Below, in pieces: positions 1 to 38,018 of a stretch of 38,018 bases of DNA. A program made the translations under genes and the position numbers. The stretch spans positions 1-38,018 of the forward strand of contig JAKFUT010000014.1 of the NCBI GenBank assembly GCA_021732565.1, given 5' to 3'. This DNA is from Candidatus Obscuribacterales bacterium. GTDB lineage: Bacteria; Cyanobacteriota; Vampirovibrionia; Obscuribacterales; Obscuribacteraceae. How positions within the stretch are numbered: position 1 is the stretch's first letter; the number at the start of each line of letters is the position of its first letter. The notes beneath the pieces were generated by a model. It searched no databases. It saw only the letters and a program-made list of their open reading frames with translations, and was not told the origin of the DNA.

Positions 1-32
1 AGTCGTTGGAGCGATTATCTCGTCGCAGTCAA

Positions 33-731
33 TCAGTTTTTTGATTTACGAATGCGCGGAAGTTCATCGACAACTATGTACCTACCCTTGGTCAAATCAA
101 GTTCATTTCCTCCCTCCTCTTTCGTAACCATTATTGGCGGTCGGTTGTCATCCCCATCGTCACGAGGCATGATGCTCTCGTCATTAGCGCGCTCCGGCAT
201 CTCGCTTTGCGGCTTGGCGTCAACGCGCTCTGATATGGAAGCCACATCCTCTGCTGGCTGACAGCCAGCTGCCTTGGAAGGAGGAGATTCCTTACTATCG
301 CTTTGCGGAGGGCTCTCTTGCTTCTCACCATGCGGTTTGACATCAACACTCTTAGATATGGAAGCCACATCTTGTGCTGGCTGACAGCCAGCTGCCTCGG
401 AAGGAGGAGATTCCTTACTATCGCTTTGCGGAGGGCTCTCTTGCTTCTCACCATGCGGTTTGACATCAACACTCTTAGATATGGTCGCCGCAGGGTGTTC
501 TGTGGGCGGGAAACAGATGATTACAGGCGGCAGCTCCTTTGATATACCGTTTTGAGGAATGTTCTCCGGTGCTCCGTTTGATGCCGAACCAGTGCGCTTC
601 GGCGACTCTGACACGAATTCTTTTGCGGTTTCGGTTCGTTCGTACAAGCTAGCCGCGATGGTATTCCAGCTATCGGACTTGTGCTCGTCTTCTTCCGGCA
701 CCGTGCTTAGTGCGTCGTTTTCGGTGTTCAT
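33..731 (-). CDS. Acidic low-complexity protein with tandem 41-residue repeats
   Basis: I do not recognise this protein. It is about 232 residues, hydrophilic, rich in Ser, Pro, Glu, Lys and Asp, with no signal peptide or membrane segment. The middle holds two almost identical 41-residue repeats (starting ISKSVDVKPHGEKQE, ending AAGCQPA) and a degenerate third copy (ISERVDAKPQSE). The C-terminus (TKGRYIVVDELPRIRKSKN) is basic and less repetitive. The start at 731 is chosen because AGGAG lies 7 nt upstream of ATG; an upstream ATG at 782 has no such site. The gene is transcribed away from the Ser/Thr kinase gene and is preceded by a four-box promoter array (826-879) shared with four other genes in this window. 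It is probably an intrinsically disordered protein; function unknown. Confidence 0.7.
   Translation of the reverse strand: MNTENDALSTVPEEDEHKSDSWNTIAASLYERTETAKEFVSESPKRTGSASNGAPENIPQNGISKELPPVIICFPPTEHPAATISKSVDVKPHGEKQESPPQSDSKESPPSEAAGCQPAQDVASISKSVDVKPHGEKQESPPQSDSKESPPSKAAGCQPAEDVASISERVDAKPQSEMPERANDESIMPRDDGDDNRPPIMVTKEEGGNELDLTKGRYIVVDELPRIRKSKN
232..477. repeat. Two tandem copies of a 123-bp in-frame repeat
   Basis: Units at 232-354 and 355-477 are nearly identical at the nucleotide level and are followed by the beginning of a further copy at 478. The period of 123 bp equals 41 codons, so repeat changes keep the reading frame. The near identity, including third codon positions, indicates a recent duplication and a locus likely to vary in copy number between strains. 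Confidence 0.9.
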
Positions 732-825
732 ATTCTTCACTCCTATTTCCGCTTGCAATTGAATCATGCGGGTTGGTGTCATCGATGCCCCATTTGTACG
801 AACATTGTTTAGCGGGCTAGAGTGC

Positions 826-879
826 AGTATCCATTAGTGACACAACAAGCTAGTGACACAGTGATGACAAAGTGCTGAC
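826..879 (-). promoter_or_regulatory. Four-box 11-bp activator array plus -10 (site A)
   Basis: Read on the minus strand from 879: GTCAGCACTTT, GTCATCACTGT, GTCACTAGCTT, GTTGTGTCACT, then the spacer AATG and the -10 GATACT (831-826). The layout is identical in spacing to four other sites in this window. It would start transcription near 819, about 90 nt before the ATG at 731. No -35 hexamer is visible where one would be expected; the third box lies there. The rest of the 732-1151 gap (880-1151) shows no clear promoter for the kinase gene and nothing else recognisable. Confidence 0.85.
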
Positions 880-1151
880 TGGAAGGTGGCCGTCGATGCG
901 TAATAATTGTTCAGTACGGTTGCCAGATTGTCGGCTCCCGCTTCTAACAGCCTTTCTTCGAATTACAGTTTGTCGTCAGCGACCAAAACTGTCTGATTCG
1001 AAACAGTTCGGTTAATTTATGCTCTTCCATCCGTACGTAGTTTTGCGTGGTCAAAGTCAGCCTTTCCGGGAGATAGTCGGTACCATAATGATGTAGGAAT
1101 TCGCCACAAGGGTATAAGAGACCTCTGACAGCCTACTAATGATCGCCCGCC

Positions 1152-3215
1152 ATGGAAGAGCCAGGAATTCTCGGACAAACTATTGCACAGTATCGAATTT
1201 TGTCGTTACTGGGCGAAGGAGGTCTTGGAAGCGTTTACAAAGCTGAAGATCCAATACTTGGGCGCGTCGTCGCCATCAAAGTGCTGCACCGCAGCCTGAC
1301 ATCGAGCGAACGTGTGAACGATCGATTCGTTCGGGAAGGAAAGATTCTTTGTTCACTATCACACCCCTCCATAGTCAAATGTTTTTCGTTTGGCGTGTGG
1401 AGAGGGCGCATTCCGTACCTCGTTTGTGAGTATGTAAGTGGTGAAAGTCTGCGACAGGTTTTGGCGCATGGAAGATTGAGCTGGCAAGACGCATCTGCGA
1501 TGATAGCTCAGATTTGTGACGGTCTGAGCTACGCTCACCAACGTTCTATCGTACATCGAGATCTCAAGCCTGAAAACATAATGGTAGACGATTCCTCTCA
1601 CGTCAAAATTCTAGATTTCGGATTGGCTGGCACTGGCAGCGGGCAACTACGAAATGAACACGACATGAAGTTAACACAATCCGGAGCACTAGTTGGAACC
1701 ATCAACTACATGAGTCCAGAGCAAAGTAGCGGTCAGCGCGCCGACAGCCAATCAGATATTTATGCAGTGGGATGCATATTGTACGAGCTGGTAGTAGGCC
1801 ATCCGCCTCACAGTGCGGATAGCCCGGTGGGAGTCTTGTACAAGCATGTTCACGATACGCCCGATCCACCGGGAAGATTCGTTGACGAATTACCACCCGG
1901 GTTTGACAGAGTTGTTTTAAAGGCTTTGGCCAAGAGAAGAGACGAACGCTACAAAACAGTCGATGATTTGCGCAAAGATTTGGACTCAATTCTAGCGGGA
2001 GGCGCTCCGCTGGCGCTTTGCTCCCCCCCGGCGATCCTGCGAGCGTCCAACAAATGGCTGTTTGTTCTTTTGGCAATCACACTCGTGATAGCTGGAACAC
2101 TTCTCACGTTAAACCAGAATTTACAAGGCCCCGGTGACAAGGCTGCACTACCTGAGGACAATACACGCACCACAGATAGTCTTTTGCCATCTACGGCTCG
2201 ATTCACATACGAGACAATTGTTCGACTGCGCTTTTCGCCTGGAACTAGAGAACGAAGGTTAAGGATTGCCAAAAATTGGCTAGCGAAAGATTCTGGCAAA
2301 TCCGATCGCTGGCACACGGCGCTGATTCTTCTCCAACTGGGGGAATCAGAATCGTTTTTCGGTGGAGATGCGAGCAACATCCAGATCCCTGTCACTCCGA
2401 TCGCCGGTCGCCTTCATTTTCTTGAAGCACTGCGGCTGATGGCTGATTCCAAAGGAACCGAGCATTTTCATATAGCCCTCATCAGTTTGGGCGAGGTGGA
2501 GGCATTTCAGCTAAATGACGCCAAGTCAGGGAGAGAGCGACTTCTTGAAGCATTGAAGAGTTTATCTTTGTTGAAACGAACCGATCATTGGGTCATCTAC
2601 AATCGCATCAGAGCTCTGTGTAGCCTCGGTGACATGGAGATAAATCAGCTGAATGACCCCGGCTCAGCGCGAGAACATCTGCTTGAGGTGCTGAAAATTC
2701 TGACTCGTTCCCCGGTAGCCGATGTATCGGGCCTCTTGCAGCGGGTAAGCGTTCTCTCTAACTTGAGTAAAGCGGAGGCACGGCTGAAAGACGCCAAATC
2801 AGCACGAGAACGCCTTCTTGAAGCGCTGAAGCTTCTGGCCGAATCCAAAACAACCGATGTGTCCGTTCTTCACCGGCGAGTAGATGTTCTCTGTGAACTC
2901 GGGCAGGTTGAGGCCAAGGAGCTGAATGATGCCGCATCCGCACGAAATCGTATCGATGAAGCAATAGAGCTTCTTGATTCAGAGAAAACGGATCCACCCT
3001 CAGAAGTTCTATCTAACCTGGTCAGGCTAGAAACGCAGCTCAACAATCCCAACTCAAAAAGGCAAGGATTGGTTGAAGGATTGAAACATTCCACCAATTG
3101 CAAGGATACGGATAAATGGACCGTCCGATGCCGGCTAACCGCCCTCCACAGGCTGGCAAAAAACGCAAAGAAGGCGGACAAACCGACTGCAGGTGAGCAG
3201 ACATTGCAACACTAA
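1152..3215 (+). CDS. Transmembrane Ser/Thr protein kinase with helical repeat domain
   Basis: A 687-residue eukaryotic-type (Hanks/PknB-like) protein kinase. The kinase domain spans about residues 14-280: Gly-rich loop GEGGLGSVYK at 21-30, catalytic Lys43 (VAIKV), catalytic loop HRDLKPEN with Asp137, DFG at 155-157, SPEQ activation-segment end, and DIYAVGCILYEL. All catalytic residues are present, so it should be active. A hydrophobic segment (about 301-320) follows and would anchor it in the membrane. The remaining part is a helical array with a period of about 43 residues (ARERLLEALKLL-type helix repeated at least four times), resembling TPR repeats and likely a protein-binding or sensor domain. 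It starts with ATG at 1152; no strong ribosome site is visible. It sits beside genes of the shared-promoter set but does not itself carry the array. Confidence 0.93.
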   Translation: MEEPGILGQTIAQYRILSLLGEGGLGSVYKAEDPILGRVVAIKVLHRSLTSSERVNDRFVREGKILCSLSHPSIVKCFSFGVWRGRIPYLVCEYVSGESLRQVLAHGRLSWQDASAMIAQICDGLSYAHQRSIVHRDLKPENIMVDDSSHVKILDFGLAGTGSGQLRNEHDMKLTQSGALVGTINYMSPEQSSGQRADSQSDIYAVGCILYELVVGHPPHSADSPVGVLYKHVHDTPDPPGRFVDELPPGFDRVVLKALAKRRDERYKTVDDLRKDLDSILAGGAPLALCSPPAILRASNKWLFVLLAITLVIAGTLLTLNQNLQGPGDKAALPEDNTRTTDSLLPSTARFTYETIVRLRFSPGTRERRLRIAKNWLAKDSGKSDRWHTALILLQLGESESFFGGDASNIQIPVTPIAGRLHFLEALRLMADSKGTEHFHIALISLGEVEAFQLNDAKSGRERLLEALKSLSLLKRTDHWVIYNRIRALCSLGDMEINQLNDPGSAREHLLEVLKILTRSPVADVSGLLQRVSVLSNLSKAEARLKDAKSARERLLEALKLLAESKTTDVSVLHRRVDVLCELGQVEAKELNDAASARNRIDEAIELLDSEKTDPPSEVLSNLVRLETQLNNPNSKRQGLVEGLKHSTNCKDTDKWTVRCRLTALHRLAKNAKKADKPTAGEQTLQH

Positions 3216-3281
3216 GGCGACTTACTGTAAAGCAGTCGTCCTGTCACACTCAATTCGTCTTCTTTCTGTACACAGCGCCAA

Positions 3282-3335
3282 GTCAGCCGTTTGTCAGAAC
3301 CTGGTCAGCAGTTTGTTAGCTCCGTCGGCGATACT
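3282..3335 (+). promoter_or_regulatory. Four-box 11-bp activator array plus -10 (site B)
   Basis: Boxes GTCAGCCGTTT, GTCAGAACCTG, GTCAGCAGTTT, GTTAGCTCCGT run without gaps from 3282 to 3325, followed by CGGC and GATACT at 3330-3335. Predicted transcription start is near 3342, giving a leader of about 170 nt to the ATG at 3511. This is the most regular of the five arrays: three of its four boxes begin GTCAG. The rest of the 3216-3510 gap shows no other clear signal. Confidence 0.88.
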
Positions 3336-3510
3336 ACGGTGAAGCTTGGAACGAAGCTATCGAATACATTCTTATTCATCGTTTCTTGCTCTCGATGAGT
3401 CTGTGGTCTAAAGCCCACGCCAATCTCATCTAGAAAAGCTAAGTACTGATGAATTCTCCTAACAAGTTCGGGAAAGATTTTGACAATTCAGCGAGGCGAT
3501 GGCAGCTTGA

Positions 3511-4851
3511 ATGAATAAAAGAAGAAAGACAAAAGAAACAGAACACTTGGAGCCTATTAACGGCGATCAAGCAATCTTGCTTACCGAGGCCAGCGCACTC
3601 AGAATTATCACTGTGATTGATAATATCGATCACTCAGGCGAACTCCCGGAAGACAATCCTGTACTTACTAACATTGCCGATGAAACGAAAGACGGTGTGC
3701 GCATTATCGGAGTGCCCGGACACACTTACGCAACCGTTGGCTGCACTCCGGGCCAAGCTCTGGTGAACGCGTGGCTAAAGATTGGAAACGTCATAATGAG
3801 CTGTTATGGAATCGGCATCGTGGCTGGAATCGTGATTATGATCATGATGTGTCCATCCCACGACATCATAGCCGGAATAAATCTCTGGTTCGCCATTCTC
3901 GAAGTAATCTGGCTGGGAGCGTTAGGAATGCTAATCAGTGGTTGGAAGCACGTCGCAATTTCAAATCAGCTAAACCTGCTTAAGTTCGTATTGGGGATAA
4001 CAGTTTATGCGGTGTTAATTGGTAACGTGGTTACATGTTTCCGGCAGAACAAATGCTCGACAAGTGAGAAGATCAAACAATTAACCCTAGTTGTCATCTC
4101 TACGCTACTATTGATTCCTTGTCCATCCATGGGCACTGAAAGATATCATACGGCACCACGCTCGGCTCACGATTTTGAAGGATTGGTCATTGGCATGATC
4201 CTCGCTCTACCATGTGGAGCCTTGTTTTCTTTGATGCTCAGCGCCTCGGTCAAAGAGGATCCTGCGCAGCATTGGTTTATGTCTTTTACTCTCTTCGTGC
4301 TGTTCTCAATGATGCTCACCATTCCTGTCACTGTGGTCATCAGAATGCAAGGCAAAATGAGAAAGAGCACGCAAGGCAAAGAGAGAGATCGCAGCACTAG
4401 TGGAGTGGCTCCGGCTGAGGGAAGAGAAGAATTCGTAAGAGAAGTAATTCAAAAGCTTTATCAAACCGGTGACCCTTCTGTGTTGAAGAACAATTGGCTA
4501 CCCGACGCACGTGCCCGCTTTACCACTGAATGCGAACTGCAGATACGCAAGGCACTAGAAAACAGGAAGGCCTCTATGGGTTCATACAGCAGATTACGTG
4601 AGTTAGCCCCATGTCCATTGGGACACGGACCAAGTTTACCCATTGCACAGGTGTGGTCGAAAGTAATGGCAAAATTGACAATTTGGACTGGAAAGTACGT
4701 TGTAGAAGATTACATCGCTGGACTCGATTTTGAGACCGGGTTCATTAATATGAGTCTCCGCCTCATTTATGACATTCCCGAAAAACGCTGGTACTTCGGT
4801 GATTGGCAAGTGACTTCTTCAATGGAGTCACGCAACAAAAAAAGTACCTGA
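3511..4851 (+). CDS. Polytopic membrane protein with soluble C-terminal domain
   Basis: Not recognised as a known family. The 446-residue protein has a hydrophilic N-terminus (1-90), about six hydrophobic segments (roughly 92-113, 119-144, 155-176, 190-205, 222-245, 256-278), then a charged linker and a soluble domain of about 140 residues (305-446). That domain ends in a pattern of Trp-rich strands (RWYFGDWQV) that could be an NTF2-like fold; this is a guess. The start at ATG 3511 fits the start of coding bias but has only a distant GAGG upstream. It is the single gene downstream of array B, so it belongs to the proposed regulon and would be its inner-membrane member. Confidence 0.8.
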   Translation: MNKRRKTKETEHLEPINGDQAILLTEASALRIITVIDNIDHSGELPEDNPVLTNIADETKDGVRIIGVPGHTYATVGCTPGQALVNAWLKIGNVIMSCYGIGIVAGIVIMIMMCPSHDIIAGINLWFAILEVIWLGALGMLISGWKHVAISNQLNLLKFVLGITVYAVLIGNVVTCFRQNKCSTSEKIKQLTLVVISTLLLIPCPSMGTERYHTAPRSAHDFEGLVIGMILALPCGALFSLMLSASVKEDPAQHWFMSFTLFVLFSMMLTIPVTVVIRMQGKMRKSTQGKERDRSTSGVAPAEGREEFVREVIQKLYQTGDPSVLKNNWLPDARARFTTECELQIRKALENRKASMGSYSRLRELAPCPLGHGPSLPIAQVWSKVMAKLTIWTGKYVVEDYIAGLDFETGFINMSLRLIYDIPEKRWYFGDWQVTSSMESRNKKST

Positions 4852-4991
4852 AGGCATTAGACAATCGCTCCAGTCGTTATCATGCAATCTTGACGATCTC
4901 CGATTTGATTAAACTGTAAAAAGCTGCCTCAAAAACCTAACAGCTCAACCTTGTTATTTCAGACGCTAGGCTGATCTGTAGAGTCTGCTCT

Positions 4992-5045
4992 GTCAGCTGT
5001 TTGTTATACCGTCGTCGGGAGTTTGTTACCGCCGATGAGGATAAT
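4992..5045 (+). promoter_or_regulatory. Four-box 11-bp activator array plus -10 (site C)
   Basis: Boxes GTCAGCTGTTT, GTTATACCGTC, GTCGGGAGTTT, GTTACCGCCGA occupy 4992-5035, followed by TGAG and GATAAT at 5040-5045. It is the only one of the five with GATAAT instead of GATACT, closer to the sigma-70 consensus. Predicted leader to the ATG at 5172 is about 120 nt. The remainder of the 4852-5171 gap contains no other recognisable element. Confidence 0.86.
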
Positions 5046-5171
5046 TGCGTTGAGAGTTGAACAACGACAGCTTGACCGCTAGACGAAATCTTCAGCGTTC
5101 ACTGAAGCTTCACCACCACAGGGATGGAAGTGCTTCCGAGACATTTGACTACGAAAATCGGGGAGTAATCA

Positions 5172-8100
5172 ATGGCATTAATAGATGAAATACCAAGCAT
5201 TGGGGACAAAAAGGCCTGGAGCGATGTGACGCAGGCTCTTCTGGAACACCTCAATATGAAAGACTGCGTAGATCTTCGTAAATCTTTGCCTGACACGGCT
5301 CGTGAGCTCCCGCCCCTAACAATTTCCACCGACACCGACAAGAAGGATAAGACCATGGAAATTGTTGATGACGGGAACGTTCTCCTCAAGGTAGTGTATG
5401 ACAAAGATTTAGCGGACCCCAAAAAAATGCCGACAGCCGTCACTGGGCGCGATGGTGTTACTTGGAAGAAGGATGGGGATAAATGGCTCGCCACGGATAA
5501 AGATGGCAAGCAAATTAAAGGTACAGATGGCAAGCAAATCACTGCAGACAAGGTAGAAGTATCCGGCACCGAAGCCGATACCACTGTGACAATTAAGCAG
5601 GGCGACAAAACTACCGTGCAACGACTGGACGGATCAAGTATCACGGAAAAGACCGCGCGGGGTGACTCCAGCCATATGGTCGTAAAGGATGCTGATGGCA
5701 ATGTGACCAAGGTGATCCATAACAACCAGGAATTCAAAATCAAGGACGGCAAGGTCATTGGCGCGGACGGGCGGACAAAAGAAGGATATACGTTTGATAA
5801 GGAGACTAGCGAGATTCAGTTCAAAAAGGGTTCTTCAGTAATTACGCTGAAGGAGGATGGCCGCACCGAGCTGGTTTCGAAGACGGGAGAAAAAATCATC
5901 GGTTTTGGTGATGGCAGTCGAATTTACCAGGACAAAGACAACAAGGTTGTGGGTCTTCGAGAGAGCAATGGCAATATGGTTCGGCCGAATTCCGATGGCA
6001 CTTGGCAGGTGACCAAAAACGGCAAGCCCGTCCCAGACCATGTATTGAACGGCAAGAAGGTTGATAGCGTTGACTCAACGACAGGCGCCGTAACATTGAA
6101 AGATGTTCCGGCTGGTGGCAAGCAAACAATTAAATATCTAGATCATGAGGTCGTTAAAACGACTGGCGGACTGATCGAACAGATGAAGGACTCCAAAGGC
6201 GTCGTCTATGATTTCAAATACGATGGCGCGAAGAACATAAAATCGATTACCCCACTGAAGGCGGATGGCACGGCGGAAGATACGCCGATCTTCGAGAAGT
6301 CTCCGAAAATCGGTGTTGTGGTGGATGAGAAGAAAGGCCTCGTGTCAATCACAAATACCGCGACGAGCGAAGTTGTTAAGTATGACCTTGCTGAACGGTC
6401 TAGAGAAAGTACTTGGCTGACCTCGGAGAAAAAGTTCGCTGACGGACGAACTGAACATCGTGATCTAAAAACCGGAAGGCTTGAGGCTCTGGAAGATAAA
6501 TTGGGGAATGGAAGTGAATTAACATACGGAACAGGGGCAGAACGCAGCAAGATAACCAACTATAAACATCCCAGCGGACAGAAATACGAAGTCGGTGTTG
6601 ATGGCGTCAAGAGAATCGACGTCAAGAACGGTATCGTCACTATCGAGAAAGAAACAGAAGATAGAAAATCAGTTCAAATCAGCTATAAGCCCGATGGTTC
6701 AGTCGAGACCTCCAGAACTGATGGTAGCAAGGTAATCGTTCAGCTGGATCGTTTTGGGCGGCCCGGCAGCATCAATGATGGCGACAAGAAGTACACGATC
6801 AATTACGAAACGGCACCACCGGCTTTGAGCCTCGACGGTAAAGAAATCAATAAGGGTGCCGCAGTCACGGCCACACCTGAAGGAACCATCAAGATCGAAA
6901 AGGCAGAGGAAACGATTACGATAGATCCTCTACGTCGTTCAGAGACAAGAGAAACTGGCGCAGAGAAAGTCGAGAGAATTACGGGCGCCGACAAGACCCT
7001 CAAATCTGAAGTAACAATTAGGAAAGAGGATGGAAAACCTGTCTCTGCCGAGATAAAAGGTCCCGATGGCAAGGTCGCCTACACCGCAAAAATTGATTCT
7101 TCCAAACCCGGACCACCCTATACTGTTACGGAGATTCGAGATGGCACCGGCAAGCTAGTTGCGAAAGCCTCTGCTTCAGTCGAATTGTCCCTGGACAGCG
7201 ATAGAATCACGGCAAAAATCACAGCCAAATCAGGAGAGCACACAGTGACCCTGAACCCGGATAAGTCCCGCGAAATTAAGTTTCCAGATAACCACACCGA
7301 ACGCCGGTTACCTGGCGGATGGATATCTGAATATCGTTCGCCAGATGGGAAGACCGGATACAACGTCGAATACGAGAAGAACGCGGATGGGTCTATTAAG
7401 ACCGCGCGTGGACAAGCGGTGCCGAAGGAAATCACTTTCAAGCCCTCGGGCTATAAGCTAGAGCATCAGGAAGATTTGCTTAGCGGCACGTCAAAACTAA
7501 TTCTTCACAAGGATGGAGCAGCACCGGAAGAATTGAAGTCGATGACTATAGATCGTCGAGGCATTATTCATGTAGAGACTGCGTTGGGAAAACGCGAACA
7601 GATCGGGGTAAAGGGAGACAAACTATTCAGAATGCCAGAGGAAGCAGCTCCCCGCACCGATGTTCCCCCTCCACCGGGACGAGTGCGCCCCCGCACCGAA
7701 ACGGCAGAGGCACCGCCAGCGGGATCAAAAATGGAGATGACAGTGCGCGATTCCGTTAAGATGCCAGACGGAACAATAGTTCAACGGGGCACCACCCCCG
7801 ATGACTACCCGGCGACTCGAAAGATCATCACTGAGCGCGACGGTACCACGTCTATAGTTGAGTCGCGACGAATGCCAGACAGAACGATTCAAACCGTGGT
7901 GACTGACGGACGAACCGGCAACACGAATGTTGTCACTACCGACGCCGGCGGCGCAGTGATTCGGATCGAGGCCCGGGACGCAGCGACTGGTCAGACTCAA
8001 GTGTGGCAGCAAGAAGGCAGATTGTTGCGAAATGGTCTCTGGTATGGCAACCGTGTATTCAACGGAATGGTGAACGGAGTGCCCCAAAGAGACTATCTTC

Positions 8101-8207
8101 GTACAATTCGGCTGAACGATAAAGGAGAGCTGGAGTACACCAACAGAATCGGTCAAAGATATATTGCGCAACGAGATTTATTCGCTCCTCGCAGACCAGC
8201 CGCATAA
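5172..8207 (+). CDS. Very long repeat-rich hydrophilic protein (YD/Rhs-like pattern)
   Basis: A 1011-residue protein with no signal peptide or membrane segment. Most of it (residues about 55-800) is made of short, degenerate strand-turn repeats with the recurring pattern DG-polar-hydrophobic (DGKQIKGTDGKQ, DGSVETSRTDGSKV, DGVTWKKDGDKW), similar in style to YD/Rhs or MORN-like beta repeats, although no canonical Rhs core or toxin tip is visible. A proline-rich linker (VPPPPGRVRPR) lies near residues 828-850 and a separate C-terminal part of about 140 residues follows. GGGGAG seven bases before ATG supports the start. It follows array C and is probably a monocistronic regulon member. It could be a surface or scaffold protein exported by an unrecognised route, but location and function are unknown. 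Confidence 0.8.
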   Translation: MALIDEIPSIGDKKAWSDVTQALLEHLNMKDCVDLRKSLPDTARELPPLTISTDTDKKDKTMEIVDDGNVLLKVVYDKDLADPKKMPTAVTGRDGVTWKKDGDKWLATDKDGKQIKGTDGKQITADKVEVSGTEADTTVTIKQGDKTTVQRLDGSSITEKTARGDSSHMVVKDADGNVTKVIHNNQEFKIKDGKVIGADGRTKEGYTFDKETSEIQFKKGSSVITLKEDGRTELVSKTGEKIIGFGDGSRIYQDKDNKVVGLRESNGNMVRPNSDGTWQVTKNGKPVPDHVLNGKKVDSVDSTTGAVTLKDVPAGGKQTIKYLDHEVVKTTGGLIEQMKDSKGVVYDFKYDGAKNIKSITPLKADGTAEDTPIFEKSPKIGVVVDEKKGLVSITNTATSEVVKYDLAERSRESTWLTSEKKFADGRTEHRDLKTGRLEALEDKLGNGSELTYGTGAERSKITNYKHPSGQKYEVGVDGVKRIDVKNGIVTIEKETEDRKSVQISYKPDGSVETSRTDGSKVIVQLDRFGRPGSINDGDKKYTINYETAPPALSLDGKEINKGAAVTATPEGTIKIEKAEETITIDPLRRSETRETGAEKVERITGADKTLKSEVTIRKEDGKPVSAEIKGPDGKVAYTAKIDSSKPGPPYTVTEIRDGTGKLVAKASASVELSLDSDRITAKITAKSGEHTVTLNPDKSREIKFPDNHTERRLPGGWISEYRSPDGKTGYNVEYEKNADGSIKTARGQAVPKEITFKPSGYKLEHQEDLLSGTSKLILHKDGAAPEELKSMTIDRRGIIHVETALGKREQIGVKGDKLFRMPEEAAPRTDVPPPPGRVRPRTETAEAPPAGSKMEMTVRDSVKMPDGTIVQRGTTPDDYPATRKIITERDGTTSIVESRRMPDRTIQTVVTDGRTGNTNVVTTDAGGAVIRIEARDAATGQTQVWQQEGRLLRNGLWYGNRVFNGMVNGVPQRDYLRTIRLNDKGELEYTNRIGQRYIAQRDLFAPRRPAA

Positions 8208-8474
8208 ACCCTGAAACGTTTTACCCTTCAGCCGGCAGCGCCGAAGTGACAGCTCCTGCTACTTTGTACTTGCCTCTATCGGTAGCATTCGTTGAAGCTC
8301 GCTGAACCGCGCCTGGCGCAAAACGGCCGCACTGGCAACGCGAGTGCTGACCGACATTTGGCAATGCAATCTGCAAACTACTAGCAGCTTCGGCTGTGTC
8401 CAAATTTATAACGCGTTTATACTCGGTCTCCGGATCGGGATGCTCTGACAGTCAGTGCAAAACAGGGTTACCAG

Positions 8475-8528
8475 GTCAGCACCTTGTCATAAGTCTGTAA
8501 CCGAAATGTTAGGTTCGCGGCGGATACT
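8475..8528 (+). promoter_or_regulatory. Four-box 11-bp activator array plus -10 (site D)
   Basis: Boxes GTCAGCACCTT, GTCATAAGTCT, GTAACCGAAAT, GTTAGGTTCGC run 8475-8518, then GGCG and GATACT at 8523-8528. Predicted start of transcription is near 8535, about 60 nt before the ATG at 8595. A further GTCAG at 8451 is out of phase. The rest of the 8208-8594 gap holds a 60-codon minus-strand open frame with no ribosome site, which I do not accept as a gene. Confidence 0.88.
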
Positions 8529-8594
8529 ACATTGTGACGGGCTAACAAACAAAAAAGAGATAGAGAGAAGCTGATGGTTTCGCAGGAGGACTGA

Positions 8595-10436
8595 ATGATT
8601 GAAGGAAGAAGTGATCAATTTACGCCGGATCGTGTTGACACGGTCGGCTCGCAACTAGCAGAGCAAGCATTGGTTGAAATGGACCACTCCGAATCGCCAA
8701 GGACTGATTCGCCTATGGACAATTCGAAACTGCAACTCCCCGGAGTCAATATCGATAAACGAGATCTAAATGACGATCTGACGCACTTGCCTGATTCAGA
8801 ACCCGATAGTTCGAAAAGCAGCCCGTCATCAATTCTGAAAGATCTTGAGAAAACAACTCGAGAAATTGGAGACAAGCCTAAGCCAACCACTGACGATGCC
8901 TCCGCGAATCCAGCTGACTTTCTGGAGTTGTTAAAGCGATCAATCACCCGTGATGGTGAGTCCCTACTATTACAGGAGGTCCTGCGAGATAACCCCACTC
9001 TAAAACAACTCGAGGAATTTAGCAAAGATCCAAGAGGGGCTCGGACTTTTGGAGAATACCTCAAGAACGAAGAGCTGAGACGCCCGGCGACGGTTGACAC
9101 AGCGAGCTCAGATGCGGAGACTCGACGACGAGCGCGGGACATATTGAAGGAAACGAAGGGATACGAAACCGGAATAATAGTCGGAAACACAACTGGCAAT
9201 ACTAACATTGAGCAACGTTCGACGATGAGTGATACCCACAGCACGGAAAACTTCAACTTCCGCCCACCAGCCGGTGAGGAGGACCGCGAGAAGGGCGGGC
9301 TTTCGGTGCCATCCGATAGCGGAAAGCAGGAAAAGAATCGCACTGCTGCCGACATAGTGGGAGAAAAATCTGCTGAACAAAACGTCGATAAAACTTCCGA
9401 AAATGCACCGGGCAAACTGGCAGAAACTCCGAAGGCTCAACCGGAGGAGTTGCGGAGAGTCACTGACAGCGTGCCATATGCAAGTAAATACAGAATCCCT
9501 TCGGAATCGCTGGAAAAATCCCTGTCACCGGAAAGTCTCAAAAAATTTGAAGAGATCAAGAAAGCACTGCTCTCGGCTGACAACCCGGATAGTCTTGTTA
9601 AGGCAATTCATTCGCTCAATGGAAATCCTGATAGCGAAAAAATTCTGAAGGCCATTGTGCAGAGCGCCAAGAAGGAAGGACTTTCGGCAAGCTACTCCTA
9701 CGATAAGAATAGCGAACCGCCAGTAGCGAAATTAAAGTTAGGGAGCGGTAACGGACGGTACTCCATAGATATGAGTTCTAAACCGGATTCCAAACCTGTT
9801 GCACAGGAACACCAGATAAATTGGAAGAAAATTGGTGATAAATACGATCCAAATTGGACTGTTAATTCAGTCGATGTCAGCATCGCCACTGCATGGAAAG
9901 CTGTGCAGGATAAAAGAATAGGAGACAACTCGAAAGATCCTGCTAAACCTCAAGAGGCTAAAAGACAAGATTTTGTGCAATTTGCCGGTGGACTTACTGA
10001 ACAGCTCAAGACCCCTGCCGAGCTGAAACGAATAATCGAGGACAATAAACCAAAGACCGAGTCTTCCACTGACAAAACCGGCAATGTAACCAAATTCAAA
10101 GACGGCAATTCAGCCGTAGAATTCGAACACGATCCGGGCAATGCCGGTGAACTCTCTAAGGTGACGATTACAAAGCGTGACGAAAAGACGGGAAAGCTTA
10201 GTACTGAGATATTTGAAAAGAAAGAAAGCGGTCTGGTATTTCACACGGTAAACGGAAAGACAACCGCATTGGATTTGAGAACTGCGTCGATCAAGCTTAC
10301 TGACGAAGGATTCAAGATCCAAAATGATCGCGGCAAAGTGGTGGACCAAAGAAAAATACCCGGAGTAGATACAGACCTCGCCTGGCAGAAGCAAATGATC
10401 AAGGTCAAGCACGACCCGCAGATGACGCCGGGTTGA
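8595..10436 (+). CDS. Large hydrophilic repeat protein, probably frameshifted at its 3' end
   Basis: Not a recognised family. The 613-residue frame starts after a strong AGGAGG five bases before the ATG. Residues 1-300 are low-complexity, rich in Ser, Asp, Lys and Pro, with helical patches (FLELLKRSITRDGESLLLQEVL); 300-480 look mainly helical; from about 490 the protein turns to beta-strand repeats (GNVTKFKDGNSAVEFEHD, SGLVFHTVNGKTTALDLR). No signal peptide. The stop at 10434-10436 overlaps a TTG that opens the next frame (-1), and that frame continues with a second copy of the same strand pattern, so the two frames probably form one protein of about 730 residues. The gene follows array D. 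Confidence 0.78.
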   Translation: MIEGRSDQFTPDRVDTVGSQLAEQALVEMDHSESPRTDSPMDNSKLQLPGVNIDKRDLNDDLTHLPDSEPDSSKSSPSSILKDLEKTTREIGDKPKPTTDDASANPADFLELLKRSITRDGESLLLQEVLRDNPTLKQLEEFSKDPRGARTFGEYLKNEELRRPATVDTASSDAETRRRARDILKETKGYETGIIVGNTTGNTNIEQRSTMSDTHSTENFNFRPPAGEEDREKGGLSVPSDSGKQEKNRTAADIVGEKSAEQNVDKTSENAPGKLAETPKAQPEELRRVTDSVPYASKYRIPSESLEKSLSPESLKKFEEIKKALLSADNPDSLVKAIHSLNGNPDSEKILKAIVQSAKKEGLSASYSYDKNSEPPVAKLKLGSGNGRYSIDMSSKPDSKPVAQEHQINWKKIGDKYDPNWTVNSVDVSIATAWKAVQDKRIGDNSKDPAKPQEAKRQDFVQFAGGLTEQLKTPAELKRIIEDNKPKTESSTDKTGNVTKFKDGNSAVEFEHDPGNAGELSKVTITKRDEKTGKLSTEIFEKKESGLVFHTVNGKTTALDLRTASIKLTDEGFKIQNDRGKVVDQRKIPGVDTDLAWQKQMIKVKHDPQMTPG

Positions 10437-10783
10437 AAGTACAAACAGACAAGGACGGGCGAGTTATCAATATCGCGCAGAAAGATGGAGAAGGAGGGTC
10501 CATCTCTATTTCATATGAAGACAAGTCGGCTACCAACCTTCGAATGATAGACTTCAATCAGGAGAAATACTATATCCAGAATGGCATAGTGTTTTTTCAA
10601 ACTGGTAATCGAAAACCAGAGGCGCTAACGAATGTTGGTGGCAAAATAATTCTTGAAGACGGTGCCATTAGAATCGTCGATGAGAAGGGAAAGAGTGTTG
10701 AGACTATCTCTTGCCAACAACTCGGAGCGAGTCTGGCTGTCAAATTACAAACAGCTGGCCAAGGCAAACCCGGCAAACGTTAG
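10433..10783 (+). CDS. Continuation of the preceding repeat protein in the -1 frame
   Basis: This 116-codon frame begins at a TTG that overlaps the upstream stop and has no ribosome site of its own. Its content parallels the last domain of the upstream frame: NGIVFFQTGNRKPEALTN-G-KIILEDGAIRIVDEKGKSVE here against SGLVFHTVNGKTTALDLRTASIKLTDEGFKIQNDRGKVVD there. This suggests a tandem domain duplication split by a frameshift (real, programmed, or an assembly error) near 10427-10440. Alternatively it is a separate, translationally coupled gene. A strong hairpin follows the stop. Confidence 0.6.
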   Translation: MKVQTDKDGRVINIAQKDGEGGSISISYEDKSATNLRMIDFNQEKYYIQNGIVFFQTGNRKPEALTNVGGKIILEDGAIRIVDEKGKSVETISCQQLGASLAVKLQTAGQGKPGKR

Positions 10784-10791
10784 TTAATCAT

Positions 10792-10833
10792 CCACGAGGA
10801 ATTGCCGAGATTGAAGTGGGCAATTCCTCGTGG
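10792..10833 (+). terminator. Hairpin with perfect 15-bp stem
   Basis: CCACGAGGAATTGCC (10792-10806) pairs perfectly with 10819-10833 across a 12-nt loop, directly after the stop at 10783. There is no T-run after the stem, only TTCATCC, so it is a terminator or 3' end stabiliser rather than a textbook intrinsic terminator. Confidence 0.7.
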
Positions 10834-11038
10834 TTCATCCTGGCTTTCGCGAAACTCGTTGCCCGCTTACAACGACTCCACGTTGAGAATCTACGTGCTG
10901 CGGGGCGGTCTCTTCAGCGAGCAACAGATCCTTCGGAATCTAACGAATCATTTCTGCGTCCAGGGAGCAGCTCAGACTGCGCGTAATGAACTGCAGGCGA
11001 ACAACAATTGAATATCCATTCAGCAGTATCGGGCCGAT

Positions 11039-11063
11039 TTATTCATAAATGATCGGTGAATAA
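11039..11063. promoter_or_regulatory. Inverted repeat upstream of small gene
   Basis: TTATTCA (11039-11045) and TGAATAA (11057-11063) form a perfect 7-bp inverted repeat with an 11-bp centre, 24 bp before the ATG at 11088. The AT-rich composition and position fit an operator or an mRNA leader hairpin. The 10834-11038 stretch before it has no accepted gene. Confidence 0.35.
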
Positions 11064-11087
11064 TAGAGATAGCGAGATAGGAAGAGA

Positions 11088-11360
11088 ATGACTCAATCTA
11101 ATCACAAAACAACGGCTTTCATGTGTGGAGGCGATCTACAGTTTGTTGAGGTTGAGTACACCGGACTCGGCAATCTGATTCGGAGACGCCTGCTAAATTC
11201 AGGAGACATAGTCGATGAAATCACTTGTCCCGCCACGTCAACGGGCTGTTCAATAGATGAGATATCGATCTCATCATCAGGCACCTGGCTTGTCACTAGC
11301 AGAACTTCCGGGCAAGGGGAATGCGCCACACCGCATCCAGCAGGTGGCAGGCTAATGTGA
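11088..11360 (+). CDS. Small protein, possibly a truncated remnant
   Basis: A 90-residue soluble protein of unknown family, starting MTQSNHKTTAFMCGGDLQFV. GATAGGAAGAG just before the ATG is a good ribosome site. The first 75 residues look like a folded beta-rich start (VEVEYTGLGNLIRRRL, SSSGTWLVTSRTSGQGE), whereas the last 15 (CATPHPAGGRLM) look out of character, as though a longer protein had been cut by a frameshift or deletion near 11320. That is inference. A hairpin follows at 11387. Confidence 0.55.
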   Translation: MTQSNHKTTAFMCGGDLQFVEVEYTGLGNLIRRRLLNSGDIVDEITCPATSTGCSIDEISISSSGTWLVTSRTSGQGECATPHPAGGRLM

Positions 11361-11386
11361 TGGAAGCTGGATGTTCTTATGTTCTT

Positions 11387-11409
11387 ACTGGACATCGGCT
11401 ATGTCCAGT
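11387..11409. terminator. Hairpin between convergent genes
   Basis: ACTGGACAT (11387-11395), loop CGGCT, ATGTCCAGT (11401-11409): a perfect 9-bp stem lying between the stop of the plus-strand small gene and the stop of the minus-strand DUF4328 gene. It can serve both. Followed on the plus strand by TCTTA. Confidence 0.6.
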
Positions 11410-11420
11410 TCTTAGACGAG

Positions 11421-12077
11421 TCACTCACTCACACTGAGACAGAGGTTTCGCTTGTTCTCCTGGCGGATCGCTATCACGCCAAGAATCACAATTGCCAATA
11501 TAGCCGCGGCCACGAAAAATCCCGTTGAGAGAAGATTCATGAGTTGTGCTACAAGCGGGTCTATCGGCAAGAGTTGGCTTAAAACTCGTATTGCCGGGCA
11601 AGCCAGCCAACAAATCCAACATGCATAAATCTGCCTTGAAGCTGTTCCAACCTTCCAGCCTTGCGAGTCTAAAATGGCTGGATTACTTCCCTTCCACACT
11701 TCTTGCAAGATAATCATTGGTACCAATAGGTTCACAATGGGAATCAAGAAGCCCCAACAGTACCAATCTTTGTTCTTAGCTCCAAGAGCGTTTAGTGCCG
11801 GGAGATTTCTCAATGCCTTTCGCATCCATGTGACAAAGAAGAGTGCGGTCACAATATTGAGAGGAAGCAGCAACATGTATGCCAGATTCCCCAAGATACT
11901 TATAAGCGCCGCAATGTTGGACAGATTCTCGGATGCGAATTGTTCTTTGGTGGCACCACAAATAGTGTCGATTACAGTAAGACTCGTCACCAACACGATC
12001 AACACTTGGAGCGCTCTTCCGGTGCCTTTGACGGGTAGAAATGAATCGGTGGTCGGAGCATTGAAGATCATGTTCAT
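11421..12077 (-). CDS. DUF4328-like membrane protein
   Basis: A 218-residue protein with about five membrane segments (roughly 21-40, 54-82, 107-125, 151-169, 185-204). The segment at 91-131 contains NLPALNALG, then a WYCWGFLIPIVNLLVP core and LQEVWKGSNP, matching the characteristic pattern of DUF4328 (ALG..., W...FIPIVNL..P...L.E.W.GS). Function of that family is unknown. The start at 12077 has AAGG about 9 nt upstream; a second Met lies two codons later. TATACT at 12104-12099 on the minus strand could be its -10, but no matching -35 or 11-bp array is present, so it is outside the shared-promoter set. Confidence 0.8.
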   Translation of the reverse strand: MNMIFNAPTTDSFLPVKGTGRALQVLIVLVTSLTVIDTICGATKEQFASENLSNIAALISILGNLAYMLLLPLNIVTALFFVTWMRKALRNLPALNALGAKNKDWYCWGFLIPIVNLLVPMIILQEVWKGSNPAILDSQGWKVGTASRQIYACWICWLACPAIRVLSQLLPIDPLVAQLMNLLSTGFFVAAAILAIVILGVIAIRQENKRNLCLSVSE

Positions 12078-12238
12078 TTACTTACCTTAGATGTTTGCAG
12101 TATACGTTCAATCCCATTGAGAGCCCGTTGAGGCAACTGTTTGTATCTCTCCTCACTTCTTACCCATGCACTCCGCAAAACCACTTCCCTTAGCATCCGT
12201 CCTTGTCTACCACGCGAAGTTCCAAGCCTTGCGTAATT

Positions 12239-13093
12239 CTATGGCTTGAAGAGCTGATACATAATCTCATTGGGAGTCATTCCTTCAGTTCTCGCAAGCC
12301 TTTGTTTGGTTTCATTGCTAATTGCAATTAGGCGATCCCACTCTTTTCCGCTCACTCCTCCTGACCGGGCTTCGATACCAGCAGTAGTGGCATCACTTAA
12401 CGCTCGTTTTGACCGGGCTTCGATACCAGTGGTGGCTTCACCCAACACCTGGTTTGACCTCACGGATGATAGTCCACGAGCCAGCAGCAAGCTGCCACCG
12501 AACATGGCACTACCTCGTAACCAGTCGGAGCTCGACCCGATGTTTCCATTATTGACCAGGTCTCTGGTGAACCCGGCCGAGGCGAGTCCAAGCCCGATTC
12601 CTGCCACTTTTCCCCAACCGGGAGCATTCGTCAGCATTCTTTGAATTCCGTATTTGGTGAGGAAGCCTGCACCAATGGCGGCTGCGTCGCTGCCAATCTC
12701 TCTCAATACGCTTGGTCGCGCAGTTGTTTGCTGATCGAGAGATTCTCTTTTGACTGGCGATTTGCTAATAATTGATTGTGCCAACTCTCTTACAATTCGG
12801 TCTTCCGCAGTCTTTCGATCTCCGGAAAGCAGCGGCTCAGGGACCGGAAGGTCCGTTCGGAAACCTCCCGCTGGTCGTCGCGCGGCGCTGAGTCCCTGGC
12901 CAAACCCATACGGATCTCCGCCGCTGCCCGGGGTTCCCTCGCCTTGATGATACCTGTAGGGGTTGCCGTTACTGGGTTTCCCGTCTCCCCCGCTCAATAT
13001 ATCAACTGAGTTCAGTGGCGTAGGGTCTGCGTCCCTTCCAGACAGTTTGTTGGTGTAATTTCCCGTTTCAAACGGGTTACGCCCATTTCCCAT
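12239..13093 (-). CDS. Gly/Ser-rich protein with hydrophobic middle region
   Basis: Not recognised. About 284 residues: the first 100 are low-complexity and rich in Gly, Asn, Pro and Asp (NPYRYHQGEGTPGSGGDPYGF); residues 125-205 are Gly/Ala-rich and moderately hydrophobic (AAIGAGFLTKYG, GLGLASAGFTRDL, AMFGGSLLLARGL), like a weak membrane-associated or helical glycine-zipper domain; the C-terminal 80 are helical and charged, with a short internal duplication (ATTGIEARS / ATTAGIEARS). GAGGG nine bases before ATG supports the start. It lies downstream of array E and of the response regulator gene, with its own promoter, so it is the fifth regulon member. Confidence 0.75.
   Translation of the reverse strand: MGNGRNPFETGNYTNKLSGRDADPTPLNSVDILSGGDGKPSNGNPYRYHQGEGTPGSGGDPYGFGQGLSAARRPAGGFRTDLPVPEPLLSGDRKTAEDRIVRELAQSIISKSPVKRESLDQQTTARPSVLREIGSDAAAIGAGFLTKYGIQRMLTNAPGWGKVAGIGLGLASAGFTRDLVNNGNIGSSSDWLRGSAMFGGSLLLARGLSSVRSNQVLGEATTGIEARSKRALSDATTAGIEARSGGVSGKEWDRLIAISNETKQRLARTEGMTPNEIMYQLFKP
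12362..12429. repeat. Short in-gene direct repeat
   Basis: A 20-bp sequence beginning TGACCGGGCTTCG occurs at 12362-12381 and again at 12410-12429. The 48-bp offset keeps the frame and produces the duplicated GIEARS peptide in the minus-strand gene. Confidence 0.75.
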
Positions 13094-13321
13094 ATCTAAA
13101 ATCCCTCGTGATTAAATTGCATCATTCATTGATAACAATTGAGTGCAGGCAGCCCATTTTCCAATAAATGTCATCCCGACGATCTTCGTTGTATCGCCAA
13201 AGCGTTACGATCTCCCTGCCGATGTCTCAGGATAGTATTTCCGACAAGGATTGAGAGACGGATCGGTGTTCGACGACCGTCTGTGGCTCGTTCAATATCG
13301 AACGTTAGCGCCTTGTCCTAA

Positions 13322-13375
13322 AGTATCGCTATACGCACTAACAAACTGACTACATCGTTATAACAAAGTGCTGAC
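13322..13375 (-). promoter_or_regulatory. Four-box 11-bp activator array plus -10 (site E)
   Basis: Read on the minus strand from 13375: GTCAGCACTTT, GTTATAACGAT, GTAGTCAGTTT, GTTAGTGCGTA, then TAGC and GATACT (13327-13322). Box 1 is identical to box 1 of site A. Predicted leader to the ATG at 13093 is about 220 nt, the longest of the set. It lies only 70 bp downstream of the response regulator stop codon. The remaining 13094-13321 sequence shows nothing else. Confidence 0.86.
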
Positions 13376-13445
13376 TTGCAAATTGCTCGATCGCTTCGTC
13401 GGACATGACATGTTTCACTTTCCAGATCAACCACCACTGGCAGTG

Positions 13446-14132
13446 TCAGCACTGTTTCCCGGGAGTTCTGAGTCTGTAGCCCACGGAGAAAACTGTCTCG
13501 ATGATCGACGGCTGGCCTTCCCGATCGATCTTGCGACGAAGCCTCATTATAGTTGTGGTGACTGTTTCAGGAGATATTGTTGAATCAGATAGCCAGACCC
13601 TGGCCAGCAGCGCGTCGGTACTAAATACCTGGTTAGGGTGACGAAGGAAAAATTCTAAGAGCGCAAATTCCTTCGGGTTCAGTTTCAGTTCCTGTCCGCC
13701 TCTGTACACTGAATAACTGGACACATCCAATGTTATATCACCGGCTGCCAGTATGTTTCCAAGGCATTCGCGGGGCCGCCTCAGGAGTGCGGTAACTCTG
13801 GCTGTTAGTTCACGCAGGTTGAACGGCTTTGTAAGATAATCGTCGGAACCGGCCGCGAAGCCTTCTTCCTTGTCGTCTATACTGCTTTTTGCGGTTAGTA
13901 ACAATGCGGGGGTGGTGCCGCCTTGATTTCGAAACTCTTTCAATACCGACAGACCACTACCATCAGGCAAGTTCCAATCAAGGATCAAAAGGTCGAAGTC
14001 GGAGATAGCCATGCGGTCGGCAGCATCGACCACTCGCAGGCAATGTTCGACTGTGTGGTGAATTCCTGAGAGCCACTCCAAAATGGGTTGCGCCAAGTTC
14101 TGATCATCTTCTAGCAAAAGAATCTTCGCCAT
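13446..14132 (-). CDS. OmpR/PhoB-family response regulator
   Basis: A 228-residue two-component response regulator. The receiver domain (about 2-118) has the acidic pair at 9-10, phospho-acceptor Asp52 (LILDWNLPDGSG), Thr80 and Lys102 (DDYLTKPF). A winged-helix DNA-binding domain follows (about 125-223: LKLNPKEFALLEFFLRHPNQVFS, then TVTTTIMRLRRKID and the wing VFSVGYRLR). All key residues are intact. The start at 14132 (MAKILLLED) is preferred over upstream Mets because AGGA lies 8 nt before it. It is divergent from the sensor kinase gene 14437-16014 and next to five promoters with 11-bp direct repeats, the spacing typical of this regulator class, so it is the likely activator. Its own upstream region lacks an array. 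Confidence 0.95.
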   Translation of the reverse strand: MAKILLLEDDQNLAQPILEWLSGIHHTVEHCLRVVDAADRMAISDFDLLILDWNLPDGSGLSVLKEFRNQGGTTPALLLTAKSSIDDKEEGFAAGSDDYLTKPFNLRELTARVTALLRRPRECLGNILAAGDITLDVSSYSVYRGGQELKLNPKEFALLEFFLRHPNQVFSTDALLARVWLSDSTISPETVTTTIMRLRRKIDREGQPSIIETVFSVGYRLRTPGKQC

Positions 14133-14436
14133 TACATACATCCTGGAATTTAAATCGGACATACCACACCTCAAACAGCCTTAAACGCAAATCTTTGTCA
14201 ACAGGATTCAGCAGTTACCTTGTAAACGTGCACACCCGAATCGCTTCGCCATTAGCGAGCTCAGCGGCTATCAGTAAATTGTTGATAAACTCCCGGTTGT
14301 GGACTGCCAATCTGTTTCTGACGCAGTTCAGCGGGGATATATATTTGGGACTCAACGAAAAGGTAATTGGCCGCAAGTTTCTATTGCAGGCAAGTAGACT
14401 GTTGAGTTTGTATGCGCCTGAGCAGATAATGAATTG
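14133..14436. other. Divergent control region between response regulator and sensor kinase
   Basis: About 300 bp separates the two start codons. A GATATAT element at 14336-14342 could be a -10 for the kinase gene, but no matching -35 is convincing. No copy of the four-box array is found here, so the pair does not appear to be controlled like the five target genes. Confidence 0.4.
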
Positions 14437-16014
14437 ATGAAAGCGGTTGAAAATCAGGACAACAGTCGGTCGCAACAATTGCGTACATGGTATCTGGCGC
14501 GATTGCGTAAACAAGCATTCGTCGCTGCTGATAATCTAACGCCGATGGCCCTCATGGATACGGACCGCAAATTCATCGAAGAGATGATCCTCAAGGTTGC
14601 TCCCGTATCTCAGACAGCGCCAAAGAAAGTATTGCTAGACACGCGCGAAGCAAGACTGATCGCAGTGGTGGCGGCGGTCATATTGCTGCTGGTTGGCAGT
14701 ACCGCCGTTTCTTGCATTGCCTTGTTCGAGTTGCTCTCCAAGACTCCCAACCCGGATGTTGTACTTTGTCAGCGCATCCTATTTGTAACCGGCACGCTGA
14801 GTTTTGCACTGGGTTGCCTTGGTTGCTTGATCCTCTGGTCGCTTCTTCGCACCATTTCCAATTTGGCATTTCAAATTTCACAAGACGCCCATTCACCATC
14901 GACTGGAAACACAACCGGTGGCGACCTCCAAAAGCGACTAACCTCAATTGTGCGTAGTCGCGATGAGTTCGCCAAACGGGAACAACTGATTGCCGATGCC
15001 GCCAGCGATATTATCTGCTGCTTTGACAGTGAATTGCGAATTCTAACCTGTAACTCAACACTGGAGAAATTGCTCGGTTTTGGCGCCTCGGAAGCATTTG
15101 GGAAGAAGATTTCTGCTTTTGCTTTGGCTGAGGACATCGCTCGAACCGAAAATATGTGCAAAGCAGTGCGCGCAAATAAGCAGGCCGCCACATTTGAGAA
15201 TCGAGTTCTTGCTGCAAATCAACATGCTCTCGATCTGCGGTGGACTGTTGAATGGTCCGACACGGAGAATTGTTATTTCGCCTGCGCCTCAAACATTACC
15301 GATCAAAAAACTCTTGAGAGAGCTAAGCGTGAATTTATTGCCATGATTGGCCACGACGTTAAAATTCCACTAGCAGCGGTACTTTTAAACATCGATATTG
15401 TTGAAAGCCGTCTTTCCGGACTTTCGCAGAGCGCAATTAAAGCTCTAGCTCGTGCTCATCAAAGCCTCGACCGCTTAATCGGGTTAATAAACGAGTTATT
15501 GGATTTTGAAAAATTGTCGGCGGGAAAAATGCGCTTATACACACAAGATGTGGCTCTCGACGAGCTCCTGCATAGCGCCATTGAAGAGGTATCTGAAATG
15601 AGCGCTCAAAAAAGAATCAGAATACAAGATCGAACACAAAGATTGAAGCTAATCGCGGATCCAGACAAGCTAGTACGTGTGCTGGTCAACCTCATTTCAA
15701 ATGCCATAAAATATTCCCCGGAAGGCTCTTGTGTACAGATACATACAGTGGTTCAACACGACTTTGTGGAACTGCGAATACAGGACGAAGGCAGCGGCAT
15801 TCCACAGCAATACCACCAGCTGATCTTTGAACGTTATGAAAGAATGGACCATCACGAACAATCCGCGATCGAAGGAACCGGGCTCGGACTCGCGATCGCC
15901 AAGTGCATAATAGAATCACATGGCGGAATGATCGGAGTTGACTCAACTGTCGGAAAAGGCAGCACCTTTTGGATTTCAATGCCCTTTCGCTCAGAACGTC
16001 AAAAGAACCAATGA
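14437..16014 (+). CDS. Membrane sensor histidine kinase with PAS domain
   Basis: A 525-residue sensor kinase. Two hydrophobic segments (about 73-98 and 113-136) enclose only a short external loop, so the signal is probably sensed in the membrane or cytoplasm. A PAS domain follows (about 184-290: AASDIICCFDSELRILTCN, SNITDQKTLERA). The dimerisation/phosphoacceptor region has FIAMIGHDVKIPL with His306, unusual in having HDVKIP where HELRTP is common. The ATPase domain has the N box (LVNLISNAIKYSP), G1 (DEGSGIP, Asp450) and G2 (GTGLGLAIAK). A TTG immediately before the ATG could also serve as start. Divergent from the response regulator gene, so presumably its partner. A weak GGGCGCGCCC palindrome lies at 16121-16130 downstream. 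Confidence 0.95.
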   Translation: MKAVENQDNSRSQQLRTWYLARLRKQAFVAADNLTPMALMDTDRKFIEEMILKVAPVSQTAPKKVLLDTREARLIAVVAAVILLLVGSTAVSCIALFELLSKTPNPDVVLCQRILFVTGTLSFALGCLGCLILWSLLRTISNLAFQISQDAHSPSTGNTTGGDLQKRLTSIVRSRDEFAKREQLIADAASDIICCFDSELRILTCNSTLEKLLGFGASEAFGKKISAFALAEDIARTENMCKAVRANKQAATFENRVLAANQHALDLRWTVEWSDTENCYFACASNITDQKTLERAKREFIAMIGHDVKIPLAAVLLNIDIVESRLSGLSQSAIKALARAHQSLDRLIGLINELLDFEKLSAGKMRLYTQDVALDELLHSAIEEVSEMSAQKRIRIQDRTQRLKLIADPDKLVRVLVNLISNAIKYSPEGSCVQIHTVVQHDFVELRIQDEGSGIPQQYHQLIFERYERMDHHEQSAIEGTGLGLAIAKCIIESHGGMIGVDSTVGKGSTFWISMPFRSERQKNQ

Positions 16015-16193
16015 ATTTTCTATGATCAGCGGTAGTAAGAAACTCGTTTTGATTATGATGTCGTATGTGGTGTCATGAATCAGCCCGAATTCAGGTGAAT
16101 ATTCAGCGTTCAGTCGAGTAGGGCGCGCCCACTGATTAGAAGGCACTATCCCCGCGGACGAAGCGTTGAATGGTTCTGTTTCGCACATTGACC

Positions 16194-16234
16194 AACCGGT
16201 GGGGAACAAGAGGTGCACCCGTTCCCCACCGGTT
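16194..16234 (-). terminator. Hairpin with perfect 14-bp stem
   Basis: AACCGGTGGGGAAC (16194-16207) pairs perfectly with 16221-16234 across a 13-nt loop. It lies 17 bp after the stop of the minus-strand gene 16252-16917. No T-run follows on the minus strand. The stretch 16015-16193 after the sensor kinase holds no gene. Confidence 0.7.
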
Positions 16235-16251
16235 ATAGCCGATCCTTCGTC

Positions 16252-16917
16252 TTATTCGGTCACTGGCGGCAGCGCGACGGCCGGTTTATGCGACCACCGG
16301 CACAGGAACCAATGTGTCGGCAGGAAGATCAAAACCAGCATCAGCAGGCTGTAGGTGGCGACCCACAAATCCTGATTCATCCAGGTTTGCGGCTGCTTCC
16401 CGGGCCCGTAGACGAAGTTCACGTTCACTGGCAGATGGCTTCCCGGGAGCGCGGGCTGCGGCGGAATGAACATGTAGCTGATGAGAATCAGCGCCCATGC
16501 CACCACTGTCCACGTCCACAACCCTCGGCGTTCGTACCCCATTCGATACACCCCGTACAGCAGCACGAAGGGCAACCAGCCGTGGAAGAGCGAGAGCAGG
16601 CGTGTAGCCAGTGGCGTATCGGGATTGAACATGTAGCCCGTCATGCCGAGCATGTGGTGTCCTGATGCCTCGAAGGCGAGGTCCACTACCCAGATGAGCT
16701 GCGGCAGCACAATGCCCACCGCCGGAGCGGACATCAGGACCCGGTTACCGGTCCACATCCCTGCCACGGCGAAGAACAACGCAACGTCGCAGAAGAAGAG
16801 AAAATTCGTCGGTCCATAAACCTGCCAGTAAACCACCACCAACACGATGGTCCAAGTGGTGCAGGCGAGCTTAAGCCAGAGGGGAAGCCCCTTCGCGGGG
16901 GCTTGAGTCTCGGACAT
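16252..16917 (-). CDS. Conserved polytopic membrane protein
   Basis: A 221-residue membrane protein with about six hydrophobic segments (roughly 13-32, 38-56, 60-82, 103-124, 132-150, 185-205). Conserved-looking loop motifs are YGPTNFLFFCDVALF, LPQLIWVVDL, SLFHGWLPFVLLYGVYRMGY and the C-terminal PTHW. I recall similar uncharacterised membrane-associated proteins from planctomycetes and other environmental bacteria, but no function. The start at 16917 is preferred because GGAG lies six bases upstream; the open frame extends 20 codons further without such a site. Monocistronic, closed by the hairpin at 16194-16234. Confidence 0.8.
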   Translation of the reverse strand: MSETQAPAKGLPLWLKLACTTWTIVLVVVYWQVYGPTNFLFFCDVALFFAVAGMWTGNRVLMSAPAVGIVLPQLIWVVDLAFEASGHHMLGMTGYMFNPDTPLATRLLSLFHGWLPFVLLYGVYRMGYERRGLWTWTVVAWALILISYMFIPPQPALPGSHLPVNVNFVYGPGKQPQTWMNQDLWVATYSLLMLVLIFLPTHWFLCRWSHKPAVALPPVTE

Positions 16918-17016
16918 ATGATTCTCCGTGACAAAGTTGCGCTTGCGCGCGGTCCGTGTTGAAAGACGCCACACCACATGCGGTATCGCGTCGAGTGCGG
17001 GTTCGGTGTGAGTGAA

Positions 17017-17076
17017 GTTGCAGTGTGACCTTCAGGGCTGTAGCCGGAGCGCGACCGAGAAGGTCTGCACTGCAAC
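17017..17076 (-). terminator. Long imperfect hairpin after minus-strand gene
   Basis: GTTGCAGTG-tg-ACCTTC (17017-17033) pairs with GAAGGT-ctg-CACTGCAAC (17059-17076), leaving a small internal loop and a 25-nt GC-rich apical loop. It starts 5 bp after the stop of the 17081 gene. No T-run on the minus strand. Confidence 0.6.
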
Positions 17077-17080
17077 ACCC

Positions 17081-17668
17081 TTAGCTCCGATTGATCGGGC
17101 CTTCGATCACAATCTCGAAATCCCGCTTGAGCCGATTGGCCAGCACCAGGGCAGTGGCGTAGCGCTCATGGAGGAAGTACAGCTGGGCCTGATGGAACGA
17201 GGAGATCAGGCACTCCAGGAAGCCTTCGCGATTGTGGAGCTCGTGGTGACGCAGGCGGTCGAGATCATGACTATTGGCGCGGAGGAGAGCATCGGACAGT
17301 TCTGTGAGAGCACTCAGAACCTTTGCACTACTGGCCCGGACGTCGCCCCGCTCCTCCGGGAGGCTCTCTGGCGACAGTCGGTCACAGTCGCCTTTCAGGC
17401 GCAGTTGCCGCGCGCTGAAGAACTCTGGCTTGACGAGCAATCGAGAATACTGGTCGCCTTCCCGAACAAGGACCAGTGAGAGAACTTGCTGCTCCTCGTC
17501 AATTGCTGCCGGCTCATTCTGCCTCAGCAGCTGCACCAGGAACGGTATCGATATCAGGGCGGAGAATGCCACGGAGGCGAGCAACGCCAAGGAGAGTGTG
17601 GCAATTCCGCAGAGCCAGGTTGTGACACCGGCCAGCAAGCAGAGCAGAACGGTCAGTGTGATGCGCAT
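17081..17668 (-). CDS. Unknown protein with N-terminal membrane hairpin
   Basis: A 195-residue protein of unknown family. Two adjacent hydrophobic segments (about 4-24 and 26-46, LTVLLCLLAGVTTWLCGIA and LALLASVAFSALISIPFLV) are followed by a hydrophilic, mostly helical domain of about 145 residues (LSALTELSDALLRANSHDLDRL, ISSFHQAQLYFLHERYATALVL). The start at 17668 is chosen because the longer open frame runs back through the terminator hairpin of the upstream gene (17701-17728). Ribosome site is weak (GGACGAACC). Probably an inner membrane protein with its bulk in the cytoplasm. Confidence 0.65.
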   Translation of the reverse strand: MRITLTVLLCLLAGVTTWLCGIATLSLALLASVAFSALISIPFLVQLLRQNEPAAIDEEQQVLSLVLVREGDQYSRLLVKPEFFSARQLRLKGDCDRLSPESLPEERGDVRASSAKVLSALTELSDALLRANSHDLDRLRHHELHNREGFLECLISSFHQAQLYFLHERYATALVLANRLKRDFEIVIEGPINRS

Positions 17669-17700
17669 GGTTCGTCCGTTTTCCGTGGTCTTCAGAGGGT

Positions 17701-17728
17701 GCAAGAGCCAGGTTTCCCTGGCTCTTGC
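17701..17728 (-). terminator. Compact hairpin with 12-bp stem
   Basis: GCAAGAGCCAGG (17701-17712), loop TTTC, then the perfect complement 17717-17728. It lies 21 bp after the stop of the gene ending at 17750. No T-run on the minus strand. Confidence 0.75.
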
Positions 17729-17749
17729 CTGTATCAACGACTCTTCAGC

Positions 17750-18829
17750 TCACTCACCGGTGGCGATGAAGACGATCGCTTTGTGCTCGAACTTCTCGGG
17801 CCGTTTGGGCATGCTTTCCGCACCCGACTCGATATATCGCAGCTCGTCGCGATCGCGGCCGTTATCAGCCGAACTCAGCCGGATGGCGCGGCATTTGCGG
17901 GTGAATCTCCCGCCGTCGAGGTTCACTCTTCCCGTTTCACTCAACCCTGCGATCTTGCTCGTGCCGACTTGTGCTCCGACGGGCTGGTAGCAGGGGCCTT
18001 CCCATTCGATCAGGTACAGCTGGCCCTCGCCATTGCGGGTGAAGTCGCAGTCGTGGCTGTTGAGAAAGTGCGAGCGAAGGTGCTTCGTGGCATCGACCGC
18101 TGGCTGAACCTCGCCTTGAGTAATGGGCCGACTGCGAAGTCCGACGGGGCCGAGGAAGGAGATACCCAGCTCCCAGCCTCCGACATTCTGCCGGTCGATT
18201 CGGCTCTGCAGCAGCCCCCGCTCCCGTAGCGGCACTAGCGCTTCCATCACTCGTTCTTCCACTATCCGAGGGGTAATGACATCGGCTTCGACCAGCACCG
18301 GGAGCGCTGTTTCGAACGCGGTATCCTGGTCAGTCGGGTACCTTTGCTCTGCCAGGCGTTCGATGATGTAGTCGATGAACTCGACCTCCTCGGGCCTCTC
18401 GTGCCTGTATGCGTTGAGCAACTGGGCGAGCAGGAACTTGTCGTCGGGTTTGATCAGCTGCTCGCTGGCGATGGCGGCGAGGAGCGCAGCCATCTCATCG
18501 TTGGGCGCGTCGCCGGAGTATAACAGGCAGCACGCCCGACACAGCCGGGCTTCGGCAGGCTCCAACTCGATGGTGGCAGATTGCGGTGCCATGTACACCC
18601 GGTGGTTGCTTGTGCTGTATTCCATCGCGATGATGGTGCGCCAGCCGCAGACGTTGGCCAACCAGACGTTGGGTTGCCCCGTGGAATAGACCTGATATCC
18701 AGCCCGCAGATAGCCCAGCAGAAGGATTCGCGCCTCAGCTTTGGCCAGTTCCGGGCAGTAGCTGTGGAAGTCACGCCGGTCGACGACGCTGCGGCCGTAA
18801 ACAGTAAGCAGAGCCGACTTTGAAGGCAT
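17750..18829 (-). CDS. Unknown soluble protein
   Basis: About 359 residues, no recognised domain. Starts MPSKSALLTVYGRSVVDRR. Features: a Cys-pair region (ARLCRACCLLYSGD), a helical middle (DDKFLLAQLLNAYRHERPEEVEFIDYIIERLAEQRY), and a beta-rich C-terminal part with Trp-Glu (GGWELGISFLGPVG, LYLIEWEGPCYQPVG). No signal peptide or membrane segment. The start at 18829 has GGAG six bases upstream; an ATG four codons earlier and a much longer open frame to 19000 lack one. The neighbouring minus-strand genes at 19035, 19789 and 20359 are likewise short and soluble, and this series may be a lineage-specific set. Confidence 0.7.
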   Translation of the reverse strand: MPSKSALLTVYGRSVVDRRDFHSYCPELAKAEARILLLGYLRAGYQVYSTGQPNVWLANVCGWRTIIAMEYSTSNHRVYMAPQSATIELEPAEARLCRACCLLYSGDAPNDEMAALLAAIASEQLIKPDDKFLLAQLLNAYRHERPEEVEFIDYIIERLAEQRYPTDQDTAFETALPVLVEADVITPRIVEERVMEALVPLRERGLLQSRIDRQNVGGWELGISFLGPVGLRSRPITQGEVQPAVDATKHLRSHFLNSHDCDFTRNGEGQLYLIEWEGPCYQPVGAQVGTSKIAGLSETGRVNLDGGRFTRKCRAIRLSSADNGRDRDELRYIESGAESMPKRPEKFEHKAIVFIATGE

Positions 18830-18981
18830 CTTTCGCTCCATATGAGTGAACAGGCGTTGAAGCAGACTGACCAGCAAGCCATCGCTCGAGAGCTTTCTCG
18901 AAACCTTGTTCTTGCGGTGGCGGCGCGGCTTTAGTTTTTCACGCAAGCAGATGGAAGGGGTTGAAAACTCGACCCGAACAA

Positions 18982-19016
18982 GCACCAGAGTCGGTGGCAT
19001 TTGCCGCCTCCGGTGC
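18982..19016 (-). terminator. Small nested hairpin
   Basis: Outer arms GCACC (18982-18986) and GGTGC (19012-19016); inner arms GGTGGC (18993-18998) and GCCGCC (19003-19008) with one wobble pair. It lies 19 bp after the stop of the minus-strand gene 19035-19598. Confidence 0.45.
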
Positions 19017-19034
19017 CTCGAGTCAATTATCGAC

Positions 19035-19598
19035 TCAGATACTGAAGAACAGCATCAACCTGATGTCGTGCGGATCGACACCGGGCAGAGCCTTCTCAAT
19101 CTGGTTTACCATGCGTAGCAGGTCGCCGACTTCTTCTCGAATCGGAACTTGGACGGGAGTGTACCCTTGCTCCTCGAGGGTGAGGAGGCGACCGTTGAGC
19201 CAGTGTCTCCCGCGGTCGGAACAGTTGGAGGTAGACACGGTGCCATCCTCGTTCGTCCAGGATTTACTCCACAGAGTGACGGTCTGCTCAAAGTCGTAGG
19301 ACTTGATCTCCGACAACAGCAGCCAACTGCAAGCCAGGCCGTCGATCTCCTCTTCGATGATCTCCCGAAGTTCTTCCGACACATCTTCAGCTAAGTGTCG
19401 AAGGGAGCTGACGGGGATCACCGAGTCGTAATTGCGAACGTTGGCCAACACAGCCATGCAGTGGTAGTTCTGGTTGTAGTACCACTCCTGGTACAGCTTG
19501 CCCGAGCAGTATGTGCATTCCCGCTTTTCCGCGCAGGCCACATACTTCCACCCGTTACCGTCGCGTTGCTCCACATGAACGTACATTTGAGTTCCCAT
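19035..19598 (-). CDS. Unknown soluble protein with Cys cluster
   Basis: About 187 residues, starts MGTQMYVHVEQRDGNGWKYV. Near the N-terminus there is a Cys cluster (CAEKRECTYCSG, residues about 24-35) followed by aromatic residues (YQEWYYNQNYHC). The middle is helical and acidic (EDVSEELREIIEEEIDGLACSWLLLSEI is one long helical run). This combination resembles small uncharacterised proteins found in large phages and environmental bacteria, but I cannot name a family. AGGGA seven bases before ATG fixes the start at 19598; the upstream extension to 19787 runs through the hairpin at 19658-19683. Confidence 0.7.
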   Translation of the reverse strand: MGTQMYVHVEQRDGNGWKYVACAEKRECTYCSGKLYQEWYYNQNYHCMAVLANVRNYDSVIPVSSLRHLAEDVSEELREIIEEEIDGLACSWLLLSEIKSYDFEQTVTLWSKSWTNEDGTVSTSNCSDRGRHWLNGRLLTLEEQGYTPVQVPIREEVGDLLRMVNQIEKALPGVDPHDIRLMLFFSI

Positions 19599-19657
19599 GG
19601 CACATTCCCTTTTCGCGCTGACGCTTGAAGGCAGGTTGCGCGTTGCCCGCCCGTCGG

Positions 19658-19683
19658 CTTGAGTGAACACTCGTTCACTCAAG
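19658..19683 (-). terminator. Compact hairpin with 11-bp stem
   Basis: CTTGAGTGAAC (19658-19668), loop ACTC, GTTCACTCAAG (19673-19683). It lies downstream of the minus-strand gene ending at 19789 and 60 bp upstream of the next start. No T-run. Confidence 0.7.
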
Positions 19684-19788
19684 AAAGACTTAGCCGATTG
19701 GGATTTGGCCAATTCTTCCGACAGCAGACTCAGGTACCTTGAGACATCATATGAGACGGTAACAGTTAGGGACGCAGGTCTCCTCACC

Positions 19789-20280
19789 TCAGTGGTCGGC
19801 GATGAGATAGCCTGCGTTGATCTTGTCCGCCAGTGCCCACGGGGTCGTCACTTCGTTGACGCCATACCCCATGCCGCTGTCTCCATACATTTGCACCAGG
19901 TAGCGCTGGTGGTCCTCCTCTTCGTAGCCTGACACCCAGACCATCTCCTGCTGGCGTGAACCCTGCAGCCGATGCAGGTTGGACAGCAGTCGCAGCCCTG
20001 ACCACGGCAGCGATTCATCGCTGTCGCATCCGTGGTCAGGCTGGCTGCACCAGCAGCGCTGAAGCCGGTTGACCTCGATGATCACGGTTGGCACTTCGCC
20101 GAAGAGTTGCACGATCGCCTGTTCGTCTCGAGGAATCATGTACCAGTCTTGCCCCTGCACACGCCACATACCAGGTGCCAGAGTGATCCAGTGCACAGCC
20201 TGGCCTTGCTTGAGCAGGGCATCATGCACCCGGATCAGGCGCTTGCCGAGTAGCAGAATGCTCCCAGTTCGCGGAATCAT
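19789..20280 (-). CDS. Unknown small soluble protein
   Basis: About 163 residues, starts MIPRTGSILLLGKRLIRVHD. It appears to be an alpha/beta protein (HWITLAPGMWRVQGQDWYMIP, QEMVWVSGYEEEDHQRYLVQMY) with two Cys near the middle (CWCSQPDHGC). No family recognised. The ATG at 20280 is preferred to an upstream TTG at 20316, which sits inside the hairpin of the next gene. Ribosome site weak. Confidence 0.6.
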   Translation of the reverse strand: MIPRTGSILLLGKRLIRVHDALLKQGQAVHWITLAPGMWRVQGQDWYMIPRDEQAIVQLFGEVPTVIIEVNRLQRCWCSQPDHGCDSDESLPWSGLRLLSNLHRLQGSRQQEMVWVSGYEEEDHQRYLVQMYGDSGMGYGVNEVTTPWALADKINAGYLIADH

Positions 20281-20308
20281 CGGAATTGTTCTCGTGTGCC
20301 TGCGAAAG

Positions 20309-20337
20309 AAGACCAAGCAGTTCCACCGTTTGGTCTT
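20309..20337 (-). terminator. Hairpin with 8-bp stem
   Basis: AAGACCAA (20309-20316) pairs with TTGGTCTT (20330-20337) after the stop of the CPCC gene (20359). On the minus strand the stem is preceded by AAAA and followed by CTTTCG, the nearest to a classical intrinsic terminator in this run of genes. Confidence 0.6.
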
Positions 20338-20358
20338 TTACGTCTCTGGAAAGGAAAA

Positions 20359-21225
20359 TCACTCCCAACCATCTTCGCCGATCGGCCAACCATCCGCGTC
20401 GACGGCAGGCTGAGCCGGCGCCCGTTCTGAGGACTCGGACGGAACGATTACCTGGCCGTCTGCAGAGCGAATCACAACGTTTTGGCCCGCTTCCGGCCAG
20501 CGATTGCGCGCTTGAGACTGCCAGTCGCTCTCACCGTAAAGCCCTGTCTCGATGGCATTCTGAAACTGGGTCTCGCTCACCACCAGGCGACGGGCGGCCT
20601 CGTTGCACGCACCAAACTCACCGTAGTTTGCCCGGGCGGCTGCCAGAGTGAGATGCCCACTGCAAGGCGCGTGGACTAGCGGATCGTATTCCACGGGTCG
20701 TGTGGCTAGCTGGTACTGACTCAGGTCTTCGGCTGATTCATCCTGAGTGAACGGGTCATCGTGCCATAAGCAGACCGGACATGTCTGCCAAAAGTCCGAC
20801 ACGATCAACGTTCCGTTGCCGCAACAGGGGCACGGCTCGAACAACGACGGGTTGCACAGCAGGCAGTCGTGATTGAGCACCAGGCGGTCGTTGTCCCATC
20901 CTGTTTCGACCATTTCCAGATGAGGGTGGTGGCTGCAGCGACATCCATGATGGTTGATGTCCAACGGCGGACCCTGATGGCAACGGCTACACGCCATCTG
21001 CAATTCACCGGTTGCCGAGTCCCACCCTACTATGACCTTGCTCTCCGGTCTGCTCAGGTTGTGTCCACAACTTGCGACGCAACCGTCCTCTTCCTTATGA
21101 GCGAAATCTTCGGGTTCGGGCACCGGAAGGCGCCAGTTAATCTTTGGCGGCGGTAACGCCTCCTCGGGAGGCATTAGCCTTAGGAGCCGCAGGAAGCCGT
21201 ACAAACAGGCAATCAAGTAGCGCAT
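20359..21225 (-). CDS. CPCC-domain cysteine-rich protein
   Basis: A 288-residue protein. A hydrophobic N-terminus (MRYLIACLYGFLRLL) could be a membrane anchor. Residues 45-125 contain four Cys pairs (C49/C53, C79/C82, C95/C97, C121/C124) that may bind zinc. Residues 130-215 match the Cys-rich CPCC family: PCPCCGNGTL at 131-140, TCPVCLWHDD at 148-157, then the family's usual ending LAAARANYGEFGACNEA. The CPCC family is of unknown function and often found in small stand-alone proteins, so the extra N-terminal Cys pairs and membrane segment are unusual. AGGAG eight bases before ATG gives the start. Confidence 0.85.
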   Translation of the reverse strand: MRYLIACLYGFLRLLRLMPPEEALPPPKINWRLPVPEPEDFAHKEEDGCVASCGHNLSRPESKVIVGWDSATGELQMACSRCHQGPPLDINHHGCRCSHHPHLEMVETGWDNDRLVLNHDCLLCNPSLFEPCPCCGNGTLIVSDFWQTCPVCLWHDDPFTQDESAEDLSQYQLATRPVEYDPLVHAPCSGHLTLAAARANYGEFGACNEAARRLVVSETQFQNAIETGLYGESDWQSQARNRWPEAGQNVVIRSADGQVIVPSESSERAPAQPAVDADGWPIGEDGWE

Positions 21226-21727
21226 GAAAGTTTCTCCTGGAAAGGCGCCTGAGCGCGATTAGACAATGCCGATGGAAAAGCTCCACGCAAGTGCACCACC
21301 TGGTAAGCCGGAGCTCACTGATTTGTTGCACGTTGGTTGATGTTCGTTGGACTGGATCTTGTGTTTGCTTTGAGTTGGCGAGGAGGAAGGTTAACAGCAT
21401 CTTAGCCGGCGGGCTTACCGGAACCTAACCCTCCATGTGCCGGTGATCCCCCAGCGCGCTGGTAATTCCCCCCGGGCGGCGTGCCCGGCCGCTCTCGGAC
21501 CTAGCGGCATGCACCCCTGTGTCCGGTCCCGGGAATCGGAGCGGTCAACAGAGCGCGGTCATACATGATATCGTCAGAAGTTTAATCGGCATCTTGCCCG
21601 GCCGCTACTATTCAGCATAGCATCAGCCCTGAAAGCTTATAAACACGAGGCTTGGGGGCTTAGCACAAACTTACCGGGAGCGGTAACGCCGCGAAAGTTC
21701 GCAATGCGTCCACTTCCCCCGGTCGGG
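21226..21727. other. GC-rich gene-free region with several pairing segments
   Basis: No open frame is supported. The part 21405-21620 is very GC-rich and contains many self-complementary segments: CCGGGC/GCCCGG around 21469-21486, CCAGCGCGCTGG at 21451-21462, and a rod-like pairing of GGCCGCTC (21487-21494) with GAGCGGTC (21539-21546), with GGACC/GGTCC inside. It does not match SRP RNA, RNase P RNA or tmRNA motifs that I know. It may be an unidentified structured RNA or a long leader of the CPCC gene. Confidence 0.35.
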
Positions 21728-21760
21728 CGTCGGTGATGAAGCGCTGCTTCATCACCGACG
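21728..21760 (-). terminator. Hairpin with perfect 15-bp stem
   Basis: CGTCGGTGATGAAGC (21728-21742), loop GCT, perfect complement 21746-21760; 10 bp after the stop of the secreted protein gene (21771). No T-run on the minus strand. Confidence 0.75.
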
Positions 21761-21770
21761 TGGGCAGCCG

Positions 21771-22397
21771 CTATGGCTTGGGTTCGAGGCTTCCATCTTT
21801 GACCTTATCGGTCAAGCGGTCGGCATCAAGCTTACGCGTGCCACCGTCGGCGCCACCAAACGTCTTCACGCTCGGCTGCGACGATGAAGCAATCCCGTGT
21901 ACACGAAGGAGCAACGCTCGGCTAACGGTGCCGTCTTTGCGCAACTCTTCGATCGACACAAGCGATTTGCCGTCGGTATGATAGTTGTAGAGACGCTCAG
22001 GCGTTTTGCCATCGCTGGCCAGCGCCCACATCCGCACGGCAAGAGTGCCGGTCTTGTCGAATTCGATCACCTCTCGCAGTTTGTAGCTACCGTTGCTGAG
22101 CTTGTCCCACACTTGAGCGTGCGTCTTCGTCTTACCGTCGGCAGCATAGATCGTTACCTTGCGGTACGAGTAGCGCTTGTCCAGCGGCTCGTAAACCTGG
22201 TAATCGACCTTTTCCCATAGCTTGGTGCCTGCCACGCAAACAGTGTATTCGTATCCGGCCGGCTCATGCGGCCACCTGAGTTGCTCCACCGTCTGCCCAT
22301 AGCGATTGACAAACACCTCGGCCGTCGCGTGGCTGTATTGAGCAAAAGAAAGAACCGCCGCGACGCTCAACACTCCTGACAGCACAATGCTCTTCAT
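21771..22397 (-). CDS. Secreted protein of unknown function
   Basis: A 208-residue protein with a clear signal peptide (MKSIVLSGVLSVAAVLSFAQYSHATA, hydrophobic core about 4-18, likely cleavage after the Ala-rich end). The mature part has strand-turn repeats (KVTIYAADGKTKTHAQVWD, LREVIEFDKTGTLAVRMW, LYNYHTDGKSLVSIEELRKDGTV) like those of the downstream-encoded lipoprotein 22510-23922, so the two may be related exported proteins. GGGAG five bases before ATG fixes the start at 22397. Exported to the periplasm or beyond. Confidence 0.75.
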   Translation of the reverse strand: MKSIVLSGVLSVAAVLSFAQYSHATAEVFVNRYGQTVEQLRWPHEPAGYEYTVCVAGTKLWEKVDYQVYEPLDKRYSYRKVTIYAADGKTKTHAQVWDKLSNGSYKLREVIEFDKTGTLAVRMWALASDGKTPERLYNYHTDGKSLVSIEELRKDGTVSRALLLRVHGIASSSQPSVKTFGGADGGTRKLDADRLTDKVKDGSLEPKP

Positions 22398-22435
22398 CTG
22401 GACTCCCGATTGTGAAATTGAAATTGAATGACCCC

Positions 22436-22485
22436 GGTCCGGCAACGAGAATCAGGAGCGGCTCCCGATTCTCGATTGCCGGACC
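22436..22485 (-). terminator. Long hairpin with one bulge
   Basis: GGTCCGGCAA-c-GAGAATC (22436-22453) pairs with GATTCTC-ga-TTGCCGGACC (22467-22485), 17 base pairs in all, 24 bp after the stop of the lipoprotein gene. No T-run on the minus strand. Confidence 0.7.
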
Positions 22486-22509
22486 CCGCGAAATGCCGGT
22501 AGGCCGGGC

Positions 22510-23922
22510 TCAGCTACGCTTGGACGGTAAGGCGCTCTCCGGGAATTTCTCATCCACGAGCTCGCCCTCTGTCCACTCCGGCATTGTCAGCGCGTCCGCT
22601 TCAATACCAGCGGGCTCTTCCTCTTCAGGCGAGAACTCGACAGCATCTTGTGTCTTGCCATCGGGTGCGACAGTTTCCTGTCGAACGAGGTGTCCTTTTT
22701 CGTTGAGAAACCTTCGTTCATACAGAACACCGTCTTTGAAGAGCTGCGCCTGCCCCGTCTGCCATGTTCTCCCCTCCAGGGGCAGATACCTGGCTGCAAG
22801 CTTCCCGTCGGCATACACCTCGGCCTGCACCAGTTTGGAAACCTGGTACATTTCCCCGGAGAAAGCAGACTTTTCCGTAACCAGTTTCCACTCAAGCAGT
22901 TTGGTCTTTCGCCCCGAAGCGTCGAGCCAGGTGTAGACGCGCGCACAGGTTTTGAGGTTAATCACCTCAATCATGCCGACGGTTCCATTGCGCCGGAAAC
23001 TGCGAACAGTTCGCGTGGTGGCATCGGAAGTACTGATCTCCCAGATACTCTTGCCATCCAGGCGATAGTACTCTTCCTGAACGAAGCAGCCATCGGCAGG
23101 CGTGAATTTTTCAACGAAAACGCTGGTGAATTTCAGGGTACCGTTGCTGCGATACCACCGGTAGTGCCGGGCATCCTTACCGTCATCTCTCACCTTCGAA
23201 ATCATCTCGACTTCCAGCGTTCCGTTATCAAACCAGCGCCGCCATTCCAACTCGCAGTGCTCGCCGGAAGCGGACCAGCGATGATATTCAACCGGCGTGC
23301 CACTCTGGTGTCCGTCTTTGTAGTCGAACCGTTCCACCAGAACACCGGCGGCATTATCGCGAAGGAGGTAACCGGTCTTCAGCTTCGTGCGGCTGAGGTA
23401 AATGACCAGATGGTCGAGCCCGCCAATAGCATTTTTCGATGAACGTTGGCGCACGCTACCATCGCCGTGATAGAACTCCTGCCACTGAAGTTTGCCTCCC
23501 AGCGAAAAGATTGCAAAGCGATCGAGCCAGAGCTTGTCGCCCGGCTTGGCGTTCTGCCAACTCTTCAACTCGGAAGGATTTCCATCGCCGTTCAGCTTCT
23601 CGACAGTGCGAGACTCACCGTATGTGGGATGCGTGTAGAGTGTTTCCCGCTCGTAGGGCTCGTCAATGCCCGGGTGGTAGCTCAGACGAACCACGGTTCG
23701 ACCGCCGGATTCATGGTTGCTGATGGTTTCACTGACGCGACCGTCACGACCCTTGAGCTTGACACGGGAGTTCATCTGATGGCTGGAAGACGGGTCGAGT
23801 TCGACGGTCATGTCGACCTGATTCGACTTGTCCTCCTGAACCACAACCACGGTCGTCGAACAGCCGGAAAGAAGCAGCAAAGTCAAGCTGACTCCGCTCA
23901 CAAGCAGTGTTAAGCGCTTCAT
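22510..23922 (-). CDS. Lipoprotein with MORN/YwqK-like strand repeats
   Basis: A 470-residue predicted lipoprotein. The signal peptide MKRLTLLVSGVSLTLLLLSGC ends in the lipobox LSGC (Cys21), so the mature protein would be lipid-anchored. The rest consists of repeated strand pairs with the pattern W/Y-x-NGT-L-hydrophobic (WFDNGTLEVEMI, WYRSNGTLKFTSVF, FRRNGTVGMIEV, YADGKLAARYL, LFKDGVLYERRFL), resembling MORN or YwqK-type repeats. The C-terminus is acidic (SPEEEEPAGIEADAL). AAAGGCG seven bases before ATG supports the start at 23922. Function unknown; probably an envelope-surface binding or structural protein, related in style to the secreted protein next to it. Confidence 0.8.
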   Translation of the reverse strand: MKRLTLLVSGVSLTLLLLSGCSTTVVVVQEDKSNQVDMTVELDPSSSHQMNSRVKLKGRDGRVSETISNHESGGRTVVRLSYHPGIDEPYERETLYTHPTYGESRTVEKLNGDGNPSELKSWQNAKPGDKLWLDRFAIFSLGGKLQWQEFYHGDGSVRQRSSKNAIGGLDHLVIYLSRTKLKTGYLLRDNAAGVLVERFDYKDGHQSGTPVEYHRWSASGEHCELEWRRWFDNGTLEVEMISKVRDDGKDARHYRWYRSNGTLKFTSVFVEKFTPADGCFVQEEYYRLDGKSIWEISTSDATTRTVRSFRRNGTVGMIEVINLKTCARVYTWLDASGRKTKLLEWKLVTEKSAFSGEMYQVSKLVQAEVYADGKLAARYLPLEGRTWQTGQAQLFKDGVLYERRFLNEKGHLVRQETVAPDGKTQDAVEFSPEEEEPAGIEADALTMPEWTEGELVDEKFPESALPSKRS

Positions 23923-23955
23923 GTTCAATCGCCTTTCTGCAAGGGGAATATTTGC

Positions 23956-23990
23956 CCGGGTAAGCATTCATCGATTGTTCGCTTACCCGG
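23956..23990 (-). terminator. Hairpin with 10-bp stem
   Basis: CCGGGTAAGC (23956-23965) and GCTTACCCGG (23981-23990) form a perfect stem. Lies between the MFS gene stop (24084) and the lipoprotein start (23922), next to the larger nested structure 23994-24068. Confidence 0.55.
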
Positions 23991-23993
23991 AGC

Positions 23994-24068
23994 GCGGCAT
24001 AGTTCGCAGGAGAAAACGAGCAGCGCACCACTGGCGCCACCATCATTCACTCCTGCAAATTATGCCGC
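23994..24068. other. Nested inverted repeat, 75 nt
   Basis: Outer arms GCGGCATA (23994-24001) and TATGCCGC (24061-24068), then symmetric 4-nt unpaired segments, then inner arms GCAGGAG (24006-24012) and CTCCTGC (24050-24056), enclosing a 37-nt loop that can pair further. It begins 16 bp after the MFS stop codon. Most likely an mRNA 3' structure; a small RNA or regulator site is possible. Confidence 0.5.
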
Positions 24069-24083
24069 AGTTTCAGCAAACGG

Positions 24084-25433
24084 TCACTTCAGCAGCTTGA
24101 GCTGATCGTCGGCAGCATCCATGTCTTTCTGGAGGCCGGGGGCAGCCACCAGCCAGATCACGCCGCCGACCAGAATCATGAGACCGACCACGAAGAACGC
24201 CACGTTCATGTTAGTAGCGTCGGTGATCGCACCAATCACCAGCGGCGAAATCACATCGCCGAAAGCGTGCGTGATCAGGATGCACAACGCAAACGCACTC
24301 GGGCGCAGTGCAGTGTGAATGCAGTTGGCCATGGCGGTGTTAGCCGGACCCGTGTTCATGAACAAGCAGAAGCAAGACAGGAACACGAAGATCCAGGCAT
24401 ACGGGAAGGGCACCACCAACACCAGCAGGAACAACGGGAAGCCAATGATCATCGAGATGCCCGAGACCCAGAAGTACGAGCCGCTCCAGCGATTGGCCAG
24501 TTTGTCGGCCAGCCATCCGCCGAAAAACGTAGCACTGAGCCCCGACACCACCAGAATGGCACCAAAGATCATGTTAACGCTGGCCAGGCTACCGGCATGG
24601 CGATACTCGAATGCGTACGTCGGCATCCAGAAACCCATGCCACCGATGGCAAAGGTCATGGCGGTCATCGCCAGGTTGTTGAGCAGGAACGAGCGGTTGC
24701 GCAGAAACAGCCAGTATTCCTTGAGGCGCGAACTCTTCGGCTTGGCCTCCCGGGCGCCCGCAACAGCTTCCGGCTCGCGCATCAGCAGGCACAGACCAGC
24801 CAGCAGGAGCCCGGGCGGAACAACCAGATAGAACGCCCAGCGCCAGCCCATCGTCGCGGCGACGTAACCGCCGAAGAGGAAGCCCAGCGCGCTACCCACC
24901 GGAATGGCGATGTAGAACGCCGATAGTACCATTCCGCGCTTGCTCTTCGGGAAGTAATCCGACAGCACCGCCGGACCCACCGGTCCGTATGCAGCTTCCC
25001 CGATGCCGACAAAGCACCGGGTAAGCAAGAGAACACCGAAGGACATTGCCAGCCCCGTAGCCCCGCTGGCCAGGCTCCAGATGGCGATACCGCCCGCTAT
25101 CACCATCCACCGTTTCAGTGGCAGGCTACTAAGCACCGGGGCAGCAAGCATGTACGTGACCATGAAGGCCATCGCCAGCAGCCCCATCATCGCGTTTTCG
25201 GGATTCGCCCCGAGAACGCTTCCCAGAATATTCAAGAAGACCTTAACCACCGGACCGGAATTCTCCGGGTCGGCCAGCAGTTCATCCCGCACTTGCGGCA
25301 CCACCGCAGCGAGCACTTGCCGGTCGAGGTAGTTAAAGAGATTGATCGCCAACAGCAGGAGCATGGCAGCGCGCGCACCCTTGCGGACGCGATTGTCACC
25401 GCCAGTGGTATCCTGCCCCGAATCATGATGCAT
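24084..25433 (-). CDS. MFS transporter, spinster-like family
   Basis: A 449-residue major facilitator superfamily transporter with about twelve membrane helices. The first helix carries the typical NYLDRQVLAAVVPQV sequence, the loop near residues 136-165 has RCFVGIGEAAYGPVGPAVLSD and FPKSKRG, and IPVGSALGFLFGG follows, all characteristic of spinster-like/organic anion MFS proteins. Substrate cannot be told. An insertion of about 25 residues follows helix 1 (ADPENSGPVVKVFLNILGSVLGANPEN). GGGAGG eight bases before ATG supports the start at 25433. Acts in the inner membrane. Confidence 0.9.
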   Translation of the reverse strand: MHHDSGQDTTGGDNRVRKGARAAMLLLLAINLFNYLDRQVLAAVVPQVRDELLADPENSGPVVKVFLNILGSVLGANPENAMMGLLAMAFMVTYMLAAPVLSSLPLKRWMVIAGGIAIWSLASGATGLAMSFGVLLLTRCFVGIGEAAYGPVGPAVLSDYFPKSKRGMVLSAFYIAIPVGSALGFLFGGYVAATMGWRWAFYLVVPPGLLLAGLCLLMREPEAVAGAREAKPKSSRLKEYWLFLRNRSFLLNNLAMTAMTFAIGGMGFWMPTYAFEYRHAGSLASVNMIFGAILVVSGLSATFFGGWLADKLANRWSGSYFWVSGISMIIGFPLFLLVLVVPFPYAWIFVFLSCFCLFMNTGPANTAMANCIHTALRPSAFALCILITHAFGDVISPLVIGAITDATNMNVAFFVVGLMILVGGVIWLVAAPGLQKDMDAADDQLKLLK

Positions 25434-25456
25434 TAACGCAGCCTCCCGTTGGAGAA

Positions 25457-25481
25457 GGGCAAAGACCGCACGTCCTTGCCC
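25457..25481 (-). terminator. Weak hairpin
   Basis: GGGCAA (25457-25462) pairs with TTGCCC (25476-25481) in the short gap between the stop of the 25498 gene and the MFS start. Only six strong pairs, so tentative. Confidence 0.35.
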
Positions 25482-25497
25482 GGGCCAGCTCGCGCAC

Positions 25498-25920
25498 TTA
25501 CACGTGCGCAGCCTTGTCCAAGGCTTGTTGCCAGCCGTTGATCAGTTTGCGGACTTCCTCAAACCTGCGCCGATTGTCTTCAAGCAGAAGCGCCAGTCCA
25601 GCCACGGCTGCAGGCGCGTCTATAACCACCTTGAACTCATCGAGTTCCTCGGTGACTTGCACTACCGACTCCAGCGCCGTTACAAGGGAATTAAGGTTCG
25701 GACGCAGTGCCTCGATTGCAGCAGTTTGCAGCAAAGCGGGTTTCGAATTGTCTTTGCTGCAAACCAAACTGAGTTGATAACGCGCGTGTGAGAGAAGTTC
25801 GTTAGCTGCAGTTGCATTTCGAACAAGAACTTCAATCAGAGCGCGTTTTACGAGAATTCCAGTCAGAGCCTTTCCGACCGGGTCCTCGCGAAAGGTGAGA
25901 AGTTCGACTTGATTAAGCAT
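25498..25920 (-). CDS. Small helical protein of unknown function
   Basis: A 140-residue, predominantly helical soluble protein (VGKALTGILVKRALIEVLV, VTALESVVQVTEELDEF, EDNRRRFEEVRKLINGWQQALDK). No recognised domain. AAGGAG lies only three bases before the ATG, closer than usual; the start is otherwise unchallenged. Encoded just upstream of the MFS gene on the same strand, with 64 bp between, so the two could be co-transcribed. Confidence 0.65.
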   Translation of the reverse strand: MLNQVELLTFREDPVGKALTGILVKRALIEVLVRNATAANELLSHARYQLSLVCSKDNSKPALLQTAAIEALRPNLNSLVTALESVVQVTEELDEFKVVIDAPAAVAGLALLLEDNRRRFEEVRKLINGWQQALDKAAHV

Positions 25921-26221
25921 AGGCTCCTTGATTCGGATTTCTTTCCGCGCGATCCGCCGACAGGCGGAGCACGATGTTTTTCACGGTGGCTTTGTAAGCG
26001 TGAGAAATCAATTGCGCAAGCCGAAACCATCTGGCAGAACGAGGGGCGAAGAATCAGCCCGCGCCGGCCGAACGCCGGGTCGACAAGTATGCGCAGCACA
26101 CCGGGTGAGCCGATTGCATTTGTCGGCAAAGCGTCCGGGCGGTGAGGGCTGAATCATCGAACGATTCTCGCGCCACACGCCACGAGGAGCAGGAATGCAA
26201 AGCACCACAAGGAGCACTGAT
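25921..26221. other. Gene-free stretch between cytidine deaminase and helical protein genes
   Basis: About 300 bp with no supported gene. TCAGCCC (near 26054) and GGGCTGA (near 26147) could pair over a long distance, and CCGCCGACAGGCGG at 25955-25968 is a small inverted repeat. No clear promoter. Confidence 0.3.
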
Positions 26222-26686
26222 TTACGAATGCTGGCAATTGCCGAGAATGGCGGGAACGAACGGGTGTTTCACCAGTTGCTTGAGCGGCTTCCACAACGGC
26301 GAGCCGTCGGCCTTCAGCACAACGATGTCCATATCGATGCCGAATTCGCACAGGAACTGGCGACACAACGAACAGTGCCAGGTCTCCGGTGCCTTGAGAC
26401 AGACGCAGGCAACAGCCTGGATGAACTGGAACTGATTGAGCCCGGCAGCCTGACCTCGCTTGAGCGCACCCGAGGCCACCGCGGTGCTGGCGGCAACCAC
26501 CTCCGCGTGGATCGTCAAGGAAAACGAGATGTTTTCCACGTTACAACCGGTGTAGATTTGCCCGTCGTGGCAGAGCACCGCAGCCCCGACCGCGAAACCG
26601 GAGTAGGGACAGTAGGCGTTCTGCGCTGCCTGCCGCGCGGACTCGAGCAGCTGCAGATAAGTTGCACGCTTGGATCTTCGAGGCAT
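26222..26686 (-). CDS. cdd: Cytidine deaminase
   Basis: A 154-residue cytidine deaminase, converting (deoxy)cytidine to (deoxy)uridine for pyrimidine salvage in the cytoplasm. N-terminal AYCPYSGFAVGAAVL (25-38) and GCNVENISFSLTIHAEVVA (48-66) match the family; His60 and catalytic Glu62 form the HAE motif, and Cys105 and Cys108 in HCSLCRQ supply the other zinc ligands. The family usually has PCGxCRQ, so Pro to His and Gly to Ser are substitutions beside the zinc site; the His (rather than Cys) in HAE resembles the E. coli-type enzyme. Length is typical of the short, single-domain form. Start 26686. Confidence 0.92.
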   Translation of the reverse strand: MPRRSKRATYLQLLESARQAAQNAYCPYSGFAVGAAVLCHDGQIYTGCNVENISFSLTIHAEVVAASTAVASGALKRGQAAGLNQFQFIQAVACVCLKAPETWHCSLCRQFLCEFGIDMDIVVLKADGSPLWKPLKQLVKHPFVPAILGNCQHS

Positions 26687-26727
26687 AGTTGTTGGTCCTC
26701 ACTTGTCTAAGAGACGAGCAGTCAGTC

Positions 26728-26776
26728 CTGAGCGGTCGGATGCCGGGCCTGCCCGGGCAGTGATCCGACCGCTCAG
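26728..26776 (-). terminator. Long hairpin, 14-bp outer stem
   Basis: CTGAGCGGTCGGAT (26728-26741) pairs with ATCCGACCGCTCAG (26763-26776), with a second pairing CCGGGC/GCCCGG inside. It begins 9 bp after the stop of the glucoamylase-like gene. No T-run on the minus strand. Confidence 0.75.
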
Positions 26777-26784
26777 AGTAGACG

Positions 26785-28089
26785 CTAACCGAACCGGCGG
26801 CGGCGCGGACACGACCAGGCGTGTTGCAACCGCGCAATGGCGCTCTGAATAGGGGGCACCCGGTGGAAGATTTCCGGCAGTCGATTGCCGTGCAGTGCGT
26901 TATCCAGAGCCATGACCGCCGCACCGGCATCAATACCGACTACGTCGCGGCTCAACCAGTTGCGGTCGAGATTGACGTTGCTGTAGCCGTAACGGCCGAA
27001 CATGCCGGGAACGAGCTGAGCAGCGCACATGTTCTCCAGCACTCGGTGCGGGGCTAACCGCACCGAGGCAACGGTAGCCATCACGTGCGCGGTACCGTCG
27101 ATGGAAGGCGGCTCCGAGGGACCGTACGCCCGGTATTCGTCAGCTCCGCCATCAACGGCCGGAGGACCGTCTCCGGCAGACAGCCCCCAGAACACGCGGA
27201 ACGTCTTGAATCGACCGCCTTCCGCCCGACTGACCCGGTAGTTACGTTCAACTCCGGCGCGGCAAGCTGACTGCAGATTGAAGCCATCGGGCAGGCAAAT
27301 CTTGCTGAAGTTGATCAGTTCAATACTGTACTGGTGAACGAACAGTCCGAAGCCGCGACTGGTGTCACCACCGGTAGTATCGTACAGAGCCTTCAACTTG
27401 CCCCAGATGTCGGTTCTTACCCCTCGACCCGGTCGACCGCCTGTAGCCAGAGCATACATGAACGCTGTTTCAGCGTTCAGCAGATCCCAGTGCGAGGGCA
27501 AGAAGGTGCCGTTATCCCGCGCTCCGTGCAGCAGCCAATCACCATCGGCGCGTGAACGCAAGGTATCGTTCATGTCGCCCGGCTGCTTGCTGATGTCGCC
27601 AAGACGGGCGGCCACCGTCCAGAAACGCCAGTCAACTCGATCGAATAGCTGGCGAGCCAGGCCCCGGCAATCTTTCAACCAGGGAAACTGAGCTGCCAGC
27701 AATCCACCGGCGATGAGCCAGGCAGAGTCGATGGTGGCGAGCTGGTCGCTGCCCACCGGTGTCACGCCGTCGCACTTGGTGAAGTGGGGCATGATTCCGT
27801 GATTGTGCGGCAGGCGATGAGCCGCATCGAGAGCTTTACGCAGCCGACCGGCTGCGTCTTTTCGTGAGATGAGCCCGTACTCGGGCGTGGAGGCAAGAGC
27901 AATGGCGATGAGCCCCATTCCCGTGGCGGAAGTCGAGCAGAGTCCCTCCACACGAAGGGCGCCTCTGTTCGTTTGCCGGTCGAGAATGAGACCGTGCTCA
28001 AGCTGATTGTCGAGGAAGTAACTGAGCGCATTGCGCTGCACTTGCATTAACAACCGCTTATTCCGCGCGATGTGTTGTGCGTGGATCAT
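26785..28089 (-). CDS. Glucoamylase-like family protein
   Basis: A protein of about 434 residues resembling the putative glucoamylase family (Pfam Glycoamylase). Supporting motifs: FWGLSAGDGP, then the YRAYGPSEPPSIDGTAHVMA segment, and GRYGYSNVNLDRNW followed by VGIDAGAAVMALDNAL; the N-terminal part has STSATGMGLIAIALA and the helices expected of an (alpha/alpha)6 barrel. No signal peptide is seen, so it would act in the cytoplasm unless exported otherwise. The family is thought to act on beta-linked or starch-like glucans, and substrate is unproven. The start at 28089 (MIHAQHIARN) follows AAAGGG at nine bases; the longer frame to 28227 lacks support. The C-terminus is basic (CPRRRRFG). Confidence 0.75.
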   Translation of the reverse strand: MIHAQHIARNKRLLMQVQRNALSYFLDNQLEHGLILDRQTNRGALRVEGLCSTSATGMGLIAIALASTPEYGLISRKDAAGRLRKALDAAHRLPHNHGIMPHFTKCDGVTPVGSDQLATIDSAWLIAGGLLAAQFPWLKDCRGLARQLFDRVDWRFWTVAARLGDISKQPGDMNDTLRSRADGDWLLHGARDNGTFLPSHWDLLNAETAFMYALATGGRPGRGVRTDIWGKLKALYDTTGGDTSRGFGLFVHQYSIELINFSKICLPDGFNLQSACRAGVERNYRVSRAEGGRFKTFRVFWGLSAGDGPPAVDGGADEYRAYGPSEPPSIDGTAHVMATVASVRLAPHRVLENMCAAQLVPGMFGRYGYSNVNLDRNWLSRDVVGIDAGAAVMALDNALHGNRLPEIFHRVPPIQSAIARLQHAWSCPRRRRFG

Positions 28090-28671
28090 GACGGATACCC
28101 TTTCTCGACACGCTTTCCACCAAGGAACCGCGTCGTAGTCGTCTTCGCGTCGCTGATAACAATGGGGTTTTGTGCCACATGGAATCAACGCGCAGGGCGA
28201 TCTGTGCTGCATGCGTAGAAACACCAATGCGCGAAGAGCGCATGAGGTGACCGTTTCCGGCTAGTGTTTACTAAATTCTGCGCCGCGACAGCCCTGGAGA
28301 AACAAAAAGAGAGAGACAACCTACCCTATGGCCGCAGCCATGCCGTATACAACCCCCCGGCACACAATGTGACCCGGCACGCGCTCTAACCTAGCGCGAG
28401 ACGGCGCGCTGAATGAGATACGGCTTATGGCCGCGAACAGTTCAACTACATCTCATGCTTGTGAACTTGAATTATCTCGACGAGCTATCTACAGTGACAG
28501 AGATTCGTCACTTTGCATCTTCATTGGTTGAAGAGCCCTCCCAACAAGCTAGTTTTCTGTGTTTGAAGAGATTCTGGTTGCATTGTGCGACTTCAGATGA
28601 AACACAGCTCTCAATACAGACACCGTTCATCACTGCCTCCGGAACTCCGGACAGCAAGAAAGGACATTGCC
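28090..28671. other. Gene-free control region between divergent genes
   Basis: About 580 bp upstream of both the glucoamylase-like gene (minus) and icd (plus). Small hairpins: ATGGC/GCCAT near 28328 and CGCGCT (28380-28385) with AGCGCG (28393-28398). No convincing promoter hexamers, and short open frames across it have no ribosome sites. Confidence 0.4.
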
Positions 28672-29931
28672 ATGGAAACCCGGTCTTTCAATGGCGTCGC
28701 GCCTCCTGCCGGCGGACAGACCATCACGTTCACGAACGGGCAACCCGTCACCCCCGACAAACCGATCGTGCCGTATATCAATGGTGACGGCATCGGTCCT
28801 GAAATTTCCATCGCCACCCGACGAGTGATCGACGCCGCTGTCAAGAACGCCTACGGCGACAAGCGTCAGGTGATGTGGTACGAAATCTTTGCCAGCGAGG
28901 CTGCCACGGCCAAGTTCGGCACCCCGCTTCCGGCCGATACACTCGACGCAATCCGCGCTTACGGTGTTGCGATCAAAGGCCCGTTGACCACCCCTACCGG
29001 CGAGGGTCACCGCAGCTACAACGTGCAGCTGCGCCAAACGCTCGACCTTTATCGCTGCGTGCGCCCGATTCGGTATTACACCGGCGTGCCGTCGGTGGTG
29101 AAGAAGCCGGAGAACGTCAACATCGTGATTTTCCGCGAGAACACCGAAGATGTCTACGCCGGTATCGAATACGCGTACGACTCGCCCGAAGCAGCCAAGC
29201 TGCGCGGTGTGCTTCGCGAGCTAGGAGCGCAGATGCGCGATGATACCGGCATTGGTATCAAGATCATGTCACGATTCGGCAGCGAGCGGCTCATTCGGGC
29301 TGCCATCCAGCACGCCATCGACAAAGGGCTGAAGGTCGTCACCCTCGTGCATAAGGGGAACATCCAAAAGTTCACCGAAGGCGCGTTCCAGAAGTGGGGC
29401 TACGAGCTAGCCGCCAAGGAGTTCGCCGACAAGATCGTCACCGAGGCCGACCTCTGGGCCAAACACAACGGCAAGATGCCCGAAGGAAAGATCCTGCTCA
29501 ACGATCGCATCGCCGACGCGATGTTCTTCGAGCTGCTTGCCCGCCCGCAGCAGTACTCGGTGCTGGCCACCATGAATCTGAACGGCGATTATTTCTCCGA
29601 CGCCGTTGCCGCTCAGGTGGGTGGTCTCGGTATCGCCCCCGGTGCCAACATCGGCGACAGCAGCGCTATCTTTGAGGCCACTCACGGTACTGCCGCTCGC
29701 CTGGCCGGTCTCAATGTCGCTAACCCGTGCTCGTTGCTGCTCTCGGCAGTGATGATGCTGGAATTCTTCGGCTGGACCGAAGCCGCCAAGGCAGTAGTCA
29801 AAACGGTGGAAACGACCATCGGCAAAGCCACCGTCACCGCCGATCTGGCCGACCTGATGCCCGGTTCCACCTCGCTGAGCACCAGCGCCTTCGCCGACGC
29901 GCTCATCGCGAATCTACCAACCGAGTCGTAA
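28672..29931 (+). CDS. icd: Isocitrate dehydrogenase, E. coli Icd type
   Basis: A 419-residue enzyme that oxidatively decarboxylates isocitrate to 2-oxoglutarate in the TCA cycle (cytoplasm, Mg-dependent homodimer in this family). Recognised by PYINGDGIGPEI, substrate loop GHRSYNVQLRQ (Ser115, the phosphorylated serine position in E. coli), FRENTEDVYAGIE with Tyr162, LVHKGN with Lys228, and Asp306/Asp310 in NLNGDYFSDA. The cofactor region differs from E. coli: HGTAARLAGLNVANP gives Arg343, Leu344 and Ala350 where E. coli has Lys344, Tyr345 and Val351, and VTADLADLM gives Ala390 and Asp394 for Tyr391 and Arg395. NADP preference is therefore doubtful. AAAGGA seven bases before ATG supports the start. 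Confidence 0.96.
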   Translation: METRSFNGVAPPAGGQTITFTNGQPVTPDKPIVPYINGDGIGPEISIATRRVIDAAVKNAYGDKRQVMWYEIFASEAATAKFGTPLPADTLDAIRAYGVAIKGPLTTPTGEGHRSYNVQLRQTLDLYRCVRPIRYYTGVPSVVKKPENVNIVIFRENTEDVYAGIEYAYDSPEAAKLRGVLRELGAQMRDDTGIGIKIMSRFGSERLIRAAIQHAIDKGLKVVTLVHKGNIQKFTEGAFQKWGYELAAKEFADKIVTEADLWAKHNGKMPEGKILLNDRIADAMFFELLARPQQYSVLATMNLNGDYFSDAVAAQVGGLGIAPGANIGDSSAIFEATHGTAARLAGLNVANPCSLLLSAVMMLEFFGWTEAAKAVVKTVETTIGKATVTADLADLMPGSTSLSTSAFADALIANLPTES

Positions 29932-29946
29932 TCGAATGACAGCAGC

Positions 29947-29966
29947 AGAGCCGGCCGACCGGCTCT
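29947..29966 (+). terminator. Hairpin after icd
   Basis: AGAGCCGG, loop CCGA, CCGGCTCT: 8-bp stem 16 bp after the icd stop, followed by ATTGTG. Likely terminator. Confidence 0.6.
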
Positions 29967-29996
29967 ATTGTGTACATTCGCAATAGTTGTCTCAAG

Positions 29997-30031
29997 CCAG
30001 AGCCGCCCATCGCGCGACGATGCGGCTCTGG
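29997..30031. other. Second hairpin before the small zinc protein
   Basis: CCAGAGCCGC (29997-30006) and GCGGCTCTGG (30022-30031) form a perfect 10-bp stem, ending 18 bp before the ATG at 30050. It could be a second terminator or could affect access to the ribosome site of the next gene. Its arms share AGAGCCG with the icd hairpin, so the two can also pair with each other. Confidence 0.5.
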
Positions 30032-30049
30032 CTGCCGCCTGGAGTACTG

Positions 30050-30670
30050 ATGAACAGTCGTCTTTTGTTCCCGCACCTGCCTGCTAACATGAACGTGGGC
30101 GTTGCCGCTTGTCCCTACTGCACACTGAATCAATTGCCCTCCGCATCAGCCTTCCTGTTCAACGACGCCAGTGTTCTGTGCATGTCTTGCCAGCGATTTT
30201 CTTATGAATCGCTACCGCAGGAAGCATTCAATCTGATGCGCGCACCGACGCTCTATCGAAAAGTGATAGCGACCCTGATGAGTACCGCGGTTCCGCCAAA
30301 CCCCAATTTCAGCCGAGAATCTCGCTGGCTGACAATTAAGTGGTGGGATTGGTGTTTCGGTGTAACGCTCTGCAGTCCAAACCCCAATGAGCGCGCTCGG
30401 TGTATCGAGGTCTTGCTCGTCAAACACGACGGGGAGGCGATCTCGGGTCTGGAGGAAAAGCCCTCCTCGCTTTCGCGCGACCCGAAATTTAAGCTGCTGG
30501 ATCTCGGATTCATCGACGTGAACCATGAACGGTTTGTAGCGCAGCGGCGTGAACAGGGACTCGGCGACATTCCTCTGCCTTACCGGAGCGAACCAGCCGA
30601 AGGTCTCTTTGTGCGCACTCTACCAGACGAGCAAAAGAAGATCACGGTGCGCTTGTTCCGGCCTCAGTGA
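30050..30670 (+). CDS. Small protein with N-terminal zinc ribbon
   Basis: A 206-residue soluble protein not assigned to a family. Cys pairs CPYC (about 21-24) and CMSC (about 45-48) would form a zinc ribbon. The rest contains WLTIKWWDWCFGVTL and a charged C-terminal half ending KKITVRLFRPQ. GGAG five bases before the ATG at 30050 supports this start rather than the longer open frame from 29987, which would run through a hairpin. It lies between icd and the RNA ligase gene, each separated by a hairpin, so an operon is not indicated. Confidence 0.65.
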   Translation: MNSRLLFPHLPANMNVGVAACPYCTLNQLPSASAFLFNDASVLCMSCQRFSYESLPQEAFNLMRAPTLYRKVIATLMSTAVPPNPNFSRESRWLTIKWWDWCFGVTLCSPNPNERARCIEVLLVKHDGEAISGLEEKPSSLSRDPKFKLLDLGFIDVNHERFVAQRREQGLGDIPLPYRSEPAEGLFVRTLPDEQKKITVRLFRPQ

Positions 30671-30687
30671 CAAGCACAACGCAAGGC

Positions 30688-30719
30688 CCCGCACGACAAA
30701 GATGTTTTTTTCGTGCGGG
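30688..30719 (+). terminator. Hairpin with T-rich loop
   Basis: CCCGCACGA (30688-30696) pairs with TCGTGCGGG (30711-30719); the loop contains a run of seven T. Located 18 bp after the stop of the zinc-ribbon gene. A second inverted repeat, TGCTTAC (30726-30732) and GTAAGCA (30750-30756), lies before the RNA ligase gene. Confidence 0.65.
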
Positions 30720-30781
30720 AAAGTTTGCTTACATGAATTCCCCGTTCTAGTAAGCAGAGACACCATTCAAAAGGTATATAC

Positions 30782-31948
30782 ATGTCGCGTACGACAGGAC
30801 CGGCTGTGCAATTGCTGCGCAACTTGATTTTGCGCATGGTGAAAGACGGCGTGCGGAACATTCAAGAGTTTCGCGAGTGGCGCAAGTCCGAAAAGAACGC
30901 AGCCTTCATGTCGAAATGCCTCGCATACGAACGGTTAGAGGGAATGCCTGCCGCCACCAGCCTGGTGCAGCCATTCTTTCACCCGACCAAACCGCTCATC
31001 GGCTTGAACTACACGCAGGTCGCGCACGTAACATTGCATGCTTTCCCGACGGGGTGGACGGCTCCCATTCGGCTGTGCCGGGGAATCGTCTTCGACCGCA
31101 AGGGCAAGCTGGTGGCGTTCCCGTTTCCCAAGTTCTTCAACTACGGTGAGACGGATTCCACGCGCAACCTGCCCGACGAGCCGTTCGAAGCCACGTTGAA
31201 GAATGACGGACATCTCGGCATTATCTTCAACTATGAGGGCGAGCTGTTCATCACGACCCGCGGCTCATTCGAAAGCAAGACATCCGTGATCGCCACCAGG
31301 ATGCTCGATGCATACCGAGAGAAATGGCGCGGCGTCTACCCGGAAAACACAACGACGCTGGTGGAAGTGATCCACCCGGAGACACACGTAATCGTCGAAT
31401 ACGGTGAAGCGGAGCGCTTCGTCGTCATCGGCGTCTTCAACCGCCTTTCGCATCGCGACTGCAATTACGACAGCATGGTGCGTCACGCGACCCTGCTCGG
31501 TCTGCCGGTGGCAGACTTGTGGCGCGGAACGAATCTGGAAGAGCTGATTCAGCTCATGTACGACCATAGCGTGCATAACCAGGAAGGGTACGTTGTTCGT
31601 TTCGCCAGCGGATTGCGCGTGAAGCTGAAGTTCAAGACTTACATCGCGCTGATGCTGCAAGACAAGCTCACCGTGCGGTGGGTGATGGCGCGCCTGCGCG
31701 ACAACTCTCTGGAGAACCGGCGCTCGGACATGCCTGGCGAGGTTCAAGGTGAGATTGACCGCCTGACCGGCCTGGTTCTTGGCGTAAAAACGGTAACCGG
31801 CGACCGCAAGGCACAGCTCAACTACCTGCATGAGCTGGAGCCGGAGGCAGAGCGCACCCCGTATTACCGCGGGCTCTGCAGCAAGTTCCACAAATGGCTG
31901 GGCTCGCGAAACGTCGCAGTAGTTGACGAAGAGGAAGACGCCGCCTGA
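30782..31948 (+). CDS. T4 Rnl1-like RNA ligase
   Basis: A 388-residue member of the covalent nucleotidyltransferase superfamily, most like T4 RNA ligase 1. Motifs in order: RGIVFDRKGKLVAFPFPKFFNYGE (Rnl1-type segment before the active site, 100-123), motif I KNDGHLGI with nucleophile Lys140, motif III TTLVEVIHP with Glu195, motif IV NQEGYVVRF with Glu268, and motif V KLKFKTYIAL with Lys281 and Lys283. All residues needed for ligase-AMP formation are present. Such enzymes join 5'-phosphate and 3'-OH RNA ends, often in tRNA repair; no kinase/phosphatase partner (Pnkp) is next to it. AAGG seven bases before ATG supports the start. The C-terminal 80 residues are helical and end in an acidic tail. 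Confidence 0.88.
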   Translation: MSRTTGPAVQLLRNLILRMVKDGVRNIQEFREWRKSEKNAAFMSKCLAYERLEGMPAATSLVQPFFHPTKPLIGLNYTQVAHVTLHAFPTGWTAPIRLCRGIVFDRKGKLVAFPFPKFFNYGETDSTRNLPDEPFEATLKNDGHLGIIFNYEGELFITTRGSFESKTSVIATRMLDAYREKWRGVYPENTTTLVEVIHPETHVIVEYGEAERFVVIGVFNRLSHRDCNYDSMVRHATLLGLPVADLWRGTNLEELIQLMYDHSVHNQEGYVVRFASGLRVKLKFKTYIALMLQDKLTVRWVMARLRDNSLENRRSDMPGEVQGEIDRLTGLVLGVKTVTGDRKAQLNYLHELEPEAERTPYYRGLCSKFHKWLGSRNVAVVDEEEDAA

Positions 31949-32006
31949 TCCGCCTTTTGCGACGTGATCCATGGCGATGTCCAAAAGCAAGGCTGGACGC
32001 CGCATT

Positions 32007-32064
32007 TGCATGTGGTGCATACCGATAGCGATGCTCTTGTTCGCTGTCGGTATGCACCCATGCA
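32007..32064. terminator. Long imperfect hairpin after RNA ligase
   Basis: TGCATG-tg-GTGCATACCGA-ta-GCGA (32007-32031) pairs with the mirrored arm TCGC-tg-TCGGTATGCAC-c-CATGCA (32041-32064); 9-nt loop. About 21 base pairs with two small mismatches. Located 60 bp after the ligase stop. Confidence 0.65.
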
Positions 32065-32080
32065 ATGACGAACGGGAACT

Positions 32081-32131
32081 GAAAAGGTCAGAGAGGTACG
32101 CCCTCAGGTGCGTATCTATTCTGACCTTTTC
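32081..32131. terminator. Second hairpin after RNA ligase
   Basis: GAAAAGGTCAGA (32081-32092) pairs with TCTGACCTTTTC (32120-32131), with ACGC/GCGT pairing in the loop. The T-rich 3' arm makes this the better terminator candidate of the pair. Confidence 0.65.
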
Positions 32132-32529
32132 ACTGCACTTTTTCTGCACGCATCAACTACAAGCCACAGTATCAACTCCTCACCCCTCCAAATTTCACCC
32201 AAACGATAAGCAGAAGGTTGGCCCACCCGCCCCGGGTATTTTTCCATCGAAAAATACCGTTATCTCATCCTTGAAACCCGGCGAGTAACCCCTTATGTGC
32301 AGCAACAAAGAAGTTGGCGAGAGACTTAGTACAACCACCACATCGTTACCGTTCAGGAGCTGGAACCGAAGGAACGAATGACACTATGTTCGGAGAACTC
32401 GTTCACTACAGATCATCGCGAAAAACAAGTACCAAAAACAGTCCACCGAATGTCTCACTCAAAGTTGTGCTGCCACTGCATTGGCAAAGGAGCCGAAGTT
32501 AAGCAGCACCAAGAAGTTTGGAGGTAGAA
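32132..32529. other. Gene-free stretch
   Basis: About 400 bp. Open frames here are short, without ribosome sites or protein-like sequence, and I accept none. No clear promoter for the small membrane protein gene downstream. Confidence 0.4.
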
Positions 32530-32790
32530 ATGCTCGGGTGCATCTGCGGAGTCGTGTTCTGTATTCTGACGATCTATGTGTGGCGTCACTTGAAAAAACA
32601 TGATCGACTTTCGATCATCGAAGTAAGGGCATTCTTTCCTTTGGGATTCCCGGCCCTCATGCTACTAACCTTTGTCACTATGGTGGGACTCAACTGTGCG
32701 CCCCTATGGTTCGAGTTCTATGCTGGATTCTTCGTCGCTCGTGTTGGAATATGGGTTAAAGAGTTGATCGTTCCACCGAACGATTTTTGA
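32530..32790 (+). CDS. Small membrane protein
   Basis: An 86-residue protein of unknown family starting MLGCICGVVFCILTIYVWRH, with about two to three hydrophobic segments (1-18, 34-54, 57-76) and positive charges between the first two (RHLKKHDR). GGAGG five bases before the ATG at 32530 is strong evidence that it is translated from there, rather than from the TTG four codons upstream. Isolated gene followed by a short hairpin at 32835. Confidence 0.65.
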   Translation: MLGCICGVVFCILTIYVWRHLKKHDRLSIIEVRAFFPLGFPALMLLTFVTMVGLNCAPLWFEFYAGFFVARVGIWVKELIVPPNDF

Positions 32791-32834
32791 CCCATAAAGA
32801 CCGATCCTACAGAGCTAGGGGTTCTGCTCCGACG

Positions 32835-32854
32835 ACCCGCTGCTGAAAGCGGGT
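32835..32854 (+). terminator. Short hairpin
   Basis: ACCCGCT (32835-32841) and AGCGGGT (32848-32854) with a 6-nt loop, 45 bp after the small membrane protein gene. Followed by TCACAG, so termination is only possible. Confidence 0.4.
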
Positions 32855-32871
32855 TCACAGAAACAGAAACT

Positions 32872-33162
32872 CTAGACTGTAGTATCAACCTCTCGGGACA
32901 CTGGTACCATCAAATCGAGCTCAAGCCTCATGTCGAGCAGATTAACGATAGCGCTGCGATCCAAAGAAGTACCAAGCAGGTCCTGCGAACCATCTCTTCC
33001 AGGGCGAGCCCTCATGCTTTGACCTTTAGGCGATGAACGGGTTAACCGCTGAGCAGTCGAACCGCTCTTGCTGTTGATCTCTTGGCGTAACACCAATACC
33101 TTCGGGAAGCTGCGAAGATCTCGGCGATCGCTTCGTCTGTAACTATAGATCGTGTGCATCAT
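32872..33162 (-). CDS. Doubtful small basic protein
   Basis: Open frame of about 97 residues from MMHTIYSYRRSDRRDLRSF to REVDTTV. The last 40 residues (SLDRSAIVNLLDMRLELDLMVPV) have protein-like periodicity, but there is no ribosome site before any of the Met candidates (the frame is open back to 33261). It could be the decayed end of a larger gene. Low confidence. Confidence 0.28.
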   Translation of the reverse strand: MMHTIYSYRRSDRRDLRSFPKVLVLRQEINSKSGSTAQRLTRSSPKGQSMRARPGRDGSQDLLGTSLDRSAIVNLLDMRLELDLMVPVSREVDTTV

Positions 33163-33308
33163 ACAAGTGCTAGACATGATGTAATTCGCGACTCGAACGC
33201 TACTACACAGTGACGTACCTAAAGCGACAACAAAAACGTTGAGATGCCAAAGTGCCACCAACCAACCTTACTTCAATGATTGGACGGGGATCTGCACAAG
33301 CCCATTCG

Positions 33309-33341
33309 GGTTCGGCTTCCCGTGGAATAGGAAGCCGAACC
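33309..33341. terminator. Hairpin with perfect 12-bp stem
   Basis: GGTTCGGCTTCC (33309-33320) and GGAAGCCGAACC (33330-33341) with a 9-nt loop. It lies about 120 bp after the stop of the minus-strand gene 33463-33951. Followed on the plus strand by ATCCTTTG. Confidence 0.55.
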
Positions 33342-33462
33342 ATCCTTTGATGCCATATACGGTGCTGACAAAAGACGCGTGCGGAAGGAGCTGCCACCAG
33401 TCTTGTACCGTCATGAAGACGGTGGCGTTTATTGCCATTGAATGCAGCGTGTGATAGCCAGT

Positions 33463-33951
33463 TCAAACAATTCTTTTCTTGCAGAACTGGAAGATCGGGT
33501 TGAACACCAACTCCGCCTTATCCTCCTGTGCGTTAAGCAAGAGCACGCCGCTGGCAATGCGCTGGCAAGCTTCAAGGGCCGACAGCTCATCCACCGGTTT
33601 GCTCACGTCCAGCTGCAACTCTGCCGCACTGACGATCGACTCCATCGCGGAACGCACATCTCCCACCGTGGCCTGAGATGAAGAGCCATGGTTGATGGCC
33701 ACGGTCTTGATCAGTTCCCAGAACCAGTAGTTGTTCTTCGACATGCTGAGAACAAGCACTGCCGCTTGTTCCGTGAAGAAAGCGCGCAATAGTTGCTTGC
33801 CCTTCCCCTCATGCCCGAGCTTCCAAGCCAGGCTGAGGAACTGGGCGCTCTCCTCGGGAAAGACAGGTTCACAGTGGTCTTTTCGTCGACTGGTTTTGGC
33901 TTGCTCGTCCCCCGCGATGCCGAAGAGGGTGATTTCGATCATACGGTTCAT
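33463..33951 (-). CDS. Unknown soluble helical protein
   Basis: A 162-residue protein, mostly helical (ESAQFLSLAWKLGHEGKGKQLLRAFFTEQAAVL, VRSAMESIVSAAELQLDV, ELSALEACQRIASGVLLL). No family recognised. AGGGGA lies six bases before ATG, fixing the start. Isolated gene with no neighbours on the same strand nearby. Confidence 0.6.
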   Translation of the reverse strand: MNRMIEITLFGIAGDEQAKTSRRKDHCEPVFPEESAQFLSLAWKLGHEGKGKQLLRAFFTEQAAVLVLSMSKNNYWFWELIKTVAINHGSSSQATVGDVRSAMESIVSAAELQLDVSKPVDELSALEACQRIASGVLLLNAQEDKAELVFNPIFQFCKKRIV

Positions 33952-34551
33952 AAAGATCCCCTGTTTTGTGACTGGAAGCGGTTAATCCACAGTCTTGTAC
34001 CGAACAACACTCCAGACGATTCGGACTTGAAGGACCTTCGTCTTTCAAGATGGATCGAGAGGAAAACTGCGGCTTGCCTGAGTAGAGTGCCTCGATGGAT
34101 GTGCGGAACAACGATTGATGACGTTACTCTGCCGTTTTGCCTTGCATCACTGCAACTCTTTTCTGCGACACACCCAACCCGGGATCTACACGAATCAGCC
34201 TATCTGCACTAGCCTTTCCTGATACCGCTTTCTACAAAGACAAAATCCGGGAGAGGATTACGCAATTAAACAACCCACGCGGTTCGACCGCCAAACACTA
34301 CCGCCCACGAATCTATTTATAAGATTTCCCGGCTTAGTGGTTGACGGTTTCACAACGCAATTACGTGCGAACTCCGTCCACAGTTGTTCGTAAATTGTGA
34401 ATTGACCGAATCTGCAGCAAAGTTGCATGCCTCAGCTGCACGCCTGGCCATTTCCTTTCTGGAATAGCAGGTACGTTCAACGCCCGGAGTATTCTTCCTC
34501 ACGGCAAAGAAACTTACCAGCGGACAGATTACTTCTTCCTCGCAGCTGACG
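33952..34551. other. Gene-free stretch before recombinase gene
   Basis: About 600 bp. Several overlapping open frames exist on both strands but none has a ribosome site and a protein-like sequence; the region may contain decayed coding DNA. No repeats or attachment-like duplications recognised by eye. Confidence 0.35.
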
Positions 34552-35424
34552 CTACCAGCGATGGCAAACAATTAGCTCCGCAAAGGACCAGCTGTCGGTC
34601 TCACATGCCTTGAGAATTCGTTTAGCTGACTCCAGACTATCGTAGCCGCCGAGGTATGCAAGAGTGACAATGTCATCGCCTCGGCGAGCGATATGCATAA
34701 GCCGCGTTAATCGAAGAATAGACGGAGTGACACTCATCCTGGCAGACCATCCTATCTTCTTGATACACGCGGTTAGCGCGCGCAGCGAAAGACGCTCGCC
34801 GTTTTTGTCAGTAAATAAAGGCTGCTCAGAGATGCTCTCCCTCTGCTGACTGATTCTAGATTGGAGATAATCTTGAAGAGCCCTGTCTGTTTCGGGAGTC
34901 AGCTCTATCTCACGTGAGGCAAACACTTCGCCAATTGTCACGTGAGGCGTGTTTTCGATACGATTCACGTTTTCCACATCTAACGCTGCACACTCACTCA
35001 ATCGAATACCGGTCGTAGCAAGAAGCGAGGCGATCGCTCTATCTCTGGGCCGAAACTGATGAGCTGCGGTCAAGAAGATGCTTAGCTCCTCATCGCTCAA
35101 CGGTTTACACGTTGTGCGACCAGTCTCCGGACGCACAAAGGTTCGACATGAAAACCCCACGGTTTTCAGGAAGTGCTTAGTTGCAGAAGCTCGCGAATTT
35201 ATCAACGAGGCTTTCCCGTTCAAGTCCGACGTAAGAAATTTTTGTGCCAAGTGCACCAGTGAACCTTCGGTAACGGTGTTGAGAGAATCGCTTCTTTCCT
35301 CAATAAAGTTGACAAATTGACGCGCTAGAGAGGCGTAGACACGCTTGGTTGAGGGCGCCATGAGTTCGTCGTCTTCCAGTTTTAGAACATAGTCCGACAG
35401 CATCGAATTCAGTTCAGAACTCAT
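34552..35424 (-). CDS. Tyrosine recombinase-like protein lacking catalytic residues
   Basis: A 290-residue protein with the two-domain layout of XerC/D-type recombinases: N-terminal SAM-like domain (about 10-95, TKRVYASLARQFVNFIEE) and C-terminal catalytic fold (107-275). The segment RDRAIASLLATTGIRLSECAALDVENV carries the first catalytic Arg (Arg141). In the C-terminal half the HxxR motif reads SILR (Ser235, Arg238), the LLGH motif reads YLGG, and the catalytic Tyr position is Arg269 (SAKRIL). Only the two arginines remain, so strand cleavage is not expected. It may bind DNA as a dead integrase, or be a decaying mobile-element remnant. Start 35424 has AAGGA upstream at a long spacing of 11. 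Confidence 0.78.
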   Translation of the reverse strand: MSSELNSMLSDYVLKLEDDELMAPSTKRVYASLARQFVNFIEERSDSLNTVTEGSLVHLAQKFLTSDLNGKASLINSRASATKHFLKTVGFSCRTFVRPETGRTTCKPLSDEELSIFLTAAHQFRPRDRAIASLLATTGIRLSECAALDVENVNRIENTPHVTIGEVFASREIELTPETDRALQDYLQSRISQQRESISEQPLFTDKNGERLSLRALTACIKKIGWSARMSVTPSILRLTRLMHIARRGDDIVTLAYLGGYDSLESAKRILKACETDSWSFAELIVCHRW

Positions 35425-35855
35425 TATTACAAAGATCCTTTCCGCCTGCTCAGATCAGAATTGTAATCACCATAGTTCGTGGAATTCTCGTTACTGCGAC
35501 CATTTCCGCACTTGTTTGCTAACACCATCTTCGGCTTCGTGAATGCTGCCTAAACGTGAGACTCCCTTAATTCTTGCGGACACCAGCGTAATTCCTAGCC
35601 CGCATTTGCATCGCTTAGATATCGTCAGTGCATACTGCGCGAACTATCACGCATTGGCATGAAAGACGGTAGCTTTTCAACGGGTGGAATGCGAGCGGTC
35701 CTCCGGAATGCCATGACATCTCCTTAACCAATTGAATACGGGTAGATTGCCCTCGCCGAAGTGTATTAGGGTGAGCCGTCCCTTTCTGTTGGCAATAAAC
35801 GAAGTACTGGCAACCGTAAACCTTCACCACACCCTGGACAGATCGCGGAGTAACG
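35425..35855. other. Gene-free stretch between divergent genes
   Basis: About 430 bp separating the recombinase-like gene (minus) and the thioredoxin gene (plus). No copy of the four-box array or obvious promoter hexamers. A 171-codon minus-strand frame overlapping the thioredoxin gene is a shadow. Confidence 0.4.
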
Positions 35856-36629
35856 ATGAAAAGACTCATTGCGGCGCTAACTACGGGAGCGTTCGGTTTT
35901 TCAGCCGCCTGCATTCTCGTGTCAGGCTGGTCCGTAGCCGGCATCTGGTTATTTCCGGCCGGGGCTCTCATTGCCCTGCTTTCGCTTGGCATCACGAGGC
36001 TCATCGGGCGAACGTCGCTGCATAGCGGCGCGTTCACGCTAAGTGCAACCTTGTTCTGTCTTGCCTTATTCGGTTTGCTCTGCCTGGCCACAGGCGCCGA
36101 CATGACCGATGCAACTGCATGGGCAGCCATTGGCTTCTACGGGCTTGCTACCGGGCTGCTCGGTTCAATCGGTGCTCGGCTGGTTAACACGCTTGACCGT
36201 CCCCGATTCGATTACATGCCACTGACGCTGGCAGTCGCAGGAGTATGCGGGTTAGCTGCATGGGGATGGCAACATCCCATCGCAATGCTACCTGCCTCAC
36301 ACGTAGTCCACGTTGTGACAGAAGAGCAGTTCAAGGTGGAAGTCGAAAGCTCGGATGTGCCAGTCGTCGTCGACTTCGGAGCCTCATGGTGCGGTCCGTG
36401 CCGGCAGCTTGCTCCCAATCTGGACAAGTTGGCGGGCGAGTTGAAGGGTAAGGTTAAGTTCGTTTCCGTCGACGTCGATCAATTGCGATCTATTCGTAAA
36501 CGCTACGATTTCCAGGGGATTCCAGCGCTCCTGGTATTCAAGAACGGCAGTGAGGTTCAAGAGTTACGCCGTTCAGGCTACATGACGGTCGATGAGCTGC
36601 GAGCGGTTTATGGCCCGCTGGCTAAATAG
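35856..36629 (+). CDS. Membrane-anchored thioredoxin
   Basis: A 257-residue protein with about five hydrophobic segments in the first 140 residues (around 4-24, 26-50, 60-80, 88-108, 122-138) and a thioredoxin domain from about 150 to 257. The active site WCGPC is at 178-182 (VVVDFGASWCGPCRQLAP), with the cis-Pro in GIPALLVFKNG and an unusually complete thioredoxin core. It would reduce disulfides of partner proteins; the domain faces the periplasm or the cytoplasm depending on segment number, which I cannot fix by eye. GGAG six bases before ATG supports the start. Fusion of thioredoxin with a multi-span N-terminus is uncommon. No redox partner gene lies beside it. Confidence 0.88.
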   Translation: MKRLIAALTTGAFGFSAACILVSGWSVAGIWLFPAGALIALLSLGITRLIGRTSLHSGAFTLSATLFCLALFGLLCLATGADMTDATAWAAIGFYGLATGLLGSIGARLVNTLDRPRFDYMPLTLAVAGVCGLAAWGWQHPIAMLPASHVVHVVTEEQFKVEVESSDVPVVVDFGASWCGPCRQLAPNLDKLAGELKGKVKFVSVDVDQLRSIRKRYDFQGIPALLVFKNGSEVQELRRSGYMTVDELRAVYGPLAK

Positions 36630-36765
36630 CCGACAGACTGCCTTAGCCGCTCATTCAATCGTTCCCCGACGGACACGTCGCTGGATGTCCCGGGAAGAGT
36701 TCTACAGGAGTCACGCTGCCGAGCAGACGAGTTAGTGCAAGCAGCGTGCTAACAATATTGTGCGA

Positions 36766-36797
36766 AGATTCAGCGGGTGAAGCACCAGGCTGAATCT
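36766..36797. other. Inverted repeat upstream of small gene
   Basis: AGATTCAGC (36766-36774) and GCTGAATCT (36789-36797), perfect 9-bp arms with a 14-nt loop, 32 bp before the ATG at 36830. It could terminate the thioredoxin transcript or act as a leader structure. Confidence 0.45.
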
Positions 36798-36829
36798 CCG
36801 CCATGGATCGCCCATATGGAGATGAAGTG

Positions 36830-37195
36830 ATGAACACGCTTGACCCCGAGGTGCTTCGGAAACGTTTCGAGAACAGTGCCGCCAATGTAAGCGCAAACCA
36901 GCAAGCCGAACTCCGGAAGGAGACTGCAGCGCTTTACCGTGCCGAGGTTGAACGTCGTGCCGCAGTCTTTATCGAGAAAGCGCTGGCTCGGTTGCAGGAG
37001 CCCAACTGCCCAACCTTCACGCTGATGGTCCCGGAGTCGGCGGCTCAGTATGAGTGGGACGTTTTTCTACGGGTCTACGCGCTGCTGACGACTGCCTTGG
37101 CAGGCACGCGATACCGTCCGGCTTACGGCATCAAGGGGCGACACACCACTGAATACTGGAAGCGCACGCTTGAAGTGCGCCGAATTCTGTTCTAA
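36830..37195 (+). CDS. Unknown small soluble protein
   Basis: A 121-residue protein starting MNTLDPEVLRKRFENSAANV. The first half is strongly helical and charged (QQAELRKETAALYRAEVERRAAVFIEKALARL), and the second half mixes strands and helices (FTLMVPESAAQYEWDVFLRVYALL). No family recognised. GGAG eight bases before the ATG at 36830 makes this start more likely than the ATG at 36803. Followed by a strong hairpin. Confidence 0.6.
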   Translation: MNTLDPEVLRKRFENSAANVSANQQAELRKETAALYRAEVERRAAVFIEKALARLQEPNCPTFTLMVPESAAQYEWDVFLRVYALLTTALAGTRYRPAYGIKGRHTTEYWKRTLEVRRILF

Positions 37196-37228
37196 CAGAT
37201 CGACCACGAAGTGGATGAATAATCCAAG

Positions 37229-37284
37229 GTGACCAGGACAAGAGCGGCGACAGCAACTACAGTCATCGCCCTTGTCCTGGTCAC
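37229..37284 (+). terminator. Long hairpin, 14-bp outer stem
   Basis: GTGACCAGGACAAG (37229-37242) pairs perfectly with CTTGTCCTGGTCAC (37271-37284), with further pairing inside (GCG/CGC and GAC/GTC). It begins 33 bp after the stop of the small gene. Followed by TTAAGC. Confidence 0.7.
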
Positions 37285-37563
37285 TTAAGCGGTGCAAGAA
37301 AATCACCGCAGAAGGTTTGCCCATATTCGGGACTCTGCTCGGGGTAGGGATTCCATCAAGCGGAGCGGAGCCTTCTGCTGAGCAGTTATCGAATGACACT
37401 CTTGAATTTTATCCTCTGACGGCGCTGCTACTACACCACACAGCAAGAGCCGGAAAAGCAAATGCAGACTTGAAGACGGAGGTATTGGTGCTGCTTGGTC
37501 AGCGCGCACCTTCCGGAATAAACCGGTAAGTGCACGCCGAACCAGCAGTCCGTTAAAGCCGAA
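37285..37563. other. Gene-free stretch before ftsH end
   Basis: About 280 bp. Overlapping short open frames on both strands have no ribosome sites; an 85-codon plus-strand frame starts inside the terminator hairpin. I accept none. It would hold the 3' untranslated end of the FtsH-like gene on the minus strand. Confidence 0.35.
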
Positions 37564-38018
37564 TCAAGCGGGCGTGGCGCCCTTGCGGGGGTCGAACCTG
37601 ACCTCCTCCAGCGTAACTTCAGACGGAATCGCCGCCATCATGGCTTCCCACTCGTCGCGAAGAATTGTCTCCTGGTCCATCAAAACCTTGACGGTGGCTT
37701 CGATGCGAGCCTTCTCCTTGCGAACGATGTTGTAGGCGATGTCGGCACACGCTTCGGCAATGCGCCGCCACTCGCGATCGATGTCATTGGACAGCTCCGG
37801 TCCGGTGCCAGCACCGAAACCCGCATCGGCATTGCGAGCCATGGTAGTGCGCTCGCCAACCGAAATCCGACCGAGGCGAGACATGCCCCACATCGTCACC
37901 ATCCGGACGGCAATGTCGGTCACCTGTTGAAAGTCATTCTGAGCACCGGTGTCACAGGTGTCCAGATAGATTTCCTGAGCAGCCCGACCGGCCATCGCCA
38001 TGATCATTCGGCTCACGA
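37564..38018 (-). CDS. ftsH: FtsH-family metalloprotease, C-terminal part (truncated by window edge)
   Basis: The last 150 residues of an M41 peptidase. MAGRAAQEIYLDT, TGAQNDFQQVTDIAVRMVTMWGMSRLG matches the conserved FtsH region AGRAAEE...TGAxNDxxxAT..AR.MV..GMS..LG; the Asp in TGAQND corresponds to the third zinc ligand. The HEXXH motif and AAA domain would lie beyond the window end. FtsH is a membrane-bound ATP-dependent protease that degrades misfolded membrane proteins and some regulators. The C-terminal helix (IVRKEKARIEATVKVLMDQETILRDEWEAM) is as in the family, ending in a short tail. The gene continues past 38018, so its start is not seen. Several FtsH paralogues are common in cyanobacterial relatives; the symbol is by family. 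Confidence 0.9.
   Translation of the reverse strand, partial: VSRMIMAMAGRAAQEIYLDTCDTGAQNDFQQVTDIAVRMVTMWGMSRLGRISVGERTTMARNADAGFGAGTGPELSNDIDREWRRIAEACADIAYNIVRKEKARIEATVKVLMDQETILRDEWEAMMAAIPSEVTLEEVRFDPRKGATPA

Follow-up and report, generated by a model that had tools for sequence, protein, structure and literature searches.

The window, by which we mean the whole analyzed stretch of 38,018 nucleotides (contig C47 of an 8.58-Mb assembly that is 67% complete), contains five arrays of short direct repeats located within 13.4 kb beside one two-component gene pair. This raises the question of which kind of promoter the arrays represent, and which regulator reads them. Direct readout confirmed the positions and the structure given in an earlier note for all five sites: each consists of four gapless 11-bp boxes, followed by 4 bp and a putative -10 element, GATACT or GATAAT.

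Array 1 (826–879, minus strand) has its boxes at 869–879, 858–868, 847–857 and 836–846, the gap at 832–835 and GATACT at 826–831, and is predicted to drive the gene at 33–782 on the same strand. The boxes of array 2 (3282–3335, plus strand) start at 3282, 3293, 3304 and 3315, followed by the gap at 3326–3329 and GATACT at 3330–3335, with the plus-strand gene at 3511–4851 as the predicted target. Array 3 (4992–5045, plus strand) has boxes from 4992, 5003, 5014 and 5025, the gap at 5036–5039 and GATAAT at 5040–5045, and would drive the gene at 5172–8207 (plus strand). In array 4 (8475–8528, plus strand), the boxes start at 8475, 8486, 8497 and 8508, the gap is located at 8519–8522 and GATACT at 8523–8528, and the predicted target is the gene at 8595–10436 (plus strand). 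Finally, array 5 (13322–13375, minus strand) has boxes at 13365–13375, 13354–13364, 13343–13353 and 13332–13342, the gap at 13328–13331 and GATACT at 13322–13327, and is predicted to drive the minus-strand gene at 12239–13093.

Every box starts with GT (20 of 20), box 1 starts with GTCAGC and box 4 with GTT in all five arrays, and the gap between box 4 and the putative -10 element is invariably 4 bp. The hexamer is GATACT in four arrays and GATAAT in one (4992–5045). Each array is located between open reading frames and is oriented toward the next gene start. The pattern GT-N9-GT-N9-GT-N9-GTT-N12-GATAMT matched the window five times, as compared to a mean of 0.00 and a maximum of 0 in 100 dinucleotide shuffles. 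When GTCAGC and TT were added to the pattern and 3 mismatches were permitted, there were again five matches in the window and none in the shuffles. Chance had been considered a very unlikely origin of the arrays, which agrees with the lack of matches in the shuffled window.

A search of the whole assembly with up to 3 mismatches identified eight places, as compared to none for a reversed-pattern control. These were the five arrays in the window, two further good sites (C223:9097–9150 with 0 mismatches and C409:1039–1092 with 1 mismatch) and one place in C105 with 3 mismatches, which overlaps a long open reading frame and is probably a chance match. A 54-column profile built from the seven good sites recovered only those seven, at 43–51 bits, among the 150 of 1097 first-look candidates that were scored. 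Neither the pattern search nor the profile search revealed sites of intermediate quality between the seven good ones and the rest of the genome. All seven are intergenic and each points at the following gene, so the arrays are not found equally often inside genes, the outcome that the earlier note had named as speaking against its reading. The genome scan that it had proposed thus returned seven good sites, none of them intragenic, which supports the idea of a regulon in the organism's own genome. One of the sites in C223 and C409 stands ahead of an apparent decayed gene, and the frames listed for these two contigs include no regulator gene of the OmpR/PhoB kind.

The exact array sequence was absent from 59 relatives in a pattern search. 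Among these, the same-genus species showed no pattern match, and three other relatives showed matches with 3 mismatches each, none of which is comparable. In genome G001, neither a 30-base profile match (E 1.05) nor the incomplete box-like stretches close to its regulator amount to an array. In G015 (L069), two boxes are matched exactly, with neither further boxes nor a -10. A two-box pattern with 2 mismatches, which matched 31 places in the own genome versus 34 in the control, was dropped.

The columns over the seven sites showed that boxes 1 and 3 are alike, both ending in TTT, and that boxes 2 and 4 are alike, with GTYA or GTTA and a C at position 8 that is mostly conserved. The array is built of two asymmetric 22-bp units. 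This alternation of the box letters supports the earlier suggestion that the arrays may be occupied by two dimers.

We compared the arrays with known promoters. The E. coli pstS promoter, as read from the genome record, is GTCATAAAACT GTCATAAACCT TACATATAACT GTCACCTGTTT - GTCC - TATTTT, and the phoA promoter is GTCATAAAGTT GTCACGGCCGA - GACT - TATAGT. The pstS promoter, which PhoB activates through two tandem pho boxes, shares with the window the four gapless 11-bp boxes, their register, the 4 bp to the -10 and the absence of a -35, but differs in its letters (GTCATaaaact, as compared to GTCAGCnnTTT in the window), in its -10 (TATTTT) and in serving phosphate genes. The phoA promoter, with one pho box, displays the 11-bp boxes, the gap of 4 bp and a comparable -10 (TATAGT), but has two boxes whereas the window arrays have four. 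Since box length, register and gap are those of the window, the layout is already known, and the statement that no described promoter class has this exact layout was wrong: the layout of pstS is identical, and phoA has the same 4 bp with two boxes. Both the 11-bp period of tandem direct repeats and the 4-bp spacing to the -10, as in promoters of the PhoB type, were found at 7/7 sites. Thus, the layout is known, and what is particular to the window is its own box letters and its own genes. The earlier interpretation stands in so far as the layout points to an OmpR/PhoB-type activator in place of the -35 contact, but not in its proposal of an undescribed promoter class.

These observations agree with published descriptions. 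The pho box consists of 11-nt direct repeats (PMC4415409) and is located about 10 bp upstream of the -10, counting from the 8-bp core (PMC1906773), and structural models cited in a recent study (PMC10294691) support a strict spacing of the pho box to core promoter elements. In photosynthetic cyanobacteria, SphR sites contain at least three tandem 8-bp boxes with 3-bp linkers, which gives 11 bp (PMC1906773). The Synechocystis SphR/PhoB sites thus resemble the window in having at least three tandem boxes of 8 + 3 = 11 bp and a regulator of the OmpR/PhoB family, but differ from it in their core CTTAACCT, their phosphate genes and their variable distance to the start codon.

The best candidate activator is the neighboring OmpR/PhoB-family response regulator (13446–14132, minus strand), in which Response_reg and Trans_reg_C (PF00072 and PF00486) are above cut-off. 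Its candidate partner is a divergently oriented histidine kinase (14437–16014, plus strand) with PAS, HisKA and HATPase_c domains. The earlier nomination of this regulator is supported by the location of the sites, five of seven of which flank the pair. PhoB and PhoR models rank among the best family matches of the pair, with scores well below both cut-offs (179.7 vs 296.2 bits for the regulator and PhoB; 192 vs 334.2 bits for the kinase and PhoR). The pair is PhoBR-like, short of the level that would mark it as PhoBR itself. Among named sequences, the regulator is most closely related to those of Candidatus Obscuribacterales and Melainabacteria MAGs. Its closest counterpart within the genus, which is 60% identical, has no matching arrays. 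By eye, the kinase displays two membrane stretches with a very short loop between them.

Four base-contacting residues have been named in PhoB, T194 and R201 among them (PMC3264566). The window regulator retains T194, R201, R203 and T217 of PhoB, and has a T at the position of V197 and an F at the position of R219. Such a residue pattern would fit boxes that keep the GT core while their flanking letters have changed.

We consider it probable that the five arrays and the two elsewhere act as sigma70-type promoters that, like those of PhoB, depend on an activator, most likely the regulator at 13446–14132 with the kinase at 14437–16014 as its partner. The kinase would phosphorylate the regulator, and the phosphorylated regulator would bind head-to-tail as two dimers, one on boxes 1 and 2 and the other on boxes 3 and 4, each a 22-bp unit. 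The last dimer would then occupy the -35 position and contact sigma region 4, so that RNA polymerase could start from GATACT, located 4 bp past box 4. The system is real, functional-looking and coherent, and is most likely a private regulon that a PhoB-like two-component system operates through ordinary PhoB-type class II promoters.

The same type of promoter might also be served by another PhoB-like paralogue, with the pair at 13446–16014 being a mere neighbor. The genome encodes at least 81 paralogues of the regulator, and the next species at least 75 (E<=1e-30), so another of them could own the arrays, and this would agree with the lack of an array upstream of both the regulator and the kinase and with the two sites that are unlinked to the pair. 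However, five of the seven sites flank the pair and, in other species, the array letters go with the helix class of the regulator close by, and we consider another owner rather unlikely. The arrays could alternatively serve as repressor operators, with the genes started by other means, since regulators of the OmpR/PhoB family can repress, PhoB being a dual regulator (PMC10294691), and box 4 lies next to the -10. Activation is favored over repression by the constant gap of 4 bp, the upstream placement and the identity with the activated promoters of pstS and phoA, which makes operators of this kind improbable.

A phosphate (Pho) regulon governed by the organism's PhoB and PhoR would account for the box core (T)GTCA and the geometry, which match the E. 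coli pho boxes, as well as for the ranking of the PhoB and PhoR models. We nevertheless regard this explanation as very improbable: the scores fall far under the cut-offs, no phosphate uptake, phosphatase or other phosphate-related family was found among the examined targets, and no PhoU was found on searching this genome, which is 67% complete. Nothing in these sequence data links the window regulon to phosphate. It is highly improbable that the arrays are copies of a dispersed repeat without a regulatory function. The C223 copy does match array 5 at 51/54 bases, but the flanks of the sites are largely unrelated, elsewhere only the box cores and the -10 are retained, all sites are intergenic and directed toward genes, and none occurred in the shuffles.

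Sequence alone defines a clean regulon of at least seven promoters, in an uncultured, non-photosynthetic cyanobacterial lineage that has a great many similar regulators. We analyzed a sample of this lineage of 100 loci (1.18 Mb), mostly surrounding PhoB-like regulators of Obscuribacterales. Intergenic tandem 4-copy repeats peaked at period 11 in these loci. When a CA core was required, 20 arrays were identified in 17 loci at period 11, as compared to 0, 0, 2, 2 and 0 arrays at the control periods of 8, 10, 13, 14 and 16, and five shuffles of the loci gave no 4-copy arrays of period 11. Contiguous control slices of G013 (0.8 Mb) contained four period-11 arrays in three loci, one of which (L200) has the full layout. 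With the register set by the CA core and no -10 demanded, a -10-like hexamer was found at +4 in seven cases, at +5 in three and at any other offset in at most two.

The arrays at L123, L142, L152, L158, L167 and L200, all PhoB-like two-component loci from other Obscuribacterales, resemble the window in having four 11-bp boxes and then 4 bp before a -10, but differ from it in their letters (GCCAAA, CTCAC, GTCACG) and their unrelated downstream genes. The array at L152 is GTCACGCTTAT GTCACGAACCC GCCACGCTTTT GTCACGCCAGC - GCCA - TAAAAT, that at L123 is GCCAAAATTCT GCCAAAACTTT GCCCGGCTCCT GCCAACCGCCC - CACC - TATATT, and that at L142 is CTCACAATCCA GTCACTAGTCG CTCACCCGTCG CTCACAACAAA - AAAA - TAGACT. 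The arrays at L110, L112 and L113, with box GCCACAAGTCC, showed no -10-like hexamer where expected and are not counted as support. Arrays of the GCCAA type were found in 10/19 loci with a (T/S)TC recognition helix in the regulator, as compared to 1/72 other loci (Fisher p 1.4e-7, a value that overstates independence because the helix class was picked after the arrays were seen and the loci are partly orthologous).

By these comparisons, which also speak for the PhoB-type reading of the window arrays, the Obscuribacterales systems appear to have a common promoter frame with differing box letters. It is an evenly balanced question whether one PhoB-like two-component system has multiplied into scores of paralogues that share the frame of four 11-bp boxes, 4 bp and a -10, each with its own letters, the window being one private regulon among them. 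If the neighboring regulators read the arrays, each locus would offer a recognition helix naturally paired with its boxes. How paralogous regulators of the OmpR/PhoB family are kept separate from one another, a long-standing question, would then become testable by comparison. A common frame with paralogue-specific letters could allow the OmpR/PhoB recognition code to be read from natural helix-box pairs. We consider this lineage-wide sharing of a frame with differing letters to be of more interest than the window regulon alone.

The regulon also gives an initial lead on Candidatus Obscuribacterales proteins that otherwise could not be placed. No examined target reached the cut-off of a Pfam or NCBIfam family with a known function, which supports the earlier view that several seemingly unrelated proteins without family matches are placed under common arrays. 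The target of array 5 (284 aa) has about ten relatives in its own genome (the best in C87, 64%), several of them inside proteins of 900–1600 aa, and its only other matches among 36 genomes are two in the same-genus species. This target resembles a shortened version of the 900–1600-aa proteins, which bear a glycine-rich hydrophobic stretch; a Pfam search of the long paralogues gave no match. The target of array 3 (1011 aa) is repeat-like, with weak Tcp10_C repeats below the Pfam cut-off, and its sole other match among the 36 genomes is a partial one in its own genome (C158, 39%). Neither of these two targets has a relative in the named genomes or viral contigs searched. The targets of arrays 1, 2 and 4 have no family match; they are a low-complexity protein of 249 aa, a protein of 446 aa with hydrophobic stretches by eye, and a polar, low-complexity-looking protein of 613 aa, respectively. 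That the targets form an envelope or surface program is only a guess. The true start of the target of array 1 may be a later ATG (MNTEN...), which is preceded by AGGAG, and a frame at 10433–10783 overlaps the end of the target of array 4.

The set of PhoB-like paralogues is unusually large in both the Candidatus Obscuribacterales genome under study and the next species, with at least 81 and at least 75 PhoB-like response regulators, respectively, in the whole genomes (E<=1e-30). Conserved 4 x 11-bp arrays with the box GCCACAAGTCC were observed close to PhoB-like regulators at three loci (L110, L112 and L113), and no -10-like hexamer was present at the expected position in these arrays. A longer run of approximately seven 11-bp boxes (GTCAAA/GTCGAA) was found close to a PhoB-like regulator at L102:3943-4020. 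In the slices of the control genome G013 (L179-L218), intergenic three-copy repeats were enriched at period 13, in contrast to other periods; in eight period-13 repeats of this kind, six or more of the 7 columns were invariant.

Protein kinases are encoded divergently to two of the seven full arrays, namely a Pkinase-type kinase at window 1152-3215 and, on contig C409, a protein that is kinase-like by sequence (L014:1287-5632). Both of these arrays have a low-complexity target on their opposite side. The low-complexity protein encoded at window 33-782 (minus strand) contains a tandem duplication (ASISKSVDVKPHGEKQESPPQSDSKESPPS...). Further along the window are genes for a T4 RnlA-type RNA ligase (30782-31948) and a phage-type integrase (34552-35424).

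On contig C223, a second, partial array of two boxes, GTCAGCCCTTTGTCA, is located at L013:9335-9349, 185 bp past the full site. The frames that follow the partial array appear decayed or frameshifted, and among them is a thioredoxin-reductase-like gene broken into two frames.
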